A stretch of DNA of 64,000 bases from Hoyosella levis (lineage in GTDB: Bacteria > Actinomycetota > Actinomycetes > Mycobacteriales > Mycobacteriaceae): the NCBI RefSeq assembly GCF_026008515.1, contig NZ_BQYM01000010.1, positions 62,001-126,000 of the forward strand, read 5' to 3'. Under the pieces are notes generated by a model. The model saw only the letters and a list, made by a program, of their open reading frames with translations. It was not told where the DNA came from and made no database searches. Numbering within the stretch: position 1 is the stretch's first letter; every line of letters starts with the position of its first letter. A program made the translations under genes and the position numbers. Of this stretch, positions 1 through 64,000 are shown piece by piece.

Positions 1-1
1 A

Positions 2-64
2 AGCGATGTCCTCGGCGCCAGCGACGCCGGGATCGTCACGGGAGCAGCCAACGGCATCGCTTGA
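2..64 (+). CDS. C-terminal fragment of an unidentified protein (cut by window edge)
   Basis: An open frame enters from the left edge and stops at TGA 62-64. The 20 visible residues read SDVLGASDAGIVTGAANGIA. The stop lies 52 bp before hchA on the same strand, so the two may share a transcript. The pattern SDVL...GIVTG weakly recalls the end of DJ-1/PfpI-like or catalase C-terminal domains, but it is too short to name. Confidence 0.4.
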   Translation, partial: SDVLGASDAGIVTGAANGIA

Positions 65-116
65 GCACTTTGGAGGCCAAGCGGCCAACGGAACGACAAC
101 GTAAGGAACGTCGAAC

Positions 117-977
117 ATGGCTGACACCAATGCAGATCGCAATCCCGCAGCGGACCCCGCGGAGGACAACGCCTTCTTCCCTTCCCCCTACTCTCTGAGC
201 CAGTTCACGGCGAGCAAGACCGACTTCGACGGCCTCTCCACCGACAAGAAGTACACCGGCGGAAAGTGGAAGATCCTCGTGATCGCCACCGAGGAGCGGT
301 ACATGCTGATGGAGAACGGAACGTTCTTCTCCACTGGCAATCACCCGGTCGAGACACTGCTGCCCCTGCACCACATGGCCGAGGCGGGCTACGGCATCGA
401 TGTCGCCACGGTCGGTGGCGCGCCCGGCAAGTTCGAGTGGTGGGCCTTCCCGAAGGAGGACGAGGCCATCAAGTCGGCCTGGGAGGCCACGAGCGAGGCG
501 TTCAAGGCTCCCAGGAAGCTCGCCGACGTCCTTGACGAGGGGCTCGACGACTACGCGGCCGTTTTTGTCCCCGGTGGCCACGGGGCGATGAACGGCATCC
601 CGTTCAGCAGGGACGTCCAGAAGGCTTTGGACTTCTTCCTCGAGAATGATCGCCTGATCATCACGCTGTGCCACGGGCCCGCCGGTTTCCTCGCGAGCGG
701 GATCGATCGCGAGACGAACCCGTTCGCCGGCTACAAGATGGTGGCGTTCCCCGATTCGATTGACTTCGGAGTGGCACTCGAGATGGGCTACCTGCCCGGA
801 AAGATGCCGTGGAAGCTCGGCGCCACCCTGGAGGGCGAGGGCATCGAGATCGTCAACGACGACATGTCGGGCGCCACCACGCGCGACCGCAATGTCCTGA
901 CCGGCGACAGCCCGCTCGCGGCCAACAATCTCGGCAAGGAATCCGTCGCCGCGCTCCTCGAGAAGTTCGGCAACTGA
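117..977 (+). CDS. hchA: Hsp31-type chaperone / glyoxalase III-like deglycase (DJ-1/PfpI superfamily)
   Basis: The 286-residue protein matches E. coli Hsp31 (HchA, 283 aa) along its length, including AEDNAFFPSPYSLSQ near the N terminus, FSTGNHPVETLLPL, VFVPGGHGAMNG and the nucleophile elbow TLCHGPAGF. The elbow cysteine is residue 185, the same number as the catalytic Cys of E. coli Hsp31. Members of this family act in the cytosol, convert methylglyoxal to lactate without glutathione and have holdase activity; their repair of glycated proteins is debated. The start follows AAGGAACG. It stands apart from the minus-strand operon on its right, from which it is separated by a palindromic repeat. 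Confidence 0.93.
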   Translation: MADTNADRNPAADPAEDNAFFPSPYSLSQFTASKTDFDGLSTDKKYTGGKWKILVIATEERYMLMENGTFFSTGNHPVETLLPLHHMAEAGYGIDVATVGGAPGKFEWWAFPKEDEAIKSAWEATSEAFKAPRKLADVLDEGLDDYAAVFVPGGHGAMNGIPFSRDVQKALDFFLENDRLIITLCHGPAGFLASGIDRETNPFAGYKMVAFPDSIDFGVALEMGYLPGKMPWKLGATLEGEGIEIVNDDMSGATTRDRNVLTGDSPLAANNLGKESVAALLEKFGN

Positions 978-995
978 CACGACCGACGCTCTGTG

Positions 996-1066
996 CAAAC
1001 GCGATAGAAGCCGTCCGAAACCCCAGGCCTGCTTCTATCGCGTTTAGCAGTTTCTATCGCGTTTGG
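996..1066. repeat. Interspersed hairpin repeat, family 1, copy 1 (one left arm, two right arms)
   Basis: The arm CAAACGCGATAGAAG (996-1010) is followed by its complement CTTCTATCGCGTTT (1032-1045) and again by TTCTATCGCGTTTGG (1052-1066). The same arms recur at six other intergenic sites in this window. Here it lies between convergent genes (hchA and the SDR gene), where it could act as a two-way terminator. Confidence 0.85.
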
Positions 1067-1081
1067 CGCTCTTGCCGCCCG

Positions 1082-1903
1082 CTAGTCGGCGCCTTCGAGC
1101 CGAGGGCGCAGCTTGGCCCAGTACGCGACCAGCTGCCGGGCAGCGAGTGCTGGTGCGAAGCGCTGCACGAGCACGGCCCGGCGCGCATCGGGATGGGTGA
1201 TCACGCGGTACTTTCCGTGATCGACCGCGTGCACGATCTGCTTCGCGACGTCGGCGGCGGTGACCTTCGATGACTTCATGAGCTTGCCCATCAGCCCCAC
1301 CATTGCTGGATCGGGGCTGCGCATCCGGTCGCCGAGGTTGGTGGCGAAGAAGGACGGGCAGACGACGGTGGTCCTGATCCCGTAGGGCGCGAGCTCGTGC
1401 CGGAGCGTGTCCGACAGCGAGATCACCCCGGCCTTCGACACGTTGTACGAGGCCATCCCCGGCACATTGAGCACCCCGGCCATCGAGGCGATATTGACGA
1501 TATGGCCGCTACCGGCCTGCTTGAACATCGGTGTCACCGCGCGGCATCCGGCAACAACACCCATGAGGTTGATCCGCAGGATCCAGTCCCAATCGCTGGC
1601 CGGGATCCGTTCGAACCGGCCCGCCGCCGCCACGCCGGCATTGTTCACCAGGATGTCGAGACCGCCCCATTGCGCGGTGCACCACTGCACGGCATCAGCC
1701 CAGGCGGATCCGTCGGTCACATCGAGCGCGCGGAACTCGACCACACCACCGGCACCAGCGAGCTCCGCGCACGTGGATTCGCCCGCCGCGCTGTCGATGT
1801 CGGTGATGAGCACGCGTGCCCCCGTCCGCAGGAAGGCCTCCGCGACCTCCTTGCCGAGGCCCGAGGCGCCACCGGTCACCAGGACGCGCCTGCTCGCCGT
1901 CAC
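1082..1903 (-). CDS. Short-chain dehydrogenase/reductase (SDR), last gene of the acyl-CoA operon
   Basis: A 273-residue classical SDR. It has the nucleotide-binding motif TGGASGLGK (about residues 10-18), the structural NNAG motif (VNNAG, about residue 90), the IASMAG serine strand and the catalytic YNVSK. The product is a cytosolic NAD(P)-dependent oxidoreductase; the substrate cannot be read. It begins 11 bp after the stop of the crotonase upstream of it and is the last gene of a five-gene minus-strand operon (tetR, aidB-like, two crotonases, SDR). The context suggests an alcohol or hydroxyacyl intermediate of an acyl-CoA pathway. Confidence 0.88.
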   Translation of the reverse strand: MTASRRVLVTGGASGLGKEVAEAFLRTGARVLITDIDSAAGESTCAELAGAGGVVEFRALDVTDGSAWADAVQWCTAQWGGLDILVNNAGVAAAGRFERIPASDWDWILRINLMGVVAGCRAVTPMFKQAGSGHIVNIASMAGVLNVPGMASYNVSKAGVISLSDTLRHELAPYGIRTTVVCPSFFATNLGDRMRSPDPAMVGLMGKLMKSSKVTAADVAKQIVHAVDHGKYRVITHPDARRAVLVQRFAPALAARQLVAYWAKLRPRLEGAD

Positions 1904-1914
1904 GGGTTCCCGCC

Positions 1915-2934
1915 TTAATCCGCGCCGGGGCGGGCTCGCTTGTAGTCACCGAATGGTTCATCGCGCTCGCGCACCGCCTCGCGGAATCCGACCGTGGCCG
2001 AGCGCAGCTGGAAGGCATAGCCCTCGCGGGTGTGGCGGGAGACGCCATCGAAGACGGTGCTGATCATCCCGGAGTTGGCGACCCCCTGCGCGAGCAAGGC
2101 TGAGTTGAGCGCAAGCTTGGCCATCATCAACTGGTTCACCGGCATCAGCGCGATGCGGCCGACCAGTTCCTCGGTCCGCTCATCGAGCTCCTCGGCGGGC
2201 CAGGACTCGACGGCGAGGCCCCACTCCTGCGCCCGCTTGCCATCGATGCAGTCGCCGGTGAACAGCATCCGCTTGGCCCGTTGATCACCGATCCGGTGGG
2301 CCCACATCCCCGCGGCGGGAATGCCCCAGACGCGCGTGGGCGGGTAGCCGATCTTGGTGTCGTCGGCGCAGATGATCTGGTCGCAGTACAGCGCGATGTC
2401 CGTGCCGCCGGCGACAGCGAAGCCGTGCAGCTTGGCGACGGTGGGCTTGTTCGCGTGCAGCAGCGAGGAGAATCCCCGGTTGAAGCGGCTCATCATGGCG
2501 TAGTCGGCCATCGGATCCCAGGTGCCCCAGGGATTGTGGTTGCTCGCCTGGACGGCGGGATCGACGACGGTCCCGGCCGCGCCAGCGGGGCCGTCAGCTG
2601 TGTCGAAGCCGCTCTCTGCGAACATCTCCAGGTCGTATCCGCCGCAGAACCCTTTGCCGCGCCCGGAAAGCAGGATCACGTGCACGCGAGGGTCCAGGTC
2701 GGCTCGCTCGACCGCGTCGGCCAGCTCGACCGGGGTATCGGAGGTGATGGCGTTGCCACGCTCGGGGCGGTTGAACGTGATGCGGGCGATACGCCCATCG
2801 CGGTCATAGGTGAGCGTGCGATAGGTGCGCCCCTCGTCGGGATCGGGGCGCCCCGCCCAGGGCGATCCAGGCGTCTCGGCCCAGTTCTCCTGCCATGCGG
2901 CTGCCCTCGTGCCCGAATGCTCGTTGTGGTCCAC
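1915..2934 (-). CDS. Enoyl-CoA hydratase/isomerase family protein (crotonase), long form
   Basis: A crotonase-fold protein of 339 residues, longer than the usual 260. The core shows ITFNRPERGNAIT, the first oxyanion-hole segment GRGKGFCGGYDL and the second segment KLHGFAVAGGTDIALYCD. The start is taken as GTG at 2934, because AGAGGGG lies about 9 bases upstream and the protein then begins VDHNEH; a longer open frame continues upstream but overlaps the previous gene. About 60 residues precede the fold and an insertion follows the first oxyanion segment. The usual Glu pair of true hydratases is not obvious, so the exact reaction is uncertain. Confidence 0.85.
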   Translation of the reverse strand: MDHNEHSGTRAAAWQENWAETPGSPWAGRPDPDEGRTYRTLTYDRDGRIARITFNRPERGNAITSDTPVELADAVERADLDPRVHVILLSGRGKGFCGGYDLEMFAESGFDTADGPAGAAGTVVDPAVQASNHNPWGTWDPMADYAMMSRFNRGFSSLLHANKPTVAKLHGFAVAGGTDIALYCDQIICADDTKIGYPPTRVWGIPAAGMWAHRIGDQRAKRMLFTGDCIDGKRAQEWGLAVESWPAEELDERTEELVGRIALMPVNQLMMAKLALNSALLAQGVANSGMISTVFDGVSRHTREGYAFQLRSATVGFREAVRERDEPFGDYKRARPGAD

Positions 2935-2945
2935 GAGTGTCCCCT

Positions 2946-3731
2946 CTACTTCTCGGTCGTACTGGAATCGGCGAAGCTGCCGTGGCGACCGTGGCCGGAG
3001 GCGAACTTCCCAGCCCCGGAGAATGCGTCGACCAGCGAGGTCATCCCGCGCTGCCACTCGTTGGCGATCGCCTCGTCGAGCGGCATGCTCTCCTGCTCGT
3101 AGCTCGATAGCCGGTCCTGCCGCATGCAGGTCTGGGGGAACTGCGCGAGCTGCTCGGCGAGCTCGATGGCCTCGTCCAGGGCCTTGCCCGGTGCGCTGAT
3201 CCGGTTCGCGAGACCCATTCGTCGGGCTTCCTCCGCGCCGACCGGACGACCCGTGAGGATCATGTCGAGAGCGTGCGAATGCCCGATGAGCCGCGGCAAC
3301 CGGATGGTTCCTCCGTCGATGAGGGGCACGCCCCAGCGGCGGCAGAACACCCCGAACGTCGCATCCGGATCGGCCACGCGGAGATCGGCCCAGATAGCCA
3401 GTTCCAGTCCACCGGCCACCGCATAGCCGTCGACGGCGGCGATCACCGGCTTGCTGAGCAGCAAGCGGGTGGGTCCCATTCCAGCTGGTCCCTCCTCTCC
3501 CGGCTCCGCGATATCGATGTCGCCCTTGGCGACGGCCTTGAGGTCGGCTCCGGCGCAGAAGTTGCCGCCCGCGCCGTGGAACACTGCGACAGAAGCGCTC
3601 TCGTCGCGATCGAACTCCTGGAACGCGTCGGTCAGCGCGCGCGCATGGTGGTGGTCGACGGCGTTGCGGACTTCCGGGCGATCGAGGGTGATGACGGAGA
3701 TCGGCCCGCGCCGCTCGACAGTGACTGTCAT
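2946..3731 (-). CDS. Enoyl-CoA hydratase family protein (crotonase)
   Basis: A 261-residue crotonase of ordinary length: ITLDRPEVRNAV, GAGGNFCAGADLKAV (first oxyanion segment) and VDGYAVAGGLELAIWADLR (second), then the ending TGRPVGAEEARRMGLANR typical of the family. It would act on acyl- or enoyl-CoA thioesters in the cytosol. Its ATG overlaps the stop of the aidB-like gene by four bases (ATGA), a sign of coupled translation. The second crotonase starts 11 bp downstream. Two different crotonases in one operon suggest consecutive steps, or a hydratase plus an isomerase or hydrolase. Confidence 0.9.
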   Translation of the reverse strand: MTVTVERRGPISVITLDRPEVRNAVDHHHARALTDAFQEFDRDESASVAVFHGAGGNFCAGADLKAVAKGDIDIAEPGEEGPAGMGPTRLLLSKPVIAAVDGYAVAGGLELAIWADLRVADPDATFGVFCRRWGVPLIDGGTIRLPRLIGHSHALDMILTGRPVGAEEARRMGLANRISAPGKALDEAIELAEQLAQFPQTCMRQDRLSSYEQESMPLDEAIANEWQRGMTSLVDAFSGAGKFASGHGRHGSFADSSTTEK

Positions 3732-5362
3732 GAGGCCACCTTGGGGTTCGCGCGATCGATGATCGTTCCGGTGTCGATACCGGTGGGCAGGATGCCGAAC
3801 ACGTCGCCCCAGTGCTCGCCCAGCCGGCTCGCGGTGAAAGCATCGGCGACCGCGGAATGCCCGTAGCGCACGAGCAGCGACCCCTGCAGTACCTTCGCCA
3901 TACCGCCGACGATCCGGCGGGCGCGGTACTGGATGGTTTCGAAGTCCGTGAACTGGGCCTGGAGCTCGGAGATCGCCTGGTCGAGGCGCTTGTCGGCCCC
4001 GGCCGCGCGTTTGACCTCGTCGAAGAACACTTCCAGCGTCTCGGGCTGCTTCGCCATCGCGCGCAGCGTGTCCAGCGCGGCGACGTTGCCGGAGCCCTCC
4101 CAGACCGACATCAACGGAGCCTCGCGATAGATCCGTGGCATCCTCGACTCCTCGACGTATCCGTTGCCACCGAGGCATTCGAGCGCCTCCCCGGCGTGCA
4201 CCGGGCCGCGCTTGCACACGTAGTACTTGGAGACGGCCAGGCTGATCCGGCGCAGTGCCGTCGCGTGCTCGTCCCCCGCCGCTGCCTTGTCGGTGAGCGC
4301 GGCCAGCCACAGGCCGACCGTGGTTGCTGCCTCGGCCTCGATAGCGAGGTCCGCGAGCACGTTGCGCATGGCGGGCTGGTCGATGAGAAACGCCCCGAAC
4401 GCCTGCCGGTGCGCGGCATGGAACGTTGCCTGCTGGACGCCGAGGCGCATGAGGACGCTTGAGCCGAGGGTGCAGTCGAGGCGGGTCATGTTGACCATCT
4501 CGATGATGGTCGGGACGCCGCGGCCCTCCTCGCCGACGAGCCAGGCAGTCGCGTTGTCGTACTCGATCTCGCTCGAGGCGTTCGAGTGGTTGCCGAGCTT
4601 GTCCTTGAGCCGCTGCAGCGAGATGGCGTTGCGGGTGCCGTCGGGAAGCACGCGCGGCACGAAGAAGCAGGTCACCCCAGCGTCTGTTTGCGCGAGGGTG
4701 AGGAAGAAGTCGGACATCGGCGCGGAAGTGAACCACTTGTGCCCGGTGATGCGGTAGCTGCCGTCGGGCTGGAGCACAGCACGGGTGGTGTTGGCCCGCA
4801 CGTCCGAGCCACCCTGCTTCTCGGTCATCGACATGCCCGCGAGCAGTGACGTCTTGGTGTCCGGGGACGCGAGGACGGGGTCATAGGAGCGGGCCGCGAG
4901 CAGGTTCTCGTACTGCGCGGAGAGCTCCGGGTTGTGCCGCAGCGCTGGAACCACGGCGTAGGTCATCGAGATGGGGCACTGATGGCCGGCGTCTGCCTGG
5001 CCCCACGTGATCATCTTCGCCGCGCGGACGAGGTGCGGGTTCGGTGCCGGGTCGACCCAGGGGGTGCCGTGCAGCCCGAGGCTCGTCGCGTGCGTCATCA
5101 GCTCGTGGTAGGCGGGGTCGTAGGAGACCTCATCGATGCGGAAGCCGTACCGGTCGTGGGTCCTGAGCACCGGGGGGTGCGCCTCCGCGAGGTCACCGAG
5201 GTCGAGCGCGTGCTGGGTGCTCGCGAGCGCGCCCGCGTGCTCCACCTCCTCCCAGCGGTCGAGCGCGCCGCAGCGCTCCAGGGCTTCACGGATGGGGGCA
5301 TAGCTCGCCGGGTTGTAGCCGGTGGCCTGCACTGCCTGGTTGAGGACTTCATGGGTGGGCAT
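3728..5362 (-). CDS. aidB: AidB-like acyl-CoA dehydrogenase
   Basis: The 544-residue product is close in length and sequence pattern to E. coli AidB (541 aa): GMSMTEKQGGSDVRANTTRA, GHKWFTSAPMSD, CFFVPRVLPDGTRNAI, LKDKLGNHSNASSEIE, ALECLGGNGYVEESRMPRIYREAPL and SVWEGSGN. E. coli AidB is a flavoprotein of the alkylation response with weak isovaleryl-CoA dehydrogenase activity and DNA binding. Here the gene follows tetR by six bases and leads into two crotonases and an SDR, so an acyl-CoA metabolic role is at least as likely as DNA protection. The symbol rests on family resemblance, not context. Confidence 0.85.
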   Translation of the reverse strand: MPTHEVLNQAVQATGYNPASYAPIREALERCGALDRWEEVEHAGALASTQHALDLGDLAEAHPPVLRTHDRYGFRIDEVSYDPAYHELMTHATSLGLHGTPWVDPAPNPHLVRAAKMITWGQADAGHQCPISMTYAVVPALRHNPELSAQYENLLAARSYDPVLASPDTKTSLLAGMSMTEKQGGSDVRANTTRAVLQPDGSYRITGHKWFTSAPMSDFFLTLAQTDAGVTCFFVPRVLPDGTRNAISLQRLKDKLGNHSNASSEIEYDNATAWLVGEEGRGVPTIIEMVNMTRLDCTLGSSVLMRLGVQQATFHAAHRQAFGAFLIDQPAMRNVLADLAIEAEAATTVGLWLAALTDKAAAGDEHATALRRISLAVSKYYVCKRGPVHAGEALECLGGNGYVEESRMPRIYREAPLMSVWEGSGNVAALDTLRAMAKQPETLEVFFDEVKRAAGADKRLDQAISELQAQFTDFETIQYRARRIVGGMAKVLQGSLLVRYGHSAVADAFTASRLGEHWGDVFGILPTGIDTGTIIDRANPKVAS

Positions 5363-5368
5363 GGTTGG

Positions 5369-6019
5369 CTACCTCGCCTGGGTTGACTTGCCTGAGTTGA
5401 TCTTGCCTGGCTTGATGGTGGCGCCGAGGGCGCGGGAGACGAATGCCTCCAGCTCGGCGATCGTGGCCGCGGGGTCGGCATGCTGGACCAGTGGAGCGAG
5501 CAGTACGTCGTTGATCGCTCCGACGATGGCGGCGCCGGAGATTCGTGAGTCCTGCGGCGGGAACTCTCCGCGGCCGATTCCTGCATCGACGACGGTCGCG
5601 AACAGGTCGGTGAAGGCGGCGCGGAAAACGAGGCGCTCGGCGTCGACCAGCGGATCGACGGGCTCGGCGAGCAGCGCGTAGGCGAGCCTGGGAGATTTGA
5701 GCGCACGGTGGCAGAACGTGCGGACGGCGGCGAGCGCTGCTTCATGCGGCGAGCACCCGGCGAGCGCGCGGTTGCCTGCCTCCGTCACCGCTGCCACCTC
5801 GCGCGCGACCGCGATGCGGAACACCTCGGCGAACAGCTCCCCCTTGCTGGGGAAGAACCGGTAGATCGTGCCGGTCGCGACACCAGCGCGCTCGGCGACC
5901 CGTGCCATCGAGCAGCCCGCGTAGCCGTCGTCATGGATCAGCTCGGTCGCGGCAGTGACGATGGAGCGCTTTGTCTGGTCGAGACGCGCCTTGACGGCAG
6001 GTGTCTGGCGGTATGCCAT
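5369..6019 (-). CDS. TetR-family regulator, first gene of the acyl-CoA operon
   Basis: A 216-residue TetR-type protein. The N-terminal helix-turn-helix lies at about residues 15-60 (KRSIVTAATELIHDDGYAGC, then MARVAERAGVATGTIYRFF), followed by a divergent helical ligand domain. The ATG at 6019 is chosen because the family domain begins about 15 residues later; no strong ribosome binding site is seen. A palindrome 9 bases upstream is a likely self-operator, so the regulator probably controls its own operon, with an acyl-CoA as plausible ligand (inference). Confidence 0.88.
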   Translation of the reverse strand: MAYRQTPAVKARLDQTKRSIVTAATELIHDDGYAGCSMARVAERAGVATGTIYRFFPSKGELFAEVFRIAVAREVAAVTEAGNRALAGCSPHEAALAAVRTFCHRALKSPRLAYALLAEPVDPLVDAERLVFRAAFTDLFATVVDAGIGRGEFPPQDSRISGAAIVGAINDVLLAPLVQHADPAATIAELEAFVSRALGATIKPGKINSGKSTQAR

Positions 6020-6027
6020 AGAAGAAG

Positions 6028-6041
6028 TGAACACCAGTTCA
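6028..6041 (-). promoter_or_regulatory. Likely TetR operator in front of the acyl-CoA operon
   Basis: TGAACACCAGTTCA is a 14-bp inverted repeat (TGAAC, 4-base spacer, GTTCA) lying 9 bases upstream of the tetR ATG. A TTGACC hexamer (minus strand, 6049-6054) lies just beyond it, in a position to be part of a promoter that the bound repressor would cover. Confidence 0.55.
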
Positions 6042-6139
6042 TAGCTTTGGTCAAGGATTCTCGCGGGAATTGTCGGCAAGGCACGCGCGAGCACCCCCGG
6101 CCCTAGCCAATTGCCTAGGCCACGGCGTAGCCTGGGCCG

Positions 6140-7114
6140 ATGCGGTACGCCGACTGGGGTGAGCGGGTCGGCCGCTGGTCCGGAATTCGCAGCGAGACAG
6201 TCAATGTGCTCGGCACGACGGTTCATTACCTGGTAACCGACCGCACGCGGACGCCAGCTGGGCCGGTCCACCTGCTCGTTCCCGGCGCAGCTGGCGGCGC
6301 CTCGCAGTGGCTCGATGTGCTCGCGGAACTGCGGCCACACGCGCACGCGATCGCGATAGACCTGCCCGGCACGCTGGCCGGCCACACTGCGCTACCGAAC
6401 CGGCGCGCGGCGCGCATCGAGACCAACGCGGCGTTCCTGCGCGGTTTCATCGACGTGCTCGAGCTCCATCGGGTCGTGGTCCACGGCTGGTCGGCGGGCG
6501 GGATGATCGCGTTGCTGCTCGCCGACCAATCACCCGAACGGGTTGATGCGCTCGTGCTCGTGGCGCCGGCACTTCCTCCCCCGCTGGGCCACCGCGAGGC
6601 GCGCATGTGGAGAACCCTCGGCAGGGTGGGACTGGCAGTTGTGCCGCCAGTCGTCCGTGTGCTGCTACGCCTATCGGGACGGCGCATCCTCGCAGCTTCG
6701 CAGCGGCAGCTAGCCGATCCCGCGTCGATCGCGGACGGGAAATGGAGTGCGGGCGGTGACATGACGAGAATGTCGCCGGAAATCATTAGTCTCATGCGGG
6801 ACGAGATGTCGGCGGTCGAGCCGAAGCGAATGGGAAGCTTGGTCACGGTATACGCCTCGCTGATGTCGCTGATTCTCGTCCGGCGGCGATCCGCGCTCGA
6901 TGCGATGCGCCGCGTCACGGCGCCGGCTCTCCTGATCGTGGGCAACGAGGATCGCCTCGCTCCCCGCGCGTCGATCGATGAGTGGACGGCGCAGCGGCCC
7001 GACTGGCACGCGGTTGTCCTGAACGGTGTGGGTCACGCACCGCCTCTCGAGGCACCCGCCGATTACGCTCGCACGGTCATCGACTGGCATTTTTCCCGGG
7101 TTCGGGCCCAGTAG
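6140..7114 (+). CDS. Alpha/beta hydrolase
   Basis: A 324-residue alpha/beta-hydrolase with no signal peptide. LLVPGAAGGASQW is the oxyanion-loop region, HGWSAGGM is the nucleophile elbow with Ser118, LIVGNEDRLAP carries the likely acid and GVGHAPPLEAP the catalytic His. The substrate is unknown; family members hydrolyse esters, lactones or carbon-carbon bonds. It is divergent from the tetR operon, with about 120 bp between the two starts, and has no partner downstream. Confidence 0.85.
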   Translation: MRYADWGERVGRWSGIRSETVNVLGTTVHYLVTDRTRTPAGPVHLLVPGAAGGASQWLDVLAELRPHAHAIAIDLPGTLAGHTALPNRRAARIETNAAFLRGFIDVLELHRVVVHGWSAGGMIALLLADQSPERVDALVLVAPALPPPLGHREARMWRTLGRVGLAVVPPVVRVLLRLSGRRILAASQRQLADPASIADGKWSAGGDMTRMSPEIISLMRDEMSAVEPKRMGSLVTVYASLMSLILVRRRSALDAMRRVTAPALLIVGNEDRLAPRASIDEWTAQRPDWHAVVLNGVGHAPPLEAPADYARTVIDWHFSRVRAQ

Positions 7115-7174
7115 GGCTACGCGATGCCCCTGCTCAGCGGCTGTCGCGGATGTGACGGTGGAGCGCTTGGTGCC

Positions 7175-7212
7175 GTGTTGCCAAAACCCCTAGCGGCCTA
7201 GTTGTGCAACAC
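7175..7212. other. Inverted repeat upstream of the serine recombinase, possible recombination site
   Basis: GTGTTGC (7175-7181) and GCAACAC (7206-7212) flank a 24-base centre that contains two CTAG tetramers around CGGC. Small serine recombinases act on short imperfect palindromes often placed next to their own gene. Size and position fit such a site, but nothing in the sequence proves it; it could instead be an operator. Confidence 0.35.
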
Positions 7213-7221
7213 TTGCCGATC

Positions 7222-7776
7222 ATGGGCGAACTCCTCGGCTACGCGCGCGTGAGCACCACCGACCAGACGACCAGCCTCCAGCAGGACGCGCTGAATGCGA
7301 TTGGCTGCTACCGCATCTGGACCGAGACCGGCAGCGGCGCGAGCACTACGCGCCCCCAGCTCGCTGCGATCCTTGATGCCTTGCGCCCCGGTGACACGCT
7401 CGTGGTGTGGCGGCTCGACCGGCTCGGCCGTTCCTTGCCGCACCTCATCCAGACCGTCGAGGATCTCAATGCCCGGGGCGTCGGTTTCAAGTCGCTCACC
7501 GAGTCCATCGACACCACCACCCCCGGCGGCAAGCTGATCTTCCATATCTTTGGTGCTCTCGCCGAGTTCGAGCGCAATCTCATCCGGGAGCGCACCAACG
7601 CAGGGCTCGCCGCGGCCCGGTCCCGCGGCCGCACGGGTGGCAGGCCGCCCAAGCTCACCCCGGCGAAGCTGCGCCAGGCGAAGCGGATGCGCGAGTCCGG
7701 AGCCACTCTCGCCGAGATCGCTGCGGTTGTGGATGTCTCGCGCACGACCCTCTACCGGCACCTGTCAAAGGCGTAG
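7222..7776 (+). CDS. Small serine recombinase (resolvase/invertase family)
   Basis: Taken from ATG 7222 the protein has 184 residues, the usual size of resolvases and invertases. The catalytic domain has GYARVSTTDQ with the nucleophilic Ser, VWRLDRLGRSLPHLI with the paired arginines, and FGALAEFERNLIRERTNAGL leading into helix E. A C-terminal helix-turn-helix follows (GRPPKLTPAKL... to ...VVDVSRTTLYRHL). A GTG at 7204 is also in frame but falls inside the inverted repeat upstream. No transposase, terminal repeats or invertible segment is visible nearby, so it is either a solitary remnant or acts on a site elsewhere. Confidence 0.92.
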   Translation: MGELLGYARVSTTDQTTSLQQDALNAIGCYRIWTETGSGASTTRPQLAAILDALRPGDTLVVWRLDRLGRSLPHLIQTVEDLNARGVGFKSLTESIDTTTPGGKLIFHIFGALAEFERNLIRERTNAGLAAARSRGRTGGRPPKLTPAKLRQAKRMRESGATLAEIAAVVDVSRTTLYRHLSKA

Positions 7777-7782
7777 AAGCTA

Positions 7783-7819
7783 AGCGGGCCGCGTGAACCC
7801 CTCGGCAACGCGGCCCGCT
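7783..7819 (+). terminator. Stem-loop terminator after the serine recombinase
   Basis: Perfect 12-bp arms AGCGGGCCGCGT (7783-7794) and ACGCGGCCCGCT (7808-7819) with a 13-base loop lie 7 bases after the stop. There is no T-run, as is common in actinobacteria. Confidence 0.75.
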
Positions 7820-7834
7820 GCGCTCGATCGTCCG

Positions 7835-7905
7835 CAAACGCGATAGAACCTGTCAAACGCGATAGAAGCGGACCTGGTATTTCGCCCAGCCTCTATCGCG
7901 TTTGG
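7835..7905. repeat. Interspersed hairpin repeat, family 1, copy 2 (two left arms, one right arm)
   Basis: CAAACGCGATAGAA occurs at 7835-7848 and again at 7854-7867 as the start of CAAACGCGATAGAAG. The complement CTCTATCGCGTTTGG is at 7891-7905. It sits between convergent genes (recombinase and cupredoxin). The doubled arm is the mirror of copies 1 and 7, where the right arm is doubled. Confidence 0.85.
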
Positions 7906-7943
7906 GCGCTCTGGTTGGTGTGGGCGATCCAGGCACCGCGCCG

Positions 7944-8432
7944 CTACTCGACGACGACGGTGGCGGTCATCCGCGGGTGGTAGAAGCACACGTAGTCGTA
8001 GGTGCCGGGCTCGGTGAACGTGCGGCTGTAGGTCTGGCCCTGGGTGAGGTCACCGGACTCGGTGCCGTCGGTGAAGTCCACGGTGTGCAGGGAGTCGTCC
8101 TTCTGCACCCAGGTGATGGTCGATCCGACGGGCACGGTGAGGGTCCCGGGCTCGAACTCGAAGTCGATGATGTCGACGGTTCGCTGCACCGCATCAGCCG
8201 ACGGGGCAGGTGCCTGCGGTGCCGGAGCCTGCGTGGTCGCTGGCGGCGTAACGGGCTCAGCAGTGCCAGGCAACGGAACGACCGCGGTCGATTCGGTGGT
8301 CCCCTCGGCCGCGCTAGTGCTTGCCGAGGCGGTGGAGGTGCCCGCTGCGGTATCCGCGGCGTCGTTGCCGGCGCCGCATCCGGTGAGAAGCAGGGCGGCT
8401 GCGATTGCTGTCGCGGGAATAGTGGTGCGCAT
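7944..8432 (-). CDS. Cupredoxin-domain lipoprotein
   Basis: A 162-residue lipoprotein: signal peptide with lipobox LLTGC (Cys19), a Ser/Thr/Ala/Pro-rich linker to about residue 80, then a plastocyanin-like domain. The type-1 copper ligands are readable as His116 (SLHTVDF), Cys149, His152 and Met155 (YVCFYHPRM). It would bind copper and transfer electrons on the outer face of the membrane. The gene starts 9 bp after the sortase stop with AGGAG overlapping that stop, so the two are co-transcribed and probably co-translated. Confidence 0.9.
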   Translation of the reverse strand: MRTTIPATAIAAALLLTGCGAGNDAADTAAGTSTASASTSAAEGTTESTAVVPLPGTAEPVTPPATTQAPAPQAPAPSADAVQRTVDIIDFEFEPGTLTVPVGSTITWVQKDDSLHTVDFTDGTESGDLTQGQTYSRTFTEPGTYDYVCFYHPRMTATVVVE

Positions 8433-8441
8433 GGCGTACTC

Positions 8442-9047
8442 CTAGTTGGTCAGTTCTGCGAAGACGATGATGTTGTCGCGGTAGCTCTCCGCGCCCTCGT
8501 CGAACTCGCCGCCGCAGGTGATCAGCCGTAGCTCCGATTCGGGGGTCGGCAGCCACACTTCCTCGGTGGGGAACAGTGCCTTCGCATGCTGCTCGATGCC
8601 GGTGATGGTGAAGACCAGGGCCTCGCCATCAGTGGTGGTGATGGTGACGGTGTCGCCGGGGCGCAATTCATTGAGCCGGTAGAACACGTCCGGGCCGGAG
8701 CGGCTGTCGACGTGGCCGAGGATTCCCGCGGGCCCTGGCTCGCCGGGGGTCGCGCCCTTGTCGTACCAACTGATATCGCCGAACTCCGGGACGGTGAGGG
8801 TGTTGTCCGGGTTCAGCCCGGTGCGGGCGAGGGGCATGTCGATGCCGATCGCGGGGATGCTGATCCGGGCGGGTGGCGCGGTGTCGCGCTGCTCGCGCAC
8901 CGACTGGAAGTCCCGGACACTGTCGAGGTTCCCAACGGTCTGGGACGCGGCGGCTCCCGGCGGGGGCGCCATGTCATCAGTGGTAGCGCCACAGCCGGTG
9001 GCCAGTACCGCCGAGGTGGCGAGAACGGCAGCGAGTCTTCGAAGCAT
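8442..9047 (-). CDS. Sortase, class F-like, with its own lipobox
   Basis: A 201-residue sortase domain protein. Catalytic residues are readable: His112 (ILGHVDSRSG), Cys178 (RLITCGG) and Arg190 (YRDNIIVF). The N terminus has a signal sequence with ATGC at Cys19, so the enzyme may be lipid-anchored rather than held by a transmembrane helix. The start at 9047 is supported by AGGGGGACC about 9 bases upstream. No LPXTG-type substrate is visible among the neighbours, so it may act on a protein elsewhere or serve a non-anchoring role. It is co-transcribed with the cupredoxin. Confidence 0.9.
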   Translation of the reverse strand: MLRRLAAVLATSAVLATGCGATTDDMAPPPGAAASQTVGNLDSVRDFQSVREQRDTAPPARISIPAIGIDMPLARTGLNPDNTLTVPEFGDISWYDKGATPGEPGPAGILGHVDSRSGPDVFYRLNELRPGDTVTITTTDGEALVFTITGIEQHAKALFPTEEVWLPTPESELRLITCGGEFDEGAESYRDNIIVFAELTN

Positions 9048-9071
9048 GATGATTGGTCCCCCTGAATGAGT

Positions 9072-9108
9072 CTGCTGGTGGCACAAGGTCTACTCGTGCC
9101 ACCAGCAG
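9072..9108 (-). terminator. Stem-loop between the helical-protein gene and the sortase gene
   Basis: Perfect 13-bp arms CTGCTGGTGGCAC (9072-9084) and GTGCCACCAGCAG (9096-9108), loop 11. It lies 26 bases after the stop of the 426-residue gene and may end or attenuate transcription before the sortase gene, or stabilise the upstream message. Confidence 0.7.
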
Positions 9109-9134
9109 GGTCTGTCGGGCGAGGTGGAGGGTGC

Positions 9135-10415
9135 TTACTTCACCGCTCCGCCAGCACCGGTCTCCACGCCGCCGGCAGGCATGGAGTCGCCGGCCGAGTC
9201 ACCCATGAAGGCGACGATGCCTGCGGCGAGAGCCTCGGCGGTGCCATACATGTGGTTGTAGGCGTCGTATGCCTCGCTGAAGGCGGTCTCGTAGTCACCG
9301 GCGTGGTAGGCGTCGACCTGCGCGACAAGCTGGTTGACGTGTGTCTGCAGGCCGTCGGCGACGACATCGGCGGGGATGTTGCCGTTGGAGGCGGTGTCGA
9401 GGAACTGCGAGAAGTCCTGGCGGTACTGCGACAGTCGCGCGAGCGCGTCCTCCTGGGCCTGCTCGTCCTCCTCAGCGACACCAACGGTGTACTGGACGAA
9501 GAAGTCGATGTGGTCGGACCACATCTCCATGAACGCCTGGCCGCCTTCCTCACCGAACACGCTGCTGATCGATGCGGTCAGGTCCTGGGTGTTCTCGTTG
9601 AGAGCACCTGCGAGGGCTTCGAAGTCCTCGCCGCCGGAAACGCCAGCACGCATCGTCTGGACCGCGAGCTGAGCGTGCTCGCCGAGCAGCTGGCCGAGGC
9701 CGGAGCGCAGGTCGATTGCCTGGCTCTCCACCGGTCCGCTGATCCCATCCTGCGTGGCGCTGATGGCACCGGCAAGGCCCTGGGCGGTGCCGAACATGTG
9801 CGCGTATGCCTCGCGGGTCTGGGCCGCTGCGGTGGCGTAATCCTCGTTGGCATAGGCACGAACCTGCTCGACGAGCTGGTTGACGTGCTCCTGCAGGAGG
9901 CCAGCGACTGCTTCGCCCTGCAGTTCGCCATTGGTGGCGCCGTCGATGAAGCCGCCAAAGTCGGCGCGGTACTGATCGAGCCGCTGGAGGGCCTCGTCCT
10001 GGGCCTGCTGGTCGTCCTCCGCGAGCCCGACGGTGAAGTCAACGAAGAAGCCGATGTGGTTGCTCCACAGCTCGTTGAACTGCCCGGCTGCCTCGTCGCC
10101 GTAGACGAGGCGGATGGACTCGGTGAGATCCTCGGTGTTCTGGCCGAGGGACGCCGCCGCGGCATCGAACTGCGGCTGCCCGGAAACTCCGGCGCGCATG
10201 GCTTCGATCGCGAGCATGGCGTGCTGGCCGAGCTGGCGCTCGAGGATGATGCGGAGCTCCTCGGCGGTCACGCTGCTGTCCTGGACGAGCACGATCTCGC
10301 CCGGGGTGTAGGAGCGGTCGAGGAAGTTGGAAGTGGTGCCGACGGTCACGACGCCGCCGGCGAGCACGCCTGCTGTAGCGAGCGCGGCTAGCTGGGTCTT
10401 GGAGATCTTGAGCAT
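9135..10415 (-). CDS. Exported helical protein made of two His-containing repeats (function unknown)
   Basis: The 426-residue protein has an N-terminal export signal (about residues 5-30) and then two copies of a roughly 170-residue acidic helical unit (about residues 55-225 and 235-410). Four histidine positions are conserved between the copies: LGQHA/LGEHA, WSNHIGFF/WSDHIDFF, EHVNQL/THVNQL and AHMFGTA/NHMYGTA. Repeated His on amphipathic helices suggests a metal- or cofactor-binding bundle (inference). The start follows GAGGAGCAGCC. It is upstream of the sortase and cupredoxin genes on the same strand, which points to a role outside the membrane. The family was not recognised with certainty. 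Confidence 0.82.
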   Translation of the reverse strand: MLKISKTQLAALATAGVLAGGVVTVGTTSNFLDRSYTPGEIVLVQDSSVTAEELRIILERQLGQHAMLAIEAMRAGVSGQPQFDAAAASLGQNTEDLTESIRLVYGDEAAGQFNELWSNHIGFFVDFTVGLAEDDQQAQDEALQRLDQYRADFGGFIDGATNGELQGEAVAGLLQEHVNQLVEQVRAYANEDYATAAAQTREAYAHMFGTAQGLAGAISATQDGISGPVESQAIDLRSGLGQLLGEHAQLAVQTMRAGVSGGEDFEALAGALNENTQDLTASISSVFGEEGGQAFMEMWSDHIDFFVQYTVGVAEEDEQAQEDALARLSQYRQDFSQFLDTASNGNIPADVVADGLQTHVNQLVAQVDAYHAGDYETAFSEAYDAYNHMYGTAEALAAGIVAFMGDSAGDSMPAGGVETGAGGAVK

Positions 10416-10506
10416 GGCTGCTCCTCAATGGTTGAATTTTGATCTTCCATCAAGGATTCGCCGCGCTGGCCCTGCCGGATTGGTGCGATCGCAATGCGGC
10501 TGCAAT

Positions 10507-11850
10507 CTAGCCGTCCGCGGCCCCCGCCCAGTCGAGGCTGGCGAGCGGGTCCGCAGGGGCGAGCGCGTGCGCATCGAGCGGGAAGGTGCGTGCGGGACCG
10601 GGCCCGGTCGTGCGGGTCTCGAAGCGGACGGTGATCACCCCGTGCCCGCTGCCTTGCACCCATCCGTGGCCGTGCTCGGGGTGATGGACATCGAGACCGG
10701 GCCAGTAGTCGGACTCGTATCGTGCGGGCAGCGCCACGTCCTGGGTCTCCTCCGGTTCCGGCGTGACGTCGAGCTCGGGGAAGAGGATCTCCTGCCGGGT
10801 GTCGCTGAGCCCGGAGTAGCTGACGCCGACGAGGCGGATGGCGCCGAAGGTGGCGGGGTCGACGGCGAGCTTGTGGGCCGCGCCGAGCAGGATGTCCTTG
10901 TCGCCGGTGGCGTGCGTGAGCGTGGTGGAGCGGGACTGGATGGACATGTCGGCCTTGCGGAGCTTCACAGTGACAGTGCGGGCGCCGCGACCATCGCGCT
11001 CGAGCCTGCGGTGCGCGGCGACGCCGGTAGACGTGATCGCGGACCGCACCTCGCTCCTGGTGATGAGATCCCGGGCGAAGGTTGACTCCGCGCTGACCTG
11101 TTTGGCCACGGCCCGTTCCGTCACGGGACGATTGTCGATCCCGCGAGCGAGCTCATGCAGCGCGCCCCCCACTGCCGATCCGAGCAGCCTGCTCGCTTCC
11201 TCCGTGCTGATCGCTGCGAGCTCGCCGATCGTGGTGATGCCCATCGTTCGCAGACGCTGCTCGGCGACCGGGCCGATGCCCCACAGCTTGCGCACCGGCA
11301 TCGGCGCGAGGACGTCAAGCTGCTCGGTCGGCGCGATCACTCGATGCCCCTGGGGCTTGGCCATGCCCGAGGCGATCTTGGCGACCTGCTTGCCCGGCCC
11401 CGCGCCCACCGATGCCTCGAGCCCCGTCCGCTCCCGCACCCGCGCCCGCAGCAACGAGCAATACTCCTCGACCTCGCGCACCGTAGCGCCGCGCAGCTCC
11501 GCGGGCTCGCCGAATGCCTCATCGAGCGACAACTGCTCGATCACGGGGATCATCTCCCGCACCTCGGCGAACACCCGCCTGCTCGCCTCGGAGTACACCG
11601 CTCCACGCGGCGGCAGCACCACCGCTGTCACCCCCACCAGCGCGCGCGCCTGATGCATCGGCATCGCCGACCCCGCGCCGAACACCCGGGCCTCGTAGCT
11701 CGCTCCCGCCACCACGCCACGCCCACCTGCCCCACCAACGAGCACCGGGCGCCCCCGCAGCGTGGGCCGCGCTAGCTGCTCCACGGACGCGAAGAACGCA
11801 TCCATGTCCAGGTGCAGCACCCAGCGCGTCGAACCATCCACGCTGCACAT
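10507..11850 (-). CDS. dinB: DNA polymerase IV (Y-family translesion polymerase, DinB)
   Basis: A 447-residue Y-family polymerase. The catalytic motif is [14 protein letters not shown] at the N terminus; SLDEAFGE supplies the other acidic residues. Thumb and little-finger domains follow, then a beta-clamp motif QEILF near residue 345. An actinobacterial C-terminal extension with [17 protein letters not shown], also present in mycobacterial DinX/DinB1, ends the protein. ATG 11850 is preferred over ATG 11871 because GAGG stands about 10 bases before it. The enzyme copies past damaged bases and is error-prone. It is a single gene with no LexA box that could be recognised. Confidence 0.93.
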
Positions 11851-11896
11851 TATGGCCTCGCGCACCGACAATCACGGCGCGCGATGGCCGGTGCGG

Positions 11897-12523
11897 CTAG
11901 TCGTTGCTCCAATCGAAGTCGTAGCCGATCCAGTTCGTGTCGGTGAACGCCAGCGACAGGCCGCCCGCGCTCACCTCGAAGCTGCCGATGCCGCAGTTGC
12001 CCTCCGTCCAGATGAAGCCATCGGGAAGGACGATGCGCGCCTCGTGCGTCTCGTCGGTGACGGGATTGCGCAGGCTCCGGCCCGCGGCTTTTCCATGGCC
12101 TTCCGCGGTCATGACCTGATCGATGCCCTCGCCCTCGAAGGAAATCGGGGCCCGCTCGAGGCCCACCACCTCGAACGTGGTGCCGAGGATCGCCCACGGG
12201 TCACCGCCGAGGGAACCGGTATAGATCTGGCTCAGGCACTCGACCTGCTCCTCGCTGACGGCAGGGTCGACGATGAACACCGCGCGCCCGCCGCCGTCAT
12301 GAATCGCGTGGGGCCAGTCGACCACTGCGATCGCCTTGACCCCCGCGAGGTCGACATCCCCGCAACGGCCGTCGACGATGTGGTTTCCGACCATCGCCTT
12401 GCAGGCACCATCCGAGGAGCTCGGGAATCCCGAGAAATTGCAGGTGCAGCCGGGCTGGCAGCTGCAGAACTCATAGCCGGTGCCTCGGAGGTGCCACCGT
12501 GTTTGTTGCATGGTCGCGGACAT
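11897..12523 (-). CDS. DUF1326 family Cys-rich protein
   Basis: A 208-residue protein. The N-terminal segment GYEFCSCQPGCTCNFSGFPS carries four closely spaced cysteines, the mark of DUF1326. The rest is beta-rich, with MTAEGHGKAAGRSLRNPVT and a final WIGYDFDW. The function is not established. It starts 13 bp after the DUF2182 membrane protein with a strong AAGGGGACC site; the two families are often neighbours, which implies a shared role, probably metal related (inference). Confidence 0.85.
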   Translation of the reverse strand: MSATMQQTRWHLRGTGYEFCSCQPGCTCNFSGFPSSSDGACKAMVGNHIVDGRCGDVDLAGVKAIAVVDWPHAIHDGGGRAVFIVDPAVSEEQVECLSQIYTGSLGGDPWAILGTTFEVVGLERAPISFEGEGIDQVMTAEGHGKAAGRSLRNPVTDETHEARIVLPDGFIWTEGNCGIGSFEVSAGGLSLAFTDTNWIGYDFDWSND

Positions 12524-12536
12524 AAGGTCCCCTTTC

Positions 12537-13340
12537 TCACATCAGGATCGCCGCGAGGCCCGGTGATACCAGCAAGGCCACACCGAGCGCGGCGAACACC
12601 AATCCCGCGGCCATGCCCAGTGCGCGGCCGTGCGGGGCGGTCTTCTCGATCAGGATGATGACAGCGACGACCACCATCCACAGCAGGTTCATGGCACCGA
12701 GCGCGATCATCAGCACCATCAGCATCCAGCAGCAGCCCAGGCACACGACCCCGTGCCGCAGTCCTGCCACCATGGCGCCGGTGGGCCGATCGAGATGCTT
12801 GCCGTGGTGGAGGAAGAAGCCAAGCGGGCTGCGGCAATGCGCCAGGCACGCCTGCTTGAGCGGGGTCAGCTGATAGGCCGCGGCGAGCAGCGCGACGATC
12901 CCGGCGACCCGTGCCGCTGAGGGGGTCGCCGCCTGGATGGGCCCGTCCCAGTGCTGCCAGGCCACATATCCGGGAAGGCCCACCGCCGACCACACCGCGA
13001 GGTAGCCGATGACGAAGAACGGCACCGGGGCCACGCGGCCCATCGCGGCGGCCCGCGCATAGATCCGCACCACCGGCGCGGTAGCGGGGAACATCATCGC
13101 GGTCATCATCACGACCCATGCGACGATGAAGCCCAGGAAGGTCATGGTCATGCCTTGCGCTGGCATGTCCATCCCGGCACCAGTCATGTCGCTGGCAGGC
13201 ATCTCGCTGCCGGTCATCGCGGTGCGGGTCGCCAGCCACCACCAGCAGGCGATCGCGATCAGCATCATCGCTGCGGGTGGGACGCTCTCGCGCATCCACT
13301 CGCGCTTGCGGTTCCGTATGCTCGCCTGCGATGTGACCAT
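12537..13340 (-). CDS. DUF2182 family membrane protein (predicted metal-binding)
   Basis: Taken from ATG 13340 the protein has 267 residues and about seven hydrophobic segments. Typical DUF2182 signatures are MMTAMMFPATAPVVR, LTPLKQACLAHCRSPLGFF and GVVCLGCCWMLM. The Cys, His and Met clusters suggest metal binding in the membrane, but the family has no settled function. GGGAC lies about 10 bases before the chosen ATG; open frame continues upstream without a better start. It forms a two-gene operon with the DUF1326 gene. Confidence 0.85.
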   Translation of the reverse strand: MVTSQASIRNRKREWMRESVPPAAMMLIAIACWWWLATRTAMTGSEMPASDMTGAGMDMPAQGMTMTFLGFIVAWVVMMTAMMFPATAPVVRIYARAAAMGRVAPVPFFVIGYLAVWSAVGLPGYVAWQHWDGPIQAATPSAARVAGIVALLAAAYQLTPLKQACLAHCRSPLGFFLHHGKHLDRPTGAMVAGLRHGVVCLGCCWMLMVLMIALGAMNLLWMVVVAVIILIEKTAPHGRALGMAAGLVFAALGVALLVSPGLAAILM

Positions 13341-13495
13341 ATGTGGCACGTCCCGCAACTGTCGCCGTGCTCGCCCGGTCCAGGGCCTTTCCCGACTCTT
13401 TATTGTCCCACTCCGCACCGGCTCCGCATAGGGTCCATGCGATCCTGTTTGCCTGGATGCCGCGTGGCGGTCGTGGGCCGCCATAGGCTGTATGC

Positions 13496-13921
13496 ATGCC
13501 AAGTGATCTCATGCTCAAGACCATGAATGTCGTGCACCGGGGCATCGTCAAGGTATCCGGCGGCCGCCTCGGCAACTCGATCGCGGGGATGCCGGTGATC
13601 GAGCTCGTGACCGTGGGCCGCAAGTCCGGCGAGGAGCGCATCTGCTACCTGACTTCTCCCTTGCAGCGCGGCGAGACCCTCATCGTGGTGGCCTCCCGTG
13701 GCGGGGACGATCATCACCCTGCCTGGTACCACAACCTGCGGGCCCAGCCTGAGGTGGAGATCATCCGCGACGGCACGCGCATTCCCGTGCGCGCCCGGAC
13801 CGCTACGCAGGAGGAGCGGGCAGAGCTATGGCCCGAGGTGGTGCGCCGTGCCCGCAACTACGGCGGCTACCAGAAGAACACGTCCCGTGAGATTCCCCTC
13901 GTGCTGCTCGAGCCGCGGTAG
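13496..13921 (+). CDS. Deazaflavin (F420)-dependent nitroreductase family protein
   Basis: A 141-residue protein of the Ddn/FDOR-B type: VIELVTVGRKSGEERICYL, VVASRGGDDHHPAWYHNLRA, then EVVRRARNYGGYQKNTSREI. Relatives bind F420, menaquinone or fatty acids and reduce quinones or nitro compounds. Its stop codon directly abuts the stop of the convergent FAD/Fe-S gene (13921/13922), with no base between them, so no separate terminator can fit. Confidence 0.88.
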   Translation: MPSDLMLKTMNVVHRGIVKVSGGRLGNSIAGMPVIELVTVGRKSGEERICYLTSPLQRGETLIVVASRGGDDHHPAWYHNLRAQPEVEIIRDGTRIPVRARTATQEERAELWPEVVRRARNYGGYQKNTSREIPLVLLEPR

Positions 13922-16744
13922 CTAGTCCTCAGGGAGCATCGCGGCAAACAACTCGGCGAGGTGGTGGCCGGGTTTGGGCGCGAGGTCCGCGAGCTGCGTG
14001 CGGCAGGAGAACCCGTCGGCGAGCACGATCGTCCCGTTCTCCGCCTCGCGGACCGCAGGAAGGAGCTGGTGCTCGGCGACCTTGACCGATACCTCGTAGT
14101 GGCCCTGCTCCACCCCGAAGTTGCCCGCGAGGCCGCAGCAGCCGCCGAGGCGCTGCACGGTGGCTCCGGCCTGGGCAAGCAGCCGGGCGTCGGCGTTCCA
14201 GCCCATCACGGCATGATGGTGGCAGTGCGGCTGGGCAACAACCGTGGTGCCATCGAGGCGGGGCGGCTGCCACCCCCGCTCGGTGAGCAGCTCGGCGAGG
14301 GTGCGGATGTTCTCGGCGACGGGCGCTGCGGTCTTCTCGCCAAGCAGCTCGCCGGCGTCGGAGCGGAACACCCCGGTGCAGGACGGCTCCATCCCGACGA
14401 TGGGAATCCCGCCAGCGGCATGGTCGCGCAGCGCACGGACGCTGCGGCCGAGGATGCGGCGCGCGGCGTCGAGCTGGCCGGTGGAGATCCAGGTCAGCCC
14501 GCAGCATTGCTGCCGCTCGGTGATCTCCGGGCGCATCCCTGCGGCCTCGAGCAGCTTGACCGTCGCGATGCCTACATGCGGGGTGAAGTGGTTGGTGAAC
14601 GAATCGACGAACAGCAGCACCGGGTCCCCGGTGGTCGCGCGCTGATCGGCGGTGCGGCGGAACCACTCGCGGAAGGTGACCGGGGCGAAGGCGGGAATGT
14701 TGCGGCGCGGGTCGGCACCGGCAGCCTTCAGCGCGACCTGTCCCCCAGCGCGGGTGACGGTATTGACCAGGCCCGGTGCGATCTCGGCGAGGCGCGACCA
14801 GCGCGGCAACCAGCCCAGCGAGTAATGCGAGGGAGGCCGCACCCGGTTCTTGTAGGTCTGGTGCAGGACCTCCGCCTTGTACATGGCCATGTCCACCCCG
14901 GTGGGGCAGTCCGATAGGCAGCCCTTGCAGGACAAGCACAGGTCGAGCGCCTCATGGACCTCAGGTGACGCCCATCCCCCCTTGACGCTGGTGCCATTGA
15001 GCATTTCCTGCAGCACGCGGGCGCGGCCTCGGGTGGAGTCCTTCTCCTCGCGGGTGGCGAGGTAGGACGGGCACATCACCCCGCCGGTGCCCGTGTTGTC
15101 GGCCCGGCACTTGCCGACGCCGGTGCAGCGGTGCACGGCCTGGGTGAAGTTGCCGCCGTCGCCGTGGTAGCCGAACGCGAGATCCCGGCGCAGCGGCGGC
15201 GCCGCGGGGATGCGCAGATCAGCATCGATCGCGGCAGGTTCGACCATGATCCCGGGATTGAGCAGGTTCTCGGGATCGAAGACGCGCTTGACCTGCTGGA
15301 AAAGCGCGATGGCCCGGTCGGAGTACATGTAGGGCAGCAGTTCGCTGCGGGCCCGGCCATCACCATGCTCGCCGGACAGCGAGCCGCCGTAGGTGGCGAT
15401 CAGCTCGGCACCAGCAGTGACGAACTCGCGGTAGACCTTGCGCCCATCGGGCATATCGAGCGGAAGATCAATGCGGATGTGCATGCAGCCATCGCCGAAG
15501 TGGCCGTACGGAATGCCCGTGCAGCCAAACTCCGCCATCAGCGCGTCGAGATCGCGCAGGTACGAGCCAAGCATCTCCGGCGGCACGGCGGCGTCCTCCC
15601 AGCCCGCGTGGGCGGGCTTGCCCGCGGGGCTGCGGGCGGACAGGCCAGCGCCGTCGGCACGGATGCGCCACAGGGCGGCCGCGGTGGCGGGGTCCTCCTC
15701 GATGAGCGTGCCGACCGCCCCGGCTCCAGCCGCGAGCTGCTCGGCCTTCGCGCGGGCCTCGTCACGGGAGTCGCCGGTGACCTCGGCAAAGAGCCACGCC
15801 TCCCCCGCTGGCAGGCTCGGCACGGCATGCGCGCCCCGGCGCTCCCGCACCACATCGGTGATCCGCTTGTCGATGCCCTCGCAGGCCGTGAGCCCAAATC
15901 GCAGGACCGTGGGAGTGGCATCGCCCGCCGTGCCGATATCGGGATAGCCGAGCACCACGAGCATCTTGGCGCGGGGCTCGGTGGCCAGCGAGACGGTGGC
16001 CTCGGTGACCACGGCGAGGGTGCCCTCGCTGCCCACAAGCATGCGCGCCACATCGAAGCCCCGCTCGGGCAGCAGATGCTCGAGGGCATAGCCGGATACT
16101 TGCCGCCCGAACCGCCCGAACTCGGTACGGATCGTCGCGAGATCACTGTGGGCGACGCGCTCGAGGTCATCGAGCAACGCCGGGCCCCGTCGCAGGTCAC
16201 GCCCAGCAGTGGTCGAGTCGATGCGCAAGTCCTCGGAGGTGGCGGTGAGCATCCGGGCGGAGACCATGTTGTCGACGGTCTTGCCATAGCCGAGGGTGCG
16301 AGTGCCGCAGGCGTTGTTCCCGATCATGCCGCCGATGGTGCAGCGCGTGTAGGACGACGGGTCGGGGCCGAAGAGCAATCCGTGCGGCTTCGCCGCCTGC
16401 TGCAGGTCGACTTGGATCACCCCGGCCTCGACAGTGGCGGTCCGCGCATCCGGATCGATGTCGAGAATGCGATTCATGTGCCGCGAGAAGTCGATGACCA
16501 CGCCAGTACCGACAGCGTTGCCGCACAAGGAAGTACCGCCGCCGCGACTTGTCACGGGAATGCCGTTGGCGCGACACGCATCAAGAGTGGCGGCGACCTC
16601 ATCGTGATGCCGTGGCCGGACCACCACCATCGGTGGCACCCGGTAGAGGCCCGCATCGGAGGAGTAGGCGGCGATCGTGGTGGAATCAGCGAGCACCTCC
16701 CCGATCCCTCGGGCACGGAGTTCGGAGGCAACAAGATCGGCCAT
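13922..16744 (-). CDS. FAD-linked and Fe-S dehydrogenase (D-2-hydroxyacid type, YdiJ-like)
   Basis: A 940-residue fusion. The N-terminal half is a FAD-binding type-4 domain (VTSRGGGTSLCGNAVGTGVV, TIGGMIGNNACGTRTLGYGK) followed by its FAD-oxidase C domain. The C-terminal part has a ferredoxin-like 4Fe-4S region (CTGVGKCRADN, then CLSCKGCLSDCPTGVDM) and a CCG-type domain ending with CCGLAGNFGVEQGHYE. E. coli YdiJ, a D-2-hydroxyglutarate dehydrogenase, has this layout; lactate or glycolate are alternatives. ATG 16744 is preferred because GGGGAG stands six bases before it, while ATG 16750 would leave no spacing. It likely passes electrons to the respiratory chain. Confidence 0.88.
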   Translation of the reverse strand: MADLVASELRARGIGEVLADSTTIAAYSSDAGLYRVPPMVVVRPRHHDEVAATLDACRANGIPVTSRGGGTSLCGNAVGTGVVIDFSRHMNRILDIDPDARTATVEAGVIQVDLQQAAKPHGLLFGPDPSSYTRCTIGGMIGNNACGTRTLGYGKTVDNMVSARMLTATSEDLRIDSTTAGRDLRRGPALLDDLERVAHSDLATIRTEFGRFGRQVSGYALEHLLPERGFDVARMLVGSEGTLAVVTEATVSLATEPRAKMLVVLGYPDIGTAGDATPTVLRFGLTACEGIDKRITDVVRERRGAHAVPSLPAGEAWLFAEVTGDSRDEARAKAEQLAAGAGAVGTLIEEDPATAAALWRIRADGAGLSARSPAGKPAHAGWEDAAVPPEMLGSYLRDLDALMAEFGCTGIPYGHFGDGCMHIRIDLPLDMPDGRKVYREFVTAGAELIATYGGSLSGEHGDGRARSELLPYMYSDRAIALFQQVKRVFDPENLLNPGIMVEPAAIDADLRIPAAPPLRRDLAFGYHGDGGNFTQAVHRCTGVGKCRADNTGTGGVMCPSYLATREEKDSTRGRARVLQEMLNGTSVKGGWASPEVHEALDLCLSCKGCLSDCPTGVDMAMYKAEVLHQTYKNRVRPPSHYSLGWLPRWSRLAEIAPGLVNTVTRAGGQVALKAAGADPRRNIPAFAPVTFREWFRRTADQRATTGDPVLLFVDSFTNHFTPHVGIATVKLLEAAGMRPEITERQQCCGLTWISTGQLDAARRILGRSVRALRDHAAGGIPIVGMEPSCTGVFRSDAGELLGEKTAAPVAENIRTLAELLTERGWQPPRLDGTTVVAQPHCHHHAVMGWNADARLLAQAGATVQRLGGCCGLAGNFGVEQGHYEVSVKVAEHQLLPAVREAENGTIVLADGFSCRTQLADLAPKPGHHLAELFAAMLPED

Positions 16745-16834
16745 GCTCATCTCCCCGATGCTAGCTGCTCGAAGGGCAGGTGGCAGGGCAGTCGCCGACG
16801 ACGGGCTAGGCGCTCTGGCGCTGGGCCCCGGTCG

Positions 16835-16884
16835 CAAACGCGATAGAAGCTGCCGGGAACCCGGCCAGATTTCTATCGCGTTTG
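16835..16884. repeat. Interspersed hairpin repeat, family 1, copy 3
   Basis: CAAACGCGATAGAAGC (from 16835) pairs with TTCTATCGCGTTTG (16871-16884). It is followed by CCCGTGCTTTTGCCGCC, a tail also found after copies 4 and 5, and before copy 6 in reverse. The repeat plus the end of the next gene is duplicated near 18912-19085. Confidence 0.85.
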
Positions 16885-16966
16885 GCGGTTACCCGTGCTT
16901 TTGCCGCCGATCGGGCGCACGGCACACCGGCCCCCGCCGCCGACGGGCTAGGCGCGAGCGATTGCG

Positions 16967-17641
16967 TCAATCCCGCGATGCGTCGTCGCGCTCAGCAAGC
17001 GGTGCCTGCGACGCCCATACCCCGACCAGCCGGGCAACGACGATCGTGAGGAACATGGTGCCCACCACTGTCTCGAGCGACGCGAGGGCGCGCGCCCACG
17101 GCGCCACCGGCAGTATCTCGCCATAGCCCAGCGTCGCCATGGTGACGTAGCTGTAGTAGATGAACTGCTGGAACCTCATCTCGGTGTTCTGCGGGTCGCT
17201 GAAGCTGCCCGGCGCCGCGAGCTCGATCAGCGAGAACACCGTGGCGAAGAAGCCACCCAGGATGAGGTACACGCACACCGCCGCGAGGATCAGCGCGAGC
17301 CCGCCGGAATTCGACCGACGGAAGACGAAGGCCATCAGCTCGACGATCAGCAGCAGCATGAAAGTCCCCACGCTGAGGAGCATTCCGGCGTACGCCACCG
17401 TGCTGTGCTGGGCGAGCGCGAACCACAGCGCGAAAGCGGCGAAGAGCAGCCCCACGACCATGGTCGGTGTGCACGCTCGGCCCCGGCCGCGCACCACCTG
17501 CACGCCGAAGAAGATCATGCCGCCGTAGAACAGCAGGTACGCGGCCGTCCACCATTCGCCGTAGTGGGTGAGCGGATACCCGAACTGCAGAAGCACGACG
17601 AACGCCAGCAGCAGGCCAAGCTTTCTTTCCATGCTCGGCAT
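16967..17641 (-). CDS. Potassium channel protein (ion channel family with one pore domain)
   Basis: A 224-residue membrane protein. Several hydrophobic helices fill residues 5-140; then a pore helix and selectivity filter read YYSYVTMATLGYGEILPVAP, with the last inner helix LETVVGTMFLTIVVARLVG. TLGYGE is the potassium filter. The short cytoplasmic tail has no RCK domain. ATG 17641 is used; ATG 17632 is also possible. The gene stands alone, divergent from ltrA with a 35-bp gap. The tail end PLAERDDASRD and the DNA after it recur in degraded form at 19050-19085. Confidence 0.88.
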   Translation of the reverse strand: MPSMERKLGLLLAFVVLLQFGYPLTHYGEWWTAAYLLFYGGMIFFGVQVVRGRGRACTPTMVVGLLFAAFALWFALAQHSTVAYAGMLLSVGTFMLLLIVELMAFVFRRSNSGGLALILAAVCVYLILGGFFATVFSLIELAAPGSFSDPQNTEMRFQQFIYYSYVTMATLGYGEILPVAPWARALASLETVVGTMFLTIVVARLVGVWASQAPLAERDDASRD

Positions 17642-17676
17642 CTAACCACGCGCAAAGCCTGTGATAGCTTCGCCCC

Positions 17677-18849
17677 ATGCGATCCGCTCAGTCGCCCAGT
17701 GCTGTCCTGCGCCGCACCAACAGCGGGCATGTCGGGACCGTCGAGCTGTTCTTCGACCTCGTGTATGTCCTCGCGATCATCCAGCTCTCCCACTTCCTGC
17801 TCTACGACCTCTCGCCCCGCGGAGGGCTCGAGGCCCTGATCCTCTTCGCCGCCGTGTGGTGGGGCTGGAACTACTCGGCGTGGGCGATGAACTGGCTCGA
17901 TCCGGATCATCCCAAGGTGCGCCTGCTCGTGGTGTCGCTGATGCTCGCGGCCCTGACCATGGCGATCGCCATACCGGACGCGTTCGGCGACCGGGCCCTG
18001 CTGTTCGTGGCGGGCTACTTGTTCCTGCAGCTCGTGCGCTCGGCATTCATGGTGGTCGCCTTCCGTGGTCAATTGATGGCCCGCAACTATGCCCAGCTCC
18101 TCGCCTGGAGCGTGGGATCAGGCGTGCTGTGGGTAGCGGGGGCCCTCGCGGACGACAACGCCCGGATCTACTTGTGGATCGCCGCCCTCGCTGTCGACTA
18201 CCTCGCGCCGATCGCCGGCTTCTACCTCCCGCGCCTCGGCGCCACGTCCATGCTGGACTGGCCGCTCACCGAGGAGCACCTCGCGGAGCGTTGCCGGCTG
18301 GTGTTCATCATCGCGCTCGGCGAATCAATCCTCATCCTCGGCGGCGTCCTCGCCGATACCGAGCTCGACCCGGCAACGATCACCGCAGGAGTGGTCGGTT
18401 TCGCGTCGATCGTATTGATGTGGTGGCTGTACTTCAGCCCGCGCCATGGAAACGTGGAGAAGGAGCTCCCGTCGCACCTCTCCTCCGCAGCCGTCGGCCG
18501 CGCCGCCTACACCTACGGGCACGCGTTCATGGTGGGTGGAGCCATCGTCGTGGCCGTTGGCATCGAGCTAGTGACGACGCACCCGGGCGATCCGGCATCG
18601 TGGGCCGCGGTGCTTACCATCCTCGGCGGGCCCGCCATCTACCTCATCGGCAACATCATCTTCAACGAGTCGCGCAACCAGCAGCTCCCCATGTCGCGGG
18701 TAGCCGCGCTAGCGGCATTCGTCGTCGTCGGCGCGATGGCCCTCCTCATCGGCGCCCCCTACCTGGTGGTAGCGCTCGCGGCCCTTGGCATCCTCCTCGC
18801 CACCGGATCACTGACCAAGGAGCTGTGGGAGCGCCCCGTGCACCATTGA
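17677..18849 (+). CDS. Low temperature requirement protein A (LtrA) family membrane protein
   Basis: A 390-residue membrane protein with about eleven hydrophobic segments. It has the family start VELFFDLVYVLAIIQLSHFL and the motif VFIIALGESILILGG, both typical of LtrA. The molecular function is not known; the name comes from a Listeria mutant unable to grow in the cold. The gene is divergent from the potassium channel, so both promoters must lie within 35 bp or inside coding sequence. Confidence 0.9.
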   Translation: MRSAQSPSAVLRRTNSGHVGTVELFFDLVYVLAIIQLSHFLLYDLSPRGGLEALILFAAVWWGWNYSAWAMNWLDPDHPKVRLLVVSLMLAALTMAIAIPDAFGDRALLFVAGYLFLQLVRSAFMVVAFRGQLMARNYAQLLAWSVGSGVLWVAGALADDNARIYLWIAALAVDYLAPIAGFYLPRLGATSMLDWPLTEEHLAERCRLVFIIALGESILILGGVLADTELDPATITAGVVGFASIVLMWWLYFSPRHGNVEKELPSHLSSAAVGRAAYTYGHAFMVGGAIVVAVGIELVTTHPGDPASWAAVLTILGGPAIYLIGNIIFNESRNQQLPMSRVAALAAFVVVGAMALLIGAPYLVVALAALGILLATGSLTKELWERPVHH

Positions 18850-18911
18850 GCCGCGGGGTGTCGGCCTGGCTTGGCCTGCGCCGGTCGGCCCGGCTGGTCG
18901 GACACCGGCCG

Positions 18912-18960
18912 CAAACGCGATAGAAGCTGCCGGGAACCGGCCTGATTTCTATCGCGTTTG
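18912..18960. repeat. Interspersed hairpin repeat, family 1, copy 4
   Basis: CAAACGCGATAGAAGC (18912-18927) pairs with TTCTATCGCGTTTG (18947-18960). Sequence after it resembles that after copy 3 for more than 100 bases. It lies in a 243-bp gap after ltrA. Confidence 0.85.
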
Positions 18961-19049
18961 ACCGTTTCCCGTGCTTTTGCCGCGGAGTGGGCGAGCGGCG
19001 CGACGGGCTCACGCCGCCGACTGCGACGAGCTAGGCGCGGAAGCCTGCG

Positions 19050-19085
19050 TCAATCCCCCAATGCCTCGTCGCGCTCAGCAGGCCG
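19050..19085 (-). pseudogene. Relic of a potassium-channel C terminus
   Basis: The minus strand reads RPAERDEALGD followed by TGA at 19050-19052. This matches the end of the channel at 16967-17641 (PLAERDDASRD, stop). The DNA resembles 16967-17002 and the resemblance continues leftwards into the hairpin repeat. No more of the channel is left upstream, where a low-GC gene begins instead. Confidence 0.45.
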
Positions 19086-19092
19086 ACCACGA

Positions 19093-19515
19093 TCAGTTTG
19101 GACTTGAAGAGCGATCAACGAAGAAGACCCGAAACAGAATCAAGACAACTGTTGCGATGCACACGCCCACACCCACAGGGTTGAGGATACCCAGCGAAAA
19201 AATGACAGGCACGTCTTGGTCCGCTTTGCTAATTGGGTAGGCAGCCACTGCAATAGCCGCAGCCAAGAATGCCAGTATCCAATGAAACGTCATCGATTGT
19301 TGCCGGAAAAAGACACTTATAAACGTCACTAGGAATGCCAGGATCGCAAGTAGTATCAACGTTGCAGTTAGCCCATGGAGACTGTCTGCGGTGTCGCGCG
19401 GAAGCCTCTTCGCCACGAAAAAGGCGGCGATGGACAATCCGGTAACGAGCGTGATGCCGACGATGGCGGTTCTGATCCGGCTGCCAAGGGCAAGGTTATG
19501 TGAGAACTTTCGCAT
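19093..19515 (-). CDS. Small membrane protein of unknown function, low GC
   Basis: A 140-residue protein with four hydrophobic helices (about residues 18-38, 48-70, 80-97, 112-132) and the sequence LLAILAFLVTFISVFFRQQS. The family was not recognised. Base composition is clearly more AT-rich than the neighbours (codons such as AAA, ATA, TTA and AAT are frequent), which suggests transfer. It lies between hairpin repeats 4 and 5, both in the same orientation, and directly follows the channel relic. ATG 19515 is used; no clear ribosome binding site, so the start is uncertain. Confidence 0.6.
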   Translation of the reverse strand: MRKFSHNLALGSRIRTAIVGITLVTGLSIAAFFVAKRLPRDTADSLHGLTATLILLAILAFLVTFISVFFRQQSMTFHWILAFLAAAIAVAAYPISKADQDVPVIFSLGILNPVGVGVCIATVVLILFRVFFVDRSSSPN

Positions 19516-19623
19516 TTCGTAGGTTTCCCATTCCCTTTGATCGATAAAGATGACGTCCGCGATGCGATGCCGCTGTGAAGTGGTATTCGCTCGCGGGCGG
19601 CCCTGATGGGCGGACCCCGGCCG

Positions 19624-19673
19624 CAAAAGCGATAGAAGCTGTCGAGAACCCGGCGAAGTTTCTATCGCGTTTG
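19624..19673. repeat. Interspersed hairpin repeat, family 1, copy 5
   Basis: CAAAAGCGATAGAAGC (19624-19639; one base differs from the usual arm) pairs with TTCTATCGCGTTTG (19660-19673) and is followed by the shared tail CCCGTGCTTTTGCCGCC. It stands upstream of the low-GC gene. Confidence 0.85.
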
Positions 19674-19768
19674 ACGGTTTCCCGTGCTTTTGCCGCCCCA
19701 CGGTCCGCCCCAGCACTGAGCGGCCCGCCGCCAGCACCTGAAACCGCCAGCACCAGACCCGCCCCCAA

Positions 19769-20578
19769 CTACACGCGCACGCCCGCGGTGAGTGTCTCGG
19801 CGATCGCACGGTCGCCGTGCACGGTGAGCTTGTCGAGGGATTCGCGGCGCCAGAGAGCGAGCAAGAGGTCCTGGGCTCGGCCGCGAAGCGCGACATCCCC
19901 CTTGCCATGCTCGTAGGTGATGGTTGCCTGCCCGTCGGCGAAGCGGATCATCCATTCGGCATTGTCGGTGTCAGTGCCGTGGATGTGCACGCTGCGACCG
20001 TCGAGGTCGGCGCAGACAGTGCTTCCCTTCTCGACCGCGCGGGGGATCATCACCTGGCACCATTCGTCGATCCCGTCGGCCGCGCCAGCCGGATCAGCGT
20101 CGGTGGGGCCGCCTCCCCCGGCGGCGTTCAGCGCGAAAGCAATATCGAAGCGGTGAATGGTCGCCTCATGGGCCTGGCGTCGCGCCCACCACTCCACTGC
20201 TCGTGGACCGAGGAAGGTGGTCGCGGGCTGGTCCGGATCGCGACGGGCGAGGTCGTCGGCGAGCTGGTTGACCGCATCGCGGTAGGCATCGATGCACGCC
20301 TCGCCGCGCGGAACGACAGGCAGGGCGGCACGGTCTGGCATTGGCGCGCTCGCGGGCAACCGGAGCGCCGCGAGCACCCACAGGTGCACCTTGGCGGTGT
20401 GCCGCACCACGTTCTCGACCGTCCACCCGGAAACAGTGGGCACGGGAAGCGACAGGGCTCCGGAGCTGGTGGCCGCGATCCGGTCGCCCTCCGCGCGGAG
20501 CACGCCGATCAGATGCTCCATGGGCACCGCGGGGACGGGTGCGTCCAGCGGTGACGCGTCGCTGTGATTGTGTGCCAT
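19769..20578 (-). CDS. Maleylpyruvate isomerase-family mycothiol-dependent protein (DinB-like fold)
   Basis: A 269-residue protein with the MDMPI N-terminal four-helix domain and a C-terminal MDMPI_C domain. Metal-binding residues are seen as VVRHTAKVHLWV (His near residue 60) and RQAHEATIHRFD (HxxxxH), the arrangement used to bind a divalent metal and mycothiol. Members act as mycothiol S-transferases or isomerases; the substrate is unknown. ATG 20578 is used (MAHNHSD); an upstream start is possible. It is convergent with the low-GC region and divergent from the DM13 gene. Confidence 0.85.
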   Translation of the reverse strand: MAHNHSDASPLDAPVPAVPMEHLIGVLRAEGDRIAATSSGALSLPVPTVSGWTVENVVRHTAKVHLWVLAALRLPASAPMPDRAALPVVPRGEACIDAYRDAVNQLADDLARRDPDQPATTFLGPRAVEWWARRQAHEATIHRFDIAFALNAAGGGGPTDADPAGAADGIDEWCQVMIPRAVEKGSTVCADLDGRSVHIHGTDTDNAEWMIRFADGQATITYEHGKGDVALRGRAQDLLLALWRRESLDKLTVHGDRAIAETLTAGVRV

Positions 20579-20662
20579 GGTCACAGACCCTACCGGTGAG
20601 CAGGGCGCATGCGAATCCGTCATACTGGACGCCCCGGCCGCTGGAATACCGTGAGGTGCACC

Positions 20663-21253
20663 TTGGCGAAGCATCGCCGATCGACTCGTCGCTCGATCGT
20701 GCTCGCGATCGCGGCCATCCTGCTAGTGGTGCTCCTGGTGCTGCTCTATCTGTTCCAGCCTTGGAAGCTCTTCGTCGACGAAACCGTGGACGAGGCGGCA
20801 CCGTTCAGCACACCCACGGCTACCGCCCCCGCGGCACCGGATTCCCCAGCTATTGCACGATCGACAGCGCCCGACCCGCCAGCACCTGCTGATGCCGGTC
20901 CGCGAATGATCGCCCGCGGCTCGTTCATCTCCCACGAGCACGCCACCTCGGGCAGCGTCGTGGTCTACGAGTCGGCGGATGGGTCTCGGGTGCTGCGCAT
21001 CGAGGATCTCCGCACCTCCAACGGGCCAGACCTGAAGGTGTGGCTCACCGATGCGCCCGTCATCGAGGGGTTCGACGGCTGGGGCGTGTTCGACGATGGC
21101 CAGTACATCGATCTGGGCGCGCTCAAGGGCAATATCGGCAGCCAGAACTACGAGATACCCCCGGCCGCGGACCTCGCGGAGCTAACGAGCATCTCGGTGT
21201 GGTGCGCGCGCTTCCGGGTGTCGTTCGGGGCCGCTGAGCTCCTGCCGGTGTGA
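20663..21253 (+). CDS. Membrane-anchored DM13-domain protein
   Basis: Taken from TTG 20663, which follows GAGGTG by four bases, the product has 196 residues. It has one N-terminal membrane anchor (SIVLAIAAILLVVLLVLLYL), a Pro/Ala/Thr linker and a DM13 domain: GSFISHEHATSGSVVVYES, RIEDLRTSNGPDLKVWL, LGALKGNIGSQNYEIP and SVWCARFRVSFGAAEL. The single Cys in the SVWCARF motif is characteristic. DM13 domains are thought to take part in extracellular redox or electron transfer. It lies 21 bp upstream of the NRDE gene. Confidence 0.88.
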   Translation: MAKHRRSTRRSIVLAIAAILLVVLLVLLYLFQPWKLFVDETVDEAAPFSTPTATAPAAPDSPAIARSTAPDPPAPADAGPRMIARGSFISHEHATSGSVVVYESADGSRVLRIEDLRTSNGPDLKVWLTDAPVIEGFDGWGVFDDGQYIDLGALKGNIGSQNYEIPPAADLAELTSISVWCARFRVSFGAAELLPV

Positions 21254-21274
21254 TCCCGCGCTAGGGTCGGTCTC

Positions 21275-22039
21275 ATGTGCGTGATCTTTGTGGCGTGGCA
21301 GGTTCATCCGGGGTGCCCGTTGATCGTGGCCGCCAACCGGGACGAGTTCCACGAGCGCCCCACTGAATCCGTGCACTGGTGGGCTTCCGAGCCGGAACTG
21401 CTCGCGGGCCGGGATGCGCGATCGGGCGGCACCTGGCTGGGCGTGACGCGGACGGGACGGTTCGCGGCGGTCACGAACTATCGAGGTCCCGACGAGGCGG
21501 CGGGGAGCATCTCGCGGGGCGAGCTACCAGTGCGGTTCCTGCTTGGTACGGACTCCGCCGAGGACTATGCGACCGGGGTGGCCGCGGCCGGCGACCAGTA
21601 CGCGGGCTTCTCGCTGCTGGCCTCGGACGGCGAGCAGCTCTGGTATGTCTCCAATCGCGGGGATGGTGCCCCGCGCGCTGTGGAGCCGGGTTTCCATGGA
21701 TTGTCCAACGCGAACCTTGATACGCCCTGGCCCAAGGTGGAAGCGGGGCGGGCCGCGTTCGCGGAGGCAGTGGGCGCTGACCCTGATCCGTTGGGCGAGG
21801 GCGGCGCTGCCCGGTACCTGAGGCTGCTGCGCAATGCCGATCTAGCTTCTGCGGAGCTTCCGGATACCGGCTTCTCCGAGGAGATGGAGCGCGGTTTGTC
21901 GAGCATCTTCGTCGACCTTCCCGGCTATGGCACGCGCAGCAGCACTGTGCTGACGATGCGCGATTGTCGCGGCCGCATGGTGGAGCGACGCTTCTCCGCG
22001 GAGAGAACAACGCTCGGGACCTCCACGACGGAGTGGTGA
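21275..22039 (+). CDS. NRDE family protein (TANGO2-like)
   Basis: A 254-residue protein beginning MCVIFVAWQVHPGCPLIVAA followed by NRDEFHERPT, the defining motif of the family; DARSGGTWLGVTRTGRFAAV also fits. Cys2 would become N-terminal after Met removal, as in Ntn hydrolases. The vertebrate relative TANGO2 is linked to haem and lipid metabolism; the bacterial role is not settled. It follows the DM13 gene closely and is convergent with the ADP-ribosylglycohydrolase gene. Confidence 0.9.
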   Translation: MCVIFVAWQVHPGCPLIVAANRDEFHERPTESVHWWASEPELLAGRDARSGGTWLGVTRTGRFAAVTNYRGPDEAAGSISRGELPVRFLLGTDSAEDYATGVAAAGDQYAGFSLLASDGEQLWYVSNRGDGAPRAVEPGFHGLSNANLDTPWPKVEAGRAAFAEAVGADPDPLGEGGAARYLRLLRNADLASAELPDTGFSEEMERGLSSIFVDLPGYGTRSSTVLTMRDCRGRMVERRFSAERTTLGTSTTEW

Positions 22040-22055
22040 GCAGCCGCTCAACCAC

Positions 22056-23009
22056 TTAGCGACTGTGCCCCACGATCCCCTCGGCGAGATCCGCGAGATC
22101 CGCAGCAGTGAGGCCGGGCCACCCGTGCAGCATCGCGACGAGTTCCCCGGGCAGGCTGCTCGCGCCCCAGCGGGCCCCGACAAGCATGCCCGTGATCGCT
22201 GCGGTCGTGTCAGTATCGTGCCCTGCCCGCACCGCTTGCTCCATGGCTGCCAGCGCGTGGGCGGGCGTGCTCGCGTCGGTGGTGGTGATCGCCCACCACG
22301 CGGTCTGCAGCGCGTGCACCACCCAGCCATTCTTGGGAAAGTCCGCGGGAGTGCCCGCCTCGGCTTGGTCAAGCAGTGGCGACCAGAAGGAGCGGGTCGA
22401 TTCCGGCGCAGCGTCGAGGTGCAGGCGCACGCCCTCGAGGGTTCCGGTCAGTACGGCGTGACGGATGGCTGCCGACCAGATCTGGCAGGCTTCTCGTGCG
22501 CGCTCGTCGTCGTGGGTGAGGTCGCTGACCAATGCGGCGGCCTCGGCACAGCCGTCGGCATCGTGGAGATAGGAAATGCCCACCGCGGCGGTGCGCATGA
22601 GTGATCCGTTGCCACCCTTGAGGCCGCTGATCTCCCGGGCCACGCGTGCCATCGATGCGGCGTCCGGCCCTGCGCTTCCCAGCACTTGCGCGGTCTGGTT
22701 ACCGATGTCCTTCGGGATCGAGCGCAGCCAGTCGACGAACCCGGCCGCGACGGCATCGAGTCCTGCTGGCGTGCGCAGGTCCAGGCCGGAGTGCGCGGCG
22801 CGGGCTACAGCGATGGCCATGCTCGTGTCGTCGGTCCACTCACCGGGGGCGAACGGGCCGATTCCGCCGCCGATCATGCCGATGTCCTGGTGCGGGCCGG
22901 GATGGGTGAACTCATAGCCCGCGCCGAGGGCATCACCGAAGGCACACCCGATCAGTGCGCCGCGTGCGCGATCGAGGTCGATTCCGGACCCTTGCGTGCC
23001 TGAACCCAT
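22056..23009 (-). CDS. ADP-ribosylglycohydrolase family protein
   Basis: A 317-residue protein of the ARH/DraG family. GCAFGDALGAGYEF at the N terminus, EWTDDTSMAIAVARAA (metal ligands Thr-Asp-Asp) and GHDTDTTAAITGMLVGARWG (second metal ligand set, DTDT) are clear. Such enzymes remove ADP-ribose from proteins or other carriers using two Mg ions. AAGGCAGG lies upstream of the ATG. No ADP-ribosyltransferase is present nearby. Confidence 0.9.
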   Translation of the reverse strand: MGSGTQGSGIDLDRARGALIGCAFGDALGAGYEFTHPGPHQDIGMIGGGIGPFAPGEWTDDTSMAIAVARAAHSGLDLRTPAGLDAVAAGFVDWLRSIPKDIGNQTAQVLGSAGPDAASMARVAREISGLKGGNGSLMRTAAVGISYLHDADGCAEAAALVSDLTHDDERAREACQIWSAAIRHAVLTGTLEGVRLHLDAAPESTRSFWSPLLDQAEAGTPADFPKNGWVVHALQTAWWAITTTDASTPAHALAAMEQAVRAGHDTDTTAAITGMLVGARWGASSLPGELVAMLHGWPGLTAADLADLAEGIVGHSR

Positions 23010-23100
23010 CGCAACCTGCCTTCTGCTCGGCGCCGTTTCCCGAGGCTAGCCCAGGCTGCCGCTTGCCACCGGCGATGACCCCCAAACGGCCCACACCAAG

Positions 23101-23171
23101 ATCACACGGTGATAACAGTCACAGGATTGCGGTAACACCGGGTCACCTCACCGGGATGTACACCTCGTAAC
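23101..23171. promoter_or_regulatory. Possible regulatory motifs upstream of the secreted lipoprotein gene
   Basis: ATCACACGGTGAT (23101-23113) is a palindrome with 5-bp arms. GTCAC (23118), GTAAC (23132), GTCAC (23142) and GTAAC (23167) are short direct repeats. GTAAC-type direct repeats are bound by MtrA-like response regulators in actinobacteria. This is a suggestion only. Confidence 0.25.
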
Positions 23172-23224
23172 AGCACGCTTGGTTCGTTGCCGCCCAGCGC
23201 GGCGCACGGAGGGGGAACTGAAGA

Positions 23225-24358
23225 ATGATTTCTGCCCGAAAGTCGGCATTGACGGCCCTGCTAGGGGTCGCGCTGCTTGCTGGTCCCGCATGTGGATCCG
23301 GCACCGACATCACACCGGTCTCGGGCTCGTCGAGCTCCAGCCCGACCGAGAACGTGATCGACAACGGTTCGGACGAGCCGACGAGCAATGACACCGGAAC
23401 GGCGGAGCCCAGCGCGGGCCCGGCCAGCCCCGGATCAAGCGGTGCTGGAACGGCGGGATCCGCAACCACCGATCCCGCGAGCCCGGCATCCACCGGTCCC
23501 GGGTCCGTCCTCGTCGAGACAAAGACGTTCACCGGCGCCGCGATCCCTAGCGTGCCCGTTTCCCTCATGCTCGCCGCGGAATGCGACGTCGCGAACCGCG
23601 ACATCCCCCTCGGCGTGGACTTCACGACGACCTACGACGGCATCACCAACGCCGCGGGCGAGGCCCTGTTCGCCGACATGCCGCTCGGCTGCTACCGCGC
23701 CAACATGGATGTCCCCGAGAACACCAACCCCGTGCCCGAGGGAATGCACACCGTCATCCTCACCGAGGAGATCCCCCACCAGTCGCTGTGGTTCCGCTTC
23801 ACCGATGAGCCCATCGGCGAGGGCAACCTGCGCCTTGGCCAGGTCTTTGTGCGCGACAGCGCGGGGAATCCGATCTCCCGCGCGGCTCTCGAGCTGGAGC
23901 AGTGCGGCACCAGCAACCGCATGACCACGGTCAACAGTGACCGCGAAGGACGGATCATCCTCGAGGTCCCGCGCGCCGAGTGCTACACAGTCGTGGGCAC
24001 TTCCGGCACCTCCGAGTGGACCCTGACCGGCCGACCCGTTATCGATACAGGCACCAGCAATTTCGCGCTGGATGTCGTTCTTGATCGCGCGGGCACCGGG
24101 CCCACGTGCGAGGCGACCTCGATCGAGGCCGACCTCGACCTGCCCTACGAGTACGGCACCACCCCGGTGTCGGTTGATTGCGCCGAGGGCTGGGCCGCGA
24201 TCCGCTGGCCCGAGTCCCCCGGCGACAACCAGCGCCTCGTGCATCTCGTGGATGGCGCATGGACCACCTACATCGCGTTCCCGCACCAGCAGTGCTGGGC
24301 CGAGGCGCGCGGTAACGGAGTTCCCGACCGCTTGCAGAAGTACTTCCAGGAGTGCTGA
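23225..24358 (+). CDS. Secreted lipoprotein with two beta-sandwich-like domains (function unknown)
   Basis: A 377-residue exported protein. A signal peptide ends in LLAGPAC (lipidated Cys about residue 23). A Ser/Thr/Pro/Gly linker follows to about residue 95. Then two domains with the look of SpaA/CnaB-type or prealbumin-like folds: VPVSLMLAAECDVANRDIP ... GEALFADMPLGCYRANMDVP and VFVRDSAGNPISRAALELEQ ... GRIILEVPRAECYTVVG. Each has a Cys pair likely to form a disulfide. The C-terminal part holds four more Cys. The start follows GGAGGGGGAACTGAAG. No similar gene was recognised. Confidence 0.8.
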   Translation: MISARKSALTALLGVALLAGPACGSGTDITPVSGSSSSSPTENVIDNGSDEPTSNDTGTAEPSAGPASPGSSGAGTAGSATTDPASPASTGPGSVLVETKTFTGAAIPSVPVSLMLAAECDVANRDIPLGVDFTTTYDGITNAAGEALFADMPLGCYRANMDVPENTNPVPEGMHTVILTEEIPHQSLWFRFTDEPIGEGNLRLGQVFVRDSAGNPISRAALELEQCGTSNRMTTVNSDREGRIILEVPRAECYTVVGTSGTSEWTLTGRPVIDTGTSNFALDVVLDRAGTGPTCEATSIEADLDLPYEYGTTPVSVDCAEGWAAIRWPESPGDNQRLVHLVDGAWTTYIAFPHQQCWAEARGNGVPDRLQKYFQEC

Positions 24359-24377
24359 TCTCGCAGTAGCGATCTAG

Positions 24378-24420
24378 CGCGGTGCCCTGGCCAGTCCTTC
24401 GGGACGGTCGGGGCACCGCG
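24378..24420 (+). terminator. Stem-loop terminator after the secreted lipoprotein gene
   Basis: Perfect 10-bp arms CGCGGTGCCC (24378-24387) and GGGCACCGCG (24411-24420) about 20 bases after the stop; it lies between convergent genes. Confidence 0.7.
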
Positions 24421-24442
24421 CGCTCGCGTTGTGGACTGTCGC

Positions 24443-24979
24443 TCAATGCTCAGGCTGCGGTGGGCGCCGGAAGTGCCCGACCGCGCGAACGGCGATGAGC
24501 ACGCTCACTGAAGCGAGGCCGGCTGCGAGCATCGCCTTGGAGCGGAGCTTCTCGGAGCATCTGCTCTCCAGCCAGCTATGCGGAACGGGGCGGTAGAACT
24601 CGTTCGGCGGGCCCCGCACCACGGTGACGGTCAGCTCGCTGGACTCCACCGGCGATATGACCGAGCCACACTCCAGGATGCGCGCCTCCCCGCTATCGAC
24701 GGGAAGAGTGATCGGGTCGCGCACCACCGCCACGCTGAGCCACAGGGCTGGAGAGGCCAGGAGCACGCAGGCGATGCCGGACACCAGCGACAACCGGGTG
24801 CGCCGACGCCGATGCCACCACTTCCAGGTGAGCCCCGCGAGGAATGCGACGAATGCCAGCCACTCCACCCAGGTGACGGACCACGCGAGCCGATAACCAA
24901 AAGCAAGAGCCACCAGCCAGAAGACCGCGGTGTGCGTGGTGGTGCGCGAGCGTTGCCTGCGCAGTTGCCCGAGGTCCAC
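24443..24979 (-). CDS. Membrane protein of unknown function
   Basis: A 178-residue protein with two N-terminal helices, an RRRR loop, a third helix, an extracytoplasmic stretch with two cysteines (ILECGSVISP, ESRCSEK) and a C-terminal helix. The family was not recognised. The start is GTG 24979, which overlaps the TAG of the upstream 5'-nucleotidase gene by one base (TAGTG), so translation is coupled. Confidence 0.7.
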   Translation of the reverse strand: MDLGQLRRQRSRTTTHTAVFWLVALAFGYRLAWSVTWVEWLAFVAFLAGLTWKWWHRRRRTRLSLVSGIACVLLASPALWLSVAVVRDPITLPVDSGEARILECGSVISPVESSELTVTVVRGPPNEFYRPVPHSWLESRCSEKLRSKAMLAAGLASVSVLIAVRAVGHFRRPPQPEH

Positions 24980-26403
24980 TACTCGGGGACGGCCGAGGCT
25001 GGATCGGTGCCCACGAAGTCGTGCGGCAGGCTAGTGCGCGCGGCCCGCAGGAAGGCGTACGGCGTGTGGCGGCCGAAGTTCACCACGCGCGAGGTGTAGA
25101 CGTCGGCAAATTTCTCCACCTGCCGGGCGAAGAGGCTCTTGTCATTGCCCGCTCGCATCAATGGACCCCATGCCGTGTTGCCGATGGCGCCCGCGGCCTG
25201 CGCGAGCGGGGCGATCTCCTGGTCGAGCGCGCGCAAGTCGCCGTACAGGTTGCTCATCGCCGAATCCGCCGACTGCGTGGGTTCGCCGTTGGCCTGCGCG
25301 CGGACGCGATCGAGGCGGGCGTGGGAGAGCTGGTCCTCGAGATCGACCTTCCGGGCCATCAGCGCGCGCAGCTTCCGCTCATCATCGACGAACGCGGCAG
25401 CGTCGGCGATCTCGGCCTCGAGCTCCCGCATGATCAGCGCGGTCCGCCAGCGCAGCACCGATTTCGAGACGTGCACGTCGCCAAAGAGATGGTCGCCGAC
25501 GTAGAGGATGTGCGCTCCATCGAGATCGAGGCTGCGCTCCACGAGGCGGGCGCACCCACCGTGATAGACCCCGCCCTGCTCGAGCAGGCCCTGGTGCGGC
25601 TCGAGCAGGCTGCGCTGCTCATCAACCACCCGGAACACCGGCGGCTCCTCGGCGAAGAAGCGTGGCTTGGCGGCGGCCACGACCACGATGTCGAACAGGT
25701 CGCGCCAGTTGCCGCTCGGCACGTGGCGGTCGAACGCGTAGCTCATCATCGCGCGGGTGTAGAACCATTCGCTGTTGGTGATCAGCAGGAGCTTCTTGCC
25801 CGCGAGGCGCTGGTCCATGAGGGTCTCGGCGGTGTCGGCGTCGAGGTCGCAGAAGCGGTCTGGGTCGGCGATGATCTCCGCCTTGAGCGTGCCCATGGTG
25901 TGCGACAGATCGAGCGCGGACGAGACGACCTTGAACAATTCGTCGTAGCCGAGTGGCTGCTTTATCTCGCCTGCGTCGAGCAGGTCCACGAGCTGCGCGT
26001 AGAGCGCTGCCTCGGAGATGGAGAACAAGGTGTTGAGGAACCGGAAGCGCGGCTCGGCGAGGTCGACGAACACGCCGTCGTAGGCGCGGCGCAGCTCGTC
26101 GAAGTTGAGCTTGCGGGTGCCATGCTGCGCCTGGATGACGTAGCCAAAGCGGGTGGCCTTGACCAGGTTGCCGAGGTCGAGGTCGAGGGCGAGGCCCTGC
26201 AGGTACTTGTCGGCCTCGAACACCAGGTCGGCGACAGGGAACCCGCGCTCGGCGAGCGAGCGGCGCGCATGCTCGAACGCTGCGCCCTCCCACACCTCGG
26301 TGCGGTAGTTGAGCAGCGTGTAGTCCATGTCGTAGCCGATCGCGCCGACGGATCGGAGGTTGAGGGTCCTGTTGGCGTACACGCGTCGTCCAGCCTCGGT
26401 CAC
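24979..26403 (-). CDS. HAD-IG family 5'-nucleotidase
   Basis: A cytosolic HAD-superfamily phosphatase of about 474 residues. Motif I is GYDMDYTLLNY, the nucleophile pattern of purine 5'-nucleotidases. KKLLLITNSEWFYT carries motif II, and ILYVGDHLFGDVHVSKS carries the motif IV aspartates. The last 120 residues are helical. GTG 26403 is proposed as start, since the family begins a few residues before RVYANRTLNL and TAGGTT lies where a -10 box of a leaderless message would be. A longer frame opens at 26529 and cannot be excluded. It probably hydrolyses IMP/GMP-type nucleotides. Confidence 0.87.
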   Translation of the reverse strand: MTEAGRRVYANRTLNLRSVGAIGYDMDYTLLNYRTEVWEGAAFEHARRSLAERGFPVADLVFEADKYLQGLALDLDLGNLVKATRFGYVIQAQHGTRKLNFDELRRAYDGVFVDLAEPRFRFLNTLFSISEAALYAQLVDLLDAGEIKQPLGYDELFKVVSSALDLSHTMGTLKAEIIADPDRFCDLDADTAETLMDQRLAGKKLLLITNSEWFYTRAMMSYAFDRHVPSGNWRDLFDIVVVAAAKPRFFAEEPPVFRVVDEQRSLLEPHQGLLEQGGVYHGGCARLVERSLDLDGAHILYVGDHLFGDVHVSKSVLRWRTALIMRELEAEIADAAAFVDDERKLRALMARKVDLEDQLSHARLDRVRAQANGEPTQSADSAMSNLYGDLRALDQEIAPLAQAAGAIGNTAWGPLMRAGNDKSLFARQVEKFADVYTSRVVNFGRHTPYAFLRAARTSLPHDFVGTDPASAVPE

Positions 26404-26585
26404 AGTTGTCGAACCTACACCCGGAGCCAGGTTTGCATCACGGTTCGCCGCGCGCGGCCGGGCCGTAGGTGCCGTCCGCGCGTTCACTTTTGGGCGCCGT
26501 CGTGGCGACTGTGCGAAAAACGTCAGCAAATCTCACGGCAGCTGTCGCTTATCGCACACTCGCAAGCCGGGAGCGGGCGCGGGAA

Positions 26586-26615
26586 AGGGGCCCCACCCGG
26601 ATCAGCGGGGCCCCT
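26586..26615 (-). terminator. Stem-loop terminator after the LGFP-like lipoprotein gene
   Basis: Arms AGGGGCCCC (26586-26594) and GGGGCCCCT (26607-26615), loop 12, placed about 16 bases after the stop. Confidence 0.65.
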
Positions 26616-26631
26616 GCACAGATCCAGAGGA

Positions 26632-27297
26632 TCAGTTCATCGTGATCTCCTCGGCGAAGGATCCATCGCCCTGGTCGGTCCAGGTGATGGTGCCGTTCTC
26701 GAACTCGCTCTCCCAGCCGCCATCGATGGTCTGCTCATCGCTGGTCGGGAAGCCCAGCTCACCGGTGGGCCCATCGTTCTCGGTGTAGACGCGCAGGATC
26801 TCGCCCTGCACGACGTGGGTGCCAGCGCTCTCGCTCCAGTAGATGGTGCCGTCCTCGAGCTCGGCTGCCATGCCATCGCCCACTTCGGTCGGCTCGGACA
26901 CGAGATCGCCAAGCTCGCCATCGAGCTCGCTGAACTTCTCGGCGATGCCACCCTCGAGGGTCACTTCGGTCCCGTCAGCAGTGGTGGCTGTCGTGGTGCC
27001 GCCGTCCACCATGCCCATCGCGCTATCGGTGGCCTCGCCGGCCTTGTCCATGCCGGAGTCCATCGCATCGCCCGCGGAGTCGGTGGCATTGCCAATGGCG
27101 TCGCCCGCGGAATCGCCAGCATCGGAGAGGGCATCGCCAGCACTGTCGGCGGCGTCGCCGGCGGACTCGGTAAGCTGCCCCGCGCCGTCGCTGAGCTGAT
27201 CGGTCACGGAGTCGCCGTCATCACCGCAAGCCGAGAGCGTCACCGCTGCCGCAAGGGCTGCCGCCAGTCCAGTCGCGCGAATCGCCGTCTTCTTCAT
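26632..27297 (-). CDS. Lipoprotein with LGFP-like repeats
   Basis: A 221-residue lipoprotein. Signal peptide with LSACG lipobox (Cys24), then an Asp/Ala/Gly/Ser-rich segment (about residues 30-95) with repeats of the DSAGDA type, then a domain with LGFP-type repeats, including GPTGELGFPTSDEQ, DGTIYWSESAGTHVV and NGTITWTDQGDGS. LGFP repeats are found in cell-wall proteins of mycolate-containing actinobacteria and may hold the protein to the envelope. The start follows AAAGG by about 7 bases. Confidence 0.85.
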   Translation of the reverse strand: MKKTAIRATGLAAALAAAVTLSACGDDGDSVTDQLSDGAGQLTESAGDAADSAGDALSDAGDSAGDAIGNATDSAGDAMDSGMDKAGEATDSAMGMVDGGTTTATTADGTEVTLEGGIAEKFSELDGELGDLVSEPTEVGDGMAAELEDGTIYWSESAGTHVVQGEILRVYTENDGPTGELGFPTSDEQTIDGGWESEFENGTITWTDQGDGSFAEEITMN

Positions 27298-27479
27298 GCG
27301 TTTGCCTTTCATGGTCGTTGTGCACCAGAAGTGCCGGTGCCGAACCCACACAGACAATCATACGAAGCGCGTCAGTCAAAGCATATCGGGCAGGCTCCGG
27401 CATATTGACACCGCGTCAAAAGGACATTGCCGACATTCTGAAAACCTGACAATTGCTTGCTAATCGTGGCTGCCGTTTC

Positions 27480-28982
27480 CTACCGGCACGCTTCCTCCAT
27501 CTCGGCGAACTCGACGCCGATGCTCTCCTGCGGCCGCGGAGCGAGCACCGACACCGCTACGGCCACGAGCGCGCACGCGAGGAAGCCGGGCACGATCTCG
27601 TACATCGCCGAGGACAGCGCATCCACTGATCCCCAGATGCCGACGGTCACCGCGCCGGTGATCATGCCGGCGAGCGCGCCATGCGCTGTCAGGCCCCGCC
27701 AGTGCAGCGAGAGCAGGATGATCGGGCCGAAGGCCGCCCCGAAGCCCGCCCAGGCGAAGCCGACGAGCTCAAGGATCGTCCCGCTCGGGTTCACCGCGAT
27801 CAAGATAGCCACGATCGCCACCGCGAGGACCGCCGCCCGCCCGTACATCACGTACTTCTGCGGGGTGGCCTCCTTGCCGAAGACCTTGTAGATGTCCTCG
27901 ACGAGCGCCGAGGAGCACACGATCAGCTGGGACGAGAGCGTCGACATGATGGCGGCCAGCACCGCCGCGAGGACGAGGCCAGCGATGAAGGGGTGGAACA
28001 GGATCTGCGAGAGCCGCAGGAAGACCGTCTCTGGGTTGGCCAGCGTCTCGGGGTTCTCGAAGAAGTAGGCGATACCGACCAGGCCCGTGCTGATGGCACC
28101 GAGCGAGGAGACCACCATCCAGCTGACACCGATGCGGCGGCCCGCGCGAGCATCGGCCGGGGACCGCAGCGCCATGAAGCGCACGATGATGTGCGGCTGG
28201 CCGAAGTAGCCGAGCCCCCATGCGGCGGCGGAGATGACCGCCACGACGCTGCCACCGAAGAACAGGGACGTCCGTTGCAGCTCATCGTCGGGGCTCGCGG
28301 CGTTGTGCAAGGCGTCGGCGGCATCGATCCCTGAGGTCACCGCATCGAGCGAACCGAGAGCGAGGAAAGCGGCCACCGGTACGGCGATGAGCGCGGCGAG
28401 CATGAGCAGGCCTTGCGCCACATCGGTCAGCGAGGCGCCGAGGAACCCGCCGAACAATGTGTAGCTGAGCGTTATGCCTGCGACGAGCAGCATTCCGAAC
28501 AAATACGAGGTATCGAAGGTGGATTCGAAGAACACTCCACCTGCCACCATTCCCGAGGAGACATAGAAGGTGAAGAATCCGAGAATGATGAGTCCCGCGG
28601 TGATGCGCAGGACGCGGCTCGTGTCCTTGAAGCGATTCTCCAGGTAGCTCGGCACGGTGATCGAGTTATTCGAGATCGCCGTATAGGCCCGCAATCGCGG
28701 GGCAACGAACCGCCAGTTCAGGTAGGCGCCGATGACCAGCCCGATGACGATCCAGGATTCGCCGAGACCGGACGCATAGATCGCGCCGGGGACACCGAGC
28801 AACAACCAGCCCGACATGTCGGACGCGCCCGCGGACAGGGCGGCGACGCCTGGTCTGAGCTTGCGCCCGGCAAGCATGTAGTCATCGAGATCGCTGGTCT
28901 GGCGGTAGGCGTAGATGCCGATCGCGATCATCGCGGCGAAGTACAAGCCGATGGCGGTGAGCTGGTATGCCTGCATGGACAT
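27480..28982 (-). CDS. putP: Sodium/proline symporter
   Basis: A 500-residue solute:sodium symporter with about 13 helices and the PutP signatures YRQTSDLDDYMLAGRKL, LSAGASDMSGWLLLGVPGA, GWLLLG, GYFGQPHIIVRFMALRS and MSTLSSQLIVCSSALVEDIY. It imports proline with sodium. ATG 28982 or 28976 could be the start. It lies downstream of the LysR gene on the same strand and next to putA, which supports proline as substrate. Confidence 0.93.
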   Translation of the reverse strand: MSMQAYQLTAIGLYFAAMIAIGIYAYRQTSDLDDYMLAGRKLRPGVAALSAGASDMSGWLLLGVPGAIYASGLGESWIVIGLVIGAYLNWRFVAPRLRAYTAISNNSITVPSYLENRFKDTSRVLRITAGLIILGFFTFYVSSGMVAGGVFFESTFDTSYLFGMLLVAGITLSYTLFGGFLGASLTDVAQGLLMLAALIAVPVAAFLALGSLDAVTSGIDAADALHNAASPDDELQRTSLFFGGSVVAVISAAAWGLGYFGQPHIIVRFMALRSPADARAGRRIGVSWMVVSSLGAISTGLVGIAYFFENPETLANPETVFLRLSQILFHPFIAGLVLAAVLAAIMSTLSSQLIVCSSALVEDIYKVFGKEATPQKYVMYGRAAVLAVAIVAILIAVNPSGTILELVGFAWAGFGAAFGPIILLSLHWRGLTAHGALAGMITGAVTVGIWGSVDALSSAMYEIVPGFLACALVAVAVSVLAPRPQESIGVEFAEMEEACR

Positions 28983-29074
28983 GAGGGCCTCGGATCCTGG
29001 GATCGGCGAAGTGTGGGCGCCTGTCGCGCCGCGGCAGGCCGGGATGTGATGCCGGAAGGCGCGAGAGCGTCAAG

Positions 29075-29989
29075 CTACCACGCCGCATCGATACCCCGGG
29101 CCGTTTCGCCCAGTGCTTCCCGCACCGCAGCGACTGCCGGATGCTGCCCCGCCGAGACGCGCGTCGCGGTGAAGATGGTGCGCCGTGGAGCCCCCGCGAG
29201 CGGGACGAGCCGCACGTCGGCCGCGCGATGGACCCACACCAGCTCGGGCAGCAACGCCACCGCGTTTCCGGACTCGACGAGCCGCACGTGGGCCTGCAGG
29301 TCGGCGGTCTCGTAGCGCACATCCGGCTCGAACCCGGCCTGCCTGCATGCCTGCTCCGCCCAGTGCCGCGAGGCCGCGCCGTGCGGCTCCATGACCCAGG
29401 GAAGCTCGCGGGCCTCGGCGATCGTTGTCGCCTCCGTGGCGCCGGGGATGGCGCTGACGGTGGGCACGGCCAGCTCGATGGCATCGCTGAGCAGGGCCTC
29501 TCGATCGAGCCCTGGATGGTGAGCGGCCGCGTGGCCCGGGTATTGCTCGGCGATCACCAGGTCGAACTCGCGGGCCCAGGTATCATGCAGGGCCTCCTCC
29601 GGCTCGTGCTGGATCATCTCGACGCGCAATGCGCGATGGCGCTCGGCGAGCAGGCGCAGCGCGTCGGGCATGAGCGCGAGCAGGGCGGTCTGGAACACCG
29701 CGAGACGGATCGTTCCGGTGACACTGGTGCTCGCGGTGGCGAGCTCGGACTCGGCATGCTCGATGGCTTCGAGGATGCGCCCGGCGTGGTCCACGAGCAG
29801 GTGGGCCTCGGGGGTGAGCTGTAGCAATCGACCGGTCTTGCGCAGGAGCGGCACCCCGGCCTCCCGCTCGAGGATGGACAGTTGCTGCGACACCGAGGAG
29901 GGGCTGTAGCTCAGCGCCTCGGCGACGGCGGCGATGGTGCCGCGGATGCTGAGCTCGCGCAGCAGCCCGAGGCGATGCACGTCGAGCAT
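29075..29989 (-). CDS. LysR-family regulator, probably of proline use
   Basis: A 304-residue LysR-type protein: N-terminal winged helix (LGLLRELSIRGTIAAVAEAL, YSPSSVSQQLSILEREAGVP) and a periplasmic-binding-like effector domain. ATG 29989 is chosen because GGAGGG lies six bases before it. The gene is transcribed away from putA and towards putP, the usual arrangement for a LysR activator of the divergent gene. Proline or a breakdown product as effector is an inference. Confidence 0.88.
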   Translation of the reverse strand: MLDVHRLGLLRELSIRGTIAAVAEALSYSPSSVSQQLSILEREAGVPLLRKTGRLLQLTPEAHLLVDHAGRILEAIEHAESELATASTSVTGTIRLAVFQTALLALMPDALRLLAERHRALRVEMIQHEPEEALHDTWAREFDLVIAEQYPGHAAAHHPGLDREALLSDAIELAVPTVSAIPGATEATTIAEARELPWVMEPHGAASRHWAEQACRQAGFEPDVRYETADLQAHVRLVESGNAVALLPELVWVHRAADVRLVPLAGAPRRTIFTATRVSAGQHPAVAAVREALGETARGIDAAW

Positions 29990-30001
29990 GACGCCCTCCA
30001 A

Positions 30002-30136
30002 TCATTCGGTTTTCCTGAATTATATCGTTCGGAAACCATCGCTTTTTCCTCACCTTGAACAGGACCATACTCAGGGAACACACCCGCCGGATCGCCGCAG
30101 CCCCCGGGCAGGCAAGGCCATGAGGAGCCCGCCACC
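30002..30136. promoter_or_regulatory. Divergent control region between the LysR gene and putA
   Basis: The 135-bp region is AT-rich near 30005-30050. TTCGGTTTTCCTGAA (30005-30019) fits the T-N11-A shape with dyad symmetry bound by LysR proteins, and GGTTTTCC/GGAAACC form a second near-palindrome to 30037. Confidence 0.45.
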
Positions 30137-33100
30137 ATGAGCACCCCCACGGACCACATCACCCCCACCGTCGAGCCCGCTGACCTCGCCGACGATGCTG
30201 TCGCGCTGGTGCGCCACTGGCTTGTCGAGGGGTCCCGCTACCCGGTCGATCCCGCGGCACGCAAGCTCGCTGGGGTGCTCGATGATCCCAACGGCCTCGA
30301 GTTCACCGTCGGTTTCGTCGACGGCGTCATCCGCCCCGAGGACGTGCGCGTCGCCGCCCGCAACCTGCGGGCGGTCGCGCCGCGCGTGCCACGGTTCCTG
30401 CCGTGGCCCATGCGCCTCGCCGTCCGCCTCGGCGCGGTCCTCTCGATGATCGCCCCCCAGCTCGTGATCCCCATCGCCCGCCGCGTCCTGCGCCACATGG
30501 TCGGCCACCTCATCGTCGACGCTCGTGACGCCCGCCTCGGCAGCACCCTCTCCCGCATCAAGCAGGACAACACCCGCCTCAACGTCAACCTGCTCGGCGA
30601 GGCAATCCTCGGCGAGAAGGAGGCCGCCCGCCGCCTCGAGGGGCTCCATCGGCTCCTCGCGCGCGACGACATCGACTACCTCTCCATCAAGGTCTCCTCC
30701 ACCGTCGCCCCCCACAACCACTGGGCGTTCGACGAGACCGTCGCCCACGTCGTCGACACCCTCGAGCCGCTCTACCTCCAGGCCCGCGCGGACGGAAAGT
30801 TCCTCAACCTCGACATGGAGGAATACAAGGACCTCGACCTCACCATGGCGGTGTTCACCACCCTGCTCGACCGGCCGGGCCTCGCCGACCTCGAAGCAGG
30901 AATCGTGCTGCAGGCCTACCTTCCCGACGCGCTCGACGCGATGATGCGCCTGCAGGAATGGTCCGCTGCCCGCGTGGACCGCGGTGGCGCCCGTATCAAG
31001 GTGCGCGTGGTCAAGGGCGCCAACCTGCCCATGGAGACCATGGACGCCGACCTCCACGGCTGGCCGCTCGCCACCTGGCCCACCAAGCAGGACACCGACA
31101 CCTCCTACAAGGCCGTCCTCGACTACGCCCTGCGCCCCGAGCACGCCCGGAGAATCCGCATCGGCATCGCCGGGCACAACCTCTTCGACATCGCGCTGGC
31201 CTGGCTGCTGGCCAAGGCACGCGGAGTCACCGAGGCCGTCGATTTCGAGATGCTGCTCGGCATGGCCACCGGCCAGGCCGCCGCCGTGCGCAACGATGTC
31301 GGATCCCTGCTCCTCTACACCCCCGTCGTGCACCCCAAGGAGTTCGACGTCGCTATCTCCTACCTGATCCGCCGCCTCGAGGAAGGCGCATCGCGGGAGA
31401 ACTTCATGTCCGCCGTCTTCGAGCTCGATCACAACGAGGAGCTCTTCGAGCGGGAGAAGAACCGCTTCCTCGCCTCCCTCCATGCGCTCGACGACGCCCG
31501 CCACCATGGCGTGCCCGCGCCCAACCGCGACCAGGACCGGCGCCAGCCACCCGCGCACGGCCCCCGCGACCACTTCACCAACACCCCCGATACCGACCCC
31601 GACCTGCCCGGCAACCGCGCCTGGGGCCGTGCCATCGCCGAGCGCATGCGCACCTCCAGCCTCGGCACCCGCACCGCCGAGAACAACTGGATCACCGACG
31701 CCGCGAGCCTCGACAGGCTAGTCACCACTGCCGTGCACGCCGCCCCCGACTGGCAGCGCCTCGGTGCGGCCGGGCGCGCCGACATCCTCCACCGCGCCGG
31801 TGACGCTCTTGCCGCGCATCGGGCCGATCTGCTCGAGGTCATGGGATCCGAATGCGGCAAGACCCTCGACCAGGGCGATCCCGAGGTATCCGAGGCCATC
31901 GACTTCGCCCACTACTACGCGGAGCGTGGACGCGAGCTCGAGAACATTGACGGCGCCACCCACCAGCCGTGCAACCTCACCGTCGTCACCCCGCCCTGGA
32001 ACTTCCCCGTCGCCATCCCCACCGGCTCCACCATCAGCGCGCTCGCCGCCGGGTCGAGCGTCATCATCAAGCCGGCCCCGCAGGCTGCCCGCTGCGCCGC
32101 GGTCATGGTCGAAGCGCTCTGGGAGGCCGGAGTCCCCCGCGACGTGCTGCACTACGTCCAGCTCGACGAGCAGCAGCTCGGCGCCGAGCTGATCGCCCAC
32201 CCCGCCGTGGACCGGCTCATCCTCACCGGCGCCTACGACACCGCCGCGCTGTTCCGGTCGTTCCGCAACAACCTGCCGCTGCTCGCCGAGACATCCGGCA
32301 AGAACGCCATGATCGTCACCCCGTCGGCTGACTACGATCTCGCTGCCCGCGACGTCGCCCAGTCCGCGTTCGGGCACGCCGGGCAGAAATGCTCCGCGGC
32401 ATCGCTGCTCATCCTCGTTGGCAGCGTGGCCAGCTCCCCGCGCTTCCGCAACCAGCTCCTCGACGCCGTCCGCTCCCTCACTGTCGGCTATCCCTCCGAC
32501 CTGCGCACCCAGATGGGTCCCATCATCGAGCCCGCCACCGGCAAGCTCCGCGAGGGGCTCACCACCCTCGGCCCCGGCGAGACCTGGCTGCTCGAGCCCA
32601 CCCCCCTCGACGACACCGGCCAGCTATGGAGCCCCGGGGTACGCGAAGGCGTCAGGCCCGGCTCCGAGTACCACCTCACCGAGTACTTCGGCCCCATCCT
32701 CGGCATCATCACCGCCGAGACGCTCAACGACGCTATTCGCATCGCCAACGCTGTGGACTACGGCCTGACGTCCGGGCTCCACTCACTCGACCCGGACGAG
32801 ATCACCCACTGGACCAATCACATCCACGCCGGGAACCTCTACGTCAACCGCGGCATCACCGGAGCCATCGTGCAGCGCCAGCCCTTCGGCGGCTGGAAGA
32901 GATCCGCCATCGGCCCCGGCACCAAGGCTGGCGGCCCCAACTACCTCATCGGGCTGAGCAACTTCACCGACGCACCTGCCGATCAGCACCACGAGGCAGT
33001 CCTCGCGCGACCCGTGGCGCAGCTCCTCGACGCTCTCCGCGGCACCCTCAACGAGACCGACCACCAGTGGCTCAATGACGCGGCAGGCAGTGATGCGCGC

Positions 33101-33616
33101 GCCTGGGACACCGAGTTCGGCCACGCCCTCGACCGCACCGGCCTGATCGCCGAGCGCAACCTGCTGCGCTACCGGCCCACCGAGGTCACCATCCGCTACG
33201 AGGAACCGACCTCCGGCCACGGCATCGCCGAGCTCGCCCGCGTCACCGCCGCGGCCCTGCGCGCCAGCGCCCCCATCGTGATCAGCACCGCCGCGCCGCT
33301 GCCCCTCGAGATGCTCGACATCCTCGGTTCCCTTGGCATCCCCGTCCACACCGAGGACGAGCACGCCTGGGCCCGCCACGCGGCCAGCCTCGCCGAGCGC
33401 ACCGGTCCCGACGCCGCCGTGCGCATCCGGCTCATCGCCAGCAGCTCCTCCCCCACCTACGACGCCACCGGGGGCAAGCCCGACGTCGCGATCTACCACA
33501 ATCCCGTGGTCTCCGCCGGGCGCATCGAGCTGCTGCCGTTCCTCCGCGAGCAAGCCATCTCCATCACCGCGCACCGCTACGGCACCCCCAGCCGCCTCGC
33601 CGACGCAGTCGGATAG
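30137..33616 (+). CDS. putA: Bifunctional proline dehydrogenase / glutamate-semialdehyde dehydrogenase
   Basis: The 1159-residue protein has a FAD-dependent proline dehydrogenase barrel (about residues 100-430, with YLSIKVSSTVAPHNHWAF and RIKVRVVKGANLPME) fused to an aldehyde dehydrogenase domain (about residues 520-1000). In the latter Cys752 (GHAGQKCSAAS) and Glu718 (LLAETSGKNA) are the catalytic residues and PFGGWKRSAIGPGTKAGGP matches the P5C dehydrogenase end. The two domains turn proline into glutamate via pyrroline-5-carboxylate. There is no N-terminal DNA-binding domain, so it is not a self-repressor, in line with the neighbouring LysR gene. The length is that of the actinobacterial fused form. 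Confidence 0.94.
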   Translation: MSTPTDHITPTVEPADLADDAVALVRHWLVEGSRYPVDPAARKLAGVLDDPNGLEFTVGFVDGVIRPEDVRVAARNLRAVAPRVPRFLPWPMRLAVRLGAVLSMIAPQLVIPIARRVLRHMVGHLIVDARDARLGSTLSRIKQDNTRLNVNLLGEAILGEKEAARRLEGLHRLLARDDIDYLSIKVSSTVAPHNHWAFDETVAHVVDTLEPLYLQARADGKFLNLDMEEYKDLDLTMAVFTTLLDRPGLADLEAGIVLQAYLPDALDAMMRLQEWSAARVDRGGARIKVRVVKGANLPMETMDADLHGWPLATWPTKQDTDTSYKAVLDYALRPEHARRIRIGIAGHNLFDIALAWLLAKARGVTEAVDFEMLLGMATGQAAAVRNDVGSLLLYTPVVHPKEFDVAISYLIRRLEEGASRENFMSAVFELDHNEELFEREKNRFLASLHALDDARHHGVPAPNRDQDRRQPPAHGPRDHFTNTPDTDPDLPGNRAWGRAIAERMRTSSLGTRTAENNWITDAASLDRLVTTAVHAAPDWQRLGAAGRADILHRAGDALAAHRADLLEVMGSECGKTLDQGDPEVSEAIDFAHYYAERGRELENIDGATHQPCNLTVVTPPWNFPVAIPTGSTISALAAGSSVIIKPAPQAARCAAVMVEALWEAGVPRDVLHYVQLDEQQLGAELIAHPAVDRLILTGAYDTAALFRSFRNNLPLLAETSGKNAMIVTPSADYDLAARDVAQSAFGHAGQKCSAASLLILVGSVASSPRFRNQLLDAVRSLTVGYPSDLRTQMGPIIEPATGKLREGLTTLGPGETWLLEPTPLDDTGQLWSPGVREGVRPGSEYHLTEYFGPILGIITAETLNDAIRIANAVDYGLTSGLHSLDPDEITHWTNHIHAGNLYVNRGITGAIVQRQPFGGWKRSAIGPGTKAGGPNYLIGLSNFTDAPADQHHEAVLARPVAQLLDALRGTLNETDHQWLNDAAGSDARAWDTEFGHALDRTGLIAERNLLRYRPTEVTIRYEEPTSGHGIAELARVTAAALRASAPIVISTAAPLPLEMLDILGSLGIPVHTEDEHAWARHAASLAERTGPDAAVRIRLIASSSSPTYDATGGKPDVAIYHNPVVSAGRIELLPFLREQAISITAHRYGTPSRLADAVG

Positions 33617-33677
33617 CAGGAGGCCGGTGCACTCACTCCGGCGGTCGGCATGGGAGGCGAGGCCGCCGGCTGCTCTT

Positions 33678-33726
33678 CGGCAGTGGAAACTTTTCCCTCT
33701 GGGAGGCGGTTAAGTTTCCACTGCCG
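33678..33726. repeat. Palindromic repeat, family 2, copy 1
   Basis: Arms CGGCAGTGGAAACTT (33678-33692) and AAGTTTCCACTGCCG (33712-33726). It sits between convergent genes (putA and a hydrolase). The following 50 bases, up to the hydrolase stop, are shared with copy 2. Confidence 0.8.
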
Positions 33727-33767
33727 GAGTCGTCTTGCCTCGTGCTCGCCCGGGCGTCCGACTCCGA

Positions 33768-34685
33768 TCATGTAGCGCCGGTAGAGACGAACTCGCGGAT
33801 CAGATCGGCGACGCGGTCGGGCGCCTCGATCATCGGTGAGTGCCCCACGTGCTCGAGAACGGTGGTCGTGATCGTTCGCACTTCCCGGTAGCGCGCCAGC
33901 GAGGCTTCGACGTTGTAGAAGCGGTCCTCCCGGCCGAAGATGACGAGCGTTGGCAATGCGAGGTGGACCAGCCTTCCGTCCAGGCCCAGTCGTCTGGTCC
34001 ACGCCTGCCGCTGCCTCATGGATTGGGTGAAGGCGGGGTGGTTGAGGCTGCGTGCGTCGTGGAAGCCTTGGCCGGGGTTGGCGAATGCTGTGGCCATGTC
34101 GAAGCCCGGCGCGAATGCTCGCCGCACCACGCGGTTGGTGACGAACGCGGGGCCATGTTCCTGCACCATCGGCCCGATCCATGGGAGGTGGATGACCCAT
34201 TCGCCTGATGGCAGCGTTCCAGTGCTCGTGTCGGGCCCTTCGCCCATCAGCACGAGCCGGGTGACGCGGGTGCTGTGCTCGGCGGTGGCCACGCCAAAGA
34301 GGCTGCCCATCGAGTGGCCGACAATCGTGACGTCGTTCAGGTCCAGCTCGGAGAGCAGGCGCGCATAGAGGCGGCCTTGGCTGTCGGGGTCGTAGCCGGA
34401 CGTAGGTCGTGCAGAACCACCGTGCCCGAGGAGGTCGACCCGGATGATCCGGCATTCCGGCAGGCGGGCAACAACGTGGTCGAACCACGCCGCGGAGGCA
34501 CCGAATCCGTGCAGCATCAGGAGCGCGGGTCCGTCGACCGGGCCGTCCGCTCGGACGTGCAGGTCGATGCCATCGACGGACAGGATCTTTCCTGCGCCGC
34601 CTGTTGCCGGCTCGGCGCGTGTGCGACCCGTCAGCCTGCCGGGACGCCACCGCCCGGGCGACGATGAGCTCTTGGTGGTGGTCAT
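33768..34685 (-). CDS. Alpha/beta hydrolase
   Basis: A 305-residue hydrolase with a 40-residue Arg/Ser-rich N-terminal extension. LMLHGFGASAAWFDHVV is the oxyanion region, TIVGHSMGSLFG the nucleophile elbow, VIFGREDRFYN the acid region, and VLEHVGHSPMIEAPDRVADL the catalytic His. The substrate is unknown. AGGAG stands eight bases before ATG 34685. It is transcribed with the TetR and amidohydrolase genes upstream (77-bp gap), so it may act on the same compound. Its last codons lie inside the conserved flank of repeat family 2. Confidence 0.86.
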   Translation of the reverse strand: MTTTKSSSSPGRWRPGRLTGRTRAEPATGGAGKILSVDGIDLHVRADGPVDGPALLMLHGFGASAAWFDHVVARLPECRIIRVDLLGHGGSARPTSGYDPDSQGRLYARLLSELDLNDVTIVGHSMGSLFGVATAEHSTRVTRLVLMGEGPDTSTGTLPSGEWVIHLPWIGPMVQEHGPAFVTNRVVRRAFAPGFDMATAFANPGQGFHDARSLNHPAFTQSMRQRQAWTRRLGLDGRLVHLALPTLVIFGREDRFYNVEASLARYREVRTITTTVLEHVGHSPMIEAPDRVADLIREFVSTGAT

Positions 34686-34762
34686 GCACTTCTCCTCGTG
34701 CGGCCGTGTTCGTGATGCGGGGTGGCCCTGGTCGGCGGTGGCGACCCAGCCTTGCGGGCTAG

Positions 34763-35395
34763 TCACCCTGAGGTCTTGGGCTGGAGACCCAGCAGGCGGC
34801 CCAGGACGGTCCCGATCGTGTCGCCTGGAACGCTGCCCGGATCGGCGAGCTCTTCGATGGCGAGGCCGTTGTTCAGGGCCAGCATGGTGAGCATGAGAGT
34901 GCGCGCGGAGACGGCTGAGTTCGAGCCCCAGCTGCTGAGCGCTTCCTCGGCCAGCTCGGTCAGTTGCTGGTGGTAGTCGCGGCGCTTCTTGACCCATCGC
35001 TCGCGTAGCTCGGCGTCGCGGGCGGCACGAAGCCAGAACTCGGTGAACAGCAGCTGCCATTCGCGGCTCTGCTGCATCGCGGCGGTAAGGCGCTGACCGG
35101 CTTCGAGCGCGGTCGCCTCGTTGACGACGGTGAGGTCGGCCTGGCCGAGGATTTCGCGTACTGCGGCGATGCGGCCGGTCACCTGCTGGTCGAAGAGCTC
35201 GAAGAACAGGTCGTCCTTGCTCGCGAAGTTGGAGTAGAGCGCGCCGGTGGTGAACCCGGCGGTGGCCGCGACGTGTTGCATGCTGGCTCCGGCGAAGCCG
35301 CGCTCGGCGAACACCGTGGAGGCCGCTCGCAGGAGCCGGTCGCGCACCTCGGAGCGGGGCGTCCGGCGGTTGATGGGGGCTGGGGCTGGCTTCAT
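34763..35395 (-). CDS. TetR-family regulator
   Basis: A 210-residue TetR protein: basic N terminus, helix-turn-helix at about residues 16-62 (RDRLLRAASTVFAERGFAGA, HVAATAGFTTGALYSNF), then a helical effector domain. ATG 35395 overlaps the stop of the amidohydrolase gene by four bases (ATGA). It probably controls the operon from the palindrome upstream of the amidohydrolase. Confidence 0.88.
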   Translation of the reverse strand: MKPAPAPINRRTPRSEVRDRLLRAASTVFAERGFAGASMQHVAATAGFTTGALYSNFASKDDLFFELFDQQVTGRIAAVREILGQADLTVVNEATALEAGQRLTAAMQQSREWQLLFTEFWLRAARDAELRERWVKKRRDYHQQLTELAEEALSSWGSNSAVSARTLMLTMLALNNGLAIEELADPGSVPGDTIGTVLGRLLGLQPKTSG

Positions 35396-37164
35396 GATGG
35401 TCCTCCTGCGGCCGCCTGTGCCAGTCCTGCCCGCAGGAAGGAGCCGGAGCGTCGCGTCGTGCCGAACCCATCGGCAAAGGTTCCGTACTGGTAGGCGAGT
35501 TGACCGCCCACGATGGTCGCGGCCACGGCGCCATCGTTGCGGTTGACCATTCGAGCGACGCCCCCGAGCCCGTCGAGGACGGCTTCGGCGTAGTCGGCCG
35601 AGGCTTGCGAGAGCCCTGCGGGGTCGATGACGGCGATGTCGGCTCGGTCCCCCAGGCGGAGAGTGCCGGCGTCCAGGCCGTACCAGTCGCCGAGCTCGCC
35701 GGTGAGCCGGTGCACGGCGCGTTCGAGGCTGAGGAACTCGTGGCCTTTCTCGGCAGACTCCTTGACCCGCTTCAGCAGCCGAAGGCCGGCGTTGTAGAAC
35801 GCCATATTGCGCAGGTGGGCGCCGGAGTCCGCGAAACCCATCTGGATCTGGGGGTTGCTCGCGATCTTGTCGAGCACGTCGGGACGGTGGTTGGCGATCG
35901 TCGTGCGCCAGCGCAAGGCAGCGCCATGGGCGACCACTAGGTCAATGAAGGCGTCAGCGGGATGAATGCCCCGATCCTGGGCGACGCGGCCGAACGACTT
36001 GCCGATCACCTCGGCATCCGGGCAGCTGACGATGTCGGCGTCGAACAGGTCGCGGTGCCAGAGCTTCGGACCGAACCTGCGCTCGATGTCCTTGCGGAAC
36101 TGGCGGCGGTAGGCCTCGGAGTCCACGAGCTTGCCGCGCTCGACCACGTCGCGCACATTGAGAGCCGCGGCGCCGGAGCCGAACTCCTCGAAGACGACCA
36201 GGTCGATCCCATCGGCGTACACCTCGAACGGCACCGGCAGGTGCTGCCAGCGCAAGTCCGAGGCGAGAACCCGGTTCAGCAATGCCGTCGCCTTGGTCAC
36301 CAACCAGATCAGCTTCGGGTCTGCCTTGAGATCAGCTGCGGTGAGCATCGTGGTCTTCAACGGCGCCCTACCTCGACCAGCGCTCTGGGCGAAGAACTTG
36401 CCGACCTCGGCCTTGCGGGCAGCGTTGGGCGTGCACTGGTGCACACCCCCGCGGTCTCGGAGAACGCGGTTGAGCGCGCGGTACTCTCGCCAGGTCGCGT
36501 AGGTGGAGGGTAGTTGGCGCGCGGGGTAGCGCACGCCCTCCAGCTTCGAGAACGAACTTCTGATGGTCGACAGTCCCACGAACCCGGCGTCGAGCGCATC
36601 GGCCAGCATCGCGCGCATCCGGTCCAGTTCCGCGGGAGTCGGGCGCTCGCCTGGATCGGTGGCCCGGTCCAGGCCCATGACCGCCGCGCGGATGTCGGAG
36701 TGGCCGATGAACGCCGCGACGTTGGGGCCTAGCGGCCGAGACTCCAGTGCCTCCACGTAGCGATGTGGATTGGTCCAGGTCTGGTTCTCCTTGACCGCTG
36801 AGTGGACAGCGTCCCACGGCAGGGCCTCGACGCGCGAGAACAGGTCCGCGCAGTCGTCGGGGGAGGCATACACAGTGGAGAGGGAGCAGTTCCCGAAGAC
36901 CACGGTCGTGACGCCGTGCCGCACCGATTCGGAGAGCCCGGGGGCAACCAGCACCTCGGCGTCGTAGTGGGTGTGGACGTCGATCAGGCCCGGCATCACC
37001 CACAGTCCCTCAGCGTCGACGACCACCGCTCCCTCCGTCACCAAGGGCTCAGCGCTGATCGCCGCCACCCGTCCCGCGCGTACTCCCACGTCGCGGATCG
37101 CCGGTCGAGCACCGGTTCCGTCGAAGAAGCATCCGCCCCGGATCACCAGATCGAAACCATCCAT
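35392..37164 (-). CDS. Amidohydrolase, N-acyl-D-amino-acid deacylase-like
   Basis: A 590-residue metal-dependent amidohydrolase. LVIRGGCFFDGTGARPAIRD and the metal motif DVHTHYDAEV mark the N-terminal half; GHSDIRAAVMG, QMGFADSGAHLRNM (catalytic Asp) and the end DIAVIDPAG follow the D-aminoacylase pattern. Substrates in the family are N-acyl-D-amino acids, but several relatives act on other amides, so the substrate stays open. First gene of an amidohydrolase/TetR/hydrolase operon. Confidence 0.86.
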   Translation of the reverse strand: MDGFDLVIRGGCFFDGTGARPAIRDVGVRAGRVAAISAEPLVTEGAVVVDAEGLWVMPGLIDVHTHYDAEVLVAPGLSESVRHGVTTVVFGNCSLSTVYASPDDCADLFSRVEALPWDAVHSAVKENQTWTNPHRYVEALESRPLGPNVAAFIGHSDIRAAVMGLDRATDPGERPTPAELDRMRAMLADALDAGFVGLSTIRSSFSKLEGVRYPARQLPSTYATWREYRALNRVLRDRGGVHQCTPNAARKAEVGKFFAQSAGRGRAPLKTTMLTAADLKADPKLIWLVTKATALLNRVLASDLRWQHLPVPFEVYADGIDLVVFEEFGSGAAALNVRDVVERGKLVDSEAYRRQFRKDIERRFGPKLWHRDLFDADIVSCPDAEVIGKSFGRVAQDRGIHPADAFIDLVVAHGAALRWRTTIANHRPDVLDKIASNPQIQMGFADSGAHLRNMAFYNAGLRLLKRVKESAEKGHEFLSLERAVHRLTGELGDWYGLDAGTLRLGDRADIAVIDPAGLSQASADYAEAVLDGLGGVARMVNRNDGAVAATIVGGQLAYQYGTFADGFGTTRRSGSFLRAGLAQAAAGGPS

Positions 37165-37193
37165 GACGCTGTCACCCCATTTCGATAATACTG

Positions 37194-37206
37194 ATTACTC
37201 AGTAAT
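37194..37206. promoter_or_regulatory. Palindromic TetR-type operator upstream of the amidohydrolase operon
   Basis: ATTACTCAGTAAT is a perfect palindrome around one central base, within an AT-rich island. ATACT at 37188 and AGTAT at 37211 give further outer symmetry. It lies 30 bases before the amidohydrolase ATG. Confidence 0.6.
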
Positions 37207-37343
37207 GAATAGTATCGACAGTTGCCTGGGGCGTCAATGGCGCCATCCGGCCGGGCCTCCCGAGCCGCCGCGCGCGGGGTGGCTGGCGGCTCGCGCGCGG
37301 CGGCTCGGGGCTCGCGGGCGGTGGCCGGTGGCTGGCTGGGCGC

Positions 37344-37390
37344 GGTAGTGGAAGCTTTTCCCCCTCTGAGGCGGAAAAGCTTCCACTACC
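37344..37390. repeat. Palindromic repeat, family 2, copy 2
   Basis: Perfect 18-bp arms GGTAGTGGAAGCTTTTCC (37344-37361) and GGAAAAGCTTCCACTACC (37373-37390), loop 11. Followed by a flank of about 50 bases (GGAGTCGTCGTGCCTCGTGC and on to 37443) shared with copy 1. Confidence 0.85.
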
Positions 37391-37503
37391 GGAGTCGTCG
37401 TGCCTCGTGCTCGCCCGGTCGGCCGAGTCCGATCGTGTAGCGCAGGCAGCTCGGGGCGGCCCCAGTGCGTGGCGCTTCTCCGGCGATCCAGTTGCACCGA
37501 GCT

Positions 37504-37582
37504 GCCACCCTTCGCGCTATGAGACCACGGTTGGCACCGAGCGACCACGGCTGTGTCCGTGGCTGATCCGCGCAAGGGTGGC
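37504..37582. repeat. Long-range inverted repeat in the gap
   Basis: GCCACCCTTCGCGC (37504-37517) and GCGCAAGGGTGGC (37570-37582) pair except for one bulged base, with 52 bases between. ACCACGG recurs inside the loop. It could be a structured RNA or a relic of a small element. Confidence 0.35.
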
Positions 37583-37707
37583 CAACGTCGGCCACGGGTG
37601 GCTGGAATCTTCAATGCACGCGCCCGGAAACGGGCGCGCCCAATCTCTGCGGGATGCCCGCGGCTAGTCGCCTACGTTCTCGGCGGGGTCAGGACCCGCC
37701 CTGCTCC

Positions 37708-37754
37708 GGCAGTGGATACTTTTCCCCTCTGAGGCGGAAATTGTTTCCACTGCC
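37708..37754. repeat. Palindromic repeat, family 2, copy 3
   Basis: GGCAGTGGATACTTTTCC (37708-37725) pairs imperfectly with the segment ending GTTTCCACTGCC (to 37754); centre CTCTGAGGCGG as in copy 2. The shared flank of copies 1 and 2 is missing here. Confidence 0.75.
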
Positions 37755-37790
37755 CGAGCGCCTGTGCCCGAGCGCCTGTGCCCGAGCGCC
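37753..37790. repeat. 14-bp tandem repeat
   Basis: CCCGAGCGCCTGTG occurs at 37753 and 37767, with a third partial unit from 37781. It begins inside the end of repeat family 2 copy 3. Confidence 0.7.
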
Positions 37791-37818
37791 AGCACCCGCG
37801 CCCTGGTACAGGCATGAA

Positions 37819-37860
37819 AAGGAGCAGGAGGCACGACGCTCGCCGTGCCCCCTGCTCCTT
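37819..37860 (-). terminator. Strong stem-loop terminator after the ATP-grasp operon
   Basis: Arms AAGGAGCAGGAGGCACG (37819-37835) and CGTGCCCCCTGCTCCTT (37844-37860), one wobble position, loop 8, starting 14 bases after the stop of the papain-like gene. Confidence 0.8.
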
Positions 37861-37873
37861 GTGCCTCTAGCTA

Positions 37874-39868
37874 TCAGACGCGGTCGCCGGCCCAGCTGCC
37901 GATGGCCATCTCACGCACCGCGACGATCTCCTCCTCGGGCACGGGAAGCGTGCCCAGGGTTCCGGCGGGATCGTCGTGGAAGATGTAGAGCCGGGAGATC
38001 ATCTCGCGGAACGGCAGCGACGCCTCGCCGTATCGCTCGCCGTGGCCACTGGTGGAGACCACGACGCCGTTGCCCCAGTTCTGGCCGCTGTCGTTGTTGG
38101 GGTTGTAGAAGTAGACGCGCATCTCGCCGTCCTGGTCGAGGGCGACACGGATGATGGTGATGGCGTGCCAGCCCACGAACTTGGCGGTGGAATCGGTGAC
38201 GGCGAGGCCTGCCGGCTGGGGGTGGATGAGCGGCTGGTTGCCGTTGTACACCGGGTGGCAGGAAGCGTAGAAGGCGCGGATGTAGTCGTCGAAATCGCTC
38301 AGCTTCCCGCTCTCGATGTCCACGGCGATGCGGAACTCGCGGCCGACCCACCAGCCGTGGAACTCGGGGTTGATCCAGCGATGCGGATCCTCGCCCCGCT
38401 CGTTGCACATGCGCCCCATCTCGTTGTAGATGCGATCGAGGTGAGGCACGAGCACGGTGGATACGGGGTCAGTATCGAGGATCGCAGCCGTGGCGAGGCC
38501 GCGAGGCAGCTCGTCGGACTGGATCGGTGTTCCCTCGAAGTGCATGAGCACGGAGTCGAGCCGGGTGGCTTGATACAGCACGTTCAGCAGGTAGGCGGGG
38601 TCACTGTAGGACCACATGGACAGGGCCCGGGCCGACTGGCACGTGGGGTTGTTTCCCTGGCCGATGCCGAGCGGCTGGCCGAGCACGAGGATGGTCCCGG
38701 CGAGCAGGAACACCCGTGGTGGATGGGCGTCACCAAAGGTGGCCGTAATGGCAGCCGCAGCGCGCCCGCATGGTTGCAGCGCGATCTGGCGCCATAGCCC
38801 GGGCGCGATGGGTGGCGAGTAGAGGATGCCGCGCTCGAGCAGGTTGACGAGCCCGTAGAGGGCTTGCGCGGTCCCCGGATGGATCGCTTCCCGGATCAGC
38901 GCGTGCACGAGATCGGTGTAGCACTGCAGCACGTCCTGGCCGGTGATGCTCAGGCCGAGGGCGGCGGACAGGAGCGTGCCGTAGCCGTTGTCGAGCAGCC
39001 ACCGCACGAGGGCCACGTGGTAATCGGAGACGAGGCCAGTGTCGAGCATGGCTCGCGCCATGCCGGTGGCTTCCTGCTGCAGCCCGGCCTGGTCGATGGA
39101 TTCGAGGCGTTCCCGGTAGGTGTCGAGGCCGGGATCGTCGCGGCAGGCCTGGGTGGGGCCGAACAGGGCACTGATCAGCCGATCAGCTCCGAGCCTGGCC
39201 TCGCCCACTCCGCTACTGCTGCTGGCGAGGGTGATGGCGATCTGAGTGATCATCGACTTCACATGACCGACCTGCACGGGCCTCTGCGCGAGGATGCGCC
39301 AGATCTCGTCGATGAGGCTCGTGAGGATGTCATCGAACCCGATGTGCGCGACGAGGAACTGGAACAGATCGGTGACAGCCCCGTCGAGCGGGCGCGCCTG
39401 CACGCGCGCCGCCTCGGTCATGTCGCCGAAAAGCCGCTCGAGATTCATCGCGAGCACTTGGGTGAGGAAGTGCCGTGCCTGATCAGGCGGCAGGTCGGAA
39501 TGATGCGCATTGCCGGTGGCGACGGCGAGCAGCCGCAGCTCGCTGAGGCATTCGAGCGTCACCGTGCGCGCATACCCATCCCGGAAGGTCGAATTGACCA
39601 GGCCGGGCAGCAGGGCGCTGGGGTTGTTCCAGTCAGTCCCGGCGAACAGTCCGGCCTCGTCCAGCCGCGTGGCCCGCTCGTACAAGGCCTCGATGCCTCC
39701 AGCCCGAACGAGGATGCGCTTTGCGACGTCGAGCACGGCGGACTGCGATGATTCCTTGCCGAACCGTCCTGCCCGCTCCAGGCGCGCCGCCGCATCGTCA
39801 AGCTTGCCGCAGAGGCCTGGAAGGGCAGGATCGGTAGCGGTGGCGGCGCTCACCAGCGGCACCCCCAC
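37874..39868 (-). CDS. Unrecognised 664-residue protein with a papain-like Cys/His/Asn signature
   Basis: No family was recognised. The first 380 residues are mostly helical. A second part has the features of a papain-fold enzyme: Gln404 and Cys410 in LGIGQGNNPTCQSARAL, six residues apart as in papain (Gln19, Cys25); His568 in FVGWHAITIIRV; and Asn589 in VYFYNPNNDSGQNWG right after a strand, the usual order Cys, His, Asn. This suggests a cysteine peptidase, transglutaminase or amidase (inference). There is no signal peptide. GTG 39868 is used; GTG 39862 is possible. The gene follows the ATP-grasp gene by 12 bases, so a ligase/hydrolase or modification pair is likely. Confidence 0.75.
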   Translation of the reverse strand: MGVPLVSAATATDPALPGLCGKLDDAAARLERAGRFGKESSQSAVLDVAKRILVRAGGIEALYERATRLDEAGLFAGTDWNNPSALLPGLVNSTFRDGYARTVTLECLSELRLLAVATGNAHHSDLPPDQARHFLTQVLAMNLERLFGDMTEAARVQARPLDGAVTDLFQFLVAHIGFDDILTSLIDEIWRILAQRPVQVGHVKSMITQIAITLASSSSGVGEARLGADRLISALFGPTQACRDDPGLDTYRERLESIDQAGLQQEATGMARAMLDTGLVSDYHVALVRWLLDNGYGTLLSAALGLSITGQDVLQCYTDLVHALIREAIHPGTAQALYGLVNLLERGILYSPPIAPGLWRQIALQPCGRAAAAITATFGDAHPPRVFLLAGTILVLGQPLGIGQGNNPTCQSARALSMWSYSDPAYLLNVLYQATRLDSVLMHFEGTPIQSDELPRGLATAAILDTDPVSTVLVPHLDRIYNEMGRMCNERGEDPHRWINPEFHGWWVGREFRIAVDIESGKLSDFDDYIRAFYASCHPVYNGNQPLIHPQPAGLAVTDSTAKFVGWHAITIIRVALDQDGEMRVYFYNPNNDSGQNWGNGVVVSTSGHGERYGEASLPFREMISRLYIFHDDPAGTLGTLPVPEEEIVAVREMAIGSWAGDRV

Positions 39869-39880
39869 CGGCTTTGGCTG

Positions 39881-41104
39881 TCACACATAGAAATCGAGTT
39901 CCTCCTGCTTGGTGAGCAGCTCGCGCATCTCTTCCGGGTCCTCGCCGAAGAAGTACACCAGGCCCCAGTGCGTGCCGAACGCCGACCGCTTGGTCACCTT
40001 GTTCTCCCGCGGTGCCACGAGCTCGTGGTAATCAAAGTACTCGTGGTTCTCGGTCTCCTCGGGGATTTCCAGGTCGCTGACGACGCGACGCCGCGGATAC
40101 ACGCCGAAGCAGCCGGCATGGCCCTTGGCGTCCACCACAGGCTGCGGGAAGAACGCTTCGATCTCTTCCTCGGTGGTCTTGGGGTCGAACATCAGCACGA
40201 GCGCCTGGTAGGCGTTGAAGCCGTAGCTGCGCTCGAGCAGCTCGAAGACCTTGAAGCCCGGTGGCCGGTAGGCGACCTCGCCGAAGTACATCTTGCCGTC
40301 GCTGGTGACGAAGTACTCGGGGTGGATGAAGCCGAAATCGATGTCGAAGGTCTCGATGAGCTTCTCGATCTCCTCGATGATGCGGGGCCGCCACTTCTCG
40401 AGCTCGGGGCTAGCGGGAACGAAGACCGAGTAGCCCAGCTTCACGTACTCCGAGATGTTGAGGAAGCGGATCTTGCGGTCCTGGACCCACGCCTCCACCG
40501 CGAACTCCCAGCCATCGAGGTGGCTCTCGAGCAGGGCGGGGAACTCGTCGTCGTTGATGCCCGCGACGTCCTCGACGGTCCGGACCACGCGATGCCCCAG
40601 GCATCCAGCCTTGTCGAAGGCCTTGAGGTGGATGGGGTCGTTCGGGTCGCCATCGAGCTTGAGCAGGGTCTGGTTGACACGCTTGAGGAAGCGCACCACA
40701 TCGTCGCGGTCATGCGCCTCTTCGAAGATGCCCACCCGGATGCCACCGAGCTGAGCGCGCCGCTTCATCAGCGCCTTGTCGCGGAAGAGCATCGCCTGCC
40801 CGTGCAGCCGCGGGTTGTGCTGCAGGACGGCATTGATCGCGCCCGCCCACTCGACGGTCTCCTCGAAGAGCGGGATCGCCACGTCCACGCCCATGTCCTT
40901 GAGGGTCTGCGCGATCTCCATCGACCGGTCGTTCAAGCGCTCGAAGTTCCACGGCACGAACGGGATGTCGTTCTGCTTCGCATAGTCCTCGGCCCACTCC
41001 GGGGCGACTACAACGTAACGACGATCGAATCGATCCAGGGCGTCGATCGCATTCAGCGTCCACCCCAGAATCGCTACATAACCCTTGTTCGGGTCCTTCT
41101 CCAT
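39881..41104 (-). CDS. ATP-grasp domain ligase
   Basis: A 407-residue ATP-grasp protein of the carboxylate-amine ligase type. The nucleotide-binding strand has TLLKLDGDPNDPIHLKAFDK, and the metal/ATP end reads YFVTSDGKMYFGEVAYRPPG, where the usual ExNxR motif appears as EVAYR (Asn replaced by Ala). The N-terminal pre-ATP-grasp domain (GYVAILGWTLNAIDAL) and GVDVAIPLFEETVEWAGAIN fit D-Ala-ligase or carboxylase-like enzymes. It would join an acid to an amine with ATP cost; the substrate is unknown. ATG 41104 follows AGGAGTTATTTC. First gene of a two-gene operon. Confidence 0.87.
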   Translation of the reverse strand: MEKDPNKGYVAILGWTLNAIDALDRFDRRYVVVAPEWAEDYAKQNDIPFVPWNFERLNDRSMEIAQTLKDMGVDVAIPLFEETVEWAGAINAVLQHNPRLHGQAMLFRDKALMKRRAQLGGIRVGIFEEAHDRDDVVRFLKRVNQTLLKLDGDPNDPIHLKAFDKAGCLGHRVVRTVEDVAGINDDEFPALLESHLDGWEFAVEAWVQDRKIRFLNISEYVKLGYSVFVPASPELEKWRPRIIEEIEKLIETFDIDFGFIHPEYFVTSDGKMYFGEVAYRPPGFKVFELLERSYGFNAYQALVLMFDPKTTEEEIEAFFPQPVVDAKGHAGCFGVYPRRRVVSDLEIPEETENHEYFDYHELVAPRENKVTKRSAFGTHWGLVYFFGEDPEEMRELLTKQEELDFYV

Positions 41105-41309
41105 GAAATAACTCCTAGCTCCGTGGCTCGCGTGTCGGATCCAGCCGTGGCCACAGGGCCACCGCTAGCGAGGCCTATCCCGCCCGCGCCACGGGCCAGA
41201 CGGGAAGGAACAAGCCTCCCGCGAATCCCACCTTGCCACTGTTCTGTGAAGCGCGCCACCATTACCCGCCGACCCGGCCCGCTGGCTTCCCCGCCGCCGC
41301 GACGGCACC

Positions 41310-43466
41310 ATGGTGACCATGCCCGCCCCCAGCAATGCCGCCACCTCGACCGCTGCGACCCCCGATCTCCGCGAGCATGCCGAGCGGCTCCTGACTGACC
41401 TCGCTGGCCCCGCGGCCCGGTTGCGCGACGACCAGTGGACAGCCATCGAGGCGCTGGTCGTGCAGCGGCGACGGGTGCTCGTGGTGCAGCGCACCGGGTG
41501 GGGAAAGTCGGCGGTGTACTTCCTGGCGGCAAAGCTTCTGCGCGCCCAGGGGCTAGGCCCTTCCGTCATCGTTTCCCCCCTTCTCGCGCTCATGCGCAAC
41601 CAGGTCGAGGCGGCGGGGCGCGCGGGCGTGCGGGCAGCGACGATCAACTCCGGCAACATGACGGAGTGGTCGGCTATTCATGGCAGCATCGCCGCCGGCG
41701 AGATCGACGTGCTGCTCGTCAGCCCGGAGCGGCTGAACAATCCTGACTTCCGCGATCAGGTGCTCCCCCACCTGGCCGAGGACGCGGGGATGGTCGTCGT
41801 CGATGAGGCGCATTGCGTGTCGGACTGGGGGCATGATTTCCGGCCGGACTATCGCCGCATCCGCACCCTGGTGGCTGGCCTGCGGGGCGATGTGCCGGTC
41901 CTGGCCACCACCGCCACCGCCAATGACCGCGTGGTCGCCGATATCGCGGCACAGCTCGGCGTAGCAGGCAGTTCCAGCGCAGGCAGCAACGAGGATGGCG
42001 CGCTCGTGCTGCGGGGCAGCCTCGATCGCGAATCGCTGCACCTGTCGGTGGTCGACGTGGGTGCTGGCGCGGACCGGGCGGCCTGGCTCGCGCAGCATCT
42101 CGGTGAGCTGCCGGGCAGCGGGATCATCTATTCGTTGACGGTTTCCGCGGCGGAGGACCTCGCGACGGTGCTGGGCGAGCATGGCCATGAGGTCGCGGCC
42201 TACACCGGCCGCACTGATCCAGCGGAGCGCGAGGCCCTGGAAGCCGATCTGCTAGCGAACCGGGTGAAGGCGCTGGTGGCGACGTCCGCGCTGGGCATGG
42301 GCTTCGACAAGCCTGATCTTGGATTCGTGGTGCATGTCGGCTCGCCGTCCTCGCCGATCTCCTACTACCAGCAGGTGGGGCGCGCGGGCCGCGCGGCGCA
42401 GCGCGCGGAGGTGCTGCTGCTGCCGGGGGCCGAGGACAGGCGGATCTGGGAATACTTCGCGTCGGTGTCGTTCCCGCCCGAGGACACGGTGCGCGGTGTC
42501 CTGGCTGCCCTCGATGGCGAGCGTCCGCTGTCGACGGCAGCGCTGGAGCCGCGGGTGGACTTGTCGCGGTCGCGGCTGGAGATGGTGCTGAAGGTCCTGG
42601 ACGTGGATGGCGCGGCCCGGCGGGTGAAGGGCGGCTGGGTCGGCACGGGGCAACCGTGGAGCTATGACACCGAGCGATATGGGCGCCTCGCGGAGGCACG
42701 GCAGCGCGAGCAACAAGCAATGCTTGATTACCTCACCACCTCGCAATGCCGCATGGTGTTCCTGCGCCGGCAGCTCGATGATCCCGACCTGGGGGCCGCG
42801 CCGGAAGGCTGCGGACGATGCGACAACTGCGCCGGCGCCCGGTTCGCCGCGACGATCGACGACACGCTGCGCCGCGCCACCCGCGAGACACTCGATAGGC
42901 CCGGGGTCGTGCTCGCGCCGCGACGGCAATGGCCCACAGGCATGACCACGCTTGGGATCGACCTCTCGGGCAGGATCAAGGACGGTCCCGAGCCTGGCCG
43001 GGCGATAGGCCGCCTCACTGATCTCGGGTGGGGGCCACGCTTGCGCTCCGTTCTCGATGCGGGAGATGGCGAGGCACCCGAAGCGCTCGTGGCCGCGGCG
43101 ATCGAGGTGCTCAAGGCCTGGGAGTGGCTGGAGCGGCCAACTGCGGTCATCGCACTGGGCGCGGGCAGCCATCCTCGCCTGGCTGCAACGTTCGCATCGC
43201 GCCTGGCGAGCATCGGACGGCTCCGGGATCTCGGCGCCCTCCCGCTGCGCCCCGGAGCCTCTTTGCCAGTGGCACAGAACTCGGCGTTCCGCGTGGCCGC
43301 GCTGCATGACGCCTGGGACGTGTCCGGGGTGCCCGAGGTCGACGGCCCGGTCCTGCTTGTCGATGCGGTCTCCGATACGGGATGGACGCTCACTCTCGCG
43401 GCGCGCGCGCTCCGGAACGCTGGCGTCCCTGCCGTGCTGCCCCTGGCCATCGCGACCACGAGCTAG
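41310..43466 (+). CDS. RecQ-family helicase with a C-terminal phosphoribosyltransferase-like domain
   Basis: A 718-residue protein. The helicase core shows QRTGWGKSAVYFLAAKLL (motif I), SPLLALMRNQVEAA (Ia), VVDEAHCVSDWGHDFRPDYR (II, DEAH), LATTATAN (III), TSALGMGFDKPDLGFVVH (V) and YYQQVGRAGRA (VI). A Cys cluster (CRMVFLRRQL ... GCGRCDNC) is the RecQ zinc site. From about residue 550 it departs from ordinary RecQ and ends with VLLVDAVSDTGWTLTLAAR (from about residue 681), the PRPP-loop pattern of phosphoribosyltransferases, with Ala686 in place of the second acidic residue. It unwinds DNA in repair; the tail's role is unknown. It is divergent from the ATP-grasp operon. Confidence 0.9.
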   Translation: MVTMPAPSNAATSTAATPDLREHAERLLTDLAGPAARLRDDQWTAIEALVVQRRRVLVVQRTGWGKSAVYFLAAKLLRAQGLGPSVIVSPLLALMRNQVEAAGRAGVRAATINSGNMTEWSAIHGSIAAGEIDVLLVSPERLNNPDFRDQVLPHLAEDAGMVVVDEAHCVSDWGHDFRPDYRRIRTLVAGLRGDVPVLATTATANDRVVADIAAQLGVAGSSSAGSNEDGALVLRGSLDRESLHLSVVDVGAGADRAAWLAQHLGELPGSGIIYSLTVSAAEDLATVLGEHGHEVAAYTGRTDPAEREALEADLLANRVKALVATSALGMGFDKPDLGFVVHVGSPSSPISYYQQVGRAGRAAQRAEVLLLPGAEDRRIWEYFASVSFPPEDTVRGVLAALDGERPLSTAALEPRVDLSRSRLEMVLKVLDVDGAARRVKGGWVGTGQPWSYDTERYGRLAEARQREQQAMLDYLTTSQCRMVFLRRQLDDPDLGAAPEGCGRCDNCAGARFAATIDDTLRRATRETLDRPGVVLAPRRQWPTGMTTLGIDLSGRIKDGPEPGRAIGRLTDLGWGPRLRSVLDAGDGEAPEALVAAAIEVLKAWEWLERPTAVIALGAGSHPRLAATFASRLASIGRLRDLGALPLRPGASLPVAQNSAFRVAALHDAWDVSGVPEVDGPVLLVDAVSDTGWTLTLAARALRNAGVPAVLPLAIATTS

Positions 43467-43485
43467 TGGGCTAGGAGCGCGGTGG

Positions 43486-44118
43486 CTAGGAGCTAGGTGG
43501 CTGGGCCAATCCGCGGCGCGCTTGCTCGATATGCTCCGACCAGGGCCGATCCAGCGTCATCACGCCGCTGTCGCCGCCGAAGGCGCTCGAGATGACGATG
43601 TCGGGCTCGAGCCGGGCGAGCGCGGCGAGCGTCTCGTCCAGCGCGGCCCGGTCGCTGTGGCCAGGGATGTAGCCCGCCGTCCACGACCCGTTCCGCAGAT
43701 ACACCGTGTCTCCGGTGAAAAGGTACTTCCCGCCGTCGCCGTGCGCGAGGTAGCAGGTGCTGCCCGGCGTGTGCCCGGGTGAGGGAATCACCTCGAGGAG
43801 GTTCCCAGCAGCGTGCGCATCGGTGAATGGATCGTCCACGGTCACCCCGGCGAGGTGAGCCTCCGAGGCGTGCAGGTGCAGAGTGGATCCGAAGCGCTCC
43901 TTGATGGTCCTGAGCGATGGCGCGATCTCGTCCTGATGACTGAGATAGTGGTGCGCCACCCCGCCGAGCGTGGCCATATGGTCGAGCTCGTCCTCATGAG
44001 TCGTGTTGTAGAACAACACATTGCCCATCGCCGACGTCCAAAGGTAGGCGTGGGTGGTCAGCCCTGGGAACGGTTGCTCGGTCTCGGTCTCCCAGAGATC
44101 TGGCTGGATTTGCTTCAT
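43486..44118 (-). CDS. MBL-fold hydrolase with a degenerate metal motif
   Basis: A 210-residue metallo-beta-lactamase-fold protein: PGLTTHAYLW, PSPGHTPGSTCYL, YLFTGDTVYLRNGSW and DIVISSAFGGDSG. The usual HxHxDH motif is reduced to YLSHQDEIAP, losing the first His and the last DH pair in its normal form, so metal binding must differ or be partial. ATG 44118 is used because GGAGG is nine bases away; ATG 44130 is upstream. It is divergent from a TetR gene, with a palindrome between, so it is probably the target of that regulator. Confidence 0.85.
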   Translation of the reverse strand: MKQIQPDLWETETEQPFPGLTTHAYLWTSAMGNVLFYNTTHEDELDHMATLGGVAHHYLSHQDEIAPSLRTIKERFGSTLHLHASEAHLAGVTVDDPFTDAHAAGNLLEVIPSPGHTPGSTCYLAHGDGGKYLFTGDTVYLRNGSWTAGYIPGHSDRAALDETLAALARLEPDIVISSAFGGDSGVMTLDRPWSEHIEQARRGLAQPPSS

Positions 44119-44132
44119 CGCGGCCTCCATTC

Positions 44133-44154
44133 CGTTACATTACGTATTGTAACG
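44133..44154. promoter_or_regulatory. Palindromic operator between the MBL gene and the TetR gene
   Basis: CGTTACA (44133-44139) and TGTAACG (44148-44154) form a 22-bp palindrome with one mismatched pair in the centre. It lies 14 bases from each start codon, well placed for a TetR repressor of both genes. Confidence 0.7.
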
Positions 44155-44168
44155 CTATACTGGCAGTC

Positions 44169-44780
44169 ATGACCACCCCCACTGGGCGTCCGCGCGACCG
44201 CCATATCGATGCCGCGATCCTGACCGCAACCCTGGGACTGCTTGCTGAGCGCGGATACCTGGACCTGTCGCTCGAAGACGTTGCCCAACGCGCGGGGACC
44301 TCGCGGCCGGCCATCTATCGGCGGTGGCCAGGGCGCGCGCCTCTCGCGCTCGCCGCCATCGCGGACCGGCTCGACACGCCGCCACCCCCGGACACCGGCT
44401 GCACACTGTGCGATCTCGGCGAAGGCATCGAGGTGTTCCTCGCCGCGTACCGCACGATCCGCCCCGACGTCCTGAGCTCGGTCTTCGCCGACTGCTCCGC
44501 CGACCCAGGCCTGCGAGAACGCTACATCGAAGCCATCGTCGAACCACCGCGGCGGGCAGTCGCGCAGACCATCGACCAAGCGATAGAGCGCGGCGACATC
44601 CGCCCGGACGCGGACCGCGACAGCCTCCTCGATCTCCTGGCCTCGATCGTCCACTACCGCGCCGTCTTCCAGTCCCGCCACCTCTCCGAAGGCGAGGCGT
44701 CCGCGGTCATCGAGACCCTGCTGCGCGGCGCCGCCGTCGACTACTCCGCACTCGTGGAGCACAGCGCGGCGCACCACTGA
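44169..44780 (+). CDS. TetR-family regulator
   Basis: A 203-residue TetR protein: helix-turn-helix at about residues 12-58 (AAILTATLGLLAERGYLDLS, DVAQRAGTSRPAIYRRWPGR), then a TetR_C-type domain with LGEGIEVFLAAYRT and a C-terminal stretch. It is divergent from the MBL gene with the shared operator above; autoregulation and control of the MBL gene are likely. Confidence 0.88.
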   Translation: MTTPTGRPRDRHIDAAILTATLGLLAERGYLDLSLEDVAQRAGTSRPAIYRRWPGRAPLALAAIADRLDTPPPPDTGCTLCDLGEGIEVFLAAYRTIRPDVLSSVFADCSADPGLRERYIEAIVEPPRRAVAQTIDQAIERGDIRPDADRDSLLDLLASIVHYRAVFQSRHLSEGEASAVIETLLRGAAVDYSALVEHSAAHH

Positions 44781-45040
44781 CCGGTTCCGCTCCCCGTCAT
44801 TCTTGGGGCGGGCTCGTGCATCCTCCGAAAAGAGTTGTCCGCATCGCGGTGCGGGAGCGCCTGCCGTGCAAAAGCTGCACTGATCGCGGGCCGCGCGGGC
44901 TCGCGCAGTACCGCTGCGCGCGAATGGGCGGACGTGGCTCGTCTGCATTGATCATGGACACGCTCAATACGACGTACCGGTCATGCCGCGCGGTTCCACT
45001 CGCCGCGCACTGTGACGGGCGACACATCCATCTCTTGTTG

Positions 45041-45982
45041 CTACGCGTCCGGGACGAGAAAGATCCAGGTCTTGCCGTCCGCAAGCGGAAGATCCCGGCC
45101 TGTCGAGCTAGCGAACCGGAAAGGATCGGTCGCCGACGGGCGCACCCACCGTCCCTCGAATCTCTGACCGCCGCGAAGGATCGTCGCGTCGCCTGATCCC
45201 GTGCTGCGCGCCTCCGGTGAGCCGAGCAGGCCATCGCGGACAGGTACCCGCGCAACGACGATGTTCTCGACCGCGAGCTCGCCAGCATCCATGGTCGTGA
45301 ACGGCTGCCCATCGATCGTGATCGCCCACGCCGTGGCCCGATCGTCCCAGGTGAGCTGGTAGGCCGCGCGCTCATACACAACATCCTCGGCAGCAGCGGG
45401 CTCCCCTCCGCCGGGCAGCGGACCCGTCTCCACCAGCGGCCGTTCGGGGGCCGCCCCAGGCTGGGGCAGATCGCTTGGTCGCACGTACAGGTTGTGCGGT
45501 GCGGCCCGGGAGGGATCGCGGAAGTAGGCGCCCGCCGCGCTGGCCTCGGTGGCGTTGATCAACGGCGCATCGTTGAAGCGCTCGAGCACTTCCCGGGCCG
45601 CGCCGGAGTACGCGAAGGTCGGTTCCCCGAACTGCCGCAGCAGGTCGAGGTCGGTGATGCGCGCGCTGCGCACCGGCCCCACCACCTCCGGGAACGGGGC
45701 CTCGAGCACAGCCATCAGGCGCGTCAATCCCCCTTCCACGGGCTCCACGATCACCAGCGATGCATCCTGCACGCCGGACTGGGGCCGCGCGGCCGCGACA
45801 TTATCGATCTTGACCACCACGACCGGCGACTGCGGAGCGGGCGCCACCGTGGACGGCGCCGTTGTCGCGGTGGCGGGTGCCGACGTGGCAGGCACATCGA
45901 TCGGGCCCTGGCCGCACGACGCCATAGCCAGCACACCCATCAAACCCGCCGCCGCAGCGGCCCCACGCGCAACCCGGAGCAT
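45041..45982 (-). CDS. DUF3048 family lipoprotein
   Basis: A 313-residue exported protein: signal peptide with MASCG lipobox (Cys23), a Pro/Ala/Thr linker to about residue 50, then DUF3048: VVVVKIDNVAAARPQSGVQD, VEPVEGGLTRLMAVLE and VVGPVRSARITDLDLL. Members include Bacillus YerB; the function is uncharacterised, probably in the cell envelope. A gap of about 260 bases before the TetR gene (44781-45040) holds no recognisable feature. Confidence 0.88.
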   Translation of the reverse strand: MLRVARGAAAAAGLMGVLAMASCGQGPIDVPATSAPATATTAPSTVAPAPQSPVVVVKIDNVAAARPQSGVQDASLVIVEPVEGGLTRLMAVLEAPFPEVVGPVRSARITDLDLLRQFGEPTFAYSGAAREVLERFNDAPLINATEASAAGAYFRDPSRAAPHNLYVRPSDLPQPGAAPERPLVETGPLPGGGEPAAAEDVVYERAAYQLTWDDRATAWAITIDGQPFTTMDAGELAVENIVVARVPVRDGLLGSPEARSTGSGDATILRGGQRFEGRWVRPSATDPFRFASSTGRDLPLADGKTWIFLVPDA

Positions 45983-46080
45983 GCGACATTCCTACCAGGT
46001 CCGCGGCCGATGGGCCGTCGCCCGCGATGGGTGTCGGCGGGCGGGTTTAGCCAGGCAGAGGCAAAAGCACCGGATGCCGC

Positions 46081-46130
46081 CAAACGCGATAGATGCCACC
46101 TGCCTTCCTGGGCGGCTTCTATCGCGTTTG
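46081..46130. repeat. Interspersed hairpin repeat, family 1, copy 6
   Basis: CAAACGCGATAGATGCC (46081-46097; AGAAG changed to AGATG) pairs with GGCTTCTATCGCGTTTG (46114-46130). GGCAAAAGCAC upstream is the reverse complement of the tail seen after copies 3 to 5, so this copy is inverted. It lies between divergent genes, unlike the others. Confidence 0.8.
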
Positions 46131-46238
46131 CACCTTGACCCGCGGCCGAGCGGTGGATCTGGCTGCAGTTCAACACCACCGCGCGCTTTGTTCACGATTC
46201 CGGTCACGCCCGGCCCGCTGCCGTTTCACGATGGTGTC

Positions 46239-47810
46239 ATGACGAGCACGCAGTCCACGCCTTCCGTCACGCAGGTCACGCCGTCGCCTGGTCGCTTGTG
46301 GGCGGGCAGGTTTGGTGGCCCGGCGCTCGCCCTCATCACCTACTTCGCGATACCGGACCACCCTGATCTCTCGGTGGCCGGGCGCACGGTCGCGGCGGTC
46401 GCGGTCCTGATGGCGGTGTGGTGGATGACGGAGTCCCTGCCGCTTCCAGCGACAGCGCTAGTGCCGATCGTGGCGTTCCCGCTGCTCGATGTATTGCCGA
46501 TCGGCGAGGCAACGGCACCCTATGCGTCGCCGACGATCTTCCTGTTCATGGGTGGGTTCATGATCGCTCTGGCGATGCAGCGGTGGGGCCTTCATCGGCG
46601 CATCGCGCTGCACACGGTGCGGGTGGTGGGCACGCGGCCCCGCCAGATCGTGCTGGGCATGATGGTGGCGACAGCGTTCCTGAGCATGTGGGTGTCGAAC
46701 ACGGCGACGACATTGATGATGCTGCCGATCGCAGTGTCCGTGCTTGCCCTGGTTGCTAGCGATGACGCGGAGGCCGGCCCGGCCGCGGCGATGGCGGATC
46801 GTGACACGCGGAACTTCGCGGTGGGACTGATGCTGTCGATCGCGTACGCGGCGTCGGTGGGCGGGCTGGCGACGATCATTGGTAGCCCACCGAACGCGAT
46901 CATGGTGGCGTTCGTGGAGGAGGAGTACGGGATCTCGATCAGTTTCGCTGATTGGATGAAGATGGGCCTGCCGCTGACGGTCGTGTTCCTGGTGATCGTG
47001 TGGGTGCTGCTGACGCGGGTGATCTTCCGGAGCGGGCTGACGGAGATCGCGGGCGGGCGGTCGATGATCCGCTCGCAGTTGTCGGGATTGGGCTCGATGT
47101 CGCGGGGCGAGTGGAACGTGCTCGTTGTGTTCGTGGTGGCGGCGCTCCTGTGGGTGTTCCGCGAGCCGCTCGCCGAGGTGGATGTGCTGGTCTCCGCGTT
47201 GCCTTTCCTGGCGAACCTGTCCGATCCGGCGATCGCGATCGGGGCCGCGCTGCTGCTGTTCCTGCTGCCCGCGGAGCACCGCCAGCCCGACGATGAGAAC
47301 GGCGCGGCGGAATGGGTGTCCACGCTGGATTGGAAGACCGCGCAGACGGGCATCCCGTGGGGCGTGCTGCTGCTGTTCGGCGGCGGGCTCAGCCTGGCCG
47401 GGGCCGTCTCGGGCACGGGCCTCGATGAGTACATCGGTTCCCAGGTGAGCGGCCTCGGCGCGCTTCCCATCGTGCTGATCGTGGCGGGCGTGTGCGCGAT
47501 CGTGCTGCTGCTGACGGAGCTGACCTCGAACACTGCTACCGCGGCGACGTTCCTGCCGGTATTGGGTGGCGTGGCGCTGGGGATCGGGCTCGATCCGATG
47601 CTGCTGCTCGCCCCGGCCGTGCTCGCTGCTTCCTGCGCGTTCATGCTGCCCGTGGCGACACCGCCGAACGCCATCGTGTTCGGATCAGGTCATGTCACGA
47701 TCGGGCAGATGATGCGGGCCGGGATCTGGCTGAACATCATCGGCGTCGTGCTCATCACCGTGCTGGTGTACGCGCTGGGCGGCTGGGCGCTCGGCATCGA
47801 GTTCGGGTAG
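46239..47810 (+). CDS. DASS-family dicarboxylate/sodium symporter (SLC13-like)
   Basis: A 523-residue membrane protein with about 12 helices. Two SNT-type substrate/sodium motifs are present: SMWVSNTATTLMMLPIAVSV and TELTSNTATAATFLPVLGG. GSPPNAIMVAF, IPWGVLLLFGGGLSLAGAVS and PVATPPNAIVFGSGHV complete the pattern. It imports succinate-like or sulfate-like dianions with sodium. ATG 46239 is used; the ribosome binding site is weak. Single gene. Confidence 0.9.
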   Translation: MTSTQSTPSVTQVTPSPGRLWAGRFGGPALALITYFAIPDHPDLSVAGRTVAAVAVLMAVWWMTESLPLPATALVPIVAFPLLDVLPIGEATAPYASPTIFLFMGGFMIALAMQRWGLHRRIALHTVRVVGTRPRQIVLGMMVATAFLSMWVSNTATTLMMLPIAVSVLALVASDDAEAGPAAAMADRDTRNFAVGLMLSIAYAASVGGLATIIGSPPNAIMVAFVEEEYGISISFADWMKMGLPLTVVFLVIVWVLLTRVIFRSGLTEIAGGRSMIRSQLSGLGSMSRGEWNVLVVFVVAALLWVFREPLAEVDVLVSALPFLANLSDPAIAIGAALLLFLLPAEHRQPDDENGAAEWVSTLDWKTAQTGIPWGVLLLFGGGLSLAGAVSGTGLDEYIGSQVSGLGALPIVLIVAGVCAIVLLLTELTSNTATAATFLPVLGGVALGIGLDPMLLLAPAVLAASCAFMLPVATPPNAIVFGSGHVTIGQMMRAGIWLNIIGVVLITVLVYALGGWALGIEFG

Positions 47811-47821
47811 CGCGCCTCCCT

Positions 47822-49405
47822 CTACCCCGCGATCAGGTCGGCGGCCTTCTCGCCGATCATGACGCTGGGCGCGTGGGTGTGTCCGCGGATGATGGTCGGC
47901 ATGATGGAAGCATCGGCGATGCGGAGATTGTCCACTCCGCGCACGCGCAGCTCGGGATCGACGACGCTGTGGTCGTCGCGGCCCATGCGGCAGGTGCCAA
48001 CGGGATGGTAGAGGGTGTGCGCGTAGTGCTCGAGGCACATCTCGAGGATCTCGTCGAGTGGCGTGCCGGGCGCGACGAGGGGCTGCAGGTGGCCGCCGAG
48101 GTGCTGGGCGAGCGGAGCCGTGCCGGCGATGGTGGCACACCGCCGGATGCCCGCCATGATCGCGGCGCGGTCGTATCCTTCCTCGTCGCTGAGGTAGCGC
48201 GGGTCGATCAGCGGCTTGGCGAGCGGGTCCGATGAGCTGAGGGTGATGTCGCCGCGGCTGCGCGGGGTGAGCAGCACGGTGCCGAGCGAGGCGCAGTGGC
48301 CGTCGTGCTCGAAAAGACCTTCGCGGAGGAACGGCGCGGGCCCGAAGAGCAGCTCGAGATCGGGCAGCTCGAGGCTGTCGTTGCTACGGACGAAGCCGTA
48401 GGCCTCGGCGACATTGGAGGTGAGCATGCCACGCCGTGCGGCGAGGTAGGAGATGAGCTGACGCGGCGTCTCGGCGTCGGCAAGGGTGTTGCCGTCGGCC
48501 TCGTAGGAGAGGATGGCCACAAGGTGGTCCTGGAGGTTTCGCCCGACCTCGGGGCTGTGGTGCTGCACAGCGATGCCGTGGTGGGTGAGCTGGTCGGCGT
48601 CACCGATGCCGGAGAGCATGAGCAGCTGGGGCGTGTTGATGGCTCCGCCACTGAGGATGATCTCCCGCCCGGCATGGATCTCGCAGTGCTGGCCCTGGTG
48701 GAGGTAGTCGACGCCGGTCGCGCGGGAGCCGGTGAAGCGGATGCGGGTGGCTTGCGCGCCAGTGATGACGGTGAGGTTGCGGCGCTTGATGGCGGACCGC
48801 AGGTAGGCGTCAGCGGTGCTGTGCCGTCCTCCGCGCTTCTGGGTGACCATCGTCTGGGTGAAGCCGTCGGGCTGGTACTGGTTGGCGCGCTCGAGGCGGT
48901 GGCCCAGGCTCGAGACGGCCTGCAGGTAGTCGTTGGTCAGGGGACGCGGGCTGCGCTGCCGAGAGACGTGGAGCGGGCCGCTGGTGCCGTCGCCGGGCGG
49001 GGTGGCGCCCTCGACGTTCTCGATGCGCTGGAAGTACGGCAGCACTTTCTGGAAGGACCAATCCGGGCCAGCGCTGGTTGCCCACTGGTCGTAGTCGGCA
49101 GCGTAGCCACGCACCCACATCATGGCGTTCATCGACGAGCTACCGCCGAGGGTCTTGCCCCGTGGCCAGTAGATCTTGCGCCCGGCGAGCCCGGGCTGAG
49201 CGGTGGTGCTGTAGTCCCAGTCGTACTCGCTGCGGAAGAGCTTGGAGAACGCGGCGGGGATGTGGATGAACTGGTTGTCGTCGGGCGGTCCGGCCTCGAG
49301 CAGCGCGACGGTTGTCCCGGGCTTCTCGCTGAGCCTCGCGGCGAGGGCGGCTCCGGCTGAGCCGGCACCAACGATGACGTAATCGACTGTGTTGCGCGTG
49401 CTCAT
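47822..49405 (-). CDS. GMC-family alcohol dehydrogenase (choline dehydrogenase-like)
   Basis: A 527-residue flavoprotein. VDYVIVGAGSAGAALAARL is the FAD site, PRGKTLGGSSSMNAMMWVRG the GMC signature 1, GGAINTPQLLMLSGIGDADQ signature 2, and HPVGTCRMGRDDHSVVDPEL carries the catalytic His. Relatives oxidise choline or medium-chain alcohols to aldehydes. It follows the aldehyde dehydrogenase gene by 29 bp on the same strand, so alcohol would be taken to acid. The divergent BCCT transporter favours choline, but this is not proven. Confidence 0.88.
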   Translation of the reverse strand: MSTRNTVDYVIVGAGSAGAALAARLSEKPGTTVALLEAGPPDDNQFIHIPAAFSKLFRSEYDWDYSTTAQPGLAGRKIYWPRGKTLGGSSSMNAMMWVRGYAADYDQWATSAGPDWSFQKVLPYFQRIENVEGATPPGDGTSGPLHVSRQRSPRPLTNDYLQAVSSLGHRLERANQYQPDGFTQTMVTQKRGGRHSTADAYLRSAIKRRNLTVITGAQATRIRFTGSRATGVDYLHQGQHCEIHAGREIILSGGAINTPQLLMLSGIGDADQLTHHGIAVQHHSPEVGRNLQDHLVAILSYEADGNTLADAETPRQLISYLAARRGMLTSNVAEAYGFVRSNDSLELPDLELLFGPAPFLREGLFEHDGHCASLGTVLLTPRSRGDITLSSSDPLAKPLIDPRYLSDEEGYDRAAIMAGIRRCATIAGTAPLAQHLGGHLQPLVAPGTPLDEILEMCLEHYAHTLYHPVGTCRMGRDDHSVVDPELRVRGVDNLRIADASIMPTIIRGHTHAPSVMIGEKAADLIAG

Positions 49406-49434
49406 TCTGCTGCTCCTCTAGTGCGCGGTCGGGG

Positions 49435-51120
49435 CTATCCGCGCAGGGCGGAGGCGAAGATTCCAGGCAGCTTGGCCCAGGATCGGTTGGCGGCGAAGGC
49501 GGTGAGCCGGCGCCCGGTGGTGGCGGCGGTGCGGTTGGTGACGAACCACGGCGGCCGGGGGCTGAGAGCAAGCTCGCCCCGCAGCAGTGAGCGGGGCGCG
49601 GGCCGGAACGGACCGGTGACGACGGTGCGCTCGGGCTCGGCGAGCAGCAGCGCGTTGTGCACGACCCCCATGCCGGACTGCACATCGTTGAGCGTGTGGC
49701 CGGGGAAGGCGCCCCAGGTGGCGCGGGCGGTGAGGTAGCCGACGCCCGTCCAGGCGTTGATGGCAATGGTGCCGTAGCGCAGCTCCTCGATCGCCGTGTC
49801 GAATCGCTCGCCGAGATCCTTGCGAGTAGCGGGGTGGATGATGATGTTCGCGCCCAGCGTTCCCGCGAGCTTCTCGTTGGCGAACTCGACTGCCGCGTCG
49901 AGATAGTCCGCGGCATTGCCGGGCAGCTCGGTCACGGCGAGGACGGGCGCGAAGTACTCGGTGGTCAGCGCGGGCGAGTCAGCCTTGACCCCCGGCGCCA
50001 GCACGCGGTCCCCGATGCGAGTGGACCCGGTGAGCGTGTCGAGCGCGGAAGTGACGCGGTCACCGCTTCCGGGGTAGTAGTCCGTGCGGGCGGGTGCCTC
50101 GCCGAGGACGGAGCGCACCTCGGCGAGGAACGCTTCCTTCTGCTTCCAGTCGGCCGGGACGACGAGAACCTGCGCGGCAATGCAGTTGTAGCCATTGTTG
50201 TGGAGCCGCTGGGTGACCACATGCTCGGCCTGGTAGCGCAGATCGGCGTCGCTCCATTCGCCGGGCACGACGATCACCGGGGAGACTCCACCGAGCTCGC
50301 TGCTGATCGGCTTGGTGAGCACCGGTTCATTGCTGGCCTTGCGACGGGCGCCTTCCTCGCCTGTGCCGAACACGATGGCGTCGTGGGTGGCGGCGCTGCC
50401 CGTCATGTGGATGTGGCCGATCTGCTCGTGGTGGGCGAGGTAGCCGCCCACGTCAGCACCACCGAGCACGATGCGGACCACGCCGAGATCGATGAGCGGG
50501 CGCAGTGCCTTCTCGAGCACGGGAAGCATCGGGTCGGTGATCGGGTTGAGCTTGAGGATCACCACGCGGTTATTGGCGAACAGGTCATAGAGCACATCGA
50601 GCGGCGCGATGGAGGTGATGTTCCCCGCGCCGAGGACCAGGCCGATTCCTGCTGTCTCGGTGGGAGTGCGCTGGGCTAGTCCAGCGGTGCGCATCGCGGT
50701 GTCCTGGTCGACCCCGGGACGCAGCCACACCTCGGCGCGGAAGCCGTTGAGCAGCAACGCGTTCGCGAGGTCGTACGGAAGCACATCGACGGCTACCCGC
50801 CCGCCGGGGCCGTCATGGACATGCTTGGCGCCGAGCGGGCTACGGCCCTGCTCCAGCGCCTGCAGGGACTCCCCGAGGGCGGCGGTGGCTGTGAGCACCG
50901 GGTAGGGCCCGGACATCCATTCCTCGCCGACGAGCGGTGAGTCCGCCGGGAGGCCCTTGATATGGGACGCGGCGGCCACCCATTCGTTCGCTGCGGCGGC
51001 CACGCTCGCATGAACTTGCTCCAGCAGTTCGCGACGCCTGCGCAGGGGTGTCGCGGACCAGAGCTTCTCCCCCGCCGCGAGCTCGTCGATCAGGGCGTCC
51101 AGGTGTGAGGGAATGGACAT
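49435..51120 (-). CDS. Aldehyde dehydrogenase family protein (long form)
   Basis: A 561-residue NAD(P)-dependent dehydrogenase, longer than betaine aldehyde dehydrogenase (about 490). Motifs: LVLGAGNITSIAPLDVLYDL (cofactor), SSELGGVSPVIVVPG (general base region), LHNNGYNCIAAQVLVV (catalytic Cys) and VGYLTARATWGAFPGHTLND near the end. The family differs from classical BetB, so the substrate aldehyde is uncertain. AGGTAG precedes the ATG. First gene of the operon with the GMC oxidoreductase. Confidence 0.86.
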   Translation of the reverse strand: MSIPSHLDALIDELAAGEKLWSATPLRRRRELLEQVHASVAAAANEWVAAASHIKGLPADSPLVGEEWMSGPYPVLTATAALGESLQALEQGRSPLGAKHVHDGPGGRVAVDVLPYDLANALLLNGFRAEVWLRPGVDQDTAMRTAGLAQRTPTETAGIGLVLGAGNITSIAPLDVLYDLFANNRVVILKLNPITDPMLPVLEKALRPLIDLGVVRIVLGGADVGGYLAHHEQIGHIHMTGSAATHDAIVFGTGEEGARRKASNEPVLTKPISSELGGVSPVIVVPGEWSDADLRYQAEHVVTQRLHNNGYNCIAAQVLVVPADWKQKEAFLAEVRSVLGEAPARTDYYPGSGDRVTSALDTLTGSTRIGDRVLAPGVKADSPALTTEYFAPVLAVTELPGNAADYLDAAVEFANEKLAGTLGANIIIHPATRKDLGERFDTAIEELRYGTIAINAWTGVGYLTARATWGAFPGHTLNDVQSGMGVVHNALLLAEPERTVVTGPFRPAPRSLLRGELALSPRPPWFVTNRTAATTGRRLTAFAANRSWAKLPGIFASALRG

Positions 51121-51237
51121 CGTCTACCTCATCTCGCCCCGGCCTGTGGCAAGGCCGGGTATCGCTGCATCGGTTTGCCGCAACGGTACTCCGGTTGGAC
51201 CACGGCAGGGAGGACTTGGCCGCTGTGCCAGCGAGTC

Positions 51238-51252
51238 ACGATTGAAAATCGT
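51238..51252. promoter_or_regulatory. Palindrome in the aldehyde dehydrogenase/BCCT divergent promoter region
   Basis: ACGATTGAAAATCGT has perfect 6-bp arms around a 3-base centre. It lies in the middle of the 254-bp gap between the two starts and could bind a regulator of both sides. No regulator gene is adjacent. Confidence 0.45.
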
Positions 51253-51374
51253 TCACGACGAAAACCGTGTGTTCCGGGTCACAGAGTGTCATGATTGATC
51301 TTGAGCAGTATGGACCCGAGAGCCTAGAGAGACAGAGCGATCTGACCACGCTACTTCGGTGAGGAAGTGCCGCC

Positions 51375-52952
51375 ATGCTCAGGAAAATGCATGATCGACT
51401 CGGCTTGCAGACCGATCCCACGATTTTCTTCGTCTCTGGCGGACTGGTCCTGGGATTCGTCGTGCTCGCGATCGCGTTCACGGATTTCATTGATTCCATA
51501 TTCACCGCGGCCCGGGACTGGCTGCTGACGTCCCTGGGCTGGTTCTACATCCTGGGCGTCACCTCGTTCCTGATCTTCCTCATCTGGATCGCGCTGAGCC
51601 GGTACGGCCATGTCCGGCTCGGTGGCGCCGACGAGAAACCGGAGTACAGCACCGCTACGTGGTTCGCGATGCTGTTCGCTGCGGGCATCGGTACGATCCT
51701 GATGTTCTGGGGCGTGGCCGAGCCGATCAGCCACTTCGCCAACCCGCCGCGCGCCGATGTGGAACCGGAGTCCCTGGCAGCCATGGAAGAGGCGATGGGC
51801 TTCACGCTCTATCACTTTGGCCTGCACACCTGGACGATCTTCTGCCTGCCCGCGCTCGCGTTCTCCTACTTCGTCTACAAGCGCGGACTACCGATGCGCG
51901 TGTCGTCGATCTTCTACCCCCTCCTCGGCGAGCGGATCCATAGCTGGCAAGGCAAGTCCATCGACATCCTCGCCGTCATCGGCACGCTCTTCGGTGTCGC
52001 CACCTCGATCGGCCTGGGCACCCTGCAGATCAACGCGGGCCTCAATAGCCTGTTCGGCGTGCCCATGGGCAAGCTCACGCAGGTCATCCTCATCGCGATC
52101 ATCACGTTGATCGCGATCGGTTCGGTGGTGATGGGCCTCGACAAGGGCATCAAGCGGCTCTCCAACCTGAATATCACCATGGCGGTGGGGCTGCTCATCT
52201 TCATCTTCATCACCGGCTCCACGCTGTACCTTGCCAAGGGCATCATCGAGACCACCGGCACATACCTGGAATGGCTGGTGCCGCTCGCTTTCTGGACGGA
52301 CGCCTCGAACGTCAACCCTGGCTGGCAGGGCAACTGGACGGTCTTCTACTGGGCGTGGACGATCACCTGGGCTCCCTTCGTCGGCATCTTTATCGCCCGC
52401 ATCTCCAAGGGCCGCACCATCCGTGAATTCGTCGGTGGCGTCCTCGGCCTCCCGACCGCCTTCTCCATTGTCTGGTTCTCGATCTTCGGCCTCTCCTCGT
52501 TCGATATCGAGCGCAACCAGGAGGGCACGCTCGTGCGGGAGGTCGTCGAGGAGAATGACATACCCGGCGCCCTGTTCGCCTTCCTCCAGAACTTCCCGCT
52601 CACCACGTTCATCGCGTCGATCTCGGTGCTGATCGTGGTCATCTTCTTCACCACGTCATCGGACTCGGCGTCACTGGTGGTGGACATGCTGTGCACCGGC
52701 GAGTCGGAGTCCGGGCCCGTCCGCCAGCGCGTGTTCTGGGCAGCGCTCGAAGGCGTGGTCGGCGCCACCTTGCTCGCTGCGGCGGCCGGAACGAATGGGC
52801 TCGACGCCTTGCAGCAGGTGATCACGGTGATCGGATTGCCGTTCTTCCTGATCGGCTTCGTGATGATCTACAGCCTCGTCAAGGCCCTCAGCGAGGACCA
52901 TGTGTCCACGGGCGCTCCAGTGCGCCAGCGAAAACACGCCGATCTGGAATAG
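51375..52952 (+). CDS. BCCT-family transporter (betaine/choline/carnitine)
   Basis: A 525-residue membrane protein with 12 helices. FAAGIGTILMFWGVAEPISH is the sodium/glycine-rich stretch, and WTVFYWAWTITWAPFVGIFI followed by ARISKGRTIREF is the family signature. It imports a quaternary ammonium compound with sodium or protons. The C terminus is short, lacking the long osmosensing tail of BetP. GAGGAAG stands 10 bases before the ATG. Its divergence from the GMC/aldehyde dehydrogenase pair suggests choline uptake and oxidation to glycine betaine. Confidence 0.9.
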   Translation: MLRKMHDRLGLQTDPTIFFVSGGLVLGFVVLAIAFTDFIDSIFTAARDWLLTSLGWFYILGVTSFLIFLIWIALSRYGHVRLGGADEKPEYSTATWFAMLFAAGIGTILMFWGVAEPISHFANPPRADVEPESLAAMEEAMGFTLYHFGLHTWTIFCLPALAFSYFVYKRGLPMRVSSIFYPLLGERIHSWQGKSIDILAVIGTLFGVATSIGLGTLQINAGLNSLFGVPMGKLTQVILIAIITLIAIGSVVMGLDKGIKRLSNLNITMAVGLLIFIFITGSTLYLAKGIIETTGTYLEWLVPLAFWTDASNVNPGWQGNWTVFYWAWTITWAPFVGIFIARISKGRTIREFVGGVLGLPTAFSIVWFSIFGLSSFDIERNQEGTLVREVVEENDIPGALFAFLQNFPLTTFIASISVLIVVIFFTTSSDSASLVVDMLCTGESESGPVRQRVFWAALEGVVGATLLAAAAGTNGLDALQQVITVIGLPFFLIGFVMIYSLVKALSEDHVSTGAPVRQRKHADLE

Positions 52953-52997
52953 CCGCAAGGCCTTGGTAGGCCTGCGCCTCCAACACAGCAGCCTTAG

Positions 52998-53041
52998 GCG
53001 CGAGAGAAGCCGCCCTCAGTCCGGGGCGGCTTCTCTCGCGC
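52998..53041 (+). terminator. Hairpin terminator after the BCCT gene, diverged member of repeat family 1
   Basis: Perfect 18-bp arms GCGCGAGAGAAGCCGCCC (52998-53015) and GGGCGGCTTCTCTCGCGC (53024-53041), loop 8. Compared with family 1 arms (CGCGATAGAAGC) it has CGCGAGAGAAGC with the matching change in the opposite arm, so pairing is kept. It lies 46 bases after the stop, between convergent genes. Confidence 0.75.
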
Positions 53042-53088
53042 TTGGACGCATCCGGTGCTTTCGTCAGCTTCTGCCGCGGCGCACACGC

Positions 53089-53487
53089 CTAGGAAGGATC
53101 GCCGAGGCCGCTGATATCCCCCGGCACATCCACGGCGTGCTCGCGCAGCGCCTCGAGCGGCACAAGCTCGAGGACCCGCTCGTGCGAGGCGGCCAGCACG
53201 ACCGGCGCCGCCACGCCGTCCTCCTGGGCGCGCAGCCAGTTCCGGGCCGTCACGCACCACCGATCCCCTGGCTGCAGGCCAGGAAAGCCATACTGCGGCA
53301 TCGGGCGGGTCAGGTCGTTCCCGATCGACCGTTGATGATCAAGGAACTCACGGGTCATCACCGCGCAGATCGTGTGGCTGCCGATATCGTCGTCGCTGGT
53401 GTTGCAGCAACCATCGCGGAAGTAGCCGGTCACCGGATCGGTGCCGCATTCCTCCAGCGCGCTGCCGAGAACATTGTTTTCCGCCAT
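53089..53487 (-). CDS. DUF2237 family protein
   Basis: A 132-residue protein with the family marks ALEECGTDPVTGYFRDGCC, SHTICAVMTREFLDHQRSIG and QPGDRWCVTARNWLRA. The conserved Cys residues hint at metal or redox function, but none is established. It is a single cytosolic gene. Confidence 0.87.
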   Translation of the reverse strand: MAENNVLGSALEECGTDPVTGYFRDGCCNTSDDDIGSHTICAVMTREFLDHQRSIGNDLTRPMPQYGFPGLQPGDRWCVTARNWLRAQEDGVAAPVVLAASHERVLELVPLEALREHAVDVPGDISGLGDPS

Positions 53488-53580
53488 GCCCCTCAGTATG
53501 CCGACGCCGCCCCGGCTGCAGTCGCCGCCGCGCTGTAGCGAAGTGACGGCGCGCGATCCCGCGGTGCGTCGGCCTTCGCC

Positions 53581-54174
53581 CTATTCGGCGGTTCCGCGGG
53601 CAGAGCCGGTCATGTCTCCCTCGGGATCGAACAGCATGCAGACGACCTCACGGTCGTTGTCGGCCCACGAGGACTCGGTGGGATACAGATAGCTCATGTA
53701 GTAGCGCGAGTCCGCGTAGTCAATGCCTACGAATGGCTCGAACTCGCCGTAGCAGGCACTCTCGACGATCTCGATCAGCTCGTCCTCGGCGGGAAAAGGT
53801 CCGTCCTCGAGCTCGACGAGGGCATAGACCTCGCGACCGTGCGCGGCGGAGCAAGGAACGACTCCCACTGATTCGACCTGGCTCTCGGTGGAGCTTTCCG
53901 AGAGGCAGTCACCCACGCGGAGCTTGAAAGCGCTGACCTGGTTCTCTTCGAGAGCGTCCGGTTCGGACTGCCGACCGAACGTCGACTTGGAATCGTCATT
54001 GGCACTTGGATCCGGGGGCTCGGTGACCGCTGCGCTTGGTGCGGCCGAGGTCTCCTCGTCGGAGCCGGATCCGAGGGAGAACGAGCACGCTGACATCGCG
54101 AGCCCGACCGCGAGCATGCCAGCCACGGCCGAGCCGCGGGCGAGATGGCCTGGAAGAGCTGGGAACGCGGCCAT
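53581..54174 (-). CDS. Septum formation-family lipoprotein
   Basis: A 197-residue exported protein: N-terminal hydrophobic segment ending MSACS (Cys30), an acidic Ser/Thr linker, then a domain with VGDCLSES, VGVVPCSAAHGREVYA, ESACYGEFEPFVGIDY and DREVVCMLF. The four Cys and the H in SAAHGREV match the Septum_form family of actinobacteria. The name is inherited; a direct role in division is unproven. Confidence 0.8.
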   Translation of the reverse strand: MAAFPALPGHLARGSAVAGMLAVGLAMSACSFSLGSGSDEETSAAPSAAVTEPPDPSANDDSKSTFGRQSEPDALEENQVSAFKLRVGDCLSESSTESQVESVGVVPCSAAHGREVYALVELEDGPFPAEDELIEIVESACYGEFEPFVGIDYADSRYYMSYLYPTESSWADNDREVVCMLFDPEGDMTGSARGTAE

Positions 54175-54262
54175 GCCGACCTCCTGGTCGAGTCAGAGGG
54201 TTCACCAGGAGCTACCGCTCCCCGCACAATGAGAATATCGCGCAATTGGTTCGCTGCGACCG

Positions 54263-54724
54263 CTATGTCGTTTTTTCGGCCACGCGCGCGATGCTGTCGA
54301 GATCCTTCTCCATGGCCTTGCGGGTGATGGAGGTACCGAAACGGACCAAAGCCTTGTCGGCAAGCTTGCGCAGACCACGCCGCTCGGGCATCCGCGCGGA
54401 GAAGCGCATGGTCACCGCGGTGCCACCGTCGCTATCGGCGAGGTGGAACTCGGTCGTGTAGCGCACCTTCCCATGCTCTGCGGCGATCACGGTGCGCCGT
54501 GGTGCCTCGACCTCGGTGACCCACATCTCCTCGGAGGCTTCCTTGCCCATCATCTTGCGGGTCTCCCGCCAACGGGTACCGACCTCGTAGCCGTCTCCCG
54601 AGAGCCGCTCGATGCGCGTGATGCCGTCGAGGACATCAGCGGCATTGTCGAGATCAGTGATGATCCGCCACACCCGCTCGACCGGCGCATTGATATGGCG
54701 GGTGATGTCGATGCTTGACTCCAT
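54263..54724 (-). CDS. SRPBCC (START-like) family protein
   Basis: A cytosolic protein of 153 residues with the polyketide cyclase-type fold: SIDITRHINAPVERVWRIIT at the N terminus, GTRWRETRKMMGKEASEEMW in the middle and a long C-terminal helix with RKLADKALVRFGTSI. It probably binds a hydrophobic ligand. ATG 54724 is preferred because TATCGT, six bases upstream, could be a -10 box for a leaderless message; ATG 54730 is also possible. Upstream it meets the orphan copy of the udgB end, 29 bases away. Confidence 0.82.
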   Translation of the reverse strand: MESSIDITRHINAPVERVWRIITDLDNAADVLDGITRIERLSGDGYEVGTRWRETRKMMGKEASEEMWVTEVEAPRRTVIAAEHGKVRYTTEFHLADSDGGTAVTMRFSARMPERRGLRKLADKALVRFGTSITRKAMEKDLDSIARVAEKTT

Positions 54725-54752
54725 GTGCATACGATAGCGCCGGAGGGTGACA

Positions 54753-54820
54753 ACTAGGCGGCGCACAGGTCACGGGCGCGCAAGAAGATGGTGTCGAGCA
54801 TCGCAGGGGTCAGGCGGCCG
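54753..54820. repeat. Left 68-bp direct repeat, orphan copy of the udgB 3' end
   Basis: The 68 bases are identical to 58077-58144. They contain the last 22 codons and the TAG stop (CTA at 54754-54756) of the uracil-DNA glycosylase gene, but no more of that gene. Confidence 0.95.
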
Positions 54821-55033
54821 ATCACAAACCGAGCCACCCTCCGTCACCTGAGCAACGGCTCAACCTGCTCCAGCACCTCACGCCCGCCGGGGGGCGAACT
54901 CCCCTCACTGGCCCTAGGCAGCGGTGGAGGACGGTCTAGCGCCCCGACCAACTGCGCGCCATCCTTGGTGCAAAACCCGTTAATCTTGGCGGTCCTGGTC
55001 ACCGCCCGCACAACCAATCATAGGATGAGGAAT
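54821..55033 (+). promoter_or_regulatory. Upstream region of the ferredoxin/CYP153 operon
   Basis: These 213 bases between the left repeat and the ferredoxin have no supported gene. They must hold the promoter of the cassette. TTAATC and ATAGGAT appear near 54980-55025, but a clear promoter could not be fixed. No AraC-type regulator gene is included. Confidence 0.35.
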
Positions 55034-55354
55034 ATGGGAAAGATCACATTCATTTCGTACGATGGCGAAGAGACCGAGGTCGACATCGTCGAGGGACAGT
55101 CGCTGATGCAGCTCGCGACCAACAACGGCCTCGCGGGCATTGATGGCGACTGCGGAGGCGAGGCGGCGTGCGGCACATGTCACATCATTCTCGAAGCCGA
55201 GTGGTTCAACAAAGCTGGCGAGCAGAGCGATGATGAGGCCCAGATGCTCGACCTGACGCCGGAGCGCGAGGCCACGTCGCGACTTTCGTGCCAGATCAAG
55301 GCCACCGAAGCGATGGACGGCATGACCGTTCGGCTCCCCGAGTTCCAGATGTAG
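55034..55354 (+). CDS. [2Fe-2S] ferredoxin of the CYP153 system
   Basis: From ATG 55034 the protein has 106 residues, the size of P450-linked plant-type/putidaredoxin-like ferredoxins. Cluster cysteines are Cys40, Cys46, Cys49 (DCGGEAACGTCHI) and Cys86 (RLSCQI), the CX5CX2C...C pattern. It carries electrons from the reductase to the P450. An in-frame ATG at 55025 is less likely by comparison with family length. It is the first gene of the operon, 49 bp before the P450. Confidence 0.93.
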   Translation: MGKITFISYDGEETEVDIVEGQSLMQLATNNGLAGIDGDCGGEAACGTCHIILEAEWFNKAGEQSDDEAQMLDLTPEREATSRLSCQIKATEAMDGMTVRLPEFQM

Positions 55355-55403
55355 TCCCGGCACTTCCCAGCGACATTTCCAAGGCTACAGCGAGGTAGGC
55401 AGA

Positions 55404-56819
55404 ATGATGAACGTACTCGGTCAGGTCAAGACAAGCGTCGTCGACCCGGTGAGGAGCAGGGTCGAGCAAGTTGTCCCAATCGACGTGCTGGTCAAGGCAG
55501 CGCACGCATACAACCGCACTCGTCGGCTCGTGGACAAGAGTGAACGGTCGCCGATCTTCGTCGAGCGCCCGATCCCGGACGGCACGGATATCGCGCTGGC
55601 CGACATCGACATGAGCAATCCGTTCTTGTATCGCCAGGGGCAGTGGGAGTCGCATTTCAAGCGACTGCGGGACGAGTCTCCGGTGCACTTCCAGAACAAG
55701 GGTCCGTTCGGCCCGTTCTGGTCGGTCACCCGTTACGAGGACATCCTCGCGATGGACAAGAACCACCAGGTGTTCTCGGCCGAGCCTTCCATCATCATCG
55801 GCAAGTTTCCCGCGGGCTTCGACATCAAGATGTTCATCGCCATGGACCCTCCGAAGCACGACGCTCAGCGTGCCGCGGTGCAAGGCGTGGTCGCGCCGAA
55901 GAACCTCAAAGAGCTGGAAGGGCTGATCCGCTCCCGCGTCCAGGAGGTGCTCGACGGGCTGCCCGTCGGCGAACCGTTCAACTGGGTGGACAAGGTCTCT
56001 ATCGAGCTGACCGGCCGCATGCTCGCGACCCTGCTGGACTACCCGTACGAGCTCCGGCGGGAGCTCACGGTGATCTCCGACTTGGCTTCGGGCGTGCCCG
56101 CAGCGACGGGCGGCACGTCCGACCTCGACGAGGTGTTCACCTCGTGCATCCCGATCCTCCGCAGGGTCATGCACCTGTGGGGTGACAAGAAAGCCCGCCT
56201 CGCCGCCGGCGAGGAACCAGGCTACGACTTGATCAGCCTGTTGCTGTCCGACGAGAGCACCAAGGACATGATGGACCGTCGTCCGATGGAGTTCCTCGGT
56301 AACTTTTTGCTGCTCGTCATCGGCGGCAACGACACGACGCGCAACTCGATGAGCGGTGGCGTGTACGCGCTGAACAAGTTCCCGGAAGAGTTCGCCAAGC
56401 TCAAGGCCAACCCGAAACTGATCCCGAACATGGTGTCCGAGATCATCCGCTGGCAGACGCCTTTGGCCTACATGGCGCGCCGGGCCAAGGAGGACACCGT
56501 CGTCGGCGGCCAGCAGATCAAGAAGGGCGAGAAGCTCCTCATGTGGTATGCCTCCGGCAACCGCGACGAGCGCCACTTCGATAGCCCGGAGAAGCTGATC
56601 ATCGATCGCAAGAACGCGCGCAACCACATCGCGTTCGGCTTCGGTGTGCACCGCTGCATGGGCAACCGGCTCGCCGAGCTGCAGCTGCGCATCCTCTGGG
56701 AGGAACTGCTCGAACGGTTCGACGACATCAAGGTACTCGAGGAGCCCGAGATCGTGCAGTCAACCTTCGTGCGCGGCTACTCGAAGCTGATGGTCGAGCT
56801 CACCAAGAAGCAGGCCTGA
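55404..56819 (+). CDS. Cytochrome P450, CYP153-type alkane/fatty acid hydroxylase
   Basis: A 471-residue soluble bacterial P450. The haem ligand is Cys418 in FGFGVHRCMGNRLAELQLR; the I-helix motif is GGNDTTRNSMSGGV (Asp310, Thr311, Thr312); SEIIRWQTPLAYMARRA holds the ExxR region. IAMDPPKHDAQRAAV, APKNLKELE and LLVIGGNDTTRNSM are typical of CYP153, enzymes that hydroxylate the terminal carbon of medium-chain alkanes and acids. The gene order ferredoxin, P450, reductase is the usual one for CYP153. GAGGTAGG precedes the ATG. The substrate range is inferred from the family. Confidence 0.92.
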   Translation: MMNVLGQVKTSVVDPVRSRVEQVVPIDVLVKAAHAYNRTRRLVDKSERSPIFVERPIPDGTDIALADIDMSNPFLYRQGQWESHFKRLRDESPVHFQNKGPFGPFWSVTRYEDILAMDKNHQVFSAEPSIIIGKFPAGFDIKMFIAMDPPKHDAQRAAVQGVVAPKNLKELEGLIRSRVQEVLDGLPVGEPFNWVDKVSIELTGRMLATLLDYPYELRRELTVISDLASGVPAATGGTSDLDEVFTSCIPILRRVMHLWGDKKARLAAGEEPGYDLISLLLSDESTKDMMDRRPMEFLGNFLLLVIGGNDTTRNSMSGGVYALNKFPEEFAKLKANPKLIPNMVSEIIRWQTPLAYMARRAKEDTVVGGQQIKKGEKLLMWYASGNRDERHFDSPEKLIIDRKNARNHIAFGFGVHRCMGNRLAELQLRILWEELLERFDDIKVLEEPEIVQSTFVRGYSKLMVELTKKQA

Positions 56820-56822
56820 CCC

Positions 56823-58070
56823 ATGCGTGTGCTGATCATCGGAGCAAGCCACGCTGGGGCGCAGGTGTGCGCCAACCTGCGCCAGGACGGCTGGACCGGG
56901 GAAATCCTCGTCATCGGTGACGAGCCGGTCCTGCCCTACCACCGGCCTCCGCTCTCCAAGGCGTACCTCGCAGGCAAGACGACGCTTGACGAGCAGCTCA
57001 TCCGCCCGGCGGCGTACTACGAGAAGCACGACATCACGTTCCGTGTCGCCCATGTCGATAGCATCGACCGAAATGCTCGCACCGTCACGCTGTCCGATGG
57101 CGAACAAGTCAGCTACGACAAGCTTGTGCTGTGCCTCGGGGCCCGGCCACGCCGCCTTCCCCTCGCGGGCGCCGAGCTAGCTGGCGTGCATTATCTGCGC
57201 GACGCCGCCGACACCGAGGCGATCCGTGATGAACTGCACGCCAAGGGTCTGCACGCCAGCGGACGCGTCACGATCATCGGCGCTGGTTACATCGGATTGG
57301 AGGCGGCCGCATCGCTGCGCCAGCTCGGCGTTGAGGTCACGGTGCTGGAGAGCGCCGAGCGAGTGCTGCAGCGGGTCACGGCCCCGGAACTGTCAGAGTT
57401 CTACACACGCGTCCACCGAGAGGAAGGTGTGGACGTGCGTACCGGCGTCGCCATCTCGGGCATCGAGGGCGACGAGCACGTCCGCGGGGTGCGCCTCGCG
57501 GACGGTGAACTCGTTCCCGCCGACCTCGTGATCATTGGCATTGGTATCGTGCCGAACGTGGAGCTCGCCGAAGCCGCCGGCCTAGCCGTGGACAACGGGG
57601 TTGTCATCGACGACCACGGGCAAACGAGCGACCCGGACATCTTCGCAGCCGGGGACTGCGCGAGCCACTACCTGGCCCGGTACGCGCGCCAGATCCGCCT
57701 CGAGTCGGTGCCCAGCGCCGGCGAGCAAGCCAAAGCAGTCGGAGCCAGGATCTGCGACAAGGAGAAGGAGATCAAGGCTCTGCCGTGGTTCTGGTCCGAC
57801 CAGTACGAGCTCAAGCTGCAGATCGCCGGCCTCAACGACGGCTACGACAGCATCGTGCTGCGCGGAGACCCAGCGGCTGGACGCAGTTTCGCTTGCTTCT
57901 ACTTCAAGCAGGGGCAGATGGTTGCCGCCGACTGCGTGAACCACCCGAAAGAGTTCGTTTTCGCGCGGCGCGTCATCGGTGATCAATTGGCAGTTGATCC
58001 GGGGAAACTGGCAGATCCGGAGAACTCGCTGAACGAGTTGCTGCGCGCGGCACAGGCCGAGCGGGTCTGA
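56823..58070 (+). CDS. Ferredoxin reductase (FAD, NAD(P)H) of the CYP153 system
   Basis: A 415-residue putidaredoxin-reductase type flavoprotein. VLIIGASHAGAQVCANLRQD is the FAD-binding start, RVTIIGAGYIGLEAAASLRQ the NAD site and TSDPDIFAAGDCA the second FAD motif. It passes electrons from NAD(P)H to the ferredoxin. The gene begins 3 bp after the P450 stop. Its stop at 58070 is six bases before the right direct repeat, so the cassette ends right after it. Confidence 0.93.
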   Translation: MRVLIIGASHAGAQVCANLRQDGWTGEILVIGDEPVLPYHRPPLSKAYLAGKTTLDEQLIRPAAYYEKHDITFRVAHVDSIDRNARTVTLSDGEQVSYDKLVLCLGARPRRLPLAGAELAGVHYLRDAADTEAIRDELHAKGLHASGRVTIIGAGYIGLEAAASLRQLGVEVTVLESAERVLQRVTAPELSEFYTRVHREEGVDVRTGVAISGIEGDEHVRGVRLADGELVPADLVIIGIGIVPNVELAEAAGLAVDNGVVIDDHGQTSDPDIFAAGDCASHYLARYARQIRLESVPSAGEQAKAVGARICDKEKEIKALPWFWSDQYELKLQIAGLNDGYDSIVLRGDPAAGRSFACFYFKQGQMVAADCVNHPKEFVFARRVIGDQLAVDPGKLADPENSLNELLRAAQAERV

Positions 58071-58076
58071 CGGCAG

Positions 58077-58144
58077 ACTAGGCGGCGCACAGGTCACGGG
58101 CGCGCAAGAAGATGGTGTCGAGCATCGCAGGGGTCAGGCGGCCG
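58077..58144. repeat. Right 68-bp direct repeat (3' end of udgB)
   Basis: Identical to 54753-54820; it begins one base past the TAG of udgB and covers its last 22 codons. Sequence on the two sides of the repeat differs from the left copy from the first base on. Confidence 0.95.
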
Positions 58145-58833
58145 GTGAACGTGTTGTGCTGGCTGGGATGGAAGCACCCGAGCAGCATCAGGGAGCGGCC
58201 ATCCGGGTGCTCGACGGCGACCTCCATGCCGTGACCGAAACGGGGACGCGGCCGCGGCACGCTCCATCCGTCAGCGACCAGGCGCGCGAGCAGGGCCTGC
58301 CACCCGAATCCTCCGAGCACCACCGCCACCCGCAGGGTCGGCGCCAGCAGTTCGAGCTCGCGGGAGAGGTACGCCCCGCACCGATCCCGCTCGGCCGGGG
58401 CCGGCTTGTTCGCTGGCGGCGCGCAATGCACCGGTGCGACGAGGCGCGCGCCATGAAGCTCCAGGCCATCATTGGCGTCGCGCGCCCAGCCCTGGCTGGC
58501 GATGCCTGCCCGGTGCATCGAGGCGAAGAGAAAATCGCCGCTCTGGTCGCCGGTGAACATGCGCCCGGTGCGGTTGGCGCCGTGCGCGGCCGGGGCGAGC
58601 CCCACGACGGCGATCGACGCAGCGGGATCACCGAATCCTGGCACGGCGCGCGCCCAGTAGTCCCAGTCTCGGTAGCGCAGCGGCTTCTCGCGGGCGGACT
58701 CCTCGCGCCACGCGACGAGACGCGGGCACGCGCGGCAGCTCGCGATGAGGGCGTCGAGCTCATCGAGCGTCCGCGCCTGTTTTGCCCGGCTGGGCGCTGT
58801 CGTGGGATCGGCGTGCGTGCTTCGCGGAGCCAT
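58078..58833 (-). CDS. udgB: Type 5 uracil-DNA glycosylase
   Basis: A 251-residue family 5 uracil-DNA glycosylase (UdgB). Active-site motifs are VGLAPAAHGANRTGRMFTGD and CFHPSQHNTFTGRLTP; the Cys residues for the 4Fe-4S cluster include CRACPRLVAW and the later HCAPP and RDRCG. It removes uracil and some other damaged bases from DNA. ATG 58833 is used; ATG 58857 is a possible longer form. The end of the gene is the site of the 68-bp repeat, so the coding sequence is kept intact beside the CYP153 cassette. Confidence 0.92.
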   Translation of the reverse strand: MAPRSTHADPTTAPSRAKQARTLDELDALIASCRACPRLVAWREESAREKPLRYRDWDYWARAVPGFGDPAASIAVVGLAPAAHGANRTGRMFTGDQSGDFLFASMHRAGIASQGWARDANDGLELHGARLVAPVHCAPPANKPAPAERDRCGAYLSRELELLAPTLRVAVVLGGFGWQALLARLVADGWSVPRPRPRFGHGMEVAVEHPDGRSLMLLGCFHPSQHNTFTGRLTPAMLDTIFLRARDLCAA

Positions 58834-58941
58834 GTCGCCATCGTGGCATGTCCCCATGCGGGACAACGCCAGGAGCACTACGGTAGGCCGTGGAATCCGC
58901 GCGAACGTTGTTGCGCGGCCATCACTATGGAGGAGATGTAC

Positions 58942-59214
58942 ATGGGATTCGGCGATATGGTGAACAAGGCCAAGAACCTGGCGCAGAAGAGCCCCGACAA
59001 GGCTCGTGCTGCCATCGACAAGGTCGAGGACACCATCGACGAGAAGACCGGCAGCAAGTACGGCGATCACATCCGCAAGGGCGGGGATGCCGTCGAGGGC
59101 AGGCTCGGCATCTCCGAGCAGGAGGCCGAGGAAGCGGCCCAGGAGCAGGAGGACCGGGAGGCCCAGGAGCAGGAGCCCGCGAGCGAGGACCAGAAGCAGA
59201 ACAACAGCAAGTAG
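58942..59214 (+). CDS. Small Rv0909-like antitoxin family protein
   Basis: A 90-residue charged, helical protein beginning MGFGDMVNKAKNLAQKSPDK and containing DEKTGSKYGDHIRKGGDAV, the pattern of the MT0933/Rv0909 antitoxin family. The end is rich in Glu and Gln. GGAGGAG is nine bases before the ATG. In M. tuberculosis Rv0909 sits with the toxin Rv0910, an SRPBCC protein. No such partner is adjacent here; the nearest SRPBCC gene is at 54263-54724, beyond udgB and the P450 cassette. Confidence 0.8.
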   Translation: MGFGDMVNKAKNLAQKSPDKARAAIDKVEDTIDEKTGSKYGDHIRKGGDAVEGRLGISEQEAEEAAQEQEDREAQEQEPASEDQKQNNSK

Positions 59215-59239
59215 GCGTCCGCCAAGCGGCTCGCGCGCA

Positions 59240-59269
59240 GGCCCCAGGGTCGTGGGATTCCCTGGGGCC
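59240..59269 (+). terminator. Stem-loop terminator after the antitoxin-like gene
   Basis: Perfect 10-bp arms GGCCCCAGGG (59240-59249) and CCCTGGGGCC (59260-59269), loop 10, 25 bases after the stop. The rest of the 320-bp gap to the ribonuclease gene holds repeat copy 7 and nothing else recognised. Confidence 0.75.
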
Positions 59270-59362
59270 GCGGCGCTTCCGGCCTGCGATCGGGCATTCT
59301 CGCGAGCGTCGCCAGGCGAACCACTGCATCGCTCTGGCCCCGGTTGCGATGGCATCGCACGC

Positions 59363-59431
59363 CAAACGCGATAGAAGCTGCTCGAATTCCTTCGAATTTT
59401 CTATCGCGTTCAGCACCTTCTATCGCGTTTG
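59363..59431. repeat. Interspersed hairpin repeat, family 1, copy 7 (one left arm, two right arms)
   Basis: CAAACGCGATAGAAGC (59363-59378) pairs with TTTTCTATCGCGTTC (59397-59411) or CTTCTATCGCGTTTG (59417-59431). The layout is like copy 1. It lies between two genes on the same strand. Confidence 0.85.
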
Positions 59432-59537
59432 CGCGCTCGCGGCGCCTGGAATGCGGAAGACCGTCCGTCGACCGGCGCGCCGCCGCCTACGCTGGCACCA
59501 TCACCGATCTCACGGCTAGAAAGGGAGGGTGAGCAGC

Positions 59538-60986
59538 GTGCCCAGGCCAGTGATGCACCTCGCGAGCGTGGACAGCGCCACCCTCCGCGATGCCACCAAC
59601 GCGGTCCACGATGAGCTTGATGTACCGGATGGCTACCCGCCCGAGCCAAGCGCCGAGGCGGCCGCGGCAGTAGATCGCTACGAAGCAGACCGCCGCGATG
59701 CCACCGATATCCCTCTGGTGACGATCGACCCGCCCGGTTCCCTCGATCTCGACCAGGCCCTGCACATCCAGCGGCTCCGCAGGGGGTACCGCGTGCACTA
59801 CGCCATCGCCGATGTTGCTGCGTTCATCGAGCCTGGCGGGGCGCTCGACAAGGAATCCCGGCGGCGCGGAGAGACGTGGTACGGGCCCGACATGCGGATC
59901 CCGCTGCATCCGGCGTTGCTGTCGGAGGGCGCGGCGTCGCTCTTGCCGGGCATGCAGCGTCCTGCGGTGCTATGGACCATCGACCTTGACGCCGATGGCG
60001 GCCGCATCGCGACGCGCCTCGAGCGAGCCCGGGTCCGCAGCCGGGCACAGCTTGACTACCAGCAGGCGCAGCGTCACATCGACGACAGTCCCGCTGAGGA
60101 TTCGCTCGCCCTCCTCGCCGAGGTGGGACGCTTGCGCCTGGCGCAGGAACGGGCGCGCGGGGGCGTGTCTCTGCCGCTCCCGGACCAGACCATCCACGTC
60201 GACGGCGATTCCTGGACCCTGCGGTATGGCACCTCCCGTCCCGCCGAGCAATGGAACGCACAGGTCTCGCTGCTCACTGGCATGGCCGCGGCGGACATCA
60301 TGGTCGACGGCGGCACCGGCATCCTGCGCACCCTGCCCGCGGCCGATGAGCACGCCTCCCGACGGGTGCGCCGTGCCGCGCATGCGCTGGGCATCTCCTG
60401 GCCTCCGGACGTGTCCTATCCCGAGTTCGTGCGCGGGCTCGATGCAGCCCGGCCCGAGCATGCCGCGATGCTGATCTCTTGCACGCGACTGCTGCGCGGC
60501 GCCGGGTACGAGCCGTTCACCGAGTCCCCCGACGACACCACGAGCATGGTGCACTCGGCGGTAGCGAGCACCTACGCGCATGTGACGGCTCCACTGCGCC
60601 GGCTCGTCGACCGATACGGCACCGAGTGCTGCCTCGCGCACGTCGAGGGCCGCGAGGTGCCCGAATGGGTACTGGAGGCATTGCCCGACCTGCCTGGCAT
60701 CATGCGTGGCTCCTCGCAGCGCGCCGCGACATTCAGCAACGCCCTGGTCAACCTCGTCGAAGCGGCGCTGCTAGCCCCCGCGGTGGGGCGCGAGTTCGCG
60801 GGGGTCATCCTCGAGTCGAGCGACAAGGACCCCCGGACGGGCACCATCATGATCCGAGAGCCAGCGATCGAGGCGCGCATCACCGCCGAGCAGCCGCTGC
60901 CGGTGGGCGCCGACGTGCGCGCGCGGCTTGTCGAGGCCGACGCCGCGACCCGGCGGGTCGGTTTCGCCCTCGTCGAGGTCCTATGA
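59538..60986 (+). CDS. RNB-domain ribonuclease (RNase II/R family)
   Basis: Taken from GTG 59538, the protein has 482 residues; GGGAGG lies nine bases upstream, while GTG 59529 would leave no spacing. The catalytic RNB core has IDPPGSLDLDQALHIQRL with the Asp cluster, HYAIADVAAFIEPGGALD and TAPLRRLVDRYGTECC. It lacks the cold-shock and S1 domains of full RNase R, as in the short actinobacterial form. It degrades RNA from the 3' end in the cytosol. It is convergent with the methyltransferase gene, 16 bp apart. Confidence 0.9.
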   Translation: MPRPVMHLASVDSATLRDATNAVHDELDVPDGYPPEPSAEAAAAVDRYEADRRDATDIPLVTIDPPGSLDLDQALHIQRLRRGYRVHYAIADVAAFIEPGGALDKESRRRGETWYGPDMRIPLHPALLSEGAASLLPGMQRPAVLWTIDLDADGGRIATRLERARVRSRAQLDYQQAQRHIDDSPAEDSLALLAEVGRLRLAQERARGGVSLPLPDQTIHVDGDSWTLRYGTSRPAEQWNAQVSLLTGMAAADIMVDGGTGILRTLPAADEHASRRVRRAAHALGISWPPDVSYPEFVRGLDAARPEHAAMLISCTRLLRGAGYEPFTESPDDTTSMVHSAVASTYAHVTAPLRRLVDRYGTECCLAHVEGREVPEWVLEALPDLPGIMRGSSQRAATFSNALVNLVEAALLAPAVGREFAGVILESSDKDPRTGTIMIREPAIEARITAEQPLPVGADVRARLVEADAATRRVGFALVEVL

Positions 60987-61002
60987 ACCCGCAGCGCAAC
61001 CG

Positions 61003-62100
61003 CTATGCCGGGGTCGCCTCGATGATCGAGGTCGGAGCAACTGTCGGCACTACCCGCGACAGCTCGAACCCTGCCGCGCCCAGCAGGTCACGGAACTGCT
61101 TCTCGGTGCGCTCCTTGCCGGTCGCCTGCACAAGCATCTCGAGGTCGAGCCACTTGCCGAAATGCGGCGTATTGCCTTCCGGCAGCACGGTCTCGACGAG
61201 AAGGAGGGTCGCGTCGTTGCTCATGGCGTCGCGCACCGTGCGCAGGATGCGGGTCGCTGAATCGTCATCCCAGTCGTGGACGATGCTCTTGAGCACATAG
61301 GCATCCGCCCCGCCGGGCACGGATTCGAAGAACGAGCCCTCGGTGATCGCGACGCGGTCGCCCACGCCTTCCTCGGCGAGGATCTCCGAGGCTCCGGCGA
61401 CGACGCTCTCGAGATCGAAGAGGATGCCTTTGGCCGCGGGCGCGGAGCGCAGGATTCCGGCCAGCAGCGCGCCATGCCCGCCGCCGACATCGACGATTGT
61501 GGTGAAGCGGCTGAAGTCGTATGCCGCGACCGTTGGCGGCACGGACATGCGGGAGACGTCGGTCATCGCCTGGTTGAACACCTTGGCGAACTCGGGATTG
61601 GCGCCGAGGAACTCGAAGGCGGGCATGCCACGCAGCATCTCGAGGCTCGGCCTGCCGGTCTGCACCGAGTACAGCAGGTGCGACCAGTGCTCCCAATGGG
61701 TGGGGTCGCCGAACATGAGGACGAGGGACCGGATCGAGCCGGGGGCATCCTCGCGCAGCGTGTCCGCGAGCGGAGTGAGGCCGAATACGCCTGGCCGTGT
61801 CTCGGTGAAGATCCCCTGGGTGGCCAGCGCGCGCAGCAGCCGGTGCAGCGCATCGGGGTCGGCGTCGACATGCTGGGCGATCTCTGCCACGGGCCGGGCA
61901 CCATCGGCGAGCACGTCCGCCACCCCGAGCCGCGTCGCTACATAGGTGGACTGGGCGACCCAGCTGCCGATCATCACTTCGAGGACCGAGGCAGAGGCCG
62001 GGACCATGCGCCGCGCCGTCGCGCTGAGCGCATTGCGCACGCCCTCCACCGCACGGATCATGCGAGCGAGGGGCAGCGCGGGCTTGCCGGGTCGGATCAT
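61003..62100 (-). CDS. SAM-dependent O-methyltransferase (hydroxyindole/caffeic acid type)
   Basis: A 365-residue enzyme of the class II O-methyltransferase group. It has an N-terminal dimerisation domain (ADPDALHRLLRALATQGIFT), the SAM site TIVDVGGGHGALLAGILRSA, and the catalytic region LKSIVHDWDDDSATRILR with the base His. The long N-terminal helix region (residues 1-40) is basic. It methylates a small hydroxylated compound, unidentified. GAGGA stands seven bases before the ATG. Single gene; the 230-bp gap upstream holds no recognised element. Confidence 0.88.
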   Translation of the reverse strand: MIRPGKPALPLARMIRAVEGVRNALSATARRMVPASASVLEVMIGSWVAQSTYVATRLGVADVLADGARPVAEIAQHVDADPDALHRLLRALATQGIFTETRPGVFGLTPLADTLREDAPGSIRSLVLMFGDPTHWEHWSHLLYSVQTGRPSLEMLRGMPAFEFLGANPEFAKVFNQAMTDVSRMSVPPTVAAYDFSRFTTIVDVGGGHGALLAGILRSAPAAKGILFDLESVVAGASEILAEEGVGDRVAITEGSFFESVPGGADAYVLKSIVHDWDDDSATRILRTVRDAMSNDATLLLVETVLPEGNTPHFGKWLDLEMLVQATGKERTEKQFRDLLGAAGFELSRVVPTVAPTSIIEATPA

Positions 62101-62332
62101 GGCGTCCTCACGGGTTCAGGGGGCTTGCTGGCCCGAGCATGGGGCTCGCACGATTCTCGCGACCCACATTACAACTGCGATATCCCGCGCACGTCGGTGA
62201 CTGGCCAGCGCGAGGCTACCGGTTCCCGCCGACGGTGATTGGACCGTCACCATCGTGACTAGCCCTCCGGGATCGAGGCCGTGTGGGATCCTTGTTCGGT
62301 AGATCCCCACGCTCGGGAAGGATCCTTCACTC

Positions 62333-63997
62333 GTGATCGCACGCATCGCCCGGTTTGCCCGCCAGTACACGGGCCGGTCGCTCGAGCCGCTCGCCGAGCC
62401 GTCCTACGGCTTCGACCCGGAACGGCCGTGGCTGCTGACCACGAGGGAGCGTGACAATCCGCAGGCAGCCGTATCGGCGTGGACGTCCGGCAACCTCGTG
62501 CGCCCGCTGATCGACGGCCATTCCTACTTCGCGCGCCTCGCATCGACGCTCGCCGCGGCCGGCGACGGCGATCTGGTGCTGTTCACCGATTGGCGCGGCG
62601 ACCCCGAGCAGGTGCTCGACGACGAGGGCACCACGATCTCCGAGGCGCTCTCCGGTGCCGCTCGCCGCGGCGCGATGGTTCGCGGACTCATGTGGCGCTC
62701 CCACCCCGAGATCATGGGCTTCACCGGCGAGAAGCATGTCGAGCTCGCTGAGTCGATCACCAAGGCCGGCGGCGAGGTGGTCCTCGATCATCGCGTCCTG
62801 ACCACCGGCAGCCATCACCAGAAGTTCATCGTCATTCGCTATGCCCGCGACGAGCAACCCGATGTGGCGTTCGTCGGCGGCATCGACCTTGCCCGCTCGC
62901 GCCGGGATACTGGCGCGCACGCCGGCGATCCGGTCGCGCGTGACTTCCCTCCCGAGTACGGGCCCACCCCGCCCTGGCATGACGTGCAGGTCGAGATCCA
63001 GGGGCCCGGCGTCGCCGACGTGGAGAAAGTGTTCCGGGAGCGCTGGAACGATCCCGCGATGCCGTCCCGGCTGCCCTGGCACTCGCTGCCAGACCTGCTT
63101 CATCCCCGGCTCTCCTTCGAGGCGTCACCGCTGCCCGACCAGGCGCCGCCCCCGGCACCCGCGGGTACCTGCCAGGTCCAGCTGCTGCGTACCTATCCGC
63201 GTCGGCGCCCCGCCTACCCCTTCGCGCCACGGGGCGAGCGATCCATCGCCCGGGGATACGCCAAGGCCCTGCACCGGGCCCGCTCGCTGATCTACATCGA
63301 GGACCAGTACATGTGGTCGCTGGATGTGGCACGTGTGTTCGCGCACGCGCTGCGCGAGAATCCCGGGCTGCGCATGATCGTCGTGGTGCCCCGCTTCCTC
63401 GACGAGGACGGTGCGATCACGATTCCGTCGGCGATGCTCGGCCACGCCCAGGCCCTGCAGGAGCTCCACGATGCCGCTGCCAGCCGTGTAGCGATCTATG
63501 ACCTCGAGAACCACGCGGGCACGCCGGTGTACGTGCATGCCAAGGTGTGTGTCATCGATGATGTGTGGGCCACCGTGGGCAGCGATAATTTCAACCGGCG
63601 CTCCTGGACGCATGATTCCGAGCTGACTGCGGCCATCATCGACGAGCAGCTCGACGGGCGGGAGCCTGCCGACCCGGGCGGGCTCGGCGACAAGGCCCGG
63701 GTGCTAGCCCGCGACCTGCGGCTGCAGCTCGCCTCGGAGCACCTCGACCGCTCCCCCAGCGATGTCGACGACCTGCTCGATCCAGGCAGCTTCTTCGACA
63801 CGATGAAGGGCCACGCCGAGGCGCTCGACGCCTGGCATGCCTCCGGCAGGATCGGCGAGCGGCCGCCGGGCCGCCTGCGCGCGCATGCCCTCGAGGGCGC
63901 ACCGCGCTGGCAGCGTGTCCTCGTCGCTCCGGTCTACCGGACCGTCGTTGATCCTGATGGCCGGCCCAACCGCATGAGGCTCGCCCGCAGGTTCTAG
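62333..63997 (+). CDS. Phospholipase D-family protein
   Basis: A 554-residue protein with two HKD motifs: SHHQKFIVIRYARDE (first, with VAFVGGIDLARSR after it) and YVHAKVCVIDDVWATVGSDN (second). Such enzymes hydrolyse or transfer phosphodiester head groups, for example phosphatidylcholine to phosphatidic acid. No signal peptide is seen, so a cytosolic or membrane-peripheral place is likely. The start is GTG; a GGAAGGATCC stretch about 10 bases before may serve as ribosome binding site. The stop is three bases from the window edge. Confidence 0.88.
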   Translation: MIARIARFARQYTGRSLEPLAEPSYGFDPERPWLLTTRERDNPQAAVSAWTSGNLVRPLIDGHSYFARLASTLAAAGDGDLVLFTDWRGDPEQVLDDEGTTISEALSGAARRGAMVRGLMWRSHPEIMGFTGEKHVELAESITKAGGEVVLDHRVLTTGSHHQKFIVIRYARDEQPDVAFVGGIDLARSRRDTGAHAGDPVARDFPPEYGPTPPWHDVQVEIQGPGVADVEKVFRERWNDPAMPSRLPWHSLPDLLHPRLSFEASPLPDQAPPPAPAGTCQVQLLRTYPRRRPAYPFAPRGERSIARGYAKALHRARSLIYIEDQYMWSLDVARVFAHALRENPGLRMIVVVPRFLDEDGAITIPSAMLGHAQALQELHDAAASRVAIYDLENHAGTPVYVHAKVCVIDDVWATVGSDNFNRRSWTHDSELTAAIIDEQLDGREPADPGGLGDKARVLARDLRLQLASEHLDRSPSDVDDLLDPGSFFDTMKGHAEALDAWHASGRIGERPPGRLRAHALEGAPRWQRVLVAPVYRTVVDPDGRPNRMRLARRF

Positions 63998-64000
63998 CGC

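Follow-up and report, generated by a model that had tools for sequence, protein, structure and literature searches.

A recurrent gene pair encoding an ATP-grasp ligase-like protein and a predicted papain-like partner: a candidate two-protein unit of amide metabolism

In a 64,000-nucleotide stretch of the Hoyosella levis genome (contig NZ_BQYM01000010.1, positions 62,001 to 126,000; hereafter the window), two neighboring genes on the reverse strand encode a protein resembling ATP-grasp carboxylate-amine ligases and a 664-residue partner in which an initial annotation noted the order and spacing of papain's key residues but which it could assign to no named family. The locus raises the question of whether the two proteins act together and, if so, on what kind of bond and substrate. 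Here we combine structure prediction, conservation analysis and a survey of related loci to address this question, and we weigh the resulting reading against four alternatives.

The two-gene unit and its ATP-grasp member

The first gene of the pair (39881..41104, minus strand) opens with an ATG codon and encodes the 407-residue ATP-grasp ligase-like protein, while the second (37874..39868, minus strand) uses a GTG start and encodes the partner; the open reading frame coordinates agree with the 12-base spacing given in the initial annotation. Just 3′ of the partner stop codon, folding of positions 37790-37875 of the minus strand yields a hairpin with an unbroken stem of 19 pairs (37819..37860, minus strand; −51.7 kcal/mol, z −5.0), which may serve to terminate transcription of the two genes; a consensus scanner called no terminator. 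A signal-peptide-like hydrophobic start was absent by a crude hydropathy count.

By sequence, the ATP-grasp protein is remote from every characterized enzyme (best E about 0.001). Its match to the Pfam family ATP-grasp_4 is weak (17 bits, where the cut-off is 27), with a type II copy from the survey described below scoring 26 against the same cut-off, and a profile search of the PDB retrieved, with E-values of 0.001-0.003, the entry 4dim and two L-amino acid ligases, 4wd3 and 3vot. Residues E263, E276, A278 and R280 are identical in 80 of 80 aligned homologues, as are K149 and K161, which are likely the lysines of the ATP site; this alignment omits five short open reading frames, duplicates and loci without an adjacent ATP-grasp gene. 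The two acidic magnesium ligands plus the arginine and lysine by which the ATP-grasp superfamily is recognized are conserved, with E263, E276 and R280 aligning with 3vot, and E276 and R280 aligning with 4dim and 4wd3.

Attention had been drawn to this protein by the sequence EVAYR, in which alanine replaces the usual asparagine of ExNxR. The motif is indeed present at residues 276-280 (40265..40279, minus strand), but it is no oddity, being family-wide and having EIAMR in 4wd3 and EVGAR in 3vot at the aligned position. Because every family member has the alanine and ligases of known structure also do without the asparagine, we rejected the reading of EVAYR as the mark of a dead or unusual ligase. 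The L-amino acid ligases (BL00235, PDB 3vot; PDB 4wd3) that share this feature are among the nearest ATP-grasp sequences with a structure, yet they are very distant (E 0.0025-0.02), and we know of no papain-like partner for them.

Predicted fold and invariant residues of the partner

Sequence searches gave the partner no name. It had no usable family match in Pfam, NCBIfam, PHROG or PADLOC, its profile had no match among PDB sequences at E up to 10, and phmmer returned only a chance PAS match. Neither the window protein nor 60 family members matched Peptidase_C2 (PF00648), BtrH_N (PF14399), DUF3335 (PF11814), phytochelatin synthase (PF05023) or CHAP (PF05257) at E up to 1.

Structure prediction was more informative. 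The full-length AlphaFold2 model (pLDDT 86.5, pTM 0.78) predicts an all-helical N-terminal region, at about residues 16-397, and a C-terminal papain-like domain; the catalytic domain (residues 366-664; 37874..38773, minus strand) was also modelled separately, with pLDDT 88.2 and pTM 0.86. Among the matches listed by Foldseek for the full-length model nothing fell below 0.001, because helical-repeat proteins filled the list, and the domain model resolved the matter, retrieving the calpain 3bow at E 6.3e-4. VIA-align superposition on calpain-3 gave a modest Z of 8.8 (rmsd 4.1-4.5 over 209-212 residues), the 50 matches listed by VIA-align being mostly calpains, staphopains, cathepsins and other papain-like proteases, and a common fold would by itself be no proof of function. 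The single match below 0.001 in a viral structure library, a phage peptidoglycan-binding-like protein with TM 0.17-0.24, was disregarded.

The papain-like assignment had originally been proposed from Gln404, Cys410, His568 and Asn589, and all four residues lie where it placed them in the 664-residue frame: positions 404-410 read QGNNPTC, His568 stands in GWHAIT and Asn589 in YNPNND. In the models, the proposed nucleophile Cys410 (38639..38641) occupies the N-terminus of helix 410-422, His568 (38165..38167) lies inside strand 564-577, Asn589 (38102..38104) comes immediately past strand 583-588, and the proposed oxyanion-hole Gln404 (38657..38659) falls in a loop that the full model predicts with low confidence, all on the minus strand. 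Each residue is identical in 88 of 88 aligned homologues, which range down to about 50% identity and from which L001, L089, L009, L011 and L090 had been removed as duplicates, and the four remain invariant (106/106) after the addition of 18 copies, including paralogues, a constancy beyond what chance would give. The ungapped starts of the alignments with 1cv8, 2as8 and 1ito would place Cys410 on the active cysteines of staphopain, Der p 1 and cathepsin B. With these residues on fitting elements of a confident model and papain-like proteases as its top neighbors, the predicted topology is that of papain, and the partner is probably a previously unnamed papain/calpain relative. The two refuting outcomes set in the initial annotation, unconserved residues and a model holding them far apart, thus found no support at the level of conservation and topology.

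Its nearest fold is that of calpain (C2), with the cysteine opening the core helix and the histidine and asparagine on later strands, and its signatures QGxxxxC, HA and NP resemble those of calpain. Unlike calpain, however, the partner has no Peptidase_C2 sequence match, carries a helical N-terminal region that is unmatched as a whole, and is paired with an ATP-grasp.

Pairing, distribution and competing readings

A single collection of species genomes contains no fewer than 556 loci encoding the partner, of which the best 80, ranked by similarity to the window, were scanned for an ATP-grasp gene. In 73 of the 80 the ATP-grasp gene precedes the partner gene in the same orientation (in 69 its open reading frame has at least 380 residues, in three it is interrupted by contig ends or N runs, and in one it is a decayed remnant); in four it is divergent, and in three, one of them at a contig edge, none adjoins the partner. 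A full-length ATP-grasp is encoded elsewhere in the genomes of L016, L043, L079 (the remnant) and L024 (the contig edge). The two genes also occur in the same genomes, namely seven of 61 relatives, where three further genomes show 20-30-bit matches that are other ATP-grasps, and 11 of 398 genomes of one phylum, that of G451 (E thresholds of 0.01 for the partner and 1e-40 for the ATP-grasp), which bears out the proposal that they are a pair. A correlation between the distances of both proteins (r 0.89 over 93 pairs) was set aside as evidence, because common descent yields the same correlation.

The partners form three clades or more and the ATP-grasps two types, two of the partner clades accompanying one ATP-grasp type. 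At L112, L154 and L155, type II ATP-grasps have no partner close by, and pairing by type is therefore loose. The two clades from actinobacteria sit apart from each other, each within sequences of proteobacteria and Desulfobacterota. There are signs that the pair has moved between phyla by transfer. The hosts of the 80 loci most similar to the window are, judged by their names, mostly marine or salt-loving bacteria, although a set ranked in this way gives no basis for statistics on habitat. Searches of viral contigs found no confirmed relative of the partner and searches of phage records no relative of the ATP-grasp, plasmids gave a single partner match, in a 1.8-Mb Halomonas replicon, and PADLOC models gave no family for either protein at E up to 0.1, so a phage or known-defence origin was set aside.

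Neighboring open reading frames of at least 100 residues were clustered across 81 loci (the 80 best plus L008). Gene order is kept within Halomonadaceae, only five neighbor clusters cover three or more lineages, and the idea of a third obligate gene was rejected, none being conserved throughout. An ATP-grasp and a papain-like enzyme that co-occur without such a third gene could write and erase a protein modification: the ligase would attach amino acids or peptides to a target protein and the partner would take them off again, in the manner of tubulin tyrosine ligase and vasohibin. Calpain-type folds mostly act on proteins. This reading, which we consider unlikely, would nonetheless require a dedicated target in all hosts, across distant phyla and separately nested actinobacterial clades, and no target gene is conserved throughout near the pair in the 81 loci.

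Exceptionless co-occurrence in the samples and close spacing are also what subunits of one enzyme would display. In such an amidotransferase the partner would hydrolyze glutamine or another amide and supply the ATP-grasp with ammonia or an acyl group, an arrangement of subunits found in carbamoyl-phosphate synthetase. Some genomes, however, hold a partner copy without an adjoining ATP-grasp, and copy numbers, which are lower bounds with at most three partner candidates scored per genome, are unequal: one partner and two ATP-grasps in each of G504 and G768, three and two in each of G524 and G628, and two and one in G451. A single synthetase strikes us as rather improbable.

Two further readings call for additional components. 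In carrier-based acyl transfer, the ATP-grasp would charge an acyl carrier protein with an amino acid and the partner would pass it on, as BtrJ and BtrH do, respectively, in butirosin synthesis. PMC10318531 describes BtrH as a papain-like acyltransferase and places it in the fold cluster shared with papain and calpain. Three of the five type B loci read have a KAS III-like gene in the vicinity of the partner; against the scheme, the partner has, as noted above, no BtrH_N match and no short gene was conspicuous as recurring in the 900-base flanks, the neighbor lists starting at 100 residues and most carriers being smaller, and we hold it to be quite improbable. Within 900 bases of the pair, coding similarity across lineages was found in 16 lineage pairs, the strongest involving an HDAC gene and one other ordinary gene, and no similarity is shared by many lineages, although short or variable precursors may escape such a comparison. 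The matches include one upstream of the pair, between L073 and L080. Maturation of a ribosomal peptide, in which the ATP-grasp would crosslink a precursor and the partner remove its leader, has a precedent in graspetide clusters that combine ATP-grasps with C39 peptidases (PMC8939145), but with flank similarity confined to those lineage pairs and no export gene conserved with the pair throughout the neighbor clustering it is very improbable.

Proposed chemistry and its biological context

The reading we favor, with a probability of roughly 0.4, is that the pair constitutes a two-protein cytoplasmic unit of amide metabolism that makes a bond and then cuts or transfers it, acting on small substrates. 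The ATP-grasp would activate a carboxylate as an acyl phosphate and join it to an amine; Cys410 of the partner, together with His568, Asn589 and Gln404, would attack an amide in this product, or in a related molecule, via a thioester, and the partner would then hydrolyze the intermediate or hand the acyl group to another acceptor. We infer both activities, the order of the steps and the kind of substrate; the likeliest substrates are small, namely an acid of the amino-acid type together with a small amine that may be a polyamine.

This chemistry would be like that of glutathionylspermidine/trypanothione synthetase-amidase, described in PMC11124245 and PMC10318531 as an ATP-grasp C-N ligase and a papain-like cysteine amidase that jointly make and cut a polyamine amide, but with the activities split over separate proteins of different families. 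The known system is one fused protein whose amidase is CHAP-type (papain cluster II) and whose ligase belongs to its own synthetase family, whereas the pair comprises two separate proteins, a partner nearest calpain (cluster I) by fold and an ATP-grasp of another family; glutathionylspermidine synthetase and CHAP families were absent from the Pfam matches at E up to 1.

Amidoligases encoded with papain-like or transglutaminase-like cysteine peptidases were reportedly surveyed by Iyer et al. in 2009. Among the matches listed by literature searches there was no paper on the present pair, and an earlier mention in that survey is possible. PMC10318531, citing the same survey, describes DUF3335 as papain-like and often GNAT-fused. 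The partner, in contrast, has no DUF3335 match. Its neighborhood at the Salinivibrio locus L030, where Amidoligase_2 and Peptidase_C26 (gamma-Glu-GABA hydrolase-like, PuuD-like) genes follow the pair, recalls the gamma-glutamylputrescine (Puu) pathway. In that route of polyamine catabolism a ligase makes an amide and the cysteine hydrolase PuuD (C26) cuts it; PuuA belongs to the glutamine synthetase family and PuuD has a GATase fold, and both are unrelated to the proteins studied here.

Other neighbors bear on the amine. An HDAC-fold deacetylase (PF00850) occurs in eight of the 81 loci, at no more than 0.6 kb from the pair in seven, and also at L123 and L155, weaker and more distant matches at L057 and L064 being excluded from the count. 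All 14 partner-bearing genomes tested hold one to seven HDAC relatives; 12 of them carry a close relative, with 66-77% identity, but just two have it in the vicinity of a pair gene. The HDAC cluster has no member in 37 Halomonadaceae loci (a hand-made list), among which an aldehyde dehydrogenase appears only at L057, four genes off. One type C partner starts 3 bases past a PotI-like permease gene, with a PotF-like gene 2 kb further before; L035 carries an aminobutyraldehyde dehydrogenase and a PotC-like permease, and L036 a class III aminotransferase and an SSADH-like enzyme, the PotF, PotI, PotC and SSADH matches all scoring under the NCBIfam curated cut-offs. Among the window's own searched neighbors no amine-linked gene was recognized. 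These neighbors, found at a minority of loci and chosen after inspection, are a hint that the product may be a conjugate of an amine or polyamine. Two type B partners have a GCS2-like ligase next to them, which looked like a further component but was rejected, since 11 of the 17 pair-bearing genomes tested had no match; the remaining matches are in G524, G628 and G592, in G451 (a 49% relative), in the genome of the window (35%) and in G454 (pieces at 32-34%).

A more specific proposal, which we put forward as speculative and on balance doubtful, is that of a horizontally spreading amine-conjugation system of mostly marine or salt-loving bacteria, in which the ATP-grasp would conjugate a polyamine or a comparable amine to an acid and the calpain-like amidase would release or re-route it. 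If true, it would represent a second, separately evolved answer to glutathionylspermidine-type chemistry. More broadly, a partner so widely encoded is nameless in all four protein libraries searched, and if the pair is what it seems, many cultured marine bacteria, Halomonas, Marinobacter and Alcanivorax among them, would harbor an unexplored metabolic pathway, offering two deletable genes and one metabolite to seek, and the papain superfamily would include a bacterial calpain-like branch devoted to small-molecule amide chemistry, not protein digestion.

The two-gene unit and its conservation

In the window, the ATP-grasp gene (39881-41104, minus strand, 407 codons) is the first of the pair and is followed, after 12 bases, by the partner gene (37874-39868, minus strand, 664 codons, GTG start). 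Directly past the partner stop codon lies an unbroken hairpin of 19 pairs (37819-37860), in a region with a predicted fold of -51.7 kcal/mol (z -5.0); this hairpin would make sense as the end point of a transcript spanning both genes, and a consensus scanner made no terminator call there. Upstream of the pair, in the opposite orientation, is a RecQ-like helicase gene (41310-43466, plus strand), whose score stays under the curated RecQ cut-offs and whose C-terminus shows a weak phosphoribosyltransferase-like match. The next recognised gene downstream, 709 bases off, encodes an amidohydrolase (35392-37164), and a PutA-like ORF of 1159 aa (30137-33616, plus strand) brings proline dehydrogenase and aldehyde dehydrogenase domains together.

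Of the 80 loci kept from a genome scan, 73 have the ATP-grasp gene ahead of the partner on a shared strand, and in 69 of these its ORF is 380 aa or longer; it is divergent in four loci, and none adjoins the partner in three. The adjacent ATP-grasp is interrupted by N runs or contig ends at three loci (L015, L026, L029), and at L079 (Vreelandella arcis, 7565-7947) it is a decayed remnant, with a copy of the second kind of ATP-grasp (type II, the window's being type I) surviving elsewhere in the genome. In a Desulfobulbaceae genome (L020, 7830-9914), it is the partner ORF that is split in two. The genomes of L016, L043, L079 and L024 (the last at a contig edge) carry a full-length ATP-grasp elsewhere, which in two of them adjoins a second, paralogous partner (L110, L111).

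Loose first-look searches placed the partner and an ATP-grasp orthologue in the same 7 of 61 relatives of the window's genome, and in the same 11 of 398 genomes of another phylum (E up to 0.01 for the partner and 1e-40 for ATP-grasp), whose reference, G451, was picked for having the pair. In a search of the same kind over 396 genomes from the phylum to which the window belongs, the partner occurs in 4, the window's own included; in both phylum-wide partner searches (396 and 398 genomes), no more than three candidates were scored for each genome. The gene-neighbourhood survey proposed in the initial annotation, together with this co-occurrence, bears out the coupling: ATP-grasp and partner form a unit.

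Predicted fold and conserved residues

The partner had been described as papain-like and as fitting no named family, and both statements hold. Profile searches with the 664-residue protein returned no family match in Pfam or NCBIfam at E up to 1, nor in PADLOC or PHROGs at E up to 0.1, and the C-terminal domains of 60 family members, scanned singly, gave stray Pfam matches only (best E 0.028); its best match among named genome records is from Lolliginicoccus suaedae (L009, 93%). The full-length model, built from 58 homologues (pLDDT 86.5, pTM 0.78), is all-helical until about residue 397; Cys410 starts a helix (410-422), His568 lies within a strand (564-577) and Asn589 sits right behind another (583-588). 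Modelled separately from 60 rows, the catalytic domain (residues 366-664) reached pLDDT 88.2 and pTM 0.86, and calpain structures filled the top nine places among its Foldseek matches in the PDB (best E 6.3e-4, probability 0.99). VIA-align gave Z 8.8 against calpain-3 (rmsd 4.1-4.5 across 209-212 residues), a value near the 8-9 that the program's own note calls modest, in a match list that is coherent and spans most of the domain; scores were 6.9-7.0 against staphopains and 5.4-5.6 against cathepsin B and Der p 1. If the first aligned residues of the 1cv8, 2as8 and 1ito alignments are read ungapped, Cys410 would fall on the active-site cysteine. By its predicted fold, the partner is papain-like.

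Gln404, Cys410, His568 and Asn589, the residues originally singled out, are identical in all 88 aligned homologues (five duplicate loci having been removed beforehand) and in all 106 of a larger set, to which other genomes contributed 18 copies and in which the paralogous clades B and C are represented. Columns at least 95% identical number 112 of 299 in the C-terminal domain versus 71 of 350 in the N-terminal region, and the C-terminal domain is, judged from this alignment, the partner's more conserved half.

The window's ATP-grasp scores under the Pfam cut-off, and a 40-row profile matches, at E 0.001-0.003, 4dim and two L-amino acid ligases, 4wd3 and 3vot. Its K149, K161, E263, E276 and R280 are invariant (80/80), as is Ala278. 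The EVAYR motif (residues 276-280), reported in place of ExNxR, is indeed present, but it is not unusual: the aligned stretch reads EIAMR in 4wd3 and EVGAR in 3vot, and since these also lack the Asn, its absence is no mark of novelty.

Neighbouring genes and substrate clues

Clustering of neighbours at 81 loci yielded no third gene kept throughout with the pair and five clusters spanning three or more lineages. One of the five holds HDAC-fold deacetylases (PF00850; E 1e-92 for the copy at L012) from eight loci in four lineages, at distances of 0-0.6 kb in seven of the eight and in more than one arrangement; such a gene also adjoins the partner at L123, and at L155 some 3 kb separate one from a type II ATP-grasp. 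Another of the five holds aldehyde dehydrogenases from four loci, one to four genes from the pair, and one type C partner begins 3 bases past a PotI-like permease, itself preceded at 2 kb by a PotF-like gene. L035 has an aminobutyraldehyde dehydrogenase over the NCBIfam cut-off and a PotC-like permease, and L036 an SSADH-like enzyme together with a class III aminotransferase. At L030 (Salinivibrio sharmensis, 10112-11793), the pair is immediately followed by overlapping Amidoligase_2 (PF12224) and Peptidase_C26 genes, the latter gamma-glutamyl-GABA-hydrolase-like. All these neighbours can have to do with amines, polyamines or gamma-glutamyl amides. Against them as clues stand their selection post hoc, the lack of any at most loci, several matches falling under curated cut-offs, and the distribution of the deacetylase: of 14 partner-bearing genomes, 12 have a close HDAC relative, but just two have it near the pair.

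The two overlapping L030 genes would add a further build-and-cut couple beside the pair. Type B partners at L148:1663-13841 (G524) and L150:4265-14934 (G628) sit amid four shared gene kinds: a KAS III-like protein (636 aa), a GCS2-like carboxylate-amine ligase, an AstE/AspA-like hydrolase and a metallo-beta-lactamase-fold hydrolase. A third type B partner (L152) also has the KAS III-like gene beside it, and L110 and L111 do not; for the GCS2-like gene, 17 pair-bearing genomes were checked and 11 gave no match. Near the pair in Pararhizobium haloflavum, a protein (L023:10428-11357) resembles ectoine hydroxylase by eye.

Proposed activity and spread of the family

What the analysis establishes is the gene association, the partner's predicted fold and its conserved residues; the activity of both proteins, the order of steps and the substrate are our inference. 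ATP-grasp would form an amide, spending ATP, and the papain-like partner would form a thioester with such an amide through Cys410, followed by hydrolysis or transfer. A crude hydropathy count found no signal-peptide-like start in either protein, and therefore the pair probably works in the cytoplasm. Two main alternatives compete with this reading: the pair may run a cycle of protein modification, or it may be a glutamine-dependent amidotransferase. Amide formation coupled to a papain-like enzyme has the same logic as glutathionylspermidine/trypanothione synthetase-amidase, described in two papers as an ATP-grasp ligase fused to a CHAP (papain-like) amidase (PMC11124245, PMC10318531), whereas the pair's proteins match neither family of that system and are separate. 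Systems of the general kind, in which an amidoligase goes with a cysteine peptidase or amidase, are already known; this family pair, its calpain-like partner and the partner's clades are unnamed in the family libraries and literature listings searched, the key 2009 survey lying outside these.

Some genomes hold two or three partner copies, and the extra copies read fall in clades B (five) and C (three), with support 1.0 each. Type II ATP-grasps are found in these genomes, and are 89-94% identical mutually and about 71-75% to the window's; those at L112, L154 and L155 have no partner close by. The partner tree places the Lolliginicoccus/Hoyosella clade inside a 21-member clade (support 0.989) that also holds Desulfobacterota, gammaproteobacteria and one alphaproteobacterium, and it puts Nocardia veterana, along with two copies from the family to which the window belongs, with the Halomonas/Marinobacter part (support 0.95). 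These two separate positions suggest at least two transfers of the partner into the window's phylum.
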